Shown: piece after piece, positions 1 to 64,000 of the stretch
Layout: each line of letters opens with the position of its first letter
Position numbering within the stretch: position 1 is the first letter of the stretch
From: Omphalotus guepiniiformis
Taxonomy: Eukaryota; Basidiomycota; Agaricomycetes; Agaricales; Omphalotaceae
Direction: 5' to 3'
DNA: 64,000 bases
Assembly: GCA_028554645.1 (NCBI GenBank)
Contig: JAQOOI010000057.1
Location: forward strand, 1-64,000
Program-made: the position numbers and the translations under genes
Notes under the pieces: generated by a model
Database searches by the model: none
Told to the model about the DNA's origin: nothing
Seen by the model: only the letters and a program-made list of their open reading frames with translations

Positions 1-93
1 AACCCTAACCCCTAACCTAACCCCTAACCCTAACCCCTAACCCCTAACCCCTAACCCTAACCCCTAACCCCTAACCCTAACCCCTAACCCTAA
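1..93. repeat. Telomere repeat tract (left chromosome end)
   Basis: The first 93 bases are an uninterrupted C-rich tract that splits into 14 units: eight CCCCTAA, five CCCTAA and one CCTAA. On the G-strand this is mostly TTAGGGG mixed with TTAGGG. The orientation (C-rich strand reading inward from base 1) is that of a left chromosome end. It shows the window begins at an assembled telomere. Confidence 0.97.
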
Positions 94-757
94 GCGTCAC
101 TAAGGGGGTGCAAAAAAATTTGACTTCGGTCAACATCTTCAACATGGACTAAGTACCTACCAAAGGTCTGAGTTGGCAGAGCAATGGCAGAGTCCAGACT
201 CTGGAGAGACGTCTCCAGCTCCGCGCAGACAATAGCACCGTGTGCTCGAGTCACTGAGCAGCCTGGCGTCTTACGCAGCCCCGGCGGGGCCATTCTCTAG
301 CCCTATGTATTGGTGGTGTACAGCGCGCGCTGGTGCAAAATACTAATGGCCAAACGAACACGAGCTGTAAGTATGAGGGGTCTGACACAGTAGATCTCAA
401 TGAGAGGGCAAAGAAAGGAGCACGAGTTGGCACTTGTTCTGCAGTTGTGCAAATATTGTTGCTCTAGACAAAGCTCGAGGCAATGGTAACATTCTGAAAA
501 GCGCAGAAGTTAAAACAGCGGTGGTAGGAACATACGTGCATAGCGACTAAGTGTACGGCCAGCAGTTGGCCGAGAAGTAAGTGGATTTCTACATTGGCAG
601 TCGGGGTTTCTGGCGGAAGGGGGGTTTCCCAGTTGTTTTATCTTTCTAAACAACACCCACGTCACTTAAGGGCAAAGTTTAGTTAGAAGGAGAGACGCAC
701 CGAGATCCTGAGTTCTCAAGGACCAGTTGGCGTAGCGTGAGCAAGGCGAAGTAGTAG
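94..757. other. Subtelomeric gene-free stretch
   Basis: No convincing reading frame, RNA gene or repeat was seen here. Short open frames exist on the minus strand but show no splice context or familiar motif. Confidence 0.6.
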
Positions 758-2485
758 TCGTCTACGACGGACACATTACGAGGCATTGTAAAGCTCAGAT
801 ACTATTGACCGTGGAGAACGGAATCGTAACCCTTCGCTGCATTCTTTATCAATGTCAAATTCGGGGAACAAAAGCAGCAACAATTTGCATAAATCGACGA
901 TGGACGCATGTGCCTTCATGATCTAATCTCACTGTACGACTCACAACGACTGACTCCATAAAATATAAAACAACAGACGTAAATGATCTACGACGAACAG
1001 AAATATTTTGACCGTCGCTTGACACTATTGAGTAATATTGCGACCTACCAGAGTCCGAAAGAGTGTAATTGCATCGATCACGAATTACGCGCGATCGAAG
1101 CAGTCGTCCACGACGGAAAGATGTATGTTGACCCCTTTAATGGCCGGTCCCGAGAAAGGAACGATCAGAAAACAACAGGGGAGGAGTTGCGCACAATGGA
1201 TGCAGTCATCTACGACGGAAGGTGCGTGAGTCTCGTATGCGAAGCAGTTGCACGACTCACCCAATTGCGTTGTGCATTCCATTAGCCGCACCATCCATAT
1301 ATTTCCACCGTTGACGATCCCGGTAACGAAACGTAGTGCACACAAATGAAGCAGTCTACGACGGAATTCATCTGTCTGTGTATGTCTTCAAGTTTTGATT
1401 GTGTGACTCACCAAATAATGAACAATTACCAGCTTAGCAGAATTGAAGTCATCTACGACGGACGCAATGGCCTCGAGTCTCGTGTTTTGTTTGAACCAGT
1501 TGGACGACTCACCAGACCTTGAAACTGAAGCAAATGTGAACTCATATATCTTGACACTTGACACTAAAGTGATTGTACTGGACTCACCAACGCCCACTAA
1601 GAGTCAATTTACATTGGCCGTCAATCGCGAACTGCACATGAATGAAGCAGTCGTCTACGACGGGAAGATGTACGCCGACTCTCGATTCGTCGATACGAGG
1701 GAAGGATCGTTCAGAAAAGAACGGAAACGAATTGCGCACTGTGGATGCAGTCTTCTACGACGGAAAGTAAGTTGATTTTCGTAGGTCACTACAAACGAGG
1801 GGGACGACTCACCCAAATTCTTGTCCATTTCCCATTCATCTATTGATACTGTGACTTATTCGTTGACGATCGCAAAAAGAACACGTTCAGAAGAGTTGTC
1901 TACGACGGATTGACCTTCTTTTAGCCAACTTTTATAGTATTGCGTTCCTGTATGACTCACCAAATAAAGAACAAACTTCAGAAGTAAAAAAGAGAAGTGA
2001 TCTACGACGGAAGTACCTTGAGCACCGTATATCACTCGAAGCATTCGTATTACCGACAGACTCCACAATCTAAAATTTACACGAGTCGTCTACGACGGAC
2101 AAATATGCCTTGAGTGTCACTTAGTACTTGTACGAAACCACCAGAACTCGAAGGAATGGTTGAGGTGTTTGCCCTGGCATTGATCGTCGATCACGAACGG
2201 CAGGCGCTTGAACCAGTCGTCTACGACGGAGATTGAAGGGAAGAGGACGAACTGCACCACAGAAATAGAAGAAAAGTGTGAGGTCTGATTATCGCATAAC
2301 AATGGACGAACTGTTCTTACTCAGCTGACTGTGTAGAGAACACACCCACGATATACATTCATCTACTACGGAGAAGTGTGAGTCAAGAGGTAAAATAGCA
2401 ACGAGTGCGTGGACTTACCGAATTTTGCCTATTAACGACCAAGATCAGAATTTTGAGACCTGTATAAGCCCCGTCTACGACGGAA
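758..2485 (+). repeat. Array of GTCGTCTACGACGG motifs
   Basis: A short motif close to GTCGTCTACGACGGA recurs about a dozen times in the same orientation: near 758, 985 (variant), 1104, 1206, 1354, 1449, 1650, 1750, 1896, 2000, 2086, 2216, 2361 (degenerate) and 2471. Spacing is irregular, about 85-200 bases. GTCGT and ACGAC form inverted arms around a central CT. The DNA between copies is not obviously repeated, so this is an interspersed motif rather than a simple satellite. Further copies lie at 5579-5590 (reverse) and 18372-18386. No gene is supported in this stretch; small open frames simply read the motif as VVYDG or SVVDD. Confidence 0.8.
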
Positions 2486-2679
2486 AGTGTTTATAAAATG
2501 TTGTTATAAAATGTTGTTATTATAAACGTTCAGCGCTCAGCTCTTTGATGGTGTCGGTCTTCACCTCAACTCACGAAATGTTTTCCAGCAAGCAGTAATC
2601 AACCAACCAATTTAAAAGAGGATGTACGAATGAATTGCTGCTTTTTCAAAAAATTGTTCAACAAGAGATCAAACTATAG

Positions 2680-5488
2680 CTACGCTTCCCAGTACGAGTA
2701 CTCTTGGCATAACAGTGAGTCCGCGAGGCTATTGATACCATTTTGGAATGCTGCTGTGTGGGAGACCTTCTGCTTCAGCTGCACTTTCCATTCCGTCGCC
2801 GTCAGAAGTTTCGCCTTTCCTTCTGTAATCTGAGCAAGTCGTCTCTGATACCAATTTTCGCAATCGACCGACCAGTAACCAACATTGCATCCTCCCTTCT
2901 CCCATGTCGCGGCTTTCGGCCACCATGACCGTTCCTCCACTTGTGTTCCCCTTCCTGAGCAACATAGAAATAGTGTCAGTGTCTGGGCATGTAGGGAGAT
3001 TCAGTAGAAAACACCCACCTGTTCTGACGAAGTACACACCGCATATCATATTCTCCGTTTGAACGTCCAGGGCGACATCGTCGACAACATAATACTTTTC
3101 GGCTTCCTCGATGACTGCGTAATTCGTCTTCGACGGACCACATGTGACAGATTTTGGATCCACGATGTCCTGTGCAAGTCTCCACAAAATACCACCACGC
3201 ATGCGTGCAACGCGTCCCAACCTAGACCGCAAGAGATCATTCTTGGTCTCCTCGTATGCTGCATATTCAACCACATCGAATTGATGGCCTTGAGATCGGA
3301 CACCAAGTGCTGCAATGCGTTTGTTTTCGATTGGAGGGGGAGGCCTGGTGCGCACAAGCTTGACTGTCGAGAATCGAATACCCCGTTCAAGAAGACTTCT
3401 TGCTATTGCTAGGATACCCGTTTGATTTTCGCGGTAGATTTGGACAACGGTTGTTGCGTCGTATAATGCTAGGACCCACCATTGCCGGTAAAGAGGGGTG
3501 GCACGTATGCCAATCAAGTGTAAGTTCTTCCCCACCCTCTCGTATTGCCAGTTAAGGTGATGATGGATATCCTTGGCAAGTCGAGGTTCGAAGTCCCAGA
3601 GAGGGGGAAAAGCTCTGGGATTCTCTTTATTGGCAACAACAAAGTTGTAAACGTCTACTGCCGCTGGCGCAAGTTCATCTTCGACGAAGGCTTTCATCCC
3701 AAGACGAACCATGCAGTCAAATGTTTTGGTCACGTTGGAAGCGCAATTGTCATACTTTCTCATACGGGCGTCGGTAACATACGGAGTATTGGCACGAAAA
3801 CCGTATCGAGTGTGAAGGACATTCTCCAATGACATTGTCTGCACCACATTGCGAGGCACGATGTCTCCAAAATAGTGCTTCACATCAGTGATATGAAGGT
3901 CGCGGCTAGCACCCTCAGATACTGTGGAAATAGCAGTGGGCAGCATGATGGCAGTGGAAAGTACTGTTGTTGTTGTCGAGGCTGAACCAGGAGGAATTGG
4001 CATTTGTGGAGGCAACGGTTGACGGGTGACGACATTGCTACTGTGTTTCTGCGACGACGGAGACGATATTGGAGATACTGGTTCTGATGGCTGGTCTCCA
4101 TAGTCGGATTCGTCGTCGTCGTCGTCGACCTGTCTAGGGAGCTCGAGATCCCATTCGTCCAGAAAGCCATAATAGGTACGACGAGCTCGATGTATGGCAC
4201 CCCATCTCACTTTCCAATCCCGACGCGGCACCAGGTTTCTCAGTTCGTGCCCACCCGCACAACATACCCACTCAAACATCGCGACTCCAACAGTTGGCTC
4301 CCCCAAAGTGAAATCAAAGTTCTCCCCTACGGCCTGTACCTCTCTCTGGGTGCGAGCTTCACGTTCGCTCTCGCTCTCGTGAGAAACGAATTCGTTCTCT
4401 TCATCAGCCATTCGCTTTTTGAATTCAGACATTGTTTCGCGTGGTAGCTGGCGTGATGCTGTCGAAGGAACAGGAAGGGGTGCAGTCGTCGTCGACAGAG
4501 TGGAAGAATCACCAGAAGCATCGATATCCATCTGAAGACTTGAATCGAAAGCCTCGGTTTCCAATACTGCATCAGGAGGAGTCTGTTTGTCAGACGTGGC
4601 GTCAGAGCGAGTCTTTGGCGCGGGTTGCGCACCAAATGCCATGGCCGCTCGTGCCTTGGATTGTTTTGTGTCTGACTCGGTAGGAAAGTATTTCTTCATG
4701 TACTCAGTGTCAAGAACCGGATAAGGCTGGTAACCCCACCAAATCCATAAAGGCACGTGTGCTATTTTGAACGCAGGGAAGCTAATTGCCCAGACCGAAT
4801 GATACCCATTAACATAGGCTCCTGGGCGGAACCCAGGTGAGAAATCACAGATAAATGACTTCTGAAGTTCCGTGAGCCACTGCGCGTATACGCCTTGCTC
4901 ACGACAGGCAGTGACCCACCCCGGTTCACGAAGCTCGGTGTCGGACTCGGACATGTTAGAAGCGATGGCAAAAGAACACAATGCAGAGAGGCAGATGAAA
5001 GCATATATAGCTCTATAGGCAACAGCAAGGAGATTATCGTCGTTGTTGTAAGAATCGGTGTAACCGCAACTACTAGGTAGGAAAAGTACACCCAGCTCTC
5101 TGTTGTCAGGATACCGTCGTTTCATAAGGAATGTAGCTAGGCCGCATAGCGCGGTCTCCAGACGTTGCCATGAGCTGATAACATTCGGGTGAAGCCGTCT
5201 CCTCGGGTAATGGCCGCGTGAAACTGACACGATTGGGAGAGGTCGAGCAGTGACGTCCAAGCGCGAAAAAATAGCACCTTCGAACCTCGGCCTGACGGGC
5301 CAGAATGCGAGATATGGATAGAGGTTAGACATCCAGCGGGGTTTAACGAAATCAGAAAAACGAAAGTTGGCTGGGATTTGTGCGTCAAAGCGAGGAATTG
5401 GTGTCTGTAGAGTGGTAACGTTCGGTGATGACCAGTACCCAAACAGTTCGGGGTCATAAAACACTTTCGAGTCTACGAATTTCTCCAT
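2680..5488 (-). CDS. Hypothetical protein, 914 aa, two exons
   Basis: Not recognised; no function is assigned. The model is exon 5488-3019, a 64-base intron (GTGGGT...TGCTCAG) and exon 2954-2680. Splicing replaces a poor unspliced tail with a Trp-rich one (SWWPKAATWEKGG, GYWSVDCENWYQRRL), which convinces me the intron is real. The N-terminal half is hydrophobic and aromatic (IWWGYQPYPVLD). The middle is a low-complexity acidic and Ser/Pro/Thr-rich linker with DDDDDESD around residues 460-480. The C-terminal third looks globular. I chose the ATG at 5488 because a frame-compatible exon upstream has no ATG; an unannotated upstream exon is possible (see 5557-5703). It is the first gene inside the telomere. 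Its frame stays open for over 2.4 kb, so it is probably functional. Confidence 0.75.
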
Positions 5489-5556
5489 CTCGACGCTTGA
5501 AGCAAATATTAGTTTGAGTAAAAGGTCGAGTACACATGAAGGCTTACCAATGATCA

Positions 5557-5703
5557 AATGTCTTCAATTACAAGAGGGCCGTCGTAGACGTCCAGAAACG
5601 AGTCCAACGTAGGACCAAGCGAATCGATGAAGTGCAGAGGTGAAAGCTGATGAAGTGTAGGTAAGAGAGTGCGGCGGAATGGCTGAATGAACAATTGCGC
5701 ACC
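5557..5703 (-). other. Possible upstream exon of the 914-aa gene
   Basis: This minus-strand frame, open from 5703 to a TGA at 5556, reads like protein (LHFIDSLGPTLDSFLDVYDG). It contains one copy of the subtelomeric motif as the codons for DVYDG. A GTAATT donor inside it and a GAG-ending acceptor at the ATG 5488 would join it in frame to the next gene. There is no ATG in this frame, so it cannot be a first exon by itself. Confidence 0.35.
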
Positions 5704-5820
5704 TTATGAGTTCAATTTCGTATCCCTGTGATTATGTTGCTTTCTGCACTTCAATATAAACCGTTCGTGCACGTTCGTACCCCCAGTAGTCGCAAAGATC
5801 GGTTGAGGCTATCAAAAGGA

Positions 5821-5840
5821 ACGAGAAGTTTACTTCTCGT
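5821..5840. other. Palindrome ACGAGAAGT-TT-ACTTCTCGT
   Basis: Perfect 9-base arms around two bases. It is the first of four related inverted repeats in the duplicated block; the others are at 5894-5910 (AAGAAGT arms), 6866-6888 (AACAAGAAG arms) and 6926-6947 (TACAAGAAGT arms). Confidence 0.7.
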
Positions 5841-6265
5841 AGCTTCTGAATACGGGCGTCGAGTCTTGAAGGTGTCACGCACAGGGAGGGTGAAAGAAGT
5901 TGTACTTCTTGCAGCCTGATCGTCGTGGTACTGAACAAAGCTGAACAAAGGACAAAGACGCTTCAAAAGCTGTGCTGTGGGAACTTTCGTCACGATGCCG
6001 CGGCAAGCCACTTACGTACACTTTTCGTTGGTGGGGTTAGGGGTGGTAATTTTCACACTGCATTTTAGGAGCCGTCGTGGACGGATAAGTCTCGAGCACA
6101 GAACCTGGTTGCTTCGAAGAATATACATACATTTGGCTAAAGTACCATTACGGTCTCTCTTTCCTCAGCACGACGATATACTTACTAGGTGGCGAACAGA
6201 GTTAGCAATAAGAAAACGAGCTGATATTACATCGACATCCGCATCCGAGAACTTAATTTCTACAC

Positions 6266-6545
6266 TCAGCAAATGCTCGTATCTGTGAGATGCGGACACG
6301 CTGCATTGCAATTGTAACAGTCAGCACTCGAAGTAAATTTTTGAACAGAATGGTTTACGCACGACATACGGTGAGCATGTACTCTCAAAGTGCGAGGCCC
6401 TCCTCCGTCTGACGATGGTAATGCAGGGGTGCCTTCAAAAGACAACGTCGTCATCGAATACACTGACATCTATCAATTGGGAGCGGAAGCACATGACCTA
6501 CATTCTCCGACTGCGTTGTCCTGAGCGTAAATCTTGTACAATGAA
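6266..6545 (-). pseudogene. Dead partial copy of the 174-aa gene
   Basis: Aligned to the neighbour at 7210-7872, this copy keeps the second half of exon 2, a clear intron (GTATGT...ATGCAG) and the start of exon 3. The conserved Trp codon after GVVF has become TGA, the frame is shifted, and no counterpart of exon 1 exists. It is therefore a truncated pseudogene produced by the tandem duplication. Confidence 0.65.
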
Positions 6546-6925
6546 CAAAAGTCGATTCTTCACAGATACCAGACAAAGGGTTACATGTGTAATACAGCAC
6601 GGGCCTTGTGAAGGGAGGTTAAGTGTGACCGTCGTCGACGGATGCCACGAGTATGCACTCACCAAAAAGACAGAGAATTCATGCAGTACAAGCCTTGTCG
6701 GGGATCGAATCCGAGCATTCTACACACACCGAACAATGAATGACGGCCACGTCGCCACAAGCCTTGTTGGGGTGGTCGGTTGTTGTTGTGAGAAGAATTT
6801 GTTGCAGGTGACCACCAAGTATAGTGCGGATAGCTGCAGAAAGATCGGGGACGCGTAGGAGAAGGAACAAGAAGGTTTACTTCTTGTTGCTACAAGTGAG
6901 TTGGTCTTGTGGAAGAAGGGTAGGG

Positions 6926-6947
6926 TACAAGAAGTGTACTTCTTGTA
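6926..6947. other. Palindrome TACAAGAAGT-GT-ACTTCTTGTA
   Basis: Ten-base perfect arms around GT, in the right-hand copy of the tandem duplication. The arms differ from those at 5821 yet remain complementary, so the symmetry rather than the exact sequence is kept. Confidence 0.7.
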
Positions 6948-7209
6948 GCCTGTCGTCGTGGTACTGGACGAAGGAGGGATCAAAGCTGTGCTGTGGGAAC
7001 TTTCGCCAACGACGCCGAGGCGAGTGCCGCGGTATGCCCAAATCGGCAGTGTTGCAGTTCTCAGTCGTGCGTCCGTGAATAAGGGTGGGTTTTCATTCAC
7101 AAACAAGAACGGACAAACATCAAACTATGAATCCTCCGAGTCATACATCCACGTCGTACTGCCCCGTCTTTCCTTGCGCCTGTGCACTACAAATGTGCTT
7201 GGACACAAG

Positions 7210-7872
7210 TCACACATAGTACTCATCCGGATCTGGAAATACGAATATGGTGTTCTGCAGATCCTCATATCTGTGAGCGAGATGCGGGCACGCTGTACTA
7301 TACTCCAAGCGTAACAATTAGCATCAAAAGTAAACGAAATTGAATAGGATTAATACGCACGATACACAGTGAGCAAGAACCCTCAAACTGTCTATCAGCT
7401 CCGGTTTACGAGGCCTCCCATCTGATGTGAGGGCAATGATTATTGAGGAGTGCCTCCAAAAGACAACGCCGTCTTCGGCTCGAGTGCAATGACCATTGCA
7501 TGTATCAATTGGAAGCGGACCCGGACCGAAGCCGATGACCCAGAGGTATTCTGGTTCTCCGTCCACACTGGCCTGAGCGTAAATCTTTTGCGATGTCACT
7601 GGACCGGTATGCTGGAAATAGTGCGAGTTTATGAGTGCATCATAGAACGCTACATTCCACCCCATGGGGTGTTCGTCGACAATGAGAGGAAACGGGGATG
7701 CGTTCGTCGAGTCGTGAGCAAGATAAATCCCGTGGTAGAGTCGCTGATCAGGCTAACATAACAAACAACAGGTAAGTCACGCAACGACAGTGTTAGGATT
7801 CAACAACAGACATACCCGTATCAAGAGCTCCAAATCATGATCAATCTGACGGTCGACACTTGCTCGGTCCAT
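7210..7872 (-). CDS. Hypothetical protein, 174 aa, three exons
   Basis: Not recognised. Exons are 7872-7816, 7752-7368 and 7292-7210 (57, 385 and 83 bases, total 525 including stop). Intron 1 is GTATGT...ATGTTAG with a CTAAC branch; intron 2 is GTGTAT...GTACAG, supported by the better GTATGT donor at the same place in the dead copy. The start is the first ATG in frame (MDRASVDRQ). Conserved-looking segments are LYHGIYLAHD, DEHPMGWNVAFYDAL, YLWVIGFGPGPLPIDTC and a C-terminal VFPDPDEYYV. No signal peptide or membrane segment is visible. The protein is compact and globular-looking. The duplicate next door suggests a locally expanding family. Confidence 0.7.
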
Positions 7873-8060
7873 GTGGATTGTACTGAACGCATTTTGAGAT
7901 GGCTTTTTAAGTCAGACCGTTCTGTGGCTGAAGGCGGAAATTACCTGTTTTGATATGGCTAAAAAAAGTGGCGCAGGTAACAGCATGTAAAGAAGCCGAA
8001 TTATATGAATTGCAGCGTTGTACAGACGTGAAGTGCGTAAGAATAGGTACAGTGCTTGAT

Positions 8061-10752
8061 CTAAGAATCCACATCCATGGGCTCCTCCTCATCCGAGTCA
8101 TCCTCATCCTCCCATGTCGGTTTCTTTCGGCACAAGATCCGCGGAGCAGGGCCGGTAGTACCACGAGGAAGGCGCTCAAAGCCTTTCACCTTCTGTTGCG
8201 TACTCCACAATTTATCGGAGCACGCATGAGGTATCCAATATAGCTGGAACACCCTTCTGCGAAGCTCGCTCCGTAGAGCAGCTGCTGTCTTCCGTTTCAT
8301 CCCCGACGTAAGTTCCTTCCAGTTCCTATAGTACGTGCACTGCGTGTAGTTTTGAATCTTCAAAGATGCCTCATGGCCCTTGAGGGGGAACAGGTGATTG
8401 AACGCAAGTTCGTAATCTCCTTTGGACGCAACTTTCCATCTACACGCTGTCCAGTTGTCTGACAACGTAAGATTCATGTAAAGGTCTTCTGTAACTGTGA
8501 CGCGTTGGCCTGGGGGTATTTTCAGGTAACCCGATCCACCTTTCGGTGATGGTGACTTCACAGCAAGATCAATCAGGAACTGCCTCCACAATTGAGACGC
8601 CACTTCATCGATGTTACCGCTGACACTCGGCACACTTTCGCGTTCCCCCGACTCGTCCTCCATATCTGACCCCTCCACTCTAAGCGGCGGAGGAAGCGCA
8701 TGCCCTTTCGAGGCCAGATCGAACGTGATGCTTGGTGAGTCGGACTCGCCAGCGATAGGAATGAAAGTCGGAGTTCTTCTGCTTTTGTTCGACACGAGCC
8801 GGTGAGGGTGAACTGTATCTCGAGGAAGCAGTCCCTTAGGATCGAACTTGTAGCGTATATCTTCCCTCGTAGCATTGAATAGATAACGGAAATCCTCATC
8901 GGGGAGCCAGGCATCAGGGGCTACCCGCATTCTTGGCACATCGAATTCTACCACAATACGACGGAGAAATATTGCCCCGTACGGATTATATGGAAGTACG
9001 GGATTGACATCGTCACCTGAGAACTCATCGTCATCGTCATCGTATCCCGCCGCCGAAGTGAACAACACCGTATTGAGATCTATCTCAAATGCATCGGTGA
9101 GAGGAAGGACTGTCCGCATAAGGCTTCTTGCCGCGGATCCATCGTCGGGACGAGCATGAAGGCCATTCAGCAGCCAAACACATGTGGCCGTTAGGTAGAG
9201 TGCCTCGTTGATGACGCGCTTGCGAGGGTCACTGAGTGCTTGCTGCATTAGGACACAACTGATGGCTTCAACACGGTACGACCTGAAATTCCTACACACA
9301 GGTTAGCCCAAGTTCGTTGTCGATCATTACTAGCAAAGACTTACCACCACACTGATCGTCGGAAAGATAACAAAGAACCAAGGACAACATTGCGTGATAC
9401 CTTCAGGAGAACCTCTGTGGCATATTTGAAAGGAACTCGGATTTCGATGCGAGCGTTGGATGCACTATCAGTGATGGCATTCTTATACAGATTGAATAGC
9501 CCCTCAACGAAGGCAGGGGGTTGGGTAGAGCCCATAGCCGAGGCAATATCAATCGCCTTCCCGTGATGTTGTCCGTCCGGATTGTAAGTGAGTGCCTTGT
9601 CCGTGGTGTACATCTGTAGATATGCGGCCTCGTATTGTCCTCTCCCGTGAGTCCCGGGCTCAATCCTACACCCAGACACAGCCATGAGATGACTGACGAT
9701 GTCGCGGGAATATTTCGAGCTACCCAATGACGTGATGCGGCTAGCATCACGGTCAGGGATATTCAGGACTTCACGCACCATGTGGAAATGCGATGAAGTC
9801 ATCCACTGGAGGCACCGTTCGTCTTCGCTGCAGTACTCGACTCCAACGTCAATCCACCAGTTTCCATTCCGTAACGCTTCCTCAGGTATCTTCGCTTCCT
9901 CCATGTAGGCTCGTAGACTCTCCTCGGCTGCTCGACGCCTCATGGTGTGTTTGGTCCCGAGCTTCGTGCCGCGGATAGTATGAGTGAAAAAGAAATCTTG
10001 TGCCCACAAGACATCAAACTCCGCCAGCTTAAAACGAAGTTTGGCTGCGAGTTTGGGAACTACCCAGTCCGGGATCATCTTCGTTTGATAGGCCATATGG
10101 CCTGATCTCTTCCTGGCGCGAAAGATCTCGTCGCGATATGTGGCAGGCCAGTCGCCCTTGTCGTGTGGAAGCAGTTCTGCGATAGCGGGGCGAAGACCTT
10201 TCTCATAGAAAGCGACTCTCTGATCAGCCGAGAGCTGTGGTCGGAGAGAGCCCTCACCCGCCAGAGTCGGGAAGAAGATATGGATTTGGTGTCGCATTCC
10301 CCAACTTCCGATTTGAAAGTTTGGTATACGATGCAGCGCTACATGCTTGTGACCCTAATTGAAGTTAGCTATATGAAGAAGTCTCGAATTATGACGATGG
10401 TACTCACATTCCTTTGCCGCACTGGGTACGTTAAGTGAATGCTCGTTTTTAGGACTTCCGCCGGGTTGGGGATTGGAGCGATGTTGACTGTACCCTGGAC
10501 AAGGATGTCATTGGTGATTCCAATGACAGAGTCATAGTCTCGAGTGACGGAGATGCCAGGATTCTGGCCAGTTTGGAAAGCGTTCCGCGTAGGGTCGATG
10601 ACAGCCTGGTGCCCTAAACCCACATGTTCTGCGGTAAGGAGAAAGCGCTGGAACTGGACATTGTCCTCTTCATCAAGCTCTTTCGCCGCACGTATGTAGT
10701 CTCGAAGGGAGTACGCTTTCGGGGGTAGTGTAGAATACAAGTTTGGGGACAT
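8061..10752 (-). CDS. Hypothetical protein, 861 aa, three exons
   Basis: Not recognised, though it has the look of a large lineage-restricted family. Exons are 10752-10408, 10354-9345 and 9291-8061 (345, 1010 and 1231 bases, an exact multiple of three). Donors are GTGAGT and GTAAGT, acceptors CAATTAG and GTGTAG. The start MSPNLYSTLPPKAYSLRDYI is the ATG nearest the exon and lies after an upstream stop-rich leader. Segments worth searching are NGNWWIDVGVEYCSEDERC, QWMTSSHFHMVREVL and the acidic tail EDEDDSDEEEPMDVDS. Residues 600-640 are acidic (DDDDDEFSGDD). No transmembrane helix is seen. It lies between the 174-aa gene and the big inverted repeat, on the same strand as the two genes nearer the telomere. 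Confidence 0.75.
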
Positions 10753-11188
10753 TGTAGATGGCGGGTTGGCACAAAATTCAAGTAATACGAATGTTACGAG
10801 TGCAGAGTTCCAATGGAAAAATTGGGCAGGTGTACTTTTTGAGCGAAGACTGGTCATTTTATAGTACTTATCGCAACAACAATCGTACAGAGTTATCAAA
10901 TGAAAATAGTTCTATCGTGACTTGAGTACAAAGGAACTTCCACCGATAACGAGGATGCACTGAGGACGAGATTGGCGTGAGGAATGTAAGCGAGCTTCGA
11001 GTTACACGATTAGAAGATTGTACTCACAAGTAAGGATATCCGTCGACGACGTAAAGAAAAACAACAAAACCCCCCCTTCTAACCCAGGAAAGTAACCCAG
11101 GAAAGGATCCGTCCAGGAAGGATGCACAGAGGGTGCGTGTACCGTCGTGTATAGAGGAGCTTGTTGCATGGCATCGTGCCCGGAGATG
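10753..11188. other. Gene-free stretch with a partial repeat unit
   Basis: No gene seen. Bases 11103-11188 repeat the AAGGATCCGTCCAGGAAGG unit that recurs within the adjoining inverted-repeat arm at 11280 and 11451. Confidence 0.5.
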
Positions 11189-12534
11189 TAAATGAAAAGA
11201 AGCTTGAAGGAAAGGAAGTAGGCCTGGAAAGAGACGTAAGTTCAAATGATAAGTATGCATGCATGGGGAAGGACTGTACAAGGATCCGTCCAGGAAGGAT
11301 GAACAGAGGGTGCGTGTATCCATCGTGTATAGAAGAGCTTATTGGCGTTGTATACGATGAATGAAGAAGGGAGCTTGAAGAAAAGGAAGTAGGCCTGGAA
11401 AGAGACGTAAGTCCAAATGATAAGTATGCATGCATGGGGAAGGACCGTACAAGGATCCGTCCAGGAAGGATGCACAGAGGGTGCGTGTACCGTCGTGTAT
11501 AGAGGAGCTTGTTGCATGGCATCGTGCCCGGAGATGAATTCCAAGCAGGACAAGAGCGGCGCGAGGATAGTTGGTTGAGTTAGTTAGTTATAGTTATAGT
11601 GCCTAGGCGTGTTTGATCGATCACCCGTGTCGAGAGTGAACTCTCGCCAGGGGTTAGGGAAGGGGTAAGACCCGTGTCGAGAGTAAACTCTCGACAAGGG
11701 CACTGACGGAGGAGGTAGCCACGATGAAGGGTGAGAGGGACTCCGAGGTCAAACGCCGAAGTCAGTTTAAGACTCCGCTTGAAATAGAAGATTAGATTAA
11801 GATGAGCGCTGGCTTGCATCTGTTTGGCTGAGGCTTCGATATAAAGATTAGATGAAGAGATGATCGCTGGCTTGCATCTATTTGGCTGAGGCTTCCATAC
11901 GATGATTAGAAGCGCGATCATCTTAATCTAATCTTCTATTTCAAGCGGAGTCTTAAACTGACTTCGGCGTTTGACCTCGGAGTCCCTCTCACCCTTCATC
12001 GTGGCTACCTCCTCCGTCAGTGCCCTTGTCGAGAGTTTACTCTCGACACGGGTCTTACCCCTTCCCTAACCCCTGGCGAGAGTTCACTCTCGACACGGGT
12101 GATCGATCAAACACGCCTAGGCACTATAACTATAACTAACTAACTCAACCAACTATCCTCGCGCCGCTCTTGTCCTGCTTGGAATTCATCTCCGGGCACG
12201 ATGCCATGCAACAAGCTCCTCTATACACGACGGTACACGCACCCTCTGTGCATCCTTCCTGGACGGATCCTTGTACGGTCCTTCCCCATGCATGCATACT
12301 TATCATTTGGACTTACGTCTCTTTCCAGGCCTACTTCCTTTTCTTCAAGCTCCCTTCTTCATTCATCGTATACAACGCCAATAAGCTCTTCTATACACGA
12401 TGGATACACGCACCCTCTGTTCATCCTTCCTGGACGGATCCTTGTACAGTCCTTCCCCATGCATGCATACTTATCATTTGAACTTACGTCTCTTTCCAGG
12501 CCTACTTCCTTTCCTTCAAGCTTCTTTTCATTTA
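11189..12534. repeat. Large inverted repeat, 617-base arms, 112-base loop
   Basis: Left arm 11189-11805 pairs without gaps with right arm 11918-12534 (paired coordinates sum to 23723). The stretches I compared, including two 103-codon open frames on opposite strands, are identical. The loop 11806-11917 contains two diverged direct copies of a CTGGCTTGCATCT...GAGGCTTC unit. Each arm contains about 170-base direct repeats (AAGGATCCGTCCAGGAAGG) and the smaller palindromes GTCGAGAGT-AA-ACTCTCGAC and GTCGAGAGT-GA-ACTCTCGC. Open frames in the arms look non-coding. Flanks outside the arms differ, which argues for a real foldback, but a read artefact is not excluded. Confidence 0.85.
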
Positions 12535-12819
12535 TCGTAGACAGGATCGTATCGTTATCGTTAGTTCTTTCCCAGCACGGGTGAGAATCCGACTAACCTT
12601 TCGTGCCCCAGATTAGCTCCGCTCCGTTCAAATTTGTCGCCATCTTGTTTTTCTTTACGTCGTCGACGAAGGTTAATGAGGCGGTGGGGTTGAATGGATG
12701 TCATGTGAAGCTTGCTGGCCTTGTCTCCAGAATGTCGTCTTGGACGAAGTTCTCTGTACAAGTGCCGCAGCTGGTTGCTCAATATTTTCTGACGAGCACC
12801 CGCTACAAAATCTGTTTAC

Positions 12820-12826
12820 TATAAAT
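12820..12826 (+). promoter_or_regulatory. TATA box of the SNF2 helicase gene
   Basis: TATAAAT lies 87 bases upstream of the chosen ATG at 12913, a normal distance for a fungal core promoter. It sits between the right arm of the inverted repeat and the gene. Confidence 0.4.
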
Positions 12827-12912
12827 TCAACTCGTTACCCCCAGGAGATATCCGTATCGCTACTCTCCTGTACACTTTACTTTTCAAATATCATCCAAAC
12901 TCTCTTGTCGTT

Positions 12913-15900
12913 ATGCCCAGTCATACCGCCGCTAGTGCACTCGTGAAACTCTTTTTCTTGACACAAGGATGCGAACACCCCTGGGACTGGCCTGTTTGGC
13001 AGGAGCTCACTGGTGTGAAGCACGGGCTTTTTCCTGCGGACGACAGCTTGCTTCCAGCAGGTTGGACCCGGGAGGACGCCAACGACGTCAACGCTTACTT
13101 CCTCATGTACAACAAGATTGACACGGAGGAAAAGAAACACAAGTTCGCTACCAGCACCCGAGGAGCGAATATACCTGGTCGGAACAAGTGGAACAAGTGG
13201 ATCACTCGGTGTTGGGGGAAGTGGGGTGTCCACAACATCGTTGTCGAATGCCTTCAGAAACACGGCGTCCATCCGATGCAGCAGCTTGTTGACGATCCCG
13301 ACGTAGAGGGGGAGTATTTCGGTGCTGAGCAATATATTCCAATCGCCCTCGAGAGCATTGCGATGGCTCTATTCGGCGTCGAGAGCATTGCGATGGCTCT
13401 ATTCGGCGTCGAGGCATTTGGTAGCGGTGAACGCCTGCGTCTTTCGTATGCGCTTCGGAAAGCGTTGACGATCATTGTTCAACGTTCCTGGGCCCGCATT
13501 CGCAAGCATATGGTGCTCGACAAGTCCCGGCTTGCGAAGATCAAGGAAGCTGCTATTAAAGCCTTCGAAGGTAAATTGTTCCCGCACAATTCGTGGACTA
13601 CCTTGAACTAAACGTCGCTACAGCTCTCAACGAAGGAAACCCGACAAAGGCGAAAATCATTCGTACTATTCGCGCAGTCGCTAAATGGAACGATATTGCG
13701 CAAGTTTACGACACTGACGAGAACAAATCGACGGCGTCGGACATGCTCTCCGAGCTCAATGAGATATTGGCTGCCCTAGGAGCCAAAGTCACGAAGCCGA
13801 AACCTATCAAGGGTAAACGTGCGTGCCTGCCTATCATTGATTTTTTTTCTCTTAGACTGACATTCTCCTAGGAATTTGCAAAGCGAATATGAAGATTTTC
13901 GAAAGCCTTGCAACGCCTGCAGATTTGTTAGAGCTGCTGGGCATCTATCGCGAGTACTTTTCCTCCAGCGTCGACGACACCGGACCCATCATGTCGCAAA
14001 TCTCGAATCTCTCTGTTCAACTAAGTGATGTTGTAGCCGGAGATTTGGGCATGGAGATGGAGGGCAAAATTCCTCCCGACGACCTTGCTCGGAGCCTCGG
14101 CTTCATTCGCAACAATCTTCCCCATCAATTCAATTCCTTCCGTCACAAAACCGGCAGTGTGTCCCCATGGGAGAACCCAGAATTGTTTAAAACTGGCCAG
14201 TCTGATGCCGTCGCCCCTCTCGCGCTTCATTGGCATCAACTTGCGGGCATCCACTCCATCATACGAAGCGTGTTCAATACCATGCCTTCTCTCAACCACT
14301 GCAATGGGATGCTCGTGTGTGACGAAGTTGGTCTTGGAAAGACCGCCTTATGCATTTCGACCATAGCTTTCTTGAACCAAGCTGTCATTCTTCAGCAGCA
14401 CAAGCAACCACTTCCCCCGATTCTTCGTAAGTACAGATGACGTTATTCTGCATTTTGTTCTCATATTTTCTGTCAGAAAACTTCAAGTATCTCAAAGGAC
14501 GCGAGCACATTGAATCTCTTCCACATCTTATCATCACTCCTGGTACTCTTCGAGCACAGTGGGTGCGTGAACTCAGAACCCTCCTTCTCCCCAAAAGTGT
14601 GGACATCTTTGTCTACGATTGTCCTCGCAGTGGTAATGCGGAGTTCTGGAGTCCAGAGGGACCGTTCCAATCGTCGAAACATTCACCCTCAAATAAGATA
14701 ATTGTCACTACACATTCGGTAAGCATGTTCATATTCTAATGAAACCGCCAGTTGACTGACTACAACTCTACAGGCTCTTCAAAATGAGTTTCTATGGGGG
14801 CATAAGTCTTCGACTAGTGGCTCGGTCCGAGCCCAACGTCCGTGGGAGCTCCCTGAACAGACTCGACCCGTTGATGGGACAATATTCAACCAAAACTTCT
14901 TGTCAGTGACGATAGACGAAGTTCACGAGATGAGAAATATTGGTGTCAAACACTACGCAGCTTTGCGTATCCTAGAGCAGGCTGAGGTGAGGCTTGTGCT
15001 CACGGGCACGCCTCTTTTGACTTCTCCAAAAGTAAGGATAATATTCTGGTGTTCCATAAGAGAAAACGAGTTCATCTTGTTTCCATAGGATCTCGTAGCC
15101 ATGGGACGGCTTGTCGGGGTCAAGCATTTCTTCACCGATCTCGCTGTCCAAGAAGCAAAGGAAGACACCGCTGCTGTCCGACGTGCGAAGAAATTAGATG
15201 ACGACGGTCTATCTCTCCAAACGGAGCAGATCAAATCCGTTCGACGAATACATCACCAATTTCTTGGTCACGTTCTGAGACGTACCACGGAGAGTGTCAA
15301 CTGGGAAGGCAAAACTCTCCTCGATCTCCCTCCTCATAAAGATATTGTGGGAGTGCTCACTTTGACTGAGAGGGAGTCTGCAATCATCGCCGAGATAGCC
15401 AAAGAAGCCAGGGAGAAGTGAGTACTGTCGTTGTGGCTCACTGACATTGTTCTGATAGAACTTATTTAGCGTCGCATCTGCAAATGACTCTGGACGGTTC
15501 ATGACTAGGGTACGGTTCCTATGCGCTCTGGTACTTTGTATTAACCCTAACACTTCTTGGCGCAGAAATTCTATATGGAGTATCGCAACGCCGTAGGGTA
15601 CGCAAAGACTGATCCAGACGAGCCGAATCCTACTTTCAAGTCCCTTAAGGAATGGGAGCCTTTAAAATCCACCAAGATGGACACCTGTGCGAAAATATGC
15701 CGACACTATCTTGCCTGCGACCAAGTTCCAGATGTTGACTTTGTCGATGGAACACCAATCTTCCCACCGATCCCTCGTTTCGACCCTAAGCTCGGGCACA
15801 CGCGGAACCGGAGAGTGCTCATCTTCTCCGAGTTTCCGTCGAGGACGCCTCTTCTTAGAAACGTAAGGCTGCTTTGCATGTCTTCAGGCTCGGTTTCACT

Positions 15901-18228
15901 GACTCTGCTTCAAGGTTTTGGAGTTATACAATGTTCAAAGTCTATCAATCGACGGATCGATGTCATACGAAAAGCGTGATAAGATAGTGGCCGACTTCCA
16001 CGTTGACGTTAGCCCAAGAGTCTTTATCTTCTCTAGTGTTGGCTCTGCTGGGCTGAACCTCTCCATCGCTGACGTTGTGATTTTCTTCGTGAGTGTTCTG
16101 AAAACTCAAAATCCTCCGGTTTTAACTTCGCATCAGGACCAGCCGTGGAGCGCTCAAGATGAACGTCAAATTCGTGGACGTGCGCACCGTCAGCCGCAGA
16201 AATCGGTCGTCAAGTGTATCTATCTGTTGGCAGGTGATTCATCCGACATTTTGATGAGCAACATGGCTCGGGGTAAGGCAGATATGTTAGAAGCTTTCGT
16301 AAACAAAGATTTGGGTCGCGGTAGGTTTTCAGCATGGCGATTTGTGTGGTCCTTTTGTTGACACGTATATCCAGAGCTTCATGACCTCCTAAGTGGCAAA
16401 GCTCTAGATGAGTCTGGGGATGCATCCGATTGTGCAGAGTCCGAAAAAGAGAAAGACGAACGTGTAGGGGGAAAACGAAGAAGGCAAGTCAAGAAGCCCC
16501 GAGACTCTCAGAAAGGAAAGGTCAAAGGCTCTCGCAAACGCGCTGACCCTCCTGAAGACACCGCTCCGAAAGACGACACGGAGGTGATTGGTGCCCAACT
16601 GCAGAAGGAAATGGTCATCAACGATGCCGACGTTTCGCTAGGGTCGATTGATTACGACGGCGACATGGACATGTCGTTTGGTGCCTCAACCGACCCCGAC
16701 ACTGATGGGGTACATCCTTCAGACGGCGATGTGGACATGCCTTTTGGCACTTCAACCGATCCCGAAACTGACGGGACCCATCCTTCAGATGTTGAAGGTC
16801 TCAGTCTCCCTGAAGGTAAGTGTCCCGATTTCATTCAGTTATATGTCGCTGATCTTTTCTCTAGATGAGGGTAGATCTACGTCGGATAGTGATGTTATGA
16901 GTATGAGGATGCGGGTGCCCATAGATGGTGAGGTTGAAATTTATGTTTCCTTGTGCTATGCTAATATGATGACATAGATGGCGACGTGGACGACGATATT
17001 TTCTGTGCTCCACCATCCAATCGTGCGGGTGGCAAGGCTTTGAACCAGGGAGACCCAGGGTCTCAAAGCTCTGATTCAAACAACGACGCCCCAGACCCTA
17101 AGCGCCCCAGAGCAGGAACTATTTCAACAGAGGAGCGAAGTCGTCTCAACGAAGCTGTGTCAAGGACGGGTGAACTTTTCTGTGTCTAAATCATGACGTC
17201 TGGGCTACAACTTCTCTTCACAGATGCGAACAATTTTTTCAACCCTCCCCGCCAATCCAAAGAGAGTCCGTCGACGACGGAAGGAGAAAAGGCTGGGCAG
17301 ACAGGCAAGCATTGTGGCACCTTTCCGTCTGTACAATTGGACTAAATTGCAACATTTTTTACAGACGGGACCACGCTGCTCGCTCGTCTACCGAATCTAC
17401 TACACCCGTCGAAGAATGGGAACACTTTGTCGGTCCCGGTCCACCATGCCAATATGAAGTCGTCGAGGACGGATGAAGATAATGAAACGCGTTGCGGGCA
17501 AACAGGTGTGTACCGAGAGTTGCTCCTTTTTTCTATGCTGAAGCTTTTCTATGTAGATAAAGATGCTTTGCGAGAGATGCCTGGGCCGCAATCACAGGGT
17601 AGAATGCCTCTCTGGGCGCACGAACCGCCTTCCTCTCTTGCTACTCAAGCACATTCTTCTGGGCGTAAAGGTAGTTTCAGTTATTGCAAACGCGTGAATG
17701 TCCTGAAATATGCGTTGCAGATAAACCTCAAATCACGCAGCACAACCCATTTTCCCGCCACGAGATTAGCCAGTCGCAGCCAGCGGCTTCGTCTCAAGCT
17801 CCCGTCACGCAACGCAACCCCTTTGCCCGCCGCGACACTAGCCAGTCACAGCCTTCGTCTCAAGCTCCTGTAGCGCAACGCAACCCCTTTGCGCCCCGGG
17901 AGACTAGCCGGTCACAGCCTGTGGTTTCGTCTCAAGCATCCGCGTCGTCGAGCTCTCAAGCTGTCCCTAGGCCTCTTGCCTCATCTTCAGTTCCAGCACC
18001 TAACAAAGGTATGAAAAGCCAACCAACTTCAATTTGAATATGAATGCTCATAGAGCTGATGATTTCGTAGCTTCTCTTCCATCGAATCTCGGATATAAAG
18101 ATCTAGCACCAGAACACCGTCGGGCGGGTAGGCTCGAAGATGAGGACGAGGATATTTCACCACCTCGCCATGTTTTGAAAACCGCTGTGAGTGCTCAGAA
18201 GAAGAAACGTCGGGAGAACACAAAGTGA
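12913..18228 (+). CDS. Subtelomeric SNF2-family helicase/ATPase, 1467 aa, 18 exons
   Basis: An ATP-dependent DNA translocase of the SNF2 family, presumably nuclear. Exons: 12913-13570, 13624-13812, 13872-14426, 14477-14718, 14774-15031, 15089-15417, 15470-15509, 15566-15862, 15915-16088, 16137-16320, 16375-16815, 16865-16927, 16978-17169, 17224-17304, 17365-17505, 17557-17670, 17721-18008, 18071-18228; together 4404 bases. Residues 1-280 are of unknown type. Helicase motifs: DEVGLGKT (about 433-440, Walker A), DEVH (596-599, Walker B), LTGTP (624-628), FLGHVLRRT, SAGLNLS (899-906) and QIRGRAHR (925-932). There is no RING insertion. After about residue 960 the tail is disordered, with repeats of SFGASTDPDTDG type and QRNPFARRDTSQSQP type. 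Intron 14 has a GC donor. A 30-base exact tandem duplication (13351-13410) repeats ESIAMALFGV. Intact motifs suggest activity. Confidence 0.9.
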
Positions 18229-18640
18229 GCGTTGGATTAGTATTGTGTCACGAACTTTTTGTAGCAAAGCAGATTGTTGTTTCGTAGATAGTGTGAATGG
18301 ATTGACTTTCGTGAATTCTTGAAGAGGACTTTGTTTACGATGGCAACGATTGGTATGGGTAGGATGGTAAGTTGTCTACGACGGCAGCATTTGGTCCTTC
18401 CGGGTCTTCAGTTAGCACAAAGGAGTGGGTCGAGGTGCCGAGAAGTGTGCTACTGCTAGCGCGCACAAGTTTGACTCCCATGAATGAGACTTATCAATTG
18501 TCGTCAATCTGTCTACGATGTTTCATAGACGGTGTTACATGAAGGGCCTTCCGCTGTCCACTGCACTCTGCAAATTCTACTGCGAGGGTTGGAGTTTTAT
18601 CTGTTTTGTTGTTCCTAACTGTTTTTGTGAATCCGTCTAA
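18229..18640. other. Spacer 3' of the helicase gene
   Basis: No gene seen. It holds one clean copy of the subtelomeric motif (GTCTACGACGG, 18374-18384) and a degenerate one near 18509, so the motif marks both sides of the subtelomeric gene block. Confidence 0.5.
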
Positions 18641-20420
18641 GACATTTCCACAGATCTGTTTTGTATTGGGTTTGTATATTGTCTACATCAGTGTATGTAC
18701 ATAGATGGGAAAATAACAAAAACAAAATACATGCATCTGTTCCTTTCCTTCTAGGACAGAAAGTTTTGATGTGTATCACTGTAAGTAGCTGCATATCAGT
18801 ATATGTGCATCCAATTTCATTCAAGTAACATAGCCAAGTATATTCAACTGTTTGATTCCTTCCAAGAGGGAAAGTTTGTGTGTATTAAGTATATGTTTTA
18901 GTCCTTCCAGAAGGGAACATTTCTGTGTGTATCACTGTAAGTAGCTGTATATTAATGTACAGGCAGCCAGTTTCTTTCATGCATTATAGCTAAGTATGTG
19001 CAACCCTTTTTTGCCTTCCAGGAGGGAAAGTTTTTGTGTGTATCACTGTAAGTAGCTGTATATTAATGTACATGCATCCAATTTCTTTCATGCAGTATGG
19101 CTAAGTGTGTGCAACTGTTTCTTTCCTTCCACGAGGGAAAGTTTCTGTGTGTATCATTGTAAGTAGCTGTTTTTCAAGGTACGTGCATCCAATCTCTTTC
19201 ATGCCGCATAGCTAAGTGTGTGCAACTGTTTCTTTCCTTCCAGGAGGGAAGATTTCTGTGTATCACTATAAGTAGCTGTATATCAATGAACATGCATCCC
19301 ATTTTTTCACGCAATATAGCTAAGTGCATGCAACTGTTTCTATCCTTCCATGAGGGAAAGTTTCTGTGTGTATCACTGTAAGTAGCTGTATATCAATGAA
19401 CATGCATCCCATTTTTTCACGCAATATAGCTAAGTGCGTGCAACTGTTTCTATCCTTCCACGAGGGAAAGTTTCTGTGTATCACTGTAAGTAGCTGTATA
19501 TCAATGAACATGCATCCCATTTTTCACGCAATATAGCTAAGTGCGTGCAACTGTTTCTATCCTTCCACGAGGGAAAGTTTCTGTGTGTATCATTGTAAGT
19601 AGCTGTTTTTCAAGGTACGTGCATCCAATCTCTTTCACGCCGCATAGCTAAGTGCATGCAACTGTTTCTATCCTTCCAGGAGGGAAGATTTCTGTGTATC
19701 ACTGTAAGTAGCTGTATATCAATGAACATGCATCCCATTTTTTCACGCAATATAGCTAAGTGCGTGCAACTGTTTCTATCCTTCCACGAGGGAAAGTTTC
19801 TGTGTGTATCACTGTAAGTAGCTGTATATCAATGAACATGCATCCCATTTTTTCACGCAATATAGCTAAGTGCGTGCAACTGTTTCTATCCTTCCACGAG
19901 GGAAAGTTTCTGTGTATCACTGTAAGTAGCTGTATATCAATGAACATGCATCCCATTTTTTCACGCAATATAGCTAAGTGCGTGCAACTGTTTCTATCCT
20001 TCCACGAGGGAAAGTTTCTGTGTGTATCATTGTAAGTAGCTGTTTTTCAAGGTACGTGCATCCAATCTCTTTCACGCCGCATAGCTAAGTGCATGCAACT
20101 GTTTCTATCCTTCCAGGAGGGAAGATTTCTGTGTATCACTGTAAGTAGCTGTATATCAATGAACATGCATCCCATTTTTTCACGCAATATAGCTAAGTGC
20201 GTGCAACTGTTTCTATCCTTCCACGAGGGAAAGTTTCTGTGTGTATCACTGTAAGTAGCTGTATATCAATGAACATGCATTCCATTTTTTCACGCAATAT
20301 AGCTAAGTGTGTGCAACTGTTTCTATCCTTCCACGAGGGAAAGTTTCTGTGTGTATCATTGTAAGTAGCTGTTTTTCAATGTAAATGCATCCAATCTCTT
20401 TCATGTATCAATGTTTGTAG
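18641..20420. repeat. ~110-base satellite array with higher-order structure
   Basis: About 15 tandem units of 106-113 bases, marked by TAGCTAAGTG...TGCAACTGTTTC, CCTTCCANGAGGGAAAG and TCACTGTAAGTAGCTG. Units are diverged on the left and nearly identical to the right of 19200. A variant with TTTTTCAAGGTACGTGC recurs at about 19170, 19605 and 20040, giving a four-unit higher-order period of about 436 bases. Minus-strand open frames here are repeat artefacts. Confidence 0.9.
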
Positions 20421-20694
20421 AAGCATATCACAGTATTGTGTTGTAATTTGCATTTTTGTGTCCAAGTGAGCAATTCATTCAGAGTCGATCTCCCCTACTG
20501 TAGTTCCCTATCCATCCCCTACTGTATCTCTATATCCAGCCCCTATCCCAAATTTTGATTCAGCCCCTACCCAGACCCTAAGTGTCTTATATAACCCCTT
20601 AGTCCCCCAAACCCCACGAACTTAAAAGTCTTTGTGTGTTGTGTGTGTGTTTTGAGTGCTTGATAGATTCATTCGAGTTAGTTAGCACTTCTTC

Positions 20695-21039
20695 TCATTC
20701 ATACCCCATACCAAGCACATCACCGTCCACAAGCTTTCCATTCATGAAAGAGGTCGCAACATTGATCCTTTCATCATCCATTGTGATACCATTTTTCTTA
20801 TCACGGATATAGGTAAAGAGTCTCCGCTGCCAATTCTTGAACTCAGATTTGACGCCGGTGAAGTTGTCGGGTTTGTTGAGAAGTGATTTTCCTCGCGAGG
20901 TTTCGATTTCAGACATTCTGATAGGGATAGAAGGTTGGGTAGAATAGGGAGATGATGCAAGAGACTTGTAGGAAGGTGTGATAGGTGATGGGATGCTGGT
21001 TTCTTCGAAGAGACTGCTAAAGTTTCCCCAAGATTCCAT
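20695..21039 (-). pseudogene. LTR-retrotransposon gag fragment, 114 codons
   Basis: The frame starts MESWGNFSSLFEE and contains KPDNFTG followed by EFKNWQRRLFTYI, the usual opening of a retrotransposon Gag capsid region in Agaricomycetes. It stops after 114 codons, far short of a Gag. Upstream sequence up to 21553 reappears in inverted orientation at 35070-35155, as expected for remains of LTRs of the same older element. Relic. Confidence 0.5.
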
Positions 21040-21553
21040 AATGGTAGAGTTTACTTTGGTCTATCAGTCACCTCACAAAGAGATTTCAGGACCTTTTCTG
21101 CCTCTAATAGACGAGTTCCTAAATCTGTGCTCACTTGCTGAGTAAACCTGGGTGTGCCTTTCTAGGAGTGCACCTTGTTCCCCAAGTGCAAAGTCCTTCC
21201 CCGAAGGTCAGTTATCAGATGATGCTTTCTGCTGCCAGTACAGAGTCGGACTCAATGTTACTCTTTTGTACTATAGGCGCAATTACTCTATTAGAGCACA
21301 GATTCCTAATTCAGATGGAAACCCGAATATCAAAGGGAGAAAAACGAAGTAAGCGTGTGAAGGGTTAAGAGAAACTTACTTGCTACTGAAATAGCAACAA
21401 GAAGGCAATTTGATTTGTGTTGGTCGGGTGAGTTGTGTAGCTTCAATCTTATATCAGCAACTCGAGTTATCAAACTCAAATAACCAAACACAAAGATCTT
21501 AGTTTCACACGAGTAAGAGAAAAGCAGAGAATAGAATTGAGAAAAGAGGTGAT
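21040..21553 (-). repeat. Remnant LTR-like sequence of an older element
   Basis: No gene. The part 21480-21553, read on the minus strand, matches 35070-35155 on the plus strand (shared AACTAAGATCTTTGTGTTTG and GCTTTTCTCTT). The Ty3 element inserted into this older repeat; the interrupted sequence continues at 34623. Confidence 0.45.
21549..21553. other. Target-site duplication GTGAT (left)
   Basis: GTGAT directly precedes the left LTR and is repeated exactly at 34618-34622 after the right LTR. Confidence 0.95.
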
Positions 21554-22494
21554 TGTTAAGGAACAGAAGGTAAGGGTTAGTTACTCTGATCCACAATATG
21601 AGGGTTGGGGGCTAAGTTGTATTAATTGAGAATCTACTCAAAGAACACAATGGAGAAACTGAAGTGATAGTCTATATCACAGGAAAGAGGAAATGTGAAG
21701 AATGATGTATCAGGTAGCACTAGAAGAATAGGATTCACTTGGGAAAGCTTCAAGTGAAAAGAGGATGTTTTGATTACTGGAAATGCTTCAGTAACCAAGG
21801 AAGGTTGGAATACTTGGAAATGCTTCAAGTAATCTAGGAGTAGTTTGAAAACTGGAAATGCTTCAGTTGTTCAAGGAGAAAGTCTGGAAATGCTTCAGAC
21901 AATCAAAGAGAATACTGCTGGAAATGCTTCAGCAATACTTAGGAATAGACACTGGAAATGCTTCAGATGTCTTAGAGAATATCTGGAAATGCTTCAGATA
22001 TTGTAGGTTCAGTCACTGGTAATGCTTCAGCAACACTTAGAGAGTAAAAAGTACTTGAATTCACAAGACAGATTTACAAGATGGGGGTTAACAAGAAAAT
22101 AACTAGACTACTGTACACTAAGTTTCTGGGGCTTTATATACTACAAACCATGAGGCTAAACATGAGGCATACAATGAGGCATGCAATGAGGCATGCAATG
22201 AGGCATGCAATGAGGTTGCAGTGAGGCATGCCTTGAGGCTGAACATGAGGCCATTTGGACATGAGGCTACAATGTGGCTGCCTTAAGGCCAAACATGAGG
22301 CAGTTTGAACATGAGGTTGCAATGTGAGGCAGTGGATTATCTGGAATGACTAGTCCAATAGGTAGGTCATCTAAAATGACTAGTCTAATAACATCCAGAA
22401 TTTTGAAAATTTTCTGGTATCACTTTTGCTACACTTTTGTTGACTTGTTCAATCCTCTTGTATTCATGCCCCTAATTCATTTAAGTTCCTAACA
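21554..22494 (-). repeat. 3' LTR of the Ty3 element
   Basis: 941 bases, beginning TGTTAAGGAAC and ending GTTCCTAACA on the plus strand. Position for position it is offset 12,123 bases from the other LTR, with identical open frames. Confidence 0.95.
21734..22002 (-). repeat. Array of eight covarying hairpins, 3' LTR copy
   Basis: Plus-strand hairpins start at 21734, 21774, 21811, about 21846, 21882, 21916, 21948 and 21978. Stems: TTCACTTG/CAAGTGAA, TTACTG/CAGTAA, TACTTG/CAAGTA, AACTG/CAGTT, GTCTG/CAGAC, TGCTG/CAGCA, GACACTG/CAG(A)TGTC, AATATCTG/CAGATATT. The loop is GAAATGCTT in seven and GGAAAGCTT in the first. A ninth copy near 22015 has a weak stem. Only CTG/CAG next to the loop is constant; outer bases change in pairs. 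Confidence 0.85.
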
Positions 22495-22499
22495 GTACA

Positions 22500-22508
22500 C
22501 CCCCCTTC
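22500..22508 (-). other. Polypurine tract
   Basis: Minus strand GAAGGGGGG, five bases before the 3' LTR; the expected plus-strand primer site of an LTR element. Confidence 0.7.
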
Positions 22509-22762
22509 ACCAGCCGGAGCCCTCGACGGCATAGCATGTTTGATGGCACCAGTGGTACAATTTCAAGACATCTTCAATACTGAAATTGAAATATAGTCTT
22601 GCTATGAAAGTAATGTTTGTCCACATAGATGATAATCAATAGAGATGTAGATTCCTAATCCCATGTACTATGAGTGGTCCATTAATTTTCTTGAGATCAA
22701 AGCCCAGCATCCTTTCCATGGTAGGCCTGAGCAAGAGCATGCGAGCGCGTTGATTTGCTAAT

Positions 22763-22780
22763 ATATATCACGTGATATAT
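22763..22780. promoter_or_regulatory. E-box palindrome ATATATCACGTGATATAT
   Basis: A perfect 18-base palindrome centred on CACGTG. It lies inside the element just after the polypurine tract, upstream of the opposite-strand coding region, where a promoter for it would be expected. Confidence 0.45.
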
Positions 22781-22837
22781 TGAACGCGCGTACGGCCACG
22801 TTTGCCAATCCTCTTGGAGTATGTACTGTATGTTCCC

Positions 22838-24660
22838 CGTTATCATCTTCGTATGACGGCTTCCACTTTCTCTGCTCTCGCTATGTCTCAACAGTCTGTT
22901 TGCCGCATATTCCGGAACTTTACGACTCCAACTTTCGCGACGTTCTCCTCCCAGCCACCATTGATGAAGTTGGTGTGGAAACGAAAGGTGGTGATGTTGT
23001 TGGCAAAGAACCACGAAATGTGATGATGGATGTGTTGTTGGCTACCTCTCACCATGCATACACAGAGAATGAAGCGCCTGCATACTGCTTCCGGCGCTGA
23101 CACTGAGGTTGATCTAACAACTGAGGAGCATTCATGAGGGAATTTAAAAAGGACGGTTTTTATTGGTACGTCCAATGCTTTATATTTTCCGCAATTGCAT
23201 ACTCCAATATGAACCAGGGACGAAGGCAACGCTACACGGACCAGGGATGAACGACAGACCCTGCTCAACGTTGCGGATTCATGCCCGCTTTTGGTATCGC
23301 TGTGAAGGGCTGTAGTGCACTCATAACTCTCTCTTGGACGAGGTCTGGCCCATCATTGAGGCTGGTCTTCAGGGTAGTGATGCTTCGGTTGGGAAAGAGA
23401 TTGGTGTTGTGTCCTTGTTAGCGATGACGAGGTGCGTCACCACCTCTCTTTTTGTCTATTGCATGGCTAATGATCATTCTAGATCCGAATCTTCGTTGAC
23501 TTCGACTCAGATATCCCAAGACGCATCGGCCGTTTATCCTCAGAAGACCGTGACGATCCATCCATTCCCACACTCGTCGTCTTTATACTCAGTATTAGTT
23601 TGCTCATGCAACTGCGCGAACGTTACGACGGCTGGGTCTTTCGTAACGCCGTAATTCTATCTGTCTATGCTCTGTTACCATGGGAAGTCGAACCTCCGGT
23701 ATACGTCTGCAGAGAAGGGTCGAGGACTTCAAGGGTGGTTTGGTGGGCAACAAAGCGGTTGTTGTTTATTGGGTTTGCGTTACGACTGGTGGACTTACTG
23801 GAAGTACGGTGCGTGGCTCTCTGCTCTAGATCATTTTTCATCCTTTGGCTAGAACTCCAAGTGCGACAATTGCGCAAAGGTTCTCGAACATTCTGTCTCC
23901 TGTTTTCACCACAATCTACGACCTTCGACATGGGTACACCACCACAACGGCGCCTCCAATGGCTACAATAATCGATAGGAGTACAAAGAGGGACTTGTGA
24001 ATGGGGCGCGAGGCAATGGGTGGGACTTAGACTGCTGAGAAAATAGAGGGTTGACGGGTTAACGGACGACCAGCGAGATGTTCTAGTGAGTGCAATTTCC
24101 CATTTCACGGACTACCGGACTGAATCTTTGAATCGAATTGGTAGGTTAGTTTATCTTGATCCTTGTCTGGTACAGAACATTCCAATAAAGGATCATGCGG
24201 CTGTTGGATTCCATTTCGATACCTCCACGAGTTCTCCTTCCTCAATCATGAAGTATTCTATTCATGTGGTGCGTTGTCGTAACCTTTTGCTTCGAAATCG
24301 TTATTCATGCACGTCTATTGGTGTTCTGCATATCGTCAGTTCTCGTACGATATCCAATGCAGGTTTCGTGGACCCCAACGAACAACTCGGAAGTACGACA
24401 GAGTGTCTGTGAGCGAAGAGGATGTTGCAGGGGTTGGATGAGCAGGATGATGTCGTTGAAGGGTACTGTAACGGGGTCCGCAGTAGGAGTGTACGTTCCT
24501 CGTGTACATCGTCTACACGCCACTCGTTAGAATTTTAATTTGAACTAGTTCTTCCATGTTCTACTTGAGATATGTTTCCCATGCATCCTCGTGTTCTTGT
24601 TCAGTGGAATTCCGGGACGGAGGATGTTAATGATAACTCGTTACTATAAAATCTAGCTTT
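22838..24660 (+). pseudogene. Decayed opposite-strand coding region in the Ty3 element
   Basis: Coding-like exons appear on the plus strand with good splice sites but without a continuous frame. MREFKKDGFYW at 23135 joins through a GTACGT...AACCAG intron to DEGNATRTRDERQTLLNVADSC. Around 23490, after a GTGCGT...CATTCTAG intron, another frame reads FVDFDSDIPRRIGRLSSED and a hydrophobic stretch. At 23679 ACCATGGGA opens a frame that splices to a CDNCAKVLEH segment ending at 23978. I could not build one product, so I read this as a degraded or captured gene. No family recognised. Confidence 0.35.
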
Positions 24661-24722
24661 TCATCATGTATTCATCCCATTGTCCTCTTGACAATTCATC
24701 CGTCTTTCGCCTTATTCCTGCC

Positions 24723-25876
24723 ATGAATTTCGAAACCTCTGCTACTCAGTCCTCTGTATTAGTTGATCTCGTTCCTCGCATTGCTGGTGGTGGCTCTCTC
24801 ACTTGGATGAACATTCCAGTGGTGCCAGCTCCAAGTCTTCGAGAACTGGTAGACATGTGGGTACTTCTTTGAACTCCATTTGTCCAAGTGAGCTGACCAA
24901 TTACCTTAGCCGTATTAGTGAACTTGAAGCGGAATACAAGGAACAATTGAAAACCAATGAGCCGACAGTTTTTCGAGGCGAAACTTTAGGGGCTAGGTAA
25001 GTGTAAATCACCATTTCGTGGTGTTGTATTGATAGTTTTTTAGGCTCGTTGCTAGCCTTCGCGCTCGAGCGAAGCTCCTTATGGATGATAAACGAACATT
25101 AGAGGATGAAAAGAAGTCACTTGAAAGGTATGTTGCCTATCCTCCCATGTTCTTTTTTTTTGCTGCTGTTGCTGATATCTTCCCCTAGTGATCTTACTCG
25201 TACTCAGGAGGAATTGACTGTAGCTCGCAACACTGGTTCTCGCATGGGTCAATTAGCCGCAACCCTACAAGGTCAGGTAGTGCGATTGAATCGTATGAAG
25301 AAATCGTACTACTGCGTGGTAGCTGCTCAATCTCGTCGTAATGGTCAACTTAAGGAGCGTGATGCGGAGATTGTACGCCTTCGTCGGGAGTTGGAACAGG
25401 GAACGGTGCTTCAGAGAATTCTGGCTGATATGGCTTATAGGGGACTTCGTGCGGACCCTACCCCCTTCTTCGATGCGCTTCGTCGGGACTTAGAGACCAT
25501 TGTGCGGGGTGTTTTTCAAGCTCAACACCAGTTGTCAGAGGGGCAGATGAGGGTGGAGACACTGGAATCTTGGCTTGTTGAGAGCTTTGACAAGATGATG
25601 GGGACTATTTCACATGCTCGTCTCACTCGGGATGAACTCCTGTCTCTGCATTTCCAACGTCTTGGTATTGCTGATGCTCTTGCTCACCTCTCTAACATTT
25701 CTCGCATTACTTATCCCAGTGCCTGGACTGTAGCTGAATCTCATGTCAATCCAGTGGTTATTGACTTGGATGATGATGAAACAGTTACAGGTTTGTCTCC
25801 TGCTATTATTGACCTGACTGTTGATGATGAGGGAGATGGTGAAGTGGAATTGGAGTATCCAGAGTTAGATAATTAG
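24723..25876 (+). CDS. Antisense coiled-coil protein with SUMO-interaction-like motifs, 330 aa
   Basis: A spliced gene within the retrotransposon but on the opposite strand. Exons 24723-24856, 24910-24996, 25044-25127 and 25189-25876 total 993 bases. Introns have GTGGGT/GTAAGT/GTATGT donors and CTTAG/TTTTAG/CCCTAG acceptors. An in-frame ATG at 24666 would add 19 residues. After a Ser/Thr-rich start come heptad-rich segments (RISELEAEYKEQLK; LEDEKKSLESDLTRTQEELT; LKERDAEIVRLRRELEQ), probably a coiled coil, then a helical region, then an acidic end with VVIDLDDDE and AIIDLTVDDEGD, both like SUMO-interaction motifs. Function unknown; it may be a captured host gene or an element accessory protein. 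It ends about 100 bases from the pol stop, tail to tail. Confidence 0.75.
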
Positions 25877-25979
25877 GGAGATAGTTGTAACCAATGTATG
25901 CCAAGAAATAACCTGATTCTGTACATGACAAGTAGATGATTAACTCTCTATGCCATATTGCTTGAATGATTTGTTGAGG

Positions 25980-28900
25980 TTATTTCTGAGTTTGACTTCT
26001 TTCCTGTTCTACTGCTCTCTCCAGTTCACCATCATGAAGTCCTATTTTGTTGGGATGCTTTTGGTGAAAATCTTCAATGTATTCTTGAGATCCAACCACA
26101 TTTCTAATTGGTTCCCAAGAATCATATTCTGGATCATAACCTTTCCAGCGGACTAGGTATTCCATTCTTCCCCATCTTCTACGGTTATCCAAAATTTGTT
26201 CCACTTCATAGTGTTCTTCATCATCAATTTCAACTGGGGGAGGAGGTGGTTGTCGACGTTGGGGAAAATGTTCCGGTGGATTAGCAGTCAACAAGTCCAC
26301 ATGGAATGTATTATGAAGAGTTTGCATGCTGCGTGGTAATGCCAATCGATATGCATGATCAGAAATCTTCTTAACTATCTTGAATGGTCCCAGTTGCTTA
26401 TGATCCAACTTCTTGGTAGGCCTTTTAGTCTTGATGTTTTTTGCATTTAACCATACCAACATTCCTTCCTTCCAGTCACTAGGTGTCTTCCTTCTTTTAG
26501 GATTGGTGTACTTCTTTGCTGATTCATTACTCCTTTTGATTTCACTCTTTAGGTAATCATGAACATCTTTAAGTTCTTGAGCCTTTAACTGTGCCTGATG
26601 ATTTGGCAACCCTTTGAGTGAAATGGTTAATCTAGGATGGAATCCTTTATTTGCAAAGAAGGGTGTTAGTCCAGTAGCATCACTTGGAGAGTTGTTATAA
26701 GTGAATTCTGCTAGTGGAAGCCATTCTTCCCAATCATCCTGGTCATAGTTAACAAACAGTCTGAGATACTGCTCCAAAGTCTGGTTTGTTCTTTCAGTCT
26801 GTCCATCTGTTTGTGGATGATAACCAGTGGAATAATTGGTTTTGACATCTAGTGCATCACAAAGTGAATGCCAAAAGGTTGACACAAAGGTAGATCCTCT
26901 ATCAGAAACTATATCCACTGGAAGACCATGCTTGGAAAATATGTGCTTAATGAAGAGTTTAGCCAGTTGTGAAGCATTGTCATCAGTACGACATGCTATG
27001 AATACTGCTTGTTTGGTCAACCGGCAAACTACAACCATAATAGCATTAAATCCATTTGATTCTGGCAGTTCTCCAATATGGTCCACTGATATAGAACTCC
27101 ATGGTCTTTCACCAATGGGTAGTGGTTTGAGCAGACCAAATGGTTTCCGGCGACTACTCTTTGCCCTCAGACATTCATGACAACTTCTAACATACTTCTT
27201 TACATCCTTTTGCAATCCTGGCCAAAAGTATGTCCGGTGAATCATCTGTGCTGTTTTCCGCATTCCAGGATGGCCCATTAGCTTATGGTCATGATGTACT
27301 TGAAGGATTCTAAGTCTAAGAGAAGCATTGTTTGGTACATAGACCAATCCATCTCTGAGTAGTAATCCATTTTCCATCTTGAATGGTCCAGGCTCTTCTG
27401 ATTCTGCTATAGCCTTGTGCTCTTTCCAGTATCTATCCTTCTCTACACTATGGATGTGTGCCAGGTCTGCTTCATCATTCATAATAAGAGAAGTTGATAA
27501 CCTTTCAGGATTTAGCAGTACCCTGTGATTCTCACTGTTCACTGCTGCTTGTGCTGACTTCTTGGGGTAGACATCATTTCTCCTTGTAAGGGCATCTGGT
27601 TTTCCTCCTAATTTTCCTGGCCTGTAGTTGATCACAAAGTCAAATCCTGATAGAAACTCTGACCATCTTGCTTGTCTTCTACTCAGAGTTTTGGTGGTAG
27701 TGAACCATTGAAGGTTATTGTGATCTGTGAAGACTTCAATCTTGTACTTGGACCCTTCCAAATATGCACGCCACTGTTTGAATGATTCTACAATAGCTAA
27801 TAGCTCCTTATCATAGATATCATAGTTCAACTCTGCACTAGTCATGCTCCTTGCATAGAATGCAATAGGGTGTATTTCTCCAGATTCCTTGTTCTGCTGG
27901 GATATAATGGATGCTATAGCATAGTCAGATGCATCAGCTTCCACAATGATAGGTAATTCTGGATCAAAGTGCTGGAGTATAGGAGCTTCTTGAAATGCTT
28001 TCTTCAAGAGTTCAAAGACTGTGGTGCATTCTTCTGTCCAAATCCAAGGTTTGTCTTTACTGGTAAGCCTTGTGAGAGGTTTGACTATTCCAGAATAGTT
28101 GTCAATGAATCTTCTATAAAAATTTGCAAACCCCAAAAATGATTGTAGCTCCTTCACATTTGTTGGTGTCTCCCATTTCTGGATAACTTCTATCTTCTTG
28201 GGATCCATAGTGACACCTTCTGGAGAAACAATGACACCTAGATATTCAACAGAGTTGGTATGGAATTCACATTTCTCTGGTTTGATATGCAGATCATGTT
28301 CTTCCAGTCTTTGCAACACTTTAGAGACATGTTCAAAATGTTGTTGCTCATTTTCTGAGAAAATCAAGATGTCATCAAGATAGACTATGACAAACACATC
28401 TACCATGTCACGGAATATGTCATTGATGAAGTGCTGGAATACAGAAGGAGCATTGGTTAGACCAAAGGGCATGACCAAGTACTCATAAGCACCATATCTG
28501 GTTCTAAATGAGGTTTTCCATTCATGTCCTTCAGCAACCCTTATATTGTTGTACCCTGCTCTGAGGTCCAGTTTGGTGTAGATTTTAGCACTTCTCAACT
28601 GGTCAATGAGATTACCAATGAGTGGAAGGGGATAGCGGTTCTTTCTTGTAAGCCTATTTAGTGCACGATAGTCCACACACAGTCTGAGACTTCCATCTTT
28701 TTTCTTGGCAAACAAGACTGGAGCTCCAATTGGTGAACTAGAAGGCCTGATAAATCCCTTTTCCATCATTTCATCAATGTAATCCTTGAGAACCTTCAAT
28801 TCTTTTTCTGACAGGTTGTATAACTTCCCATAGGGTGGTAGTTTGTCATCCTCAGTATCAATCCTGATATCATAAGGTCTATGTTGTGGCAGGCCTTTAG

Positions 28901-29903
28901 CTTCTGTGGCTGAGAAAGCTTTGGCATATTGATGATACTGTTTGGGTACAAATTTATCCAGTAGTTCTTGCTCAGAGAGTTTGCTGGATTTTGGTTTATC
29001 TGGAACTTCTGAATTCTCATTACTGGTAGAGGCCATTCCTGCATCTACTTCTGCTTCCTCAATGCTTGGCATTATGTATAGAATTGATGCTTCACATCCT
29101 TCCATCACTAGTTGAGCAAAGGAGGCTGCACCTAGCAAGCATATATGTGGGGTGTTATCTTCCATTTGAGGATCAGAGGTAGGAGGTTTAGATTTGGGAA
29201 TGGACTGTTGAATTGTTTCCTGCTCTTGGAGGTATTCATTCATCTCATCTATGTGTATCAAGATTGGGTCTTCCAATCCTAATCCTGACTTCTGAAATTC
29301 ATATATCTCTTCCTCATCTTCTATAGTTACTCCATTCTTCTTGTTTATGGAAGGTCTGACAATATAGTGTGTGATCTGTGTGAGATCATATACTTCTGCA
29401 GCCATAAGCTGAACACTGTTATTGAAAGAGAACTTCAAGTCAGTCCAGTTTACTTGAGGATTGTACTTCCTAAACCAAGGTAGTCCCAGTACTATGAGAG
29501 TTTCAGGATGAAGCTGAGTAACCAAGAAGTTTATATGATGAGTTGTTCCATCAGTGAATGTGATTGGTGCAAAGAATTTGTGTGTGATTTTCCCTGCAGA
29601 GGTGAATTGTCCATCAAAGAGTCTTAGTGGAATGGGAAGAGGTAGGGGCTTGAGTCTTTCAGGATAAAGACTTGCTAGTTTGATATCAATGAATTCTCTA
29701 GTTGCACCTGTATCCAGCAGGCAGTGATAGTTAACAGAGTTGGAATTGAAAATTGTTGCAGAAATGATGAAGGATTGTTCTGATCTAGAAGTTATGGTGA
29801 CTGGTTCAACCACTGCACCATTTAAATATATGGAATCAGTTTCTTCTGGACTCAAATGTGACTCCTGCCATCCTGAGTCTCCTGCAAGTTTCCCGAGTTG
29901 TTG
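25980..29903 (-). CDS. pol: Pol polyprotein (PR-RT-RH-IN-chromodomain), ~1307 codons
   Basis: Catalytic polyprotein reached by -1 frameshift from Gag; it has no own ATG. Numbering from the TTG at 29855: aspartic protease LLDTGA (about 46-51); reverse transcriptase with FAKKKDGSLRLCVDYRALN and YLDDILIF (about 490); RNase H with EADASDYA, YDKELLAIVE and TDHNNLQWF; integrase zinc domain HHDHKLMGH...CHEC, then the D, D, E catalytic residues in VDHIGE (about 923), VSDRGS (about 983) and QTDGQTERTNQ (about 1020); a GPF module; and a chromodomain YEVEQILDNRRR...YLVRWKGYD...SWEP (about 1217-1265). The chromodomain should direct integration to methylated-histone chromatin. All catalytic residues are present and the frame is unbroken. 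Confidence 0.97.
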   Translation of the reverse strand, partial: QQLGKLAGDSGWQESHLSPEETDSIYLNGAVVEPVTITSRSEQSFIISATIFNSNSVNYHCLLDTGATREFIDIKLASLYPERLKPLPLPIPLRLFDGQFTSAGKITHKFFAPITFTDGTTHHINFLVTQLHPETLIVLGLPWFRKYNPQVNWTDLKFSFNNSVQLMAAEVYDLTQITHYIVRPSINKKNGVTIEDEEEIYEFQKSGLGLEDPILIHIDEMNEYLQEQETIQQSIPKSKPPTSDPQMEDNTPHICLLGAASFAQLVMEGCEASILYIMPSIEEAEVDAGMASTSNENSEVPDKPKSSKLSEQELLDKFVPKQYHQYAKAFSATEAKGLPQHRPYDIRIDTEDDKLPPYGKLYNLSEKELKVLKDYIDEMMEKGFIRPSSSPIGAPVLFAKKKDGSLRLCVDYRALNRLTRKNRYPLPLIGNLIDQLRSAKIYTKLDLRAGYNNIRVAEGHEWKTSFRTRYGAYEYLVMPFGLTNAPSVFQHFINDIFRDMVDVFVIVYLDDILIFSENEQQHFEHVSKVLQRLEEHDLHIKPEKCEFHTNSVEYLGVIVSPEGVTMDPKKIEVIQKWETPTNVKELQSFLGFANFYRRFIDNYSGIVKPLTRLTSKDKPWIWTEECTTVFELLKKAFQEAPILQHFDPELPIIVEADASDYAIASIISQQNKESGEIHPIAFYARSMTSAELNYDIYDKELLAIVESFKQWRAYLEGSKYKIEVFTDHNNLQWFTTTKTLSRRQARWSEFLSGFDFVINYRPGKLGGKPDALTRRNDVYPKKSAQAAVNSENHRVLLNPERLSTSLIMNDEADLAHIHSVEKDRYWKEHKAIAESEEPGPFKMENGLLLRDGLVYVPNNASLRLRILQVHHDHKLMGHPGMRKTAQMIHRTYFWPGLQKDVKKYVRSCHECLRAKSSRRKPFGLLKPLPIGERPWSSISVDHIGELPESNGFNAIMVVVCRLTKQAVFIACRTDDNASQLAKLFIKHIFSKHGLPVDIVSDRGSTFVSTFWHSLCDALDVKTNYSTGYHPQTDGQTERTNQTLEQYLRLFVNYDQDDWEEWLPLAEFTYNNSPSDATGLTPFFANKGFHPRLTISLKGLPNHQAQLKAQELKDVHDYLKSEIKRSNESAKKYTNPKRRKTPSDWKEGMLVWLNAKNIKTKRPTKKLDHKQLGPFKIVKKISDHAYRLALPRSMQTLHNTFHVDLLTANPPEHFPQRRQPPPPPVEIDDEEHYEVEQILDNRRRWGRMEYLVRWKGYDPEYDSWEPIRNVVGSQEYIEDFHQKHPNKIGLHDGELERAVEQERSQTQK

Positions 29904-32900
29904 TCATCTTCATATTCCTCTCCATTGGCGCCCTCTTGGAAATTGGTGTCTTCTATCTGAATAATGCCATCCTCTCCTTCAACTTCCAAATATGTTCCAT
30001 CTCTTTCTTCTTCAACATTGTCCACAAACACTGCTCTACCATTGACAGCATTGCCAGTCCCTGTATTGTTGCCATAGCGGTTTGCATTTGAATTGGAGTT
30101 TGGCATTGGATAAGTCCTACATTCTCTACCAAAGTGCCCTGGTTTGCCACAGCGCATACACAACCTTTCTCTCATCCGCCGTTCATATTCTTCTTGTGAA
30201 ATACGGGGTGGGAAGTTTGATTGGGATTGTGTTTCTCCTGTTTCTGCAGCATTCCCACTGACTGCATTGGGAGTGTTAGCATTACGAAGTCGATAGGTAT
30301 TGTTTGACACAAAACGAGTTTGAACTACACGCTGATTAGTGTCTGTTTGTTGATTATTCCAGTTGCGACTATAAGTGTTGTCTCCAAGACCCATGTCATT
30401 GAGTGCTTCACGAGCAGTATCAATTTCCAGGAGTCTTTCAACAACTTCATCATAAGACTCAGGAATTTTCCCATTGTTTGTGAGTCGATTTCTGAGATCA
30501 GAGCGGATTTGTCGGAGCAATCGGAACCGTAAAGCTGGATCATTGTAGTTGGTCTTATTTGCCACATCCTCAAAGCGCACAAGGAAATCAGCAAAGGCTT
30601 CTTTGAACTTCTGATATACAGTATCCAGTTTGGATTGAGAGTATAAAGTCTCATCATGTAAGCCAAACATCTTACTGAACATCTTTAAGAATTCATTCCA
30701 TGTGTTCAAAGCTGCAATGAAATTGCCATTTCGCCGTTTGCGCATGAGATTGTTGTAATACCGCAAAGCTGGACCATTGAAATATGATGCGGCAAATGTA
30801 ATTTGAGATGATTCAGAGGCATAGATGGTGGGTTTGGCAGCAAACATGTTCTCACAGCTGTCAACAAAGGTAGACCATTCAGCACGGCTTTCTCCAGAGA
30901 ACTCTTTGGGTTTGTTGATGTCCAACTTAGCTTCTCTATTGAGAGCACGAGTGAGTTCTTCTCTTTGTCGACGTTCTTCTGCATCTTCCTGATTGCGGCC
31001 ATCTCTTCCATCTCTTCCATCTCTACCATCTCTGCCATCTCTACCATCTCTACCATTTCTACCATTTCTTCTATGATTGTAGTCATCATCACTTTCATCT
31101 CCAGATGGGGGACCATTTGGTCCTTGGGGTCCTCCTGGTCCTCCTGGTCCTCCTGGTGTTGTCCAATGACTTGGTCCTTCCCCTCTAGATGACTGATTGT
31201 GTTCATCATCAGAATCAGAATCAGAATCATCATAGTGAGAGTGCCCAGGGCCATTGGGGTCATCTGGGGGTCCTCCAGCATTCCTTATGGGAGTCTTACC
31301 TTTGTTGGGAGTATAAGGATATTGTTGGTTTCTCCTTAATTCTGAAATCCTAGATGATCCTGGTGAGTGACTTACCTCATGATTTCTAGAAGGTCCTGCT
31401 GTGTTTTGCCTGTATTGCCTAGAAGTGTTTTGATCCTCTCTTCTAACATCCAAATGTGGTGGGGCATCTCTTTCCATACCAGAGGGTACTCTGTTCCTAG
31501 CTGCAGGCATCTGCATTGAATGAGACTGATTGGAAGGACCTAGCTGTACTGGGGCCTGAGCTCTGGTTGGTTCATCTTGAGGATGTAAGGGGGAATTATT
31601 TGGTTGAGGCTCAACTCTGGTTTGACCTCTTTGGATTCTTGATTCTAATTCTTCCCTCCAAGTTTGTGTCCTGTTTCTCCTCTGTACTCCACTAGATTCC
31701 TGTACTGAACTCTCTGGAGGTACCTCATCATCTCTATAACCAGGTACTCTGTTGGGTCTCAAAACTGTTTCAGGTTCATTTACTTCCACATCTTCCTCTT
31801 GTGATTCATGGATGAAAACTGCTGTATCATCTATGTAGTTGACACTCTGAATGTTTTCCTGTGGAAGTTCTTGAACTACAGGATTAGATGAATGAGTTTC
31901 AATATGATTGGATGCTCTGTTTGAGGAAGGATTGGATGTTCTGGAAGTGGGAATCTGTTCATAAGTAGGTGCTGGGGGCTCTCCAGGATATGGTGGTACA
32001 GGGTCTGGGATATTGTACTCTGTGTTTCTGTAGAAAGGAACATTGGGTATCCCTACTACAGTGGTGGAGTCTGACCCTGAGGATACCATTATTGGTTGAG
32101 TACTAGGGTGCCAGGGAGTTGCAATACGTCCTTGCACTGCTTGGGGTATTGTACTTCTCACAGTTGAAGGAGTAGTGTTGATGAATTGTTGTACTCTACC
32201 AACAGTACTAGGCCAATGTACTGCATGTTGAGGTGATTGTACTGGAGTATGGGTTGGTACTCTAGTATACCCTTGTAGGTTGGTATGAGAGCTCCTGACT
32301 GACCTATCATCTACCACTTGCCAATTTCCATTCACATTAGCAGAGTTCAGAGTCCACTGGAAAATGTCCATTTCAGGATATAGCTGGTAGGATCTTGGAG
32401 ATGTTGAATGTGGATGATCACTTGCCTCTGAAAGCAAGGTTGTTCTGGCAGAGTGAGGGGTATTACTCCTTGGAGATGAGACTCTGCTAGATGGCTCTTG
32501 CATATTCAAAAGATTGAGCATCATGGGTCTTTGTGAGAAGTTATATAGATTTGTGAGTTCCCTTGCATTATGAGGGAATTGCAAAGCATGTGCTATGGGC
32601 TCTGATAAGTCAGATAGATTAGTTTGAGCCAGCCTGCGCATCATACGGATCCATCCATAATCATTTCTCCAAGAATCATCTTCTACTCCAATGCTGAGTA
32701 AAAAGGCTCTGCTTGAAATTGCCAATCCTGCTAGTTGAGTAGCTGATACACTACGCTCCTGTTCATAGTCATTGGTGGTATGGGATCCTGATGAAGCTCT
32801 GTGTGAAGGTATACTCTCTCTGACACTATGTCTTTGACTTCTGTTAGAGTGGATAGTATTATGTGTGGATGTTGGAGCACCATGTGAAGTAGAATGTCCT

Positions 32901-33643
32901 TGTACATTTCTAGCAGCTGCTGTAGGGACATGAGGATTGGAATACATGCTTCCCAACACATCTCTTAAGCCCTCATTATAACTTTGGAAACCTGTGTCCA
33001 TACTAGCCTCTTGCCATTGTTGAGTTCTGGGTGTGGAGTGTGCAATGGGATGTTGCATAGTTGGTGGTTCATACTCCTCATCCTCTTCATCATTGTCAGA
33101 TTCAGAATCACTGGCAGCCTGTAATGCAGGCATGTCTGCATGCTCATCTTCATCATCTGCTATGTTCCCTGTATCACCAGCAGCTCCATTACTAGAAGAA
33201 CTTGAAACATGGATGGCTGCTTGACTGGGGAATTGAGACTGATCTTGATATGGTTCTTGCAGCAAATTATCAATGGTGTTGGGACCAGGTGTTAGTTCAG
33301 CCATGCCTTGTTCTCCATACAATTCAGCTCTCAGTATCTCAGTCTGAAGAGTGGATCTAGGTCTGACTGGGGAAATAGGAGTGAGTTCTTGGAAGGTGAG
33401 ACCTGTAGTTCTGTCTCTTCTTCTCCTTGGTCTTCTAACTGCTACTCCTGGTGGGATTTGTTGTGGTGTACTTCCTAGGGTTTGTCCTGGAGTTTCAAAT
33501 GGAGTAAAACTCTGGGATTGCCTGTTAACTGGTCCTTCAGAGACAGATCTTCTGAGATTGGTGCTGTCTGGGGTGAGGACATAGTGTCTAGGAGAAGTGG
33601 TCTGTTGTTGGTTGGTCTGGGTGTGGGTTGTTTGAGTAGACAT
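29852..33643 (-). CDS. gag: Gag polyprotein of the Ty3 element, 1263 aa
   Basis: The structural protein that packages element RNA. It starts at an ATG only 33 bases inside the 5' LTR. Residues 1 to about 880 are a long disordered extension rich in Ser, Pro, Gln, Thr and charged runs, including a collagen-like GPGGPGGPQGPNGPP stretch and a (RDG)n run from a microsatellite near 31000-31070. The capsid (retrotrans_gag) region starts near residue 905 (DINKPKEFSGESRAEW) and ends near 1090. A CCHC zinc knuckle, CMRCGKPGHFGREC (CX2CX4HX4C), lies at about 1155-1170. Ordinary chromovirus Gags are 300-500 residues, so the extension is unusual. The last codons hold the frameshift signal that gives access to pol. 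Confidence 0.93.
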   Translation of the reverse strand: MSTQTTHTQTNQQQTTSPRHYVLTPDSTNLRRSVSEGPVNRQSQSFTPFETPGQTLGSTPQQIPPGVAVRRPRRRRDRTTGLTFQELTPISPVRPRSTLQTEILRAELYGEQGMAELTPGPNTIDNLLQEPYQDQSQFPSQAAIHVSSSSSNGAAGDTGNIADDEDEHADMPALQAASDSESDNDEEDEEYEPPTMQHPIAHSTPRTQQWQEASMDTGFQSYNEGLRDVLGSMYSNPHVPTAAARNVQGHSTSHGAPTSTHNTIHSNRSQRHSVRESIPSHRASSGSHTTNDYEQERSVSATQLAGLAISSRAFLLSIGVEDDSWRNDYGWIRMMRRLAQTNLSDLSEPIAHALQFPHNARELTNLYNFSQRPMMLNLLNMQEPSSRVSSPRSNTPHSARTTLLSEASDHPHSTSPRSYQLYPEMDIFQWTLNSANVNGNWQVVDDRSVRSSHTNLQGYTRVPTHTPVQSPQHAVHWPSTVGRVQQFINTTPSTVRSTIPQAVQGRIATPWHPSTQPIMVSSGSDSTTVVGIPNVPFYRNTEYNIPDPVPPYPGEPPAPTYEQIPTSRTSNPSSNRASNHIETHSSNPVVQELPQENIQSVNYIDDTAVFIHESQEEDVEVNEPETVLRPNRVPGYRDDEVPPESSVQESSGVQRRNRTQTWREELESRIQRGQTRVEPQPNNSPLHPQDEPTRAQAPVQLGPSNQSHSMQMPAARNRVPSGMERDAPPHLDVRREDQNTSRQYRQNTAGPSRNHEVSHSPGSSRISELRRNQQYPYTPNKGKTPIRNAGGPPDDPNGPGHSHYDDSDSDSDDEHNQSSRGEGPSHWTTPGGPGGPGGPQGPNGPPSGDESDDDYNHRRNGRNGRDGRDGRDGRDGRDGRDGRNQEDAEERRQREELTRALNREAKLDINKPKEFSGESRAEWSTFVDSCENMFAAKPTIYASESSQITFAASYFNGPALRYYNNLMRKRRNGNFIAALNTWNEFLKMFSKMFGLHDETLYSQSKLDTVYQKFKEAFADFLVRFEDVANKTNYNDPALRFRLLRQIRSDLRNRLTNNGKIPESYDEVVERLLEIDTAREALNDMGLGDNTYSRNWNNQQTDTNQRVVQTRFVSNNTYRLRNANTPNAVSGNAAETGETQSQSNFPPRISQEEYERRMRERLCMRCGKPGHFGRECRTYPMPNSNSNANRYGNNTGTGNAVNGRAVFVDNVEEERDGTYLEVEGEDGIIQIEDTNFQEGANGEEYEDDNNSGNLQETQDGRSHI
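29888..29894 (-). promoter_or_regulatory. -1 ribosomal frameshift site G GGA AAC
   Basis: In the Gag frame the codons are TCG GGA AAC TTG, giving the slippery heptamer G GGA AAC 34 bases before the gag stop. Pol is open in the -1 frame from 29903 through this point. Eight bases downstream GACTCA can pair with TGAGTC (29854 region), a possible stimulatory stem. There is no ATG in the overlap. Confidence 0.8.
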
Positions 33644-33663
33644 CTCAACTGTAACTTAGTGGG

Positions 33664-33675
33664 AGTCTAGTTATT
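33664..33675 (-). other. Primer-binding site, self-priming type
   Basis: Reading the minus strand, one base after the LTR end comes AATAACTAGACT. This is the exact complement of AGTCTAGTTATT at the predicted RNA 5' end (34232-34221, also 22109-22098). It does not begin TGG as a tRNA-primed site would. Confidence 0.8.
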
Positions 33676-33856
33676 ATGTTAAGGAACAGAAGGTAAGGGT
33701 TAGTTACTCTGATCCACAATATGAGGGTTGGGGGCTAAGTTGTATTAATTGAGAATCTACTCAAAGAACACAATGGAGAAACTGAAGTGATAGTCTATAT
33801 CACAGGAAAGAGGAAATGTGAAGAATGATGTATCAGGTAGCACTAGAAGAATAGGA

Positions 33857-34125
33857 TTCACTTGGGAAAGCTTCAAGTGAAAAGAGGATGTTTTGATTAC
33901 TGGAAATGCTTCAGTAACCAAGGAAGGTTGGAATACTTGGAAATGCTTCAAGTAATCTAGGAGTAGTTTGAAAACTGGAAATGCTTCAGTTGTTCAAGGA
34001 GAAAGTCTGGAAATGCTTCAGACAATCAAAGAGAATACTGCTGGAAATGCTTCAGCAATACTTAGGAATAGACACTGGAAATGCTTCAGATGTCTTAGAG
34101 AATATCTGGAAATGCTTCAGATATT
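33857..34125 (-). repeat. Array of eight covarying hairpins, 5' LTR copy (RNA leader)
   Basis: The same array in the 5' LTR. In element RNA each unit reads CUG-AAGCAUUUC-CAG in the middle. An alternative fold pairs CUGAA with UUCAG around a GCAU tetraloop, leaving one bulged C. The array lies about 110-375 bases downstream of the predicted RNA start, within the untranslated leader. Confidence 0.85.
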
Positions 34126-34254
34126 GTAGGTTCAGTCACTGGTAATGCTTCAGCAACACTTAGAGAGTAAAAAGTACTTGAATTCACAAGACAGATTTAC
34201 AAGATGGGGGTTAACAAGAAAATAACTAGACTACTGTACACTAAGTTTCTGGGG

Positions 34255-34263
34255 CTTTATATA
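34255..34263 (-). promoter_or_regulatory. TATA box of the Ty3 element
   Basis: On the minus strand TATATAAAG starts 31 bases before AGTCTAGTTATT (34232-34221). That spacing puts the predicted RNA start at the bases that pair with the primer site. Confidence 0.7.
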
Positions 34264-34617
34264 CTACAAACCATGAGGCTAAACATGAGGCATACAATGA
34301 GGCATGCAATGAGGCATGCAATGAGGCATGCAATGAGGTTGCAGTGAGGCATGCCTTGAGGCTGAACATGAGGCCATTTGGACATGAGGCTACAATGTGG
34401 CTGCCTTAAGGCCAAACATGAGGCAGTTTGAACATGAGGTTGCAATGTGAGGCAGTGGATTATCTGGAATGACTAGTCCAATAGGTAGGTCATCTAAAAT
34501 GACTAGTCTAATAACATCCAGAATTTTGAAAATTTTCTGGTATCACTTTTGCTACACTTTTGTTGACTTGTTCAATCCTCTTGTATTCATGCCCCTAATT
34601 CATTTAAGTTCCTAACA

Positions 34618-34622
34618 GTGAT
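34618..34622. other. Target-site duplication GTGAT (right)
   Basis: Exact repeat of 21549-21553, immediately after the right LTR. Confidence 0.95.
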
Positions 34623-35337
34623 ACAAAGGAATATGCTAAGTGCAAGTCTAAACTCGAGGAGTTATTGACAAGATCGAAGCTAAAGAAAGATCTACCTAAG
34701 CGGACTTGTTATATACATAAATAAATCCCTAAACCCTGGGCTATAACCCTTGACTAATCCACCTTGTGTCTACCATGAGTTCGATCGCCTCAAGTGTTTC
34801 ATTAATGATCGTGATCGCCTTGAGGTCTACATGCTTGATCTCGATCATCATGCTACCTATGTGTGTATTTGATATAACCCTAGATCTATAATTTAAGATG
34901 CTATCTACTGATAATAAAAGTGTCTATATGTACAAACAATGAGATAAGATGAAAAAAGAAAGTGTTCGTAACAGAAACCGGTAGAAGTCAACTTAGGGTT
35001 AGGCTGGATAGTATACTTTGTCAATACCTCCTTGAGTTTAGACTTATACTGAGCAATTTCCCTTGTATTGCTTTTCTTCTCAATCCTAATCTTTGCTTTT
35101 CTCTTCTTTGTGTGGAACTAAGATCTTTGTGTTTGGTTATCACTGTCTCCGACTCTTTCTTTCTTGTGCAAACAATATAAATCAAAAGATATCTTATTTT
35201 CATGAATATTGCAACAGAATATTGTGTGATAAAGTAAATATGAACAACATTCTTCCATATATCTAAAGAGAGATATTTGTTATTTAACAAAGAACTACTT
35301 TTCTATGGAAGAAAGACAAAACAATGGTTTTACTTTC
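34623..35337. repeat. AT-rich relic sequence flanking the Ty3 element
   Basis: No gene. The first part continues the sequence interrupted by the Ty3 insertion. Bases 35070-35155 match 21480-21553 in inverted orientation, consistent with remains of an older LTR. Confidence 0.45.
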
Positions 35338-35434
35338 TTGTCCAGGAAACAAAATGCCCACTTACTCACTCAAATGAGTGGGCACCTAGTGGGCACTTAG
35401 TGGGCAATCATTACCCATTTTGTTTCCTGGACAA
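35338..35434. mobile_element. MITE-like foldback element, 97 bases
   Basis: Nineteen-base perfect terminal inverted repeats TTGTCCAGGAAACAAAATG (35338-35356) and its complement (35416-35434). The interior has a nested hairpin GCCCACT...AGTGGGC and three GTGGGCA copies. A target duplication is not obvious. It sits 270 bases beyond the 3' end of the NACHT-ankyrin gene. Confidence 0.7.
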
Positions 35435-35706
35435 AAAACTAAATCAATATTGAACAAAAAAGAATACTATTTAATGAATTTGGCAGGAAAAAACAAATCT
35501 TTTTATGGCAAGAGAGCCTTTCAATATTGTAACAAATAGATATTCTTTCTATTCATATTTTTTTCTTGAGAAAGAAAAGGTCTGGGGCAGTGTATTTGAG
35601 TTTGATAAGTCAAGTTGCTGAGAATTAGGTGAAATAGAGCCTTTACCATATTGTCTTAGGCTGAGGAGAAGAGTCTAATCATATTTGTTAAACTAATATC
35701 ACTGGA

Positions 35707-38700
35707 TTAAACAACATTGGCCTCATTCCCAAAGCTAGCAGCAGTGTGGAGAGCAAATCCATATCCACCACCCTTTGCATTGACATCTGCACCTGCAGAG
35801 AGAAGATTCCTCACAATGGCCTCATGTCCAGAGCTAGCAGCAGCTTGGAGAGCATATCCATATTCACCACCCTGAGCATTCACATCTGCACCTGCAGAGA
35901 GCAAGTGCCTTACAATGGCCTCATTTCCAGAGCAAGCAGCAGCTTGGAGAGCAGATCCATATACACCACCCTTTGCATTGACATCTGCACCTGCAGAGAG
36001 AAGGTCCTTAACAATGGCCGCATGTACAAACCTAATAGCAAGATAGAGAGCAGATCCATATCTACCACCCTTTGCATTGACATCTGCACCTGCAGAGAGA
36101 AGATTCTTCACAATGGCCTCATGCCCAGACAAAGCAGCAGCTTGGAGAGCAGATCCATATACACACTCTGCATTGACATCTGCACCTGCAGAGAGAAGGT
36201 CCTTCACAATGGCCTCATGTCCAAACCTAATAGCAAGATAGAGAGCAGATCCATATCTACCACCCTTTGCATTGACATCTGCACCTGCAGAGAGAAGGTC
36301 CTTCACAATGGCCTCATGTCCAAACCAAATAGCAAGATAGAGAGCAGATCCATCTCCACCACTCTTAGCATTGACATCTGCACCTGCAGCAAGAAGGTCC
36401 TTCACAATGGCCTCATGTCCAAACTCAATAGCAAGATAGAGAGCAGATCCATATTCACCACCCTTTGCATTGACATCTGCACCTGCAGAGAGAAGATTAT
36501 TCACAATGGCCTCCTGTCCAGAAAAAGCAGCAGCTTGAAGAGCAGATCCATATACACACTCTGCATTGACATCTGCACCTGCAGAGAGAAGGTCCTTCAC
36601 AATGGCCTCATGTCCAAACCAAATAGCAAGATAGAGAGCAGATCCATCTCCACCACTCTTAGCATTGACATCTGCACCTGCAGCAAGAAGGTCCTTCACA
36701 ATGGCCTCATGTCCAAACTCAATAGCAAGATAGAGAGCAGATCCATATTCACCACCCTTTGCATTGACATCTGCACCTGCAGAGAGAAGATTCTTCACAA
36801 TGGCCTCATGTCCAGACATAGCAGCAGCTTGGAGAGCAGATCCATATACACACTCTGCATTGACATCTGCACCTGCAGAGAGAAGGTCCTTCACAATGGC
36901 CTCATGTCCAGAGCTAGCAGCAGCTTGGAGAGCAGATCCATATTCACCACCCTTTGCATTGACATCTGCACCTGCAGAGAGACGGTCCTTCACAATGGCC
37001 TCATGTCCAGAGCTAGCAGCAAGATAGAGAGCAGATCCATATACACCACCCTTTGCATTGACATCTGCACCTGCAGAGAGAAGATTATTCACAATGGCCT
37101 CCTGTCCAGAAAAAGCAGCAGCTTGAAGAGCAGATCCATATACACACTCTGCATTGACATCTGCACCTGCAGCAAGAAGGTCCTTCACAATGGCCTCATG
37201 TCCAAACTCAATAGCAAGATAGAGAGCAGATCCATATTCACCACCTTGTGCATTCACATCTGCTCCTGCAGAGAGGAGAAGCTTTGCAATAGCCTCATGC
37301 CCAGACAAAGCAGCAGCATGGAGAGCAGATCTATATCTACCACCCTTTGCATTGACATCTGCACCTGCAGAGAGAAGGTCCTTCACAATGGCCTGATGTC
37401 CAGAGCTAGCAGCAGCTTGAAGAGCAGATCCATATTCACCACTTTTTGCATTGACATCTGCACCCTCCTGTATAAGCCTGCCAGTAATCTTGTGTAGTCC
37501 TGTATAGGCTGCATAATACAGAGGCTCTCCAACCTCTAACCAATGATCTGGTCTGTGTAATTCTAACCATTTCAGAAATGCCACCTTCTTGCTATTCAGT
37601 AGCTCTACCCCACTCTGAACTATTCTGTCATCCATTGGTCCCATTAACCTTCCATGATCTGTCCAGTTTTGTACTGCATATTCTGCCAATGGAAATTCAT
37701 TAAGATCTCTCAACTCTCTTGAATGTGTCTCTTTGCCATAATAACAGAGATAGATGATGCAGCTGTGTGCAATTACACCATGCGCAAGCTTCTCATCAAT
37801 CTTAAAACATGCAGTGGAGCCATATTTCATACACTCTATCATAAGAAATTCCTTCACAGAATGATGAGCCAGCTGCACAAGTTCCTGCTGTACAGACACT
37901 AGTGTGGTGTCAACAATCCGGCGAAGTTTGCCACTAAGCCCATCTTCCTGGTCCATTGCCTTAAATGACAGGCTGTCTAGATCTGTTGCCAATACTGCAG
38001 CCAACTCCTGGACTGATAGAGGCCTTACAGCATATGTAAGCCATTGAAATATAAGCTTCGCATCTGACTTCTTCTTCTCAGAGATGTAGCATAGCTTGTT
38101 CATATATGTTGTTTCAAGATCAGGTGGAAGATCCTTCAATGTTTGTCTCACTGCTCTGGCAGTTCCACATGTCATAAGTGTGCCTATTTGACAGTCAACC
38201 CATCTGAATCTTAATGATGTTAGCTAATAGTCATCCAGCAGAATATATAAAGCCTTACTGTCCATGTGTTCCATTCACCAAAAACTGTGTTACTTCATTT
38301 TCCATATTGCCCTTAAGCTTTAGCCTTGGGATGTTAACATCCAGATATAATTTGACATCTACACTGATATTCTCTGTATCCAGCTGGAGAGTAGTGCACT
38401 TTATAAAATCAACACCTGGATTGTGGCGGCTGGTCACCAGTACATGCATCCTATTCAGGGCCAATAGGCTCTGAATCAAGACAGTGATCTCATACTGTGC
38501 TGGCTCAGTGGCCTCATCTATGGCATCCATGATGATATACATGGGTTTCACAGATAAACAAGAAGCTAGCACCTCTATGATGTTATCCTTAAGCACAGGA
38601 AGAGCTGGCTTCTGAGGATTGTCTTTGTATTTCTCATACAACTTTTTTATCCCAGAAGGAACATCTTTGGAACACAAGATGAGCTGGGCCAATAGAGAGG

Positions 38701-39506
38701 AAAGGAAACCTCTATAATGTTGCTTTGAGGCATCACGTGAATCAAAGTAGTGATAGAGTGGAGGTTGCTCCTGACTAGATAGGCTGCACTCCAAATGCTG
38801 ATCAATAACTGTAGTACTACCAATCACTCTCAGATTAGAAATCCTAGGAGTGCAGTCTTGAAGCAAGAAAGCTTACCACAGATAGGTCTTGCCAGCACCA
38901 GCTACATACAAGTAAGCTGTTATGATTAATTGCAATAGAGCAACAGGACTTGCCTTTGCCTTGTAGCCATAACAACCCACCATTCTCTTTCCATTCAGTA
39001 TATCTTGGATCAGCAAGAAGCCAAGCACCAGTTCCTGGCACTCTCTTGTCTCTTGCATTATTGAAGTTGATAGAAGGATCTGGTGCATCTAGCCATCTCA
39101 AGATTTGAGATCTTGGGTCAGATGCTAGAGCAATATGATCAGAAAATCAGAGATTGCATATGCAAATGATTTAATTCTTATACCATTGACATTTGTCATG
39201 TAGAGATTCCCTCCAACAGCATTGAAAGTGCCCCCTGTGATAGTGGCAGCATAGCTGTTACTAAAGAGACCAACACTACAATAATTGTAATTGGTCTTGT
39301 GTATGGTATACAAATGGCAGCACCTACTTTGAATATTCAACCTGACCTGGTTGTACAGAACTCCCACTATGAGATTGCTCCTGCAATTGACTGCAAAAGA
39401 GGTCTACTTAGTAGCTTATCTTTTATTCAATGAAAAATGGGTTATACCTGTTGCCAGCTTGTAGAGGATGCAAAGAAACATTACGACCAGCAGAGGTTTC
39501 ATCCAT
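35707..39506 (-). CDS. NACHT-ankyrin NLR-like protein, 1151 aa, seven exons
   Basis: A fungal NOD-like receptor architecture, thought to act in non-self recognition or regulated cell death. Exons 39506-39448, 39390-39328, 39260-39184, 39124-38954, 38901-38877, 38816-38259 and 38209-35707 total 3456 bases. The start is MDETSAGRNVSLHPLQ. An ATITGGTFNAVGGNLY motif lies at about residues 43-58. WLDAPDPSINFNNARDKR precedes the NACHT ATPase, with Walker A GAGKTYL encoded by a 25-base exon after a GC-donor intron, Walker B YIIMDAIDEA and sensor LVTSRHNPG. The FRWVDCQIGTL segment and winged-helix-like region follow. The C-terminal half is ankyrin repeats: 18 GADVNA motifs, 33-residue period, highly alike at DNA level. 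The last repeat is cut short (FGNEANVV), so the end may be truncated. Confidence 0.9.
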
Positions 39507-42500
39507 GATGGAGGTAAGAGTAAGAGTGGGGGATTCATCAAATTTGTTTCCTCTGACCTTGACGCAGTGCTTCGGAATGTACCGAGATATTATCAATGAT
39601 CGATAATAGTATAGGAATTCTTCCAGTGATGGATCAGATACCAAGAATATGATTGAATGGATGACTTGATATAGATGCTGATACTACAGCTATGCGGAAG
39701 AAGATGATGGATCATGTGTAAGATATCTGTCAACTCCTTTCATTTAGAACAGCTTAAAGATGGCACGAGTTGCAATTCAGATCCAGCTGTCACGGTGCAA
39801 CAAGCCGCTTTTTGATCTAAGAGCATCTTGCAATAGACATGCAGCGAGCGTGAGTCTCTCCAGACAGATCCTTGGTCTTCGAAACTTCCGAGACTGAAAT
39901 ATCTACATATCTCACATCAATCCGCAGGCGTGGCGATGTAAAATGAATGTGTATACAATCAATCGTTTCATTCGCTCACAGCTACGACGACCAATGCGCG
40001 AGCCTGACAAGAATCTCAGTCCATTGTATATGTAGTTACACGAAAAGTGTGGTCTATGTTCAACGCTCACCTTATACGTGAAACTCACAACCGCCTATCG
40101 AATCACGAATCAAAATCTTCGTATGAAAACCCTACTATACGGCACTCCACGTTGTCTACACCCTCGTCAAACATTCAGCATCCTTCTTTTCTCCTCCCTT
40201 TGACCGGAACGACTATCACCTTCCACACGTAGAGTACAAAACCGTAGTCAACCGTTGTATTTGGAACCGCAAAGCAGTGTCCAGAACGAGGAACGCAAAG
40301 GCAAAATGTAGGTGCGACAGAGGCAGGAGTAGCTGGGCAAGTCGTACCTAATGACAGATGGGGGGCATTAGTAGAGTTATTTTGGCAAGAAAATATGAAT
40401 CGGACGTCAGGGTGAAATACGCAAACGAGGAAAGAAGGAATTTGTGGGGCGCGGAGCAGGACACGTCCATATATGCGTACGATGTGAGGGAGGAGGAAGG
40501 TTCGAAAATAAGACAGGTAGGAGGAACGACGTTCGAAAGTGAAGATAAGCTACAAGAGGAACGGAATGTGGAATTGACAAATTATCCATCGTATCTGATC
40601 ACAGAAGATAGAAATGAAAGACGGGAAAAATGTAAACACTACCGCGGAAGAGAAAGAGAAAGAAAGCAAAGAATCTGAAGAAATGTAACGTATGACCCAC
40701 CTTAAACAACCCATACGCCTTCCACCGACGGCGGATAAACACACAATCTCGTCATCCTCGCTGTTCCCAAGTTCCCAGAACCACAACAGATGTCTCCTTT
40801 ACCGCGCGTACACGAACAGCACTAAGGGAGATAGACGACGCAGGTTTAGTAATATAAGGAGCGTTCAAAGAGGAAGAACAAATGAACGTAGGAACATATG
40901 AAAAAGAAAGAGTGAACAGGACACAAATACAACACTGCAGTCTGCAGATGACCTCTCTCGCCCACGGTAGAACAGAAAGTCACCCAGATGGAAATAAAGA
41001 TAGGGACAATAAACGAGAAGAGGAGAAACACGAAAACATAACGGACGACCTACGCACGGAAATTGTCCGCATCATCCTCCCATCATCTTCCTGTCATCCT
41101 CCCGTCTCTCTCCTTTTTGCGGTTCAAGTGCACAAAGATTCATCGGCATCGACATCCTTACCACCACCACCTCACCCTCATTCGCGTCGCTACAAAACTT
41201 TCAACCTCTTTCTCATTGTCACGTAAACACCTTGCTTGAATGATTGCGACAGTAACCTGAATGTAAATCCAGGGATTCGCCATGAAAACCGGTATATTTT
41301 AAGAAGATTTAATCGCATTATTACACGATGTCGCGCTAGCTTGCAGACGGCGTAGTAGAGGTGGTAGTGGAAATGAAATGGAAATACCCGCGACTGATGC
41401 CACTCAGGTGATCATACATCCTGAACGAGAGTCTCGAGTTCGAGTTCGCCGTTGGGTTCAGTGGTCACTCGGGTTACCATCGAGGTGGTGAAATCTACGA
41501 GTGGGGTGGAAAGAGGTGGGAGGGTTGATTTATGAAGTGGTGATGTGTTGAGAATGGCCTCGGGTACTCACCACTGTCCGCTTCCTTCTCTCTCCCGCAG
41601 CTAACGCTCGTACACGTACATAGGTATACGGGAAGTAAAAGATCACCAAGGTTGTGACAATACAAGTACATGTAAGGGTATGTACACAGCAACTTGAATT
41701 CTGGCCTCCCAACTGTCTCGTATGCTTGGTGACGGCGAAGAGTTGTAGTCGGGCAGACGATGTCGAGACTCGAGCTTGATGAGAGCCTGCCGAGATGGTC
41801 AATGAAGCAGGTCGTATGAATGAGCAGCGCCATCTGGGCACCTAGGCATCCTGCGTGAGTAGCATTTTGGACAACGAGGAGGGTTGGGTGGTAATTCTGA
41901 TGATTTACTGTATACAACGCGTACTGCGATGAGAGAGAGCTGAAGGTTCCTATGAATCCTATCAGTTGGCAAGAATAGTAAACTCAAGGTTCGAGCATGC
42001 TGTTTTTAATTGAGGCACCAGCGAGAGGCCGAGAGCAAACTTTGTCCACGCGACCTCGGACGGTCGGACCACAGCTTTTTCGGCGTCCCCGGCTTGACCC
42101 GGTAGAATGAAAATTACCAACTTTCGTCACTAGGGTATTTCGAGCGCATTCATTCCAAATTATTCCGCAGACATGCAATCTAATAAACACTCTTATAAGT
42201 CAGCCTCGCCTCTACACCATTCTTCACTACCTTCAAGCATTTTCAGTATCATCGAACAAGCAAAATACTTCAAGATTTACCGCTACCGCTTACCCGTTCT
42301 ACGGAGGATACTTCGGATCTTTGAACTGAATTGATCTGACTAACGCAACAGGTGATCAATTTTGGGCAATGTGAAAGTTGATGGCGACTGAACGAATTTG
42401 GTTGAATTCTTTCCCCCAAAGCTCTGGGCTGTTCACTCTCTTTGTCGACCACCTCCATCCACTCTACATAGCTTTACAGCCGCGAAACGACTCTTTGCTG

Positions 42501-42562
42501 TTTCGCCAATTCACGCTCGTTTGGAATTACACAAAAGTTTCATGGTCAGAGTATAAACTACA
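39507..42562. other. Gene-free stretch
   Basis: Several open frames of 60-140 codons exist on both strands (for example 40358-40678 plus, 41495-41917 minus), but none has a known motif or a convincing intron model. Low-complexity AT- and purine-rich tracts occur near 40400-40700. Confidence 0.5.
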
Positions 42563-44803
42563 ATGAGTGCGTTCTAGGGTTTTTTTGGTGTCGCCACGGT
42601 TCATTGACAGGGTTTTTCTAGGTACACCAACTACCTCGACAAGGTGCGCTTCGAGATTCGTTCTCTTTTTACTACTTATTGATGATAAGATTTCGTTTTC
42701 CAGTCTGTCTACACCACCAACGGCTACAGACACATCGACGTCGGTTACTTCTACTTCTGCGTCCACCCCTTCTTCAACTACTACCTCTACCTCGACATCC
42801 GCTCCACCAACTTCCACGTCTACTACTTCTTCTACGACTACTTCTACGTCTTCCAGTACTACCAGCAATACCAGTAATACTTCTTTGTCGACTTCCACAT
42901 CGGACACTTCTTTATCCAGCTCAAGCACCTCGACCTCCTCTTCAAGTTCTTCCGAGTCGACGTCATCTTCTTCGTCCATCGCTTCATCGACTTCACTATC
43001 GACAGAATTTTCGTCCTCGACCTCGCTTCATCTCTCAACTGGCACCAATGGAGTTGTCGGTACTGTAACGCTTATAACTCAAGTACCAGTCGCGACTCCG
43101 ACTATTACTTCTCCGGCTTCGAGTAGTACAGCTGCTCATAGTAATGCGTGAGTGTTTCTTCGACGTACCGAACATTTTTGTTTTTTGCCCCCTCGTGAAG
43201 ACCACGCCACAACCCCCGTTCTTTTCTTGTCTTGTTTTTTTCTCTTCTCGTGATGAGTGATATGAATTGATTGATGCCGAGATGCTGACACGTCGCGGTG
43301 CGGTCGAATCGTATTCGTCCACATGAATGCCCGTACCTTCTTTCTATATATATACATTCTCATTCCTGATTCCGCACGCATGCATGCATATATCCGCATT
43401 TACCTCCGCCGTCCGCCTTCCCTTTCATCCTCCTTCCTTCATCCTTCATCCTTAGCTTCATCCATCGTCTCCTTCACTCACCCTTCCGTACCTACATCCC
43501 TACACCCATTCTCACCTGACAACCTAAACAACAACTAACGCCCATATTTTTTTTCCTCCACCACAGATTCTTCAGCAACACAGGCGCAGTAGCAGGAACA
43601 TTCACAGTCGTAGGACTAGTCGTAGTCGGTATCCTATTCACCCTAGGAACCGCCACCCTCCGAAGACGTCGTGCGAAAAGATTCGATCGTGAAGTTGAAC
43701 TAGCGGCGGCTGAAGCGGCTTCTGCGCCTGTTCCTGCGTTTTTGGATGATGATGATGATGATGATAGGCCTTTTAACCACCGCGCATACGATGATGGAAG
43801 TAGAAATGCGTACGGAGGTGCTGGTGGTGGGGGTGGACCTGGGGTCGCGTATTCGGATAATGGATCTCATGGAGCGTATGCTCAACCCCCGATGGCGGCA
43901 CATGATACGTACCAGATGAACGACCTCGGAGGAGGACCTGGAGTCGCACCAGGTGCTGTATTCGATCACTCTGCGGGGTATGCAGGAGCTGGGGCAGGAG
44001 CTGGAGCGGCAGGTATTGGGGTTAACAGAGCGAGGAGTATGAATAATAATGGGAACGCGAACAACGATTTGGGTTTTGCTAGTGCGTTTGGGGAAGGCAA
44101 TTCGCCTTATCCTGCGTTTTTACATCCTGGTGGGATGCATGGTGGTGGTCCTGGTGGTGCCGTAGGCGGCGGCGGGGGAGGAGGAGGAGGGTATGGAAAC
44201 CAAGATTATGGGATGGGAATGGGACCTGAGGTTGTAGGAGGAGCAGCTGGTATGGCTGGTATAGGACGACGGACTTCGATGAGGTTACCATCGGGTCCTA
44301 GTCCTGGACCAGGTCAATCGAGTTCGGGTCATGGGTCGGGACCAGGTAGTCTATCCCACGCAAGATCAATGGAATCATCATACTACCCCAGTAGTGGGCC
44401 CACGTCCGCGACGACGGCGAGTGATACGGTTTCACCGAAAGCTGAATCGTATGCTTCGTATTATCAGCCTGGGTTTAGTGGGGTTGTGGCTCCGCCTGTA
44501 CCGGAGTTGCCTACTTCTTTGGGGAGGGCGAAGTCGAGTGGTGGGGGTGCAGGTGAGAGTGGGATGGAAGATGCGTATGGGGGGTACGAACCGACGACGA
44601 TGACGTCGCCTGCGTTACCAAATCCGTTTGGGCCTGGGGGCGCAGGGGCAGGGGCAGGGGATAGTGGGGATGAGAGTGAGGAGGAGGATGATGGGAGGAG
44701 GAGGGTTTTGAAGGTGTGTTTTCGAAATCTTTTCTTCTTTTTTTTGGGGGGGGATCACGATGAGGCTGATTCATGTTTGTTTTTGAAGGTCGCTAATGAG
44801 TGA
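42563..44803 (+). CDS. Ser/Thr-rich single-pass membrane protein, 543 aa, five exons
   Basis: Probably a cell-surface, mucin-like sensor or structural protein. Exons 42563-42566 (ATG plus one base), 42622-42643, 42704-43147, 43567-44713 and 44789-44803 total 1632 bases. The 419-base third intron is long for this genome; its donor GTGAGT and acceptor CCACAG are clear. Residues 1 to about 155 are almost all Ser and Thr, without a signal peptide. One transmembrane helix follows (GTFTVVGLVVVGILFTLGTA, about 167-186), then a basic stop-transfer RRRRAKRF. The cytoplasmic tail is Gly-rich with an acidic run (DDDDDDD) and PSGPSPGPGQSSSG-type segments. N-out topology is inferred from the positive cluster after the helix. 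The fused start exon is inferred; an alternative upstream start is possible. Confidence 0.75.
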
Positions 44804-46478
44804 AGAAATGTGTATATGCGAAAAGGAAATGACACGAAACGAAACGAAACGAAGGGCGAATGCGTGGAAGTTTGATTCAATCCCCCTCTCTCTCTCTCTC
44901 TCCTCCCCTACCCTTTCCCTCCCCACTATGCGCATACATCCCGTGCCCGGAGGTGCTCGTGCTCGTGCTCGTGTTCACGCTAAGTATATCCCTCGCTGTC
45001 TATCTGTCCTGTTTGTCCGCCCGTCCGTCTCTTGTTTTTCTTGCTATTGGGTTTGAACCCGTCGTAATATCTTCCTTCCTTACATTGCATGTTTGCCTAT
45101 TTGTTTGTTTTTATTCGTCCTTATATCTTTCCTTCCTTCCTTTCTTGCTCTCTTTCTTTTTTTATTTACCCCGACCCGAGGACCCTTCCTTACTTACTTA
45201 TGACTCGGATGATTCCCGCACACATACCAGACGTACACCCCGGTATTGGTACTATCGAATAGTATTAGTAACGAATTCTTTCATTTCATCGTTTCTTTTC
45301 TGTTCTTTTCTTTCTTTTTTTGTATTTATTGGTAGGTTACGAGAAATTGAATCAAATCAAATCAAATCAAAATGACACCTTTGCGCTTTGCGTAGTTTTG
45401 TAGTACTTGCTTGGGTTTTGTGCTGTACGGATGTGTGGTGCGTTTGGGTGGTAGGGGCTGTATATACTTAGTTACTTACTTATTCGTTCGTGTATGTTAA
45501 ATCTATATTTATGGAATTTGGATGTGTACGTATGGACTTTTCTCGTTCGTCTTTCGTATTGTCCTATAATACCTAGGCCTATGGTGAGTGTGTACTGTAC
45601 TTGGCATATGACCCGGCTCCGAGTCACTGAAGAGGTTCCATTCTATTCTCAATACACTTATACTGTACAATTCAGTACATATCTGTATATATATATGAAG
45701 GATACTAACGAACGTTCGTAGAACCCCACAGAATTCAATAACAAGAGGATACGTTAAAATTTGGCAAACCTGGGTGCTTAGAGCGCTTAGAGGGTCAGCA
45801 GGTTGGGTTCGAAGAGTTGTCAGTGTCAAAGTCAAGTCAAGTCGATGCGTCTACATACTAGCGAATGGAATTTTCCTCCGAGGGGACTTGAGATACTCGG
45901 TGCTGAATATTGAAATCTCTCGCTGTTCTCGCGTCTACAGTAACCTAGAACGTCGTTCACCTTGAGCGCTGGGACTGACGTTAGCTAGGCGCGATCACCG
46001 TTAAGTTCAGATGGAAAATCATAGAATCCCCACCGGAATTCTTCGCCTTTCGAATTCGCTGGGTCCGCAGCATCAGCGCAGTCGTGTGTATGCGCAGGAT
46101 GACTGATAAAAATAGATCAGGAGTTCCCTCAAGGATCCCCAAGGTCGACTTTGACACTCTGTTCAGTGTTTTCGTGGTCAGGCGGGTACTCGTACGACTC
46201 GTTGGATACCCGAAGAGATATGAGATATGTGCTCTTTATCGCAGGTCTCCCGAGTCCCGACATGGCGAGGAGAAAAGCGTAGGTACGCCTGGGTCATACG
46301 TATGCATACACTTTCGTCATGATCAGCACACCCGGTACCAATGCTTCTCCGAACTCCCTATACTGATACTATGTAGTACTACTGTACAAACGTTGGCTAG
46401 TACCGCCCACATAAATGCAAAAACGTCATCGTTGCACATTCGTTCTCGATAAAGTAATATCTCGCCGACTCGATACGA
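44804..46478. other. Gene-free stretch with microsatellites
   Basis: Holds a CT run (44884-44903), pyrimidine-rich tracts around 45050-45170 and 45280-45330, and an ATCAA microsatellite (45348-45370). No gene seen. The first part is probably the 3' untranslated region of the membrane-protein gene. Confidence 0.5.
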
Positions 46479-46486
46479 TATATAAA
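46479..46486 (+). promoter_or_regulatory. TATA box of the RNase gene
   Basis: TATATAAA lies 80 bases upstream of the ATG at 46566, followed by a pyrimidine-rich leader. Confidence 0.55.
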
Positions 46487-46565
46487 CCTCCCCTCTTCGA
46501 TTCAAATTATATTTCCCTCCTTCGTTGACAACCACAACAATCTCTGTTCACTGTTCACTGCTCTC

Positions 46566-47084
46566 ATGTCTGCGACAATTTACTACGAGCCTTCGGGCTG
46601 TAACTGCGATGGAACGGACTATACTCGTGATGATATCAATGCCGCTGCGAACAAAGCCCTTGAGCTCGCCAGCGAGGGTCGGACCATCGGTGCGTCCACA
46701 TCGTTCTGCTCCTCTCTCACTCAAATTGAAACTAACCTACCCGCATCGCATCGCATCTCTCCTCCAGGTCGAGACAAATACCCACACGTCTACAACGACT
46801 ACGAGCACTTCCAATTCGCTCACGCCAAGAAACCCTACCTCGAATTCCCCGTCGAACGCGAAGGCAGGACATACGACGGTGGAAGTCCCGGTGCAGACAG
46901 GATTATCATTGGTAGTATTGCTGAGGATTATAGTAGTGCTGTGTATTGTGCTGTTATCACGCATGATGGGCAGAAACGTAATGGGTTTACGGAGTGTCAG
47001 GATGATACGATGAATCCGAGAGGAAAAGGTCATTATCGTAGGGAACATGAGGGGAGGAAGTTGATTGATCAGATTGATTTGTAA
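46566..47084 (+). CDS. Guanyl-specific ribonuclease, T1/N1 family, 146 aa
   Basis: Cleaves RNA after G through a 2',3'-cyclic intermediate. Exons 46566-46689 and 46768-47084 with a 78-base intron (GTGCGT...CTCCAG) inserted just before RDKYPHVYNDYEHF. All residues of the T1 active site can be placed: Tyr46 and His48, Glu67 (in PYLEFP), Arg86 (in PGADRI), His107 (in VITHDG) and Phe115. Two N-terminal Cys (GCNCDG) and Cys102 and Cys118 could form disulfides. There is no signal peptide: the protein starts MSATIYYEPSGCNC, whereas most family members are secreted. A 28-residue basic-acidic tail follows the usual end. Possible roles are nutrition, defence or competition. Confidence 0.9.
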   Translation: MSATIYYEPSGCNCDGTDYTRDDINAAANKALELASEGRTIGASTSFCSSLTQIETNLPASHRISPPGRDKYPHVYNDYEHFQFAHAKKPYLEFPVEREGRTYDGGSPGADRIIIGSIAEDYSSAVYCAVITHDGQKRNGFTECQDDTMNPRGKGHYRREHEGRKLIDQIDL

Positions 47085-48300
47085 ACTGTGATGGGAGGAG
47101 GAGAGGAGAAGAAATTGCGCCAAAGTGAAAAGTGTATGATTGACAGTTGATGCAGATGTACAGTATAGCATACCGACGAATACAGGTCGTTGAGAAGTTT
47201 GAATTATCGACTGGTTTTTTTCATTACCATTCTTACCCACCATCGAGAGGGACCAGTATCCGCAGGCATATCTTCTTCGTTATGCAAACGAATGCTTGGA
47301 GGAGCATGCTAGTGAACGCGATACGCCGACGCGCGTTTTCAGGAAAGATCGACCGCCGAAAATTTTGATACCTGAGCTGGTTTCTGGTGGGGGTAAGCAG
47401 ACAAAGCTTTCAACTTCCTTTCGACCTAGAGATAGACGGTTCAGACTTATGAGTAAAACTTCAAAGTCTCTACACGTTACCGCCGGCATATTTTCGTCCA
47501 ACCCGTATTCAACTCTGTTTCCACGTCGTATTACATTCATAGGGTATCTTATTTATAAGATAGACGAGAGTAAGCAAGCTCTCCCTCCTGCAACTTGAAT
47601 ACATGGAAATATGATTTGAACTGTGCTGTTTTGGAGTCGAGTGGTCTTTGTCGAACTTTGCCAACGACTGTACGAATGGTACACCGAGATCACAGGGGCT
47701 ACGTAAAGTACCGGTCAGATTTAGTAGACGATATCAAGTGGGATATGTACTGCATTACTTGCCATTTGGTTTTGAGGATCATCCTTCTGAGGAAAGATTC
47801 CTTTCTCCCCCGCCCGTAATAGTGAGCCGGATTCAACCTTCAAATAACCACACATGGGCAGTAGTCGATGGCGCCACGGTATGATAACAAAGCGAGCTGG
47901 AGCATGAAGCGACGATGACCGGTGAAAGACTACTAGTAGCCTGAGCTTCATAGTTTCGTGGGTTGTTACGAGGAGGAATCTGAAGAGAAGAAAGGAAGTG
48001 GTGATGAAGTAAGAAGCCTATGGAAATGATTAGAGATTCACGGAAACGTACTCGTGAAAATTCAAGGCCATATATCAATCACAGTCAGAGTAGCCCGCTG
48101 CTCCCTCAGCTCCTAGAACTCAGCAAGTGACGGTAATTGTAATCTTCTCTCCCATCGAAGCTTCTGGATAGGTTCGAGGTGGGTAACGCGTAGAGTGAGC
48201 AAGTACTGAGTCCATGGCGCGTATACTTGCCACGAAATGAAGTTAAGGTTGTGGTGAAATTTGAATGGGCGGTTACAAGTAGAGTATGACTAAGCCAGCC
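47085..48300. other. Gene-free stretch
   Basis: No gene or repeat supported. Small open frames on both strands lack motifs and splice context. Confidence 0.45.
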
Positions 48301-48900
48301 CACCCACGATGTCGGAAATCCCGGTCCGACAATATATGACCATATATGCATATATCAGGCCGTCAGGTTCGGCCCTAGCATATATGACCATATCAGAATA
48401 ACGAAGCAGCATAAATGGTCCCATAATTAGAACTATATATCGTGTCATATTTGATCCCATATTTTGTGATATATATTGTACCATATATTAGCTAAATTTG
48501 GTAGAATATTTGACGTCATGTGTGACCGGCGGGAAGAAAAATAATTCATTATCGACGATCTATGCTGTGTTTCCCACACGCTATAGTCTATTTACAGTAG
48601 TACACATTTCTTTATTTATCATCTTCGTATCTTACTGATATGTGTTGCTTGTATGTATTCGCTTTTATACTACTTTATTATATACACTATATATTTAAAT
48701 ACTGTACTCTATTGTTGTGATTACATAAGCTATCTATTGAATCATTTGAAAATTATCTACACTTACGGAGTCGAACCAAGGGCCTTACCATTATAAAGGA
48801 GCATAACTTACCGATAGTCTACACGACCTTTTATATATTATGGGAAGCGACTCATTATATGGTGCATCTCACCGCTCTAACCGAACCTACGGGAGCTCAA
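48301..48900 (-). other. AT-rich segment with decayed tRNA-like sequences
   Basis: On the minus strand GGTTCGACTCC (48777-48767) is a perfect B-box. At the tRNA-correct distance upstream is a D-arm (GACT...GG...AGTT, pairing). The anticodon and T stems and the acceptor do not pair, so this is not a working tRNA. A second tRNA-like 5' half (CTCCCGTAGG...GGTTAGAGCGG) lies at about 48868-48895. A TGTCGGAAATCCC element at 48308 resembles one at 57221-57236 in reverse. Confidence 0.3.
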
Positions 48901-49517
48901 GGAGGATCTCGAGGCGTATGGATAAGATGAGCGCGGTATCTGGGGCGAGTTCGTGAGGAGAATAGAGGGGAAGTTGGTGGGCCTTTCGATGTGGACGCGG
49001 CGGCGGCGTCGTCGCCGTGATGAGTGTGTGACATGAAGGGTAGATGCATGGAATCGTCATCGTCGTGATAGGTGATTCTTTCGTGCCTTCGGCGTTGTTA
49101 GAGCGCGCGCGGTGGTGTAGGGAGGATGGCCCGGCTTCGAGGTTGGTGTATAGGGTGAGGTGTCTTTTTGTTGACTTTGGGAGTTTCTTGGGAGTGCGGA
49201 GCGAGGGTTAGTGCTGGGTGAGTGGGAGGAAAACGTAGACGTACCGGTCCCTCATTAACGCTACCTCTCCTGAAGAAAACGTTAGAACCTGTTTGTTTCG
49301 TCTGGGCGAAGAATTTACGGTCGTCGAGAGCTAGCGGAGTCGTCGATGTAAGGGTCAGAAACGTCGGAGTACTCGCTACCTTCTTCATCTTCCCTTCATC
49401 GTCCTCTCCCCGAGCTCTCGCTAGTTTCCGCGTGTCTGAACAGGATCGAAGGCCTCAGAGGCCACATCGCTGGTATGGACGACGGCGGAGGCGGCGTACG
49501 TCGGAAATGGTGTTGTT

Positions 49518-50327
49518 TCAGACGCTCCCCACCTCGCTGACCCCCTTGATCTGCCATGTCTCTTTAGCCTCCTTTGAGATATCGACCTCGTAGTTCTCCG
49601 GTCCAGCAAGTCGTATATGAACCTGATGGTCTGCAAAGGCGGAGGAGCAACAGGAAGAGGCGAAGGTGGACAGGTTTAGCTTTAGACTTGGGTTTTTCGC
49701 AGTGGAAACAGACGGAGCGGCACTTGCAGGTGCTGGCTTCCGCAGCAGCTACGTGTGATGACGGTGACTTTTCTGCTTCGCTGTCGAGGTTGCTGATAGT
49801 GAAGGTGGTTGACGTCGGTGACGATGGTCCGACGACGACGAGGTTTGCTATTGGTTTTGGCGGCCTCTTCGCCTTCTTCGCTACTCTCGCCTCCTCTATC
49901 ATCTTCGTCTTCGTCATCGTCCAGGACAATAGCACCGTTTTTTCAACCTCTTCGTCATCTTCCCTCTCCTCCTCGTCACTAAAATCACTGAGTAGATATC
50001 GACTCTGCACTAGGAGATTATAGCGCTTGAATGGGCGATAGTCAGCCGCTGGTACGGTCCAATGTCAAAGGAAGCCAAGGAAAATTGGTTGGCCGTTGCT
50101 GTCGTCGACCTCGAAATGAGCTGAAAGAGGGGGAGGAGATGAACTAATGCGTTTGCTGTGCTTTCAAGAGAAGGACGAAGGGATAAAATCGAACATAGCA
50201 AGACAGGCTGACAGTGTAAATTAGAAGATAATATAGTATCGTACATACCGTCGTGGAAATGAAACGGACAGTACCGATAAGAGCCGGACTTCATACAAAG
50301 CGGGGGTCCTTGTCGTTGTTGGGGTTG
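49518..50327 (-). pseudogene. Broken unknown gene (nonsense and frameshifts)
   Basis: Not recognised. The frame CMKSGSYRYCPFHFHD splices (GTATGT...TTTCAG, 50248-50121) to AHFEVDDSNGQPIFLGFL, meets an in-frame TGA (50067-50065), and continues in the same frame with HWTVPAADYRPFKRYNLL and SRYLLSDFSDEEE. At a run of six T (49938-49943) the sensible frame jumps, to GAIVLDDDEDEDDRGG; later it jumps again to KPAPASAAPSVST and ends ADHQVHIRLAGPENYE...SEVGSV at 49518. Good coding sequence in three frames plus a stop fits a decayed gene, though base-calling errors at homopolymers could explain the shifts. A further coding-like stretch lies at 49098-49440. Confidence 0.45.
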
Positions 50328-51028
50328 CTAAGACTCTGAATCTACCAGGCCGCTGTAGATACATGCTGTCAGTGCGTGGCTTGTGTGAATTCAACTCAAC
50401 TCGGAGCATTTAAGTATTCAATATCAATATTCATTCATCAATTATCTACAACAGACCTCTCAGACTTGCTACATCTACACAAGAAGTTCTGCAAAACGTT
50501 CAAGATTGATACTGTCGCCACTAATATGTGACTCCATCTCCATCAACCTCCTCCTCCATTTCTTCAAAATCGACATTTTCCTCTGGTACGTGAGCTCTTG
50601 GCGGAGGAGGAGGATGAACCGGGACTGGACTATTAACTTTCCTGCGACTGCTGGTGCGCGTGGGCTTGGCTGGAGCCTTTCAGGCCACCTTCACCGCGCC
50701 CGACGGCCACGACCGCGCCCATTTCCACGGCCACGACCACGACCACGACCACGACCAATTCCAGTGTTCGTATCTGGTTCATTTGGAGACTCGGACTGCC
50801 CTTCAGCAGGAACGATCGTAGGCCCGGGGGTATGTTCCTCAAGCTCTAGGACTTGATTGGCAACAACGGGCGCTATAGCATCAGGAACATCAGCTTGAAT
50901 TCCCACTGGCTTGTCAAATGTCACAGGTGCAGCACGTCCATGATGGAATCCGAGTGTTTCGTCGCTAGAATCGGCCTGCTCCAGTGCCGCGAGGGGCATC
51001 CTCGAATTCGTCATCACTCTCGCCAGGA

Positions 51029-52376
51029 TTACGACCGCGAACTCGCACTCGGTATGATGGTATTGGTAGCGAAGATGGATTCGTTGTAGATGGTGAGCGT
51101 TTGCTGTATATGAGGTGTATCGTATTTCGTGACAATTATTTCCTTGTACCTCTGAAACAAGGTCGCATACTCGATCTGAGACTCTTTCCCTTTTCTCGAG
51201 AATTCTCGGTCAGGTGGGAGAGGATAAAAATTGCTACAGTTGTATATCAGATATAGAACTTCGTATGCCATTGACATTTGACGCACCAAGATAGCAGCAA
51301 AAGCAATAGCTCCCGGTGTGATTTCTGCAATGCCACATAGTTCTGAAATCGTGTGCTTCGTCTTCTTTCCTTCCTTCAGCTGGATCCAGAGATGATGGGC
51401 CACACAAGATTGCCTGAAGAATCTGGTGAAAAAGCGGTGAGTAGGTTCTAAATGCCACAAGTTGACGCAAACCTTGGGAAGCGCCTCATTCCTAAAAATC
51501 TTGGTGGCAGATTTCCGTGCATTTGGGTATAGAATCGGGGGAAGGCTGTCATATCGCTTCTTCGTTTCATCGTAGCCTAATAATTTGCGCAACTCGGGGA
51601 TCGCCTGCTTATTGATAGCAGCAAGTTTGAACTGATCAGCTGGTAGGTTAGGAAAGATCTTTGACACGCAACTCTTCACGCGTGTAACAGCGTTTTGTCG
51701 ACTTTGTTCCACAGCACCTCGCAGCTGAAAGGAGTGGGTACAAGTTCAATTAGTAGGATATCAAGAAAGGTAAAACTCGAAAACAAACCACTTTAATAAA
51801 CTTGCCATACTTATTTCAAGGAAGGTATGACAATCCTCTGGTACGCAGTCAATAAATCAACCAAGATGCCTTCCTCAACTGACTTTTCACTTCCGTATCG
51901 TCCTGTGTGTACAGCTATGGTAGCTGGCTTTTTCTTGCCAAGCAATCGAGCCCATTGCTCCGGTGAAACCCAAGCCTCCCCAACTATCGCAAATTTTTTA
52001 CCTGCTCTCAGTGCCGATTCCTTTTGTGAACCAATCAACTCGTTCTTCCCGGCTGAGACCATCTGCGAAGAGGTTTTGCTGGCACTTCCTGAATCAAGAG
52101 TGGCAATCATCACAGATGGGCACTGTGTTCTCGCGATTGAGCCGTAAATTGCGCATTTCTTCTTCATCTTCGCTTGCGCAATCTGTGACTCCTTCAGAGC
52201 ACTCGTTAGCTCATTTATCTGTTGCTGGGATGCCGTGAACTTGTTGAACAGCTATAGAATGCCATCCGTATGTCATTGGTGAGTCTTTAGCTATATTGAA
52301 TAAAATAGAAAAAAACTACTTCTATGATCTGTGAGTTAGAGAATAGTGTTTCTTGCTGTACTCCTTCCGCAGACAT
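51029..52376 (-). pseudogene. DUF6532 protein gene with apparent frameshifts
   Basis: DUF6532 is a domain of unknown function expanded in Agaricomycetes. Exons 52376-52320, 52251-51862, 51809-51792 (18 bases), 51724-51473, from 51422 and from about 51238 to 51029, with introns in phase 0. It begins MSAEGVQQETLF, has a short coiled coil (QQQINELTSALKESQ), then LRGAVEQSRQ, PELRKLLGYDETKKRYDSLP, ILYPNARKSATKIFRNEALP, the hallmark ELCGIAEITPGAIAFAAIL, and PDREFSRKGKESQIEYATLF. To read through, one extra A near 51380 and one extra C near 51210 must be ignored, so it is either a young pseudogene or carries two sequencing errors. Without splicing the last two introns a 227-codon frame is open. An Arg-Gly-rich frame (50691-51017) may be its C-terminus. 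Confidence 0.6.
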
Positions 52377-52565
52377 GGTGAAGATTTCAGAGACAGTTGA
52401 ACGGTCAGGAGCCTCACGCGACGAACACATTCATGGCACTGTATTACCTCATCTTTGGATACATTCATATGAAGAGGCAAGTGCTGCTGGGCTCCTTGCA
52501 AAATTATGACTAGTATGTCAAGGTGTGAGTGACTGAAAAATTCATAGTTTCTATAGATTACTGGA

Positions 52566-55500
52566 TTACAATTTGAGTAAGCAGAGAAAAACTGGAGAAA
52601 AAACTAATTTAACTAATGAATATACTTTAGAGTCTTCATTCTGAGAAAACATGTCACTATCAATAGAGTCCATGATAAGGAAATCCTGACCTTGTGAGAG
52701 ATCTTCATCATAGTCATTGGCAAGCAGTGAGCCTCGGACAATTGAGTTAATGGATATGAATCGAGATTCAATACGTGACCTAGCTCGAACACGATGAAGG
52801 CGGAGGTCAGTGTCTCGTTGGTGATGGATGTGACCTCTTGGTTGATCATATGGATGGATAAGGGCAAGTTGGTAGACTACACTGCCAACTTTGCATTCAA
52901 AGAGGAACACAAGTCGTGCAAAGAAATATGACTCCTAATCTTGTTTGACAAGAATGCAGTCATAACGGGAATGATTGAAGAAGTTTGGACTAACATCGCA
53001 AAAGATCTGTTTGGATCTTCCAGTCCTCCATTGATTCGTAGTTCACTTTAAGATATCGCCATTCCTTGATCTTATTCAAATTGTTAGTAGTATCACTATA
53101 GTACAAATTGTGTTACATACCGTAATCTTCAGGAAGAAATTGTATTGGTTTGTCATTAGGTAGGTTATAACCAGATGCTGGCAGAAGCATATTAAGAAAT
53201 CCAGCTAGACAAACTCGAAATCGTTGAAATGCTGCATCCTGGCTGAAGTTTTCCTCTAGATTTCTGAAAGTGTGAACTGTGGAGACTTCACCACCCATGG
53301 AAACATGGCTGAAATTAGTGTTGCCTTTGCTGTATATTGCCTTTAGCATTCCAAGCATCAAGATAGTCAAGCTCATGTTGAATCCATGCTGCAACATATG
53401 AGCAATGATCAACTTGCAAAATCTATCAAGCTGTGTTGTGTAATCAATCAGTTGTAAAAAGGTCAATAAAACTCACCTGTGGTGCTACATTCTTAAAGTT
53501 TTGTGCGTAGCGATAGGACTTCTTGAGTGGTTTGTGCATACTCTCATTTATCTTGGTCCCAAATTTCTTGTGGCTCCTTTTGCTTGAATATCATCAAAAA
53601 GATGTCTATGAGTATGCATCTTTGGGAAATTCCAGTTTTTTGTTTCAGAGTCAGGATTGTCCTCAGCATTAGCAGCAATATATTCCTATGTATGAGAGTT
53701 TCTCTTTTAATATATCAGGACTATAGTATTGAGTTACAACCTACCTTCATAAGCTTTTCAAAGAAAAACCAGCTCCTTTCTTCCTTGAGCAAGAGTCAAT
53801 TCTGTATGCACAGTCAGTTGTGCATACATATCAAGCTCTATAAAGCTTTGAATGCATTTCAATAGACAATATCCAGTAGGATCTGAATCTCATCTAAAAC
53901 ATTATGCAAAGCATAAATAATTTGCTGACAAAAGTATTTTAGCTTCTATAGATACTCAGTTTTTACTAACATACCTTTGCTATATCTTCAAACTTAGTTG
54001 CATCTGCAAAGTTAATCCCAACTACATTCTCAAAATGATTCAGATTGGGCCATCTTGGAAGTTTAGCCATCTATATCAGCTTTATATTAGTTCACCATAA
54101 GGAAAGTGGGTTAAAAACATACTGTAGGTCAACAAGAGCTGCTATATGCTTGGGTTTACTCTTGATGTGATCTTGAGCAGCATCCCAGAGATGTTTGCCA
54201 AACAAGCCTAATGAATAGGCATGCAAACGATCCCATGATGTGGCCAAATAGGGATCAGAATTTTCTCCAAGTCTCCAAAAACATTCTGATATAAAATATT
54301 AGAGTATCTCTGAGAGACATGATAGCAGATACTCTTACTTCAATATCTCGGAGCCCCACTGCCTTTAGCATATACCTCATCATGGGTATTGAAGATTGCC
54401 TGCATTGATTCCGTCCGTAGTCCGCAGTGTGTCATTGCGGCTAAGATCAAGTAACTCTATTGAAGGAATAGTACACACAGGACATGGTGCTTTACTATTT
54501 GTGGCCCCGTGTCAATGTCATCACAAACTCTAGAGTACTTATGAATATCTATTCAATATCTTATTTAAAACACTTACTGTTCTTCATAATCAGCTGAGAG
54601 AATTAAGATGCTTGGATATAGATGCATTTGCTGTTCATCATAAAACTGTACCCATACACCAGTCTTTGAATGCTGTTCAATGGACTGAAGCAACTTCTTG
54701 AATGATTCATGCCACACAACTCGTTTGAATTTGGTAAATAACTGCTTTGCCTCTTCGCTCCTCAGTCTCAGGAACCTGCTTCAGTTTGAGAACACTATAA
54801 TTCCAGATATACATATAAGCCTTACCACTGGTAGCCATCTACAACTCTACCACCACCAATTCCATCACTATTTCTCAAACTCCACTGGTAAATTGGCAAT
54901 ACGGCCTATGACAGGATAACCCTTTTCTGTACCAAATGATGACAGCTTGCTTTTGTCAGCATAAATGATAAAAAACAAAGGTTTTGCATCAGGATCCTGG
55001 AGCTTTGACTACATAGTATTAGTTGTGTCATACATTGATAGTAACAGTGAATCTCACTTGAATTTCCCACCATCTATCACCAGTCCAAGGTTCATGAAAA
55101 AAAGAAACAAATTTCTGGCCATCATACTTGAAAAGTCGACGAGCATCCCATTCAAATTGAGACTGAAGGTTTGGGTCCCGCAAAAGGTCCATTGCCCAGT
55201 CCCATAGTGACGATGATAGATATCAAATTCATCATTGACTGTACCAGACCGGTCAGTATATGGTACTTGGATCTTTGTGTGAGTAAACTGTGTATAATAT
55301 ACTGATTTAGTATATGTTTCTATAGCTAGTAGAATGAAATTACTTGGAGTTTGCCAGCTTTGATACATCCTCCCAGGCTGCCACTATGTCTTTGTGCTTT
55401 GAGAAACTTGTAACTTTGCCCTCTGAACTTTTCTTGAGAAGAGTGAGTAATTCATTAGTGCTCTCCTCAATTCAGGCGCTTTGAGCAAAATCAGCAACTT

Positions 55501-56240
55501 CAAAATCAATTTCTTGATTTAAATGGTTTCCAAGGCTCAGAACTTGCAGGAGGAGCTGGTGGTTTATATTCATATGCCTTGTACTCATCAAAATGGGTGA
55601 CAACAGTGGGCTTCTTGGCATTTGGATGATATTGAGTTTGGATATCATCCAATTGAGGCTCAAAGTCATCATGCTCAGAATCTTCTCCAATGTTGAGAAT
55701 GTTTGCTGAAGTAGAGGCTTGTAGATCAGAATCTATTTATATTAGTATTTTGGTACACAATAAAAAATATAAGACACTTACCAGTATCTGGTCTTTGGAT
55801 TGCTTCTGATATAGCATCTAGAACTAGTCTTATAAGTTAGCATGTAAGTACAAGAAAAATAGCACACATACCACTATCCATATTCAAAGTGTTGGAATCT
55901 GTATCAGCTGAAGTTGATACTATTGATGCTAAAAATTACAATATATGAGAATTGGAATTGTGCATTCAAGTGTAAACTATACCTGCTTCTAACATATTAC
56001 TACCACTATCCATACCAGTGTGTTGGAATCCAGATGAGCTGAGGTTGATACTTAAAGTTCCTTTGAGATATCATTCAACTGAGAAATCAAATATGTATAA
56101 TACCTGTTTCTCTGAGTATATGCTGCTCAAAAGAAAATGTCGTATTGTCTTTCTTGCTCATACTGTTCTTTGCATGCTTTGACATGGCGAGGATATCCTC
56201 TTCTATGGAAATCTCTTTTGCAGTGAGGACAAGGTAGCAT
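52566..56240 (-). mobile_element. Decayed Plavaka-type DNA transposon
   Basis: The minus strand carries pieces of a Plavaka-like transposase in the right order. First comes a start at 56240 with a zinc finger CPHCKRDFHRRGYPRHVKAC. Then follow YHPNAKKPTVVTHFDEYKAYE and PPASSEPWKPFKSR (55560-55650); DWAMDLLRDPNLQSQFEWDA, FFHEPWTGDRWWEIQ and KLSSFGTEKGYPVIGRIANL (54890-55210); NSDGIGGGRVV (54840-54890); HTFRNLEENFSQDAAFQRF (53200-53280); and a C-terminal LALIHPYDQP...ISINSIVRGSLL piece (52620-52900). Stops and frame jumps interrupt it repeatedly (for example TGA after DIFF and TAG after VEFEK), so it is inactive. Terminal repeats were not found with certainty. Confidence 0.75.
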
Positions 56241-56342
56241 TGAAAAGATAAAGGTGAAGAGTGGGAGAGAATGTATTCAGATAAGCAGCTGCAATTGTTA
56301 CCTTTATAATAACAGAAAGTTAGAAGATATGAAAAAATCCTT

Positions 56343-56452
56343 TCTCACATGGAGACAAATGTGAGAAAAAAACACTACAACATCATCTCACATGGAGACA
56401 AATGTGAGAGAGAACACTACAAACTCATTCTCACATGGAGACAAATGTGAGA
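56343..56452. repeat. Three copies of a hairpin TCTCACAT-ATGTGAGA
   Basis: TCTCACAT, GGAGACAA and ATGTGAGA occur as one unit at 56343-56366, 56386-56409 and 56429-56452. The 8-base arms are perfect in each. They lie just outside the transposase start and may be subterminal binding sites of the decayed transposon. Confidence 0.75.
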
Positions 56453-58006
56453 AAACATAATGCAATACACTGTTAACAATCACAATTCTACTAGATAACT
56501 CTTGTCACCTGAGCATATCAGATTGATTTTGATCAGGTATGTTAGATCTACCATACAGACTTCAATTTTTCTCAAAGGCATAATCTCTAATCTTAATTCC
56601 ATGGAATTTGAGAAGTGCCTGGATTTCATCCACACTCAAATCCCTTTCTTCCATACTCCGGAATCGTGGGTGTGGGTGAGGGTGTCTGTGTTCTAGAATC
56701 AGAAGGAAGGTCTGATGATTGATAGCTCTTCACAGGTGCCACAAATTGCTTTGGTATCTCTGCAATCAGAAAGTGCTTTGGATTGGACTTAGAGCTTTGA
56801 GTTGAGTTGGACATTGATGATGATTCAATTCTGACAGCATAGATTGGCAAAAAACAATTTATGATACTAGAGAGAGACTCACTTCTGTACAAGAAATCTG
56901 TGTTTTCCCAAAGTCTGTACTCTGTGTCCAATTTCAATTGCAATGGGAAAACACTTAGACAACTGTGCAATCATAGCTTGTTAGATAGAAGATAAACATA
57001 GGAAGTGTATAGCAGAACTCTCACAATGAAGCTCGTGTTGAGGTCACTGAACTCGTACTGAGTGGCAACGTTGAGTGGCACAATCGTGCAAGAATCGCGT
57101 CGAATTCCGCACAGCTTATATAATCAGACGCTTCACGTTGGCGGCAAATTTGGGGCATATATTCTTTATCTAATCAAATGGCCGGACAATATCAGGTGCC
57201 GGACCATATATGCCGGCTCGGGGATTTCCGACAGAGGTGGCTGTGTCGTATTAATTGCTTTTGCCGCTCGCCCCTCAATTGCAAGTTTGCAACTGGTTTC
57301 TTTCCAGCACAACCTTGCTTTATGCTACCCTCTCTGGAACTCGTCTCATCGTGCTCGCTAGCCTTTTTCTTCTCCGAAGAGCCCCGAAGGTGCCCTAAGG
57401 TGGAAGGTGGAAATTCGACTGGGATTTGGCTTGGTCTTGAGTCTCCGACTCCTTCTCACCGGGCCTGCAATTCTTTCGAGACCTCTTAAATTCTTCATCG
57501 AACGACCCTACTTATGTGCCATCTCGTACTATTGGTGGCTCTGTACGGTGACACGACGGACACGACGCGAATGTTCTTTGGCGTATGTGGTTCCGTATAT
57601 AATCAGTTACTGGGCCGGGACTAACTTGAAGACTATTTCTGTTCCCTACGGATAACAGATTCCTGTTTGCATTACTCCATCCTCCGAGTCTAGGTCGCGA
57701 ACCTCTCCTCCGAAAGCATCTCATTTTACTGCAAGGGCATGCATGTATTACGACTATGTGAGGTGAAAGTATGTTTATAGAGGGTGAGTATCGTATCCTG
57801 CACACGCTCCGAAGGATGGTGTACATACATAGTTTTCTGACCTGCTAGTCATGCGACCAGTTACACGGACAACATCGGCTGCATTACGTGGCGCCTACGG
57901 GGCAATTCAATGGGTAAGATAATATTATTCGCGTTACGGATTCGAAGCTTCTTGATGTTTAAATTGGCAGGTATGTATTGTCGGACGCTTTTCTTTTGGT
58001 ATTCTG
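56453..58006. other. Gene-free stretch
   Basis: A minus-strand frame with MSNSTQSSKSNPKHFLIAEI (56814 downward) and a few plus-strand frames near 57062-57655 are open but show no known motif. No gene is supported. Confidence 0.4.
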
Positions 58007-58353
58007 AGGCAAGAACTTCTCATGCGTGGACTTGTTGAAGTCTTTGTCGTTGTCGTTGTTCATCCCAGAAGAAGAAGAAGAAGATAGTGAGGGTCAACAG
58101 TCTAGTCATTGTGTAAGTCATCTCCCTTCATTCAACTCGCCTCGGCTGCTCGTGCTCGTACTCACTGACTAATGTGCCTTCGTTCTTCTGAACTTCCTAG
58201 ATCATTCGTTCTATACATGAATCACGAATCGACAAATCATTAATCATTCCCCAAACTACGTTATTTTTGTCAACATCCTGGTCACGGACCTTCTTCGGAA
58301 GAACAGGTGGTCCTTTCACGGGTTTCAAGCGGAAGCCGTTTTCCGACTTTTGA
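58007..58353 (+). CDS. Possible small spliced gene, partial model
   Basis: A textbook intron lies on the plus strand at 58113-58200 (GTAAGT, branch CTGACTAAT, acceptor CTTCCTAG). It joins an acidic exon (FIPEEEEEDSEGQQSSHC) to an exon ending at TGA 58351-58353 (IIRSIHESRIDKSLIIPQ...GGPFTGFKRKPFSDF). The start was not found. The minus strand of the same DNA also has a 57-codon frame (58370-58197), so strand choice rests on the intron. Function unknown. Confidence 0.3.
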
Positions 58354-58491
58354 ACGAGTTTGTCGACCATGACTATTCAAATAATTTCGTGGTTTTGGGT
58401 ATTTAAAGGAAGACGCGGAGCGTATGCATATGCTTAGGTTGGGTTGTTTCTGACCTTCTTTCAAGGATCCCTTGTTTCTTACTTGGCGAGA

Positions 58492-60014
58492 ATGCATCCA
58501 CAGCGATCACTTCCTTTGGCGATAGTCGCCGCCCTCTCGTTAGCGATATTCGCAAGCGGACTCTCACCGAATCCGAAGAATGGTCATTGGGTCGATTCTT
58601 GGGTTTGTACGTCGTTTTCAGTCACTTTATGAGTTTTTTCATCTTGAGTTGAGTTTTTTCCCCTGAACAGCTATGCCTCAATTGACAGAAACGGAAAATT
58701 TACCGCCAAGTCCCTTCGTGAGTTCCTCCCGTTCCCTCGCTAGCGCTAGATCAGGACAAACCGCTAATTTGAGGGTCAAAGACTCAACCTAGTGTAGTCT
58801 TTAACGATTCAACTATCCGACAAACCGTTCATCTCTCCACCGGAGCTAAACAAATCCGTCTACGTATCTCCAACGCCTTCGGAGGGACCGATTTACCAAT
58901 CACATCAGCCGCCATTGGACTCCCAGTGAATGGTACACCCGGGTCGAATGCTCTTATTCCTGGTTCTCTTCATCAGGTCACATTTAGTGGGAACACTTCT
59001 ATTATTATACCGAATGGCGCATTGGCGGTATCTGATCCTATTGAGATGGATGTGGAGCCTCAGTCGATGTTGTTGGTTGATATGTTCCTTGCGGAAGGGC
59101 AGCAAGGGAATAATGTTACTAGTCATCCGGGGAGTAGGACTACTTCGTGGTTTGTGCAAGGGAATCAGGTTGGAGCGGAGAGTGTTAATGCGTCGAGTGT
59201 GGAACATTGGTATGCAAACTTTCGTTGTTGAAGATTACTGACCCTCAGACGGCCGGTCTGCGAGTTAGGTATTTTCTTAGTGCGGTTGAAGCATGGTCTC
59301 CACCTACAACTCGTTCTTTCGTCATTGTCGGTGATAGTATAACTGATGGGCGTGGAAGTACGACAAATGGAAACGACCGGTGCGTTCTATATCCATATCC
59401 CCGATATATCACTGACACTGAAAACTCGTTCTCATCCTCACAAAAGCTGGCCAGACCAACTCCTCGCACGAACACAATCAAACTCTCAAACCTCCTCAAT
59501 CGCAATCGTAAACCAAGCCGCAGGCGGAAACCGTATCCTCGCAGACGGTCTCGGACCAAACGCCATCGGCCGTATCGAACGAGACGTCCTCTCCCACCCA
59601 AACGTAGGTTTCGTCATGATCTTCGAAGGTGTAAACGACATCGGTACATTCATCCCCGACGTCGTTTCCCGACTAATCCAAGCCTATTCCCAAATCATCA
59701 CACGCGTGCATACTGCGGGATTACCGATATTTGGAGCGACGATCACACCGTTTTTTGGGAATGCGTATTTTAGTAATGAGACTGAGGCTCAGAGGCAGGA
59801 GGTTAATGATTGGATTAGGAATAGTGGGAGGTTTGATGGTGTTGTTGATTTTGATGAGGTTGCGAGGGATCCTGGGGATGAGGAGAGGTTGAATCCGGGG
59901 TTTGATAGTGGGGATGGGTTGCATCTTAATCCGGCTGGGTATAAGGCATTGGCGGATGCTTTTGATTTGGAGATTTTTGAGAGGTTTGGGAAGGGGGTGG
60001 TGGGGTTTGAGTAA
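58492..60014 (+). CDS. Secreted SGNH/GDSL hydrolase, 422 aa, five exons
   Basis: An esterase or lipase of the SGNH superfamily, probably acting outside the cell on acetylated polysaccharides or lipids. Exons 58492-58606, 58671-58717, 58782-59209, 59269-59379 and 59447-60014 total 1269 bases; introns use GTACGT, GTGAGT, GTATGC and GTGCGT donors. Residues 1 to about 23 form a signal peptide (LPLAIVAALSLAIFASG). WVDSWVSMPQLTE and a beta-rich domain with IRLRISNAFGGTDLPIT follow. The catalytic domain has block I GDSITDGRGS (Ser nucleophile), NQAAGGNRIL (Gly), EGVNDIG (Asn oxyanion) and block V DGLHLNPAGY (Asp and His). All catalytic residues are present. Substrate cannot be told from sequence. 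Confidence 0.92.
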
Positions 60015-61014
60015 GGGGGTTTTGGTAATGGTGTATGGTTAGCTAGGGGGTGTAGTAAGTACGAAGCGATGGAGAATGTAAAGCACCCTTGTCAACTCGC
60101 GATTGATGAATCACGGGCGGGCAATGCTGGACCCCCAGCCCAAGGAAAGTCGATGTATAGCCGTATGAGCTAAACCAATTCAACCCGTATACATACACAC
60201 TCACGTGACTGTAACATCAAGTGTCTTTGTACTGGAATCAATCGCTCTTGTTCTGAGCAGAGGTGCCAATCGATAAAGAGAGAAGAAGAATCAAAAAACA
60301 TAATTCAGCATGCCTGAAAGACAGAAACAAGGAACATGTACAAGGGCACGTACCCGTCACTGGCGAGTCAACTAGCCTGCCACGTTCCCCTCCTCAATAA
60401 ATCTCCCTGGTTTTAAAACAAAGCCCTTTTCACTTCTTCCTCTGGTACTGGTTCACAACGTGTTAGCTGTGTTAGCTGGTCGATCTGTCTATTACAAGTC
60501 CCGGCAGTGAGATTGAAAGAGCATGGCAACTTTAGCAAGGTGAATGTTGCGACCCGTAACAAAGGAGAAGAAAAAAAAACAAACATTTCTATACGACCAG
60601 ATTTCTATATGACCAGTATAGTTCTCTAGTGAGAGCATAGACTAACCTCAGGCTATCGAGATCACTTTCCTACCAGAGATATCGAACAAGTATGAATTGT
60701 GTGATACAGTACAGTAGAAGGATTTGAACGATGGCAAGGACGGCGGGCACGGACGAGCGTCTGTCTGTCGACACATTGTTTCCACGGCTCCGTTTCATGA
60801 TAAGGTAAGATATCAAAGCTGCCTTTGCTTGACTCGTCTAAAGTACATCAATAATGAATCCTTTTGTACATCTCAAATGCTGATGCACAAAGGGGCAATG
60901 ATCACCTCCAGTTTACAGTTTAAGCCACCGCCATTCTAAAATGAGTATTTATATCGTGGCCCACCCTTCAGCTAATATCATGTTTCTTCTATCATTCCTC
61001 CCGCTTCGCCTGTT
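60015..61014. other. Gene-free stretch
   Basis: No gene supported; probably 3' flank of the hydrolase gene and an upstream region of the next locus. Confidence 0.45.
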
Positions 61015-62362
61015 ATGGAACGCAGCACCTTCCCAATTTCGCCTCCTCCAGGGGTGAATAACGGGGTGAATAACGGGGTGGGTATGCAAAGGACGGTGAC
61101 GTTGCCATCCACACATCGGAATCGCCTTATACGACTTCCACCTCAAGAAACGCGAGAGGGAAACTCCGCGAAGTCTAACTCGGGCTGCCACCCAAGAAGA
61201 CATCGCTACTCCCCCCTCTTCCCGACGACCTTTTCAGTCCGGACATCGAGCCTAAACCCAGCAAGTGGCACCCGACTCGGAACTATCAAGAGCGAGCTCA
61301 GCTCAAACTTGACCCTCGACGAGATAGTTCCAAGTCCCTTAAGGGTGGCAAGGGAGCCGGCCCATAGTGTTGCCAAAATTCTTCGATCACGCGGCTTACG
61401 CCGACCGAATGGACGCAGGAGACCCCATCGTCCCATTGATGACACACTTGGGAGAGACACCAGACTTCAAATTTATCACCTCTTTCGAGCGAGATAACAG
61501 TTCCGACACAGAGCTCCGAGAAAATCACTAGGAGGATTTCCACAGGTACTCGGCAAATGGGAGCTGAAAATTCGTCATGGATGGTCTGAAGCTGTTTCCG
61601 ACACCGGTCAACCCAAAGTGGAAGCTTCGAAAGCTTGAATTGGCGCAGAGTGGCTCAAAGAAAGACAAGAATCCAGTCGCATATCACGCGTGTGCTAGAC
61701 AATGAAGACCGTGCGGCGAGCTCAAGACCTCGATTTAGTAGTCCTAAATCAGAGGCAGTCTCTCGTCAGAGCAGCGTTGCTCAAGCTTCATCATCGAGAG
61801 TTCCCCTAAACTTCCACTCATCGACGCCTCATGTCCAGAAACGGTGACGAATTTGGCGGAGTTCTACGAACAAGCAAAAGCAGAAAAAGGATTGGTTCTG
61901 ATGGTGATCCGAGAATTTCTGGCCACAGTTGAAGGTCCAGCACGTGTACTCGCAGGACCTGATTCGAAACTCGACGGAAGCACGCCTCATCGCTGCTGTC
62001 CCTCAGTATGATTATCGAGGCTCGATATCAACTGCGAGAATTGCGAATGGAGCAAGCGGACGGATAGTCTGGATTTCATCGAAGAAGACAAACCACTCAT
62101 CCTTAGCCAGCCCCGGAATCGGTCACAGGGAGAGGAGATTGTGAGTCGGAGTGAAGTGAATTCGGGCAGACCAGGCATAGAGAAGACGCGTGAGGAGAAT
62201 GGGAGGATTGCGAATATAGATGCAGAGGCAGGTGGGATGGCCAGGAGCGAGATAGGTTCACGGGAGGACGCGCCCATACGAAGAGCCAAGCGTCCACGCG
62301 AGGAAGACGAGCTACCGGAGAACGCTGAGGAGAAATACCCAAAGAGACAAAGTTCAGTTTAG
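61015..62362 (+). other. Unresolved coding-like segments
   Basis: Several protein-like frames follow each other on the plus strand without a clean splice model. They are MERSTFPISPPPGVNNGVNN at 61015; KFFDHAAYADRMDAGDP...MTHLGETPDFKFITSFERD around 61377-61530; FPQVLGKWELKIRHGWSEAV around 61535-61640; NLAEFYEQAKAEKGLVLMVI around 61853-62005; and CENCEWSKRTDSLDFIEEDK through a charged end (RPREEDELPENAEEKYPKRQ) stopping at 62362. This may be a multi-exon gene or a decayed one. A 14-base direct repeat (GGGGTGAATAACGG) lies at 61053-61080. No family recognised. Confidence 0.35.
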
Positions 62363-62916
62363 CCACTGCGAACTTTTCCTCTTTCTACCCTCTTTCCAAG
62401 CCCGTTCAGCTTCCTCGTCGGCTTCTGCTGCTCAAAACGCAGCATCCTTGCCCTTCACTGCAAGCCCTGCAAGCCCTGCAGTCCCGCCTCGGTTTCTTCC
62501 TTCACCCTAGCGGACAGCCACTGAATTATAATCACTGCGTGTATCGTTGGCCATTTTCACGTTGTATTTGGGACCTTTACCTTTACCTTTGATGAATGCC
62601 TATAAATGCTTGAATGAATGAATGAAAGTGTCGGACGAAAACCCGACTAAAGTTGAATGTAATAAAGGAGTGTGTTATGTTAATGCGATGCCTTCCTGGC
62701 GATGTAGCACCTGGATCTCTTTCAGTTAATTGAACTTCAAAGAGAAAATGTACGCACAAAGACCAGTGGCACTTGGCGGGATGATCTCAGACTGGAATCT
62801 ATCGCGAGAAACATCGTAGGAGGATTGTAAAGTATTGTATACGAAAAGGAATGGAGGACGACTGAATCATCTTATGGGCAGGAAGCTTCGAGCTTCGAGC
62901 AAGATGGTAGCGAGAG

Positions 62917-63513
62917 TCAAAGAGTGAAATCGAAGATCAAAGAGGTTTTTAAGCGCTTGCTGAAATCTAAGCGCTTAAGTATTGCATACTTCGTAACCTC
63001 CTTCACGGCGTATAACCCAGACGTACTGAACTTAGAACCCTTGAGCGCTGAGAATGCGTCAGCTTTGAGACTGGTACTTGAAAGGTAAACGTCTTTCGTT
63101 GAGGTGGAGAGGAGAAGAAAATCGTTTGATAGTATTTCCCACGCCGGAACCCGAGCGTCAAATAAACCAGCAACGCACCTTTTTCCTCGCCAAAACCTAC
63201 AGTAATGCGAATTTCGCTCGACAAACTTCACTTCTTGTGTAACGTCACCGTATCCGCGAAGCCGCAAGCGAACACGACTCAATACAACACAAGTAGCTAA
63301 CAATAACGATCTCGTACCAAATGTTGACATCTGTAGCTCGGGCCTGCAACGAAGCGCAGGGAGAGTCAGCAGACGTATCAGGCCTTGTGTCGAAGTACAA
63401 TTCAGCGCATTCAAGTTGAAACGTTCAAGTTCTAAACGAACCTCCGTTGATGCCTGGAAGAGGCTGAAGAGGGTGAATACATCCATCATGTGCGCATTAA
63501 TATCATATCTCAC
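62917..63513 (-). CDS. Possible hypothetical protein, 198 codons
   Basis: The longest open frame in the last 1.6 kb, starting MRYDINAHMMDVF and ending SLIFDFTL. It is Ser/Leu-rich, without a known motif or a clear intron. It could be chance; codon use was not measured. Confidence 0.2.
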   Translation of the reverse strand: MRYDINAHMMDVFTLFSLFQASTEVRLELERFNLNALNCTSTQGLIRLLTLPALRCRPELQMSTFGTRSLLLATCVVLSRVRLRLRGYGDVTQEVKFVERNSHYCRFWRGKRCVAGLFDARVPAWEILSNDFLLLSTSTKDVYLSSTSLKADAFSALKGSKFSTSGLYAVKEVTKYAILKRLDFSKRLKTSLIFDFTL

Positions 63514-64000
63514 ACATCACGAATCACCTGGATAACATTGTATGTAGGTAATGCGCCCGCAATTGTTACAGATCCTCAAAGTCGGACGATTCGCTGAAAT
63601 AGAGTTGTGATAAAGTTCAAGTGTTTGAAGATTTCATCCGACAAACTCGCACTCAGCCAATCTCCAACACGTCGTGGCGCAAGGGATTCAAGTTGTGGAT
63701 GGTTTCAATTGCTTTGAGTTGAATCCATGCAATCCTCTAGGGCCTCTCATCTCATCAAACGCCCGATTCCGCTTCCGCATCCCACTCAACTCGGCGTCTT
63801 GAGGCTGTCTAACGCGTCAGTAACTTAATCCAACTTCAAGGGAATATACAAATCAATTCACCCGCTGAGAGCGGCGGCGGAGGTGAATATTTTCTATGTT
63901 GTTCCTTGTACAGCCACTTAGTGTTCCTGCGGACCTCTAGAGCTTTGGGTTCCTCCTGACGTTCTGAAAGGGATGCGGGATGTGGCAGCCTTTCACCGTA
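63514..64000. other. Nothing seen
   Basis: No gene, RNA or repeat supported up to the window edge. Confidence 0.4.

Follow-up and report, generated by a model that had tools for sequence, protein, structure and literature searches.

A covarying array of near-constant-loop hairpins in the leader of a Ty3 chromovirus of Omphalotus guepiniiformis, possibly read by the element's own Gag

Retroviral leaders hold a few distinct stem-loops. For Ty3, the packaging sequences are described as not precisely defined, according to the passages drawn on here (PMC4974528, PMC11381356). In the packaging-signal-mediated assembly of single-stranded RNA viruses (MS2, STNV, parechovirus, HBV pregenome), stem-loops that share a recognition motif and vary in the remainder are read by the coat protein (PMC6281560). 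In Tf1, the first 11 bases of the RNA pair with the PBS, and RNase H cleavage falls between bases 11 and 12; the parts of that source used here mention no hairpin array (PMC7175516). A further system is that of yeast Whi3, whose motif is GCAU and which acts on GCAU clusters, including that of the CLN3 5' UTR; in the excerpts used, binding of Whi3 to GCAU motifs is modelled, and sites in a 5' UTR may allow it to inhibit translation (PMC3875557).

The locus described here lies in a window of 64,000 nucleotides (GCA_028554645.1, contig JAQOOI010000057.1, positions 1 to 64,000) and combines traits of several of these systems. As in the packaging signals of single-stranded RNA viruses, several stem-loops share one loop motif and the rest is variable. 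However, the viral signals are dispersed and vary around the motif, whereas here the units stand in one tandem row in a retrotransposon LTR and their 9-nt loop hardly varies; binding by a coat protein is a feature of the viral signals and would be a prediction for the array. With retroviral psi and the Ty1/Ty3 leaders it shares a structured 5' RNA end lying between R and gag, beside the PBS, together with a CCHC Gag, but instead of a few distinct stem-loops it has 9-11 copies of one. With Tf1/sushi elements it shares a PBS adjacent to the LTR to which the 5' end of the RNA is complementary. Searches of the literature, largely outside subscription journals, brought up no comparable array in any retroelement.

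The window element is a Ty3 chromovirus of the self-priming type on the minus strand. Its main parts are:

33677-34617, minus strand: 5' LTR, 941 bp, TGTTAGG...CCTTAACA in sense
21554-22494, minus strand: 3' LTR, identical to the 5' LTR
29852-33643, minus strand: gag open reading frame, 1263 aa, with its ATG at 33643
25980-29855, minus strand: pol open reading frame with protease, RT, RNase H, integrase and chromodomain

The two LTRs show 100% identity over a length of 943 in a self-comparison, end in TG...CA and are directly flanked outside the element by ATCAC on both sides, a 5-bp target duplication. With identical LTRs and a target duplication, the element is a recent insertion of a young Ty3 chromovirus. 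This class, already named in the preliminary description, is borne out by the order of the Pfam domains in pol (RVT_1, RT_RNaseH, Integrase_H2C2, rve, SH3_Tf2-1, Chromo), in which RT and RNase H lie ahead of the integrase and a chromodomain closes the C terminus; the rve match scored 31.0 at a cut-off of 32.6, and that of the protease 18.9 bits, under the cut-off of 24.3. Gag consists of a low-order N-terminal stretch of ~906 aa followed by the capsid domain and a CCHC knuckle. Pfam returned Retrotrans_gag and a zinc knuckle slightly below cut-off, and no family for the 906-aa stretch. Order-promoting residues make up 17.5% of this stretch versus 32.0% of pol. Among 7985 scored candidates, none was related to Gag residues 1-500 at E 0.001; residues 560-960 had a single match, over 8% of the query, among 7993 candidates, which was taken as low complexity. 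The matched protein carries PF01391, the collagen repeat.

Several other features were seen in and around the element. An open frame of 256 aa (25106-25876, plus strand) lies antisense to the element between pol and the 3' LTR; it has no Pfam match at E 0.1, and its VIDLDDDE and IIDLTVDDE resemble SUMO-interacting motifs. The U3 region contains four direct repeats of CCTCATTGYATG (sense) at ~34290-34340, ahead of the TATA box. Two regions of tandem repeats, with periods of ~100-110 bp, occupy 18894-20405 and 35707-37497 of the window, the latter within a minus-strand open frame of 822 aa, and 11189-12534 is a near-perfect inverted repeat of 1.35 kb (96% self-match to the opposite strand).

The signals that frame the leader are as follows:

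34255-34263, minus strand: TATA box TATATAAAG
34221-34232, minus strand: self-primer AGTCTAGTTATT at the inferred RNA 5' end, a 12-nt perfect complement of the PBS
33740-33773, minus strand: two-part U5 stem, TTGTGTT..TTGAG/CTCAA..AATACAA, whose TTGAGTAGA can instead pair with the start of gag
33664-33675, minus strand: PBS AATAACTAGACT, adjoining the LTR end and complementary to the inferred RNA 5' end

Judged by the TATA box, the transcript would start ~30 nt past it, at 34225-34235. The 12-nt complementarity between the RNA 5' end, as placed by the TATA box, and a PBS beside the LTR corresponds to the arrangement of Tf1/sushi elements. The first hairpin lies ~100 nt downstream of the TATA box, and the array is thus found, as had been proposed, in the inferred transcribed leader, between the TATA box at 34255-34263 and the gag ATG at 33643. 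The 592-nt leader contains no AUG, although shuffles lead one to expect 7.1 and none of 1000 shuffles was without AUG; the 692 nt from TATA to gag in the related subfamily B (see below) contain none either. Hence, the leader reads as a scanned 5' UTR. Self-primer-like matches of 10-12 nt also occur in four of six tested LTRs of other Ty3 families (F1a, F2b, F3 and F4a), and none was reported for the two F6 LTR copies.

The array in the 5' leader comprises nine hairpins at 33857-34157, listed here in the order of the RNA:

34135-34157, minus strand: hairpin 1, loop AAGCAUUAC (plus strand GTAATGCTT), 7 bp with two G-U
34101-34125, minus strand: hairpin 2, loop AAGCAUUUC, 8 bp
34070-34095, minus strand: hairpin 3, 8 bp with a bulged U
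34034-34062, minus strand: hairpin 4, 10 bp with two G-U
34005-34023, minus strand: hairpin 5, 5 bp
33968-33997, minus strand: hairpin 6, 10 bp with a bulged C
33934-33954, minus strand: hairpin 7, 6 bp
33893-33921, minus strand: hairpin 8, 10 bp with one G-U
33857-33881, minus strand: hairpin 9, loop AAGCUUUCC (plus strand GGAAAGCTT), 8 bp
21734-22034, minus strand: the same nine hairpins in the 3' LTR copy

The preliminary description had reported eight hairpins with a constant loop in both LTRs, at 33857-34125 in the 5' copy. The array is present at this place and in the 3' LTR, and that range does cover eight hairpins; there are actually nine, the one at 34135-34157 having been missed. The constancy of the loop holds for seven of the nine hairpins, in which AAGCAUUUC is exact, and the two end units (at 33857 and 34135) deviate by one or two bases. 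The one-base bulges of hairpins 3 and 6 lie in the 5' arm. From the unit at 33900 onward, the start-to-start spacing is 31-38 nt (37, 38, 32, 34, 34, 31 and 33). A coding tandem repeat was rejected as an explanation because the spacings do not run in multiples of three. The sequence GAAATGCTT occurs 16 times in the window compared with 0.73 expected, and 14 of these occurrences fall inside the two arrays. When both strands of the window were scanned blindly for sets of at least three hairpins with a constant loop and different arms, the array and one three-copy TCTG match were recovered; Rfam had no match at gathering score in 21000-35000. Two ways in which the loops might pair by themselves were discarded: kissing between identical loops, since the loop is by eye not self-complementary, and pairing with another part of the element RNA, since no exact GAAATGCTT exists on the sense strand inside the element. 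A further sense AAGCATTTC is located in pol at 27992-28000.

That the stems covary within the array, as stated in the preliminary description, is borne out, in that no re-dealt arms pair as well as the true ones. In the nine window units, 71 of 90 cells pair versus a re-dealt mean of 54.8 (reached in 0 of 20,000), and in the eleven units of locus L009 from subfamily B, 95 of 110 versus 68.2 (0 of 20,000); beyond their loops, no pairing filter was applied to these two whole arrays. Over all fetched loci, the 65 distinct arm pairs give 504 of 650 paired cells versus 375.2 (0 of 2000), a pool with a mild bias toward pairing since locus units were kept only if they formed at least two pairs. Contiguous pairs number 62 versus 35.0 re-dealt in the nine A units and 69 versus 35.2 in nine B units (0 of 20,000 each). 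A hand-chosen alignment of 21 units (A1), made without the bulged unit 3, has 82.9% paired cells compared with 60.6% after shuffling and 30.5-44.3% with slid partners; with unit 3 added, the value is 81.4% (0 of 2000). In this alignment, two-sided cells (52 versus 20.3 expected, 0 of 500), further pair types (26 versus 20.6, 1 of 500) and the covariation score (0.625 versus 0.209 shuffled, 0 of 500) all exceed the shuffles, whereas 8 columns contain any two-sided change, which is no excess over the 7.5 of the shuffles (295 of 500). Thus, pairing within the arrays exceeds chance. The innermost two pairs (U-A and G-C) are the same in all 21 units, and pairs 3-10 vary, a single position showing up to six standard pair types; in a unit of L025, which stands outside A1, the innermost G-C is replaced by A-U with both sides changed.

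Related copies in the genome were compared with the founder units (four distinct units were skipped as too far or without frame). Uncompensated changes in relatives had been named beforehand as the outcome that would speak against structure, and the picture is mixed: 12 stem changes keep the pair, 3 of them two-sided, versus 30 that break it. Herein, 21 of the 30 breaks fall in loci L021-L026, some within units fused by deletion; these loci are taken as decayed because no matching partner LTR was present among the matches. The remaining breaks are in L014 (3), L028 (1), L036 (1), L005/L006/L030 (1, one element) and L037-L040 (3). When the folded array pairs of A are compared with B, 66 are unchanged, 3 changed and kept, 5 broken and 1 gapped; in the opposite direction, 68 of the B pairs are unchanged, 5 kept, 9 unpaired and 23 gapped. 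With so few stem pairs changed between A and B, the covariation rests mainly on the units within arrays and not on orthologous stems.

The kind of wobble pair tells which strand is paired, since an A-C mismatch on the sense strand is a G-U pair on the antisense strand. In the stem cores of 20 founder units (9 of subfamily A, 9 of B and 2 of L027), where only positions within the helix were counted, 14 G-U stand against 1 A-C on the sense strand (A 5/0, B 7/1, L027 2/0), or ~11 to 1 when units common to A and B are counted once. Cruder counts show a weaker sense bias: over 60 distinct arm pairs, G-U and A-C stand at 47 versus 34 for all ten positions (re-dealt 60.1 versus 51.0), at 35 versus 15 in symmetrical extension from the loop and at 28 versus 6 for those between Watson-Crick pairs. 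In addition, 174 of the 210 cells in A1 pair on the sense strand and 163 on the antisense strand, and the fold energy lies 3.6 sd below dinucleotide shuffles for the sense array and 2.2 for the antisense one. The antisense strand folds as well, and the constant core forms two more pairs there. Of the two forms that had been suggested, RNA structure and cruciform, the wobble bias thus points to sense RNA and disfavours the cruciform.

In predicted folds of the whole A and B leaders, extended by 0 to 300 nt of gag, the mean hairpin probability is 0.82-0.97, the weakest single hairpins in A being unit 1 (0.58) and unit 3 (0.68). The array hairpins persist in these predictions, and their flanks switch from primer:PBS to U5:gag-start pairing as gag is included: without gag, a primer:PBS helix closes the array (P 0.96 in A, 0.91 in B), and with 60 nt of gag its probability falls to 0.001 or less and U5:gag start is favoured. 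In the latter state, U5 TTGAGTAGA (33756-33772) is predicted in both A and B to pair with TCTACTCAA (33624-33640) right after the gag ATG. This pairing is reminiscent of the retroviral U5:AUG helix.

Two subfamilies allow rates of change to be compared. Subfamily A is that of the window element with nine units; copies of subfamily B have up to 11 exact-loop units (L009, L010), and the A/B alignment shows a 69-nt gap that corresponds to a block of two more units in B. Between the gag genes of A (window) and B (L066), both open with 1263 aa, dS is 0.29, dN 0.049 and dN/dS 0.17; hence, gag is under purifying selection. One A leader (window) was compared with one B leader (L010), with stem and spacer labels taken from the predicted folds (paired in A or B), which makes the comparison mildly circular. 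Differences occur at 3 of 81 loop sites (3.7%), 17 of 174 stem sites (9.8%) and 18 of 48 spacer sites (37.5%), compared with ~204 of 842 synonymous gag sites (24%), 21 of 212 sites of the leader 3' of the array and 16 of 100 sites from TATA to unit 1. By Fisher tests, loops and stems differ from spacers (p 9e-7 and 2e-5), and loops, stems and the 3' leader differ from synonymous sites (2e-6, 1e-5 and 2e-6); loop versus stem (0.13) and spacer versus synonymous (0.057) are not significantly different. The claim of selection on structure therefore agrees with stems and loops that change more slowly than spacers between A and B. Slow change is, however, not special to the hairpins, as the 3' leader is as slow as the stems; since the leader outside the array is slow too, the array is marked by fast spacers between slow hairpins.

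In BLAST comparisons, B copies match the A LTR mainly in R/U5 at 85-87% identity and hardly in U3. The exception is L016 (303900-305400 of C58, the contig of the window), a natural recombinant LTR with an A-type U3 and a B-type R/U5, whose joint lies in the self-primer stretch with a few stray other-type sites on each side. The position of the joint suggests the product expected if strong-stop DNA from a B RNA moved to the 3' end of an A RNA after the self-primer cut, and thereby that A and B RNAs may be copackaged. Recombination of LTRs at the DNA level could produce such a joint as well, and an array is not required for copackaging.

In the genome (42.5 Mb, 80 contigs), 252 copies of the core TGAAGCATTTCCA are present and none of the reversed control; 248 of these cores fall in 37 loci with LTRs of this element and its relatives, and the other 4 lie outside these loci. 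On the sense strand of nine LTR-leader stretches from other Ty3 families (two copies each of F1, F2, F4 and F6 and one of F3; an F5 copy without LTR pair was left out), no constant-loop array was present, as searched by three or more loops of 4-10 nt on at least five contiguous pairs with different arms. As far as seen, the array is confined to one lineage within the sampled families of this genome. The distance from the 5' LTR to RT is 4.9 kb here versus 2.1-2.7 kb in the nine sampled copies, an extra length taken to be the long N-terminal Gag stretch (906 aa before the capsid). Judged by these distances in the other families, the array and the long Gag stretch appear to co-occur; as they do so in one lineage, this counts as one event. 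A two-loop pattern search outside the genome gave 3 matches in viral contigs and 1 in genome contigs (a Fibrobacter MAG); these four were rejected as arrays, since the 601 bases around each are by eye coding-like and have no hairpin array. A third lineage, L027 (C75:784200-785700), is an inverted, rearranged fragment of decayed LTR pieces with a fold-back palindrome of 421-bp exact inverted copies around 159 bp, which could be an assembly artefact or an inverted duplication; from L027, L024 and L026 only single units were used (two of L027 in the strand count; one of L027, two of L024 and one of L026 in another comparison), and no claim at the family level is built on them.

A near-constant loop, a free stem and many copies together mean that something probably reads the loop. 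We propose, at a probability of about 0.47, that the array is a leader RNA element read by the element's own Gag for packaging of the genomic RNA. It would act in cis in the leader of the genomic RNA and gag mRNA, each short hairpin presenting the 9-nt loop AAGCAUUUC open to a partner; the stem would need only to pair, so that its sequence could drift by compensating changes, and nine (A) or up to eleven (B) repeats would make binding multivalent. With Gag as the partner, this docking array beside the self-priming site may select, condense and possibly help pair the genomic RNA for assembly of virus-like particles. The features computed for the array are its hairpins, the covariation of its units, the selection gradient, the sense bias, its absence in the sampled families and the self-priming complementarity; the partner, its identity as Gag and the packaging role are what we infer. 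Gag is the first candidate because of the location typical of packaging signals, the restriction to one lineage with an unusually long Gag and the possible copackaging of A and B RNAs. The capsid and the single CCHC knuckle are ordinary, which counts against Gag as a special reader. A more speculative extension, to which we give clearly less weight, is that the multivalent scaffold and the ~900-residue low-order Gag stretch evolved together and that Gag docking nucleates a condensate selecting only its own genomic RNA.

Judged from the sequence, a host RNA-binding protein would be the next most likely partner after Gag. The loops would then form a cluster of sites through which the host governs how the element RNA is translated, how stable it is or where it is located, a reading that we regard as rather unlikely though well worth weighing. 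The clusters bound by Whi3 resemble the array in their repeated GCAU, 5' UTR included (PMC3875557), and the modelled binding of Whi3 to GCAU with possible inhibition of translation from the 5' UTR counts for such a protein (PMC3875557). GCAU is the loop core and is clustered in both the A array and L009, being kept in 8 of 9 A loops and in all 11 exact-loop units of L009, and a long leader without AUG fits translational control by the host. A Whi3-type reader would, however, leave much of the design unused: the array has a longer fixed loop on a paired stem, and the extra fixed bases and the hairpin setting exceed the needs of a 4-nt motif. Neither 'stem' nor 'hairpin' appears in the text of the Whi3 paper, although one passage asks whether Whi3 also recognises structure (PMC3875557). 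In addition, with 248 of the 252 cores in LTR loci of the element and its relatives, host genes hardly share the exact core, and none of the nine LTR-leader stretches scanned from this host's other Ty3 families has an array.

The remaining readings are less probable still. It is improbable that the array mainly shapes the leader, its stable hairpins shortening the path from the 5' end to the PBS (~560 nt), preventing other pairing and aiding self-priming: the primer:PBS helix that closes the array in the predicted fold without gag supports this, but the same helix is lost once 60 nt of gag are included, self-primer-like matches also exist in families F1-F4, in whose sampled stretches no array was present, and the near-constant loop is left unexplained. 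At the DNA level, GAAATGCTTC could be a near-palindromic protein site, such as an internal enhancer, with arms serving a dimeric factor or a cruciform. A GAA-N4-TTC dyad is visible, other repeats are present in U3, and the plus strand has the longer core helix; against this, DNA pairing would give no bias such as that of 14 G-U to 1 A-C, the outer arms have no common sequence and the array lies inside the inferred transcript, which makes this reading very improbable. A pure scaffolding or DNA-level role fails to explain the loop and the strand bias together. Hardly credible, finally, is an origin without structural selection, by tandem duplication and template-switch correction of inverted repeats at reverse transcription. 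Unit blocks do come and go, as seen in the 69-nt two-unit gap between A and B and in units of L021 and L022 that look fused by deletion. Correction, however, yields perfect Watson-Crick arms and not G-U pairs on one strand, loops and stems change more slowly than spacers and synonymous sites between A and B, and the nine stretches scanned from other families show no array.

How LTR retrotransposons choose their RNA is poorly defined, and the array offers a natural, repeated and selected RNA element for this question, for which two subfamilies and decayed copies serve as controls and the near-fixed 9-nt loop makes the partner testable. If the partner is Gag, the array would be an unusually clean case of multivalent-loop packaging in a retroelement; if it is a host protein, a control point of the host on its transposons would be exposed.
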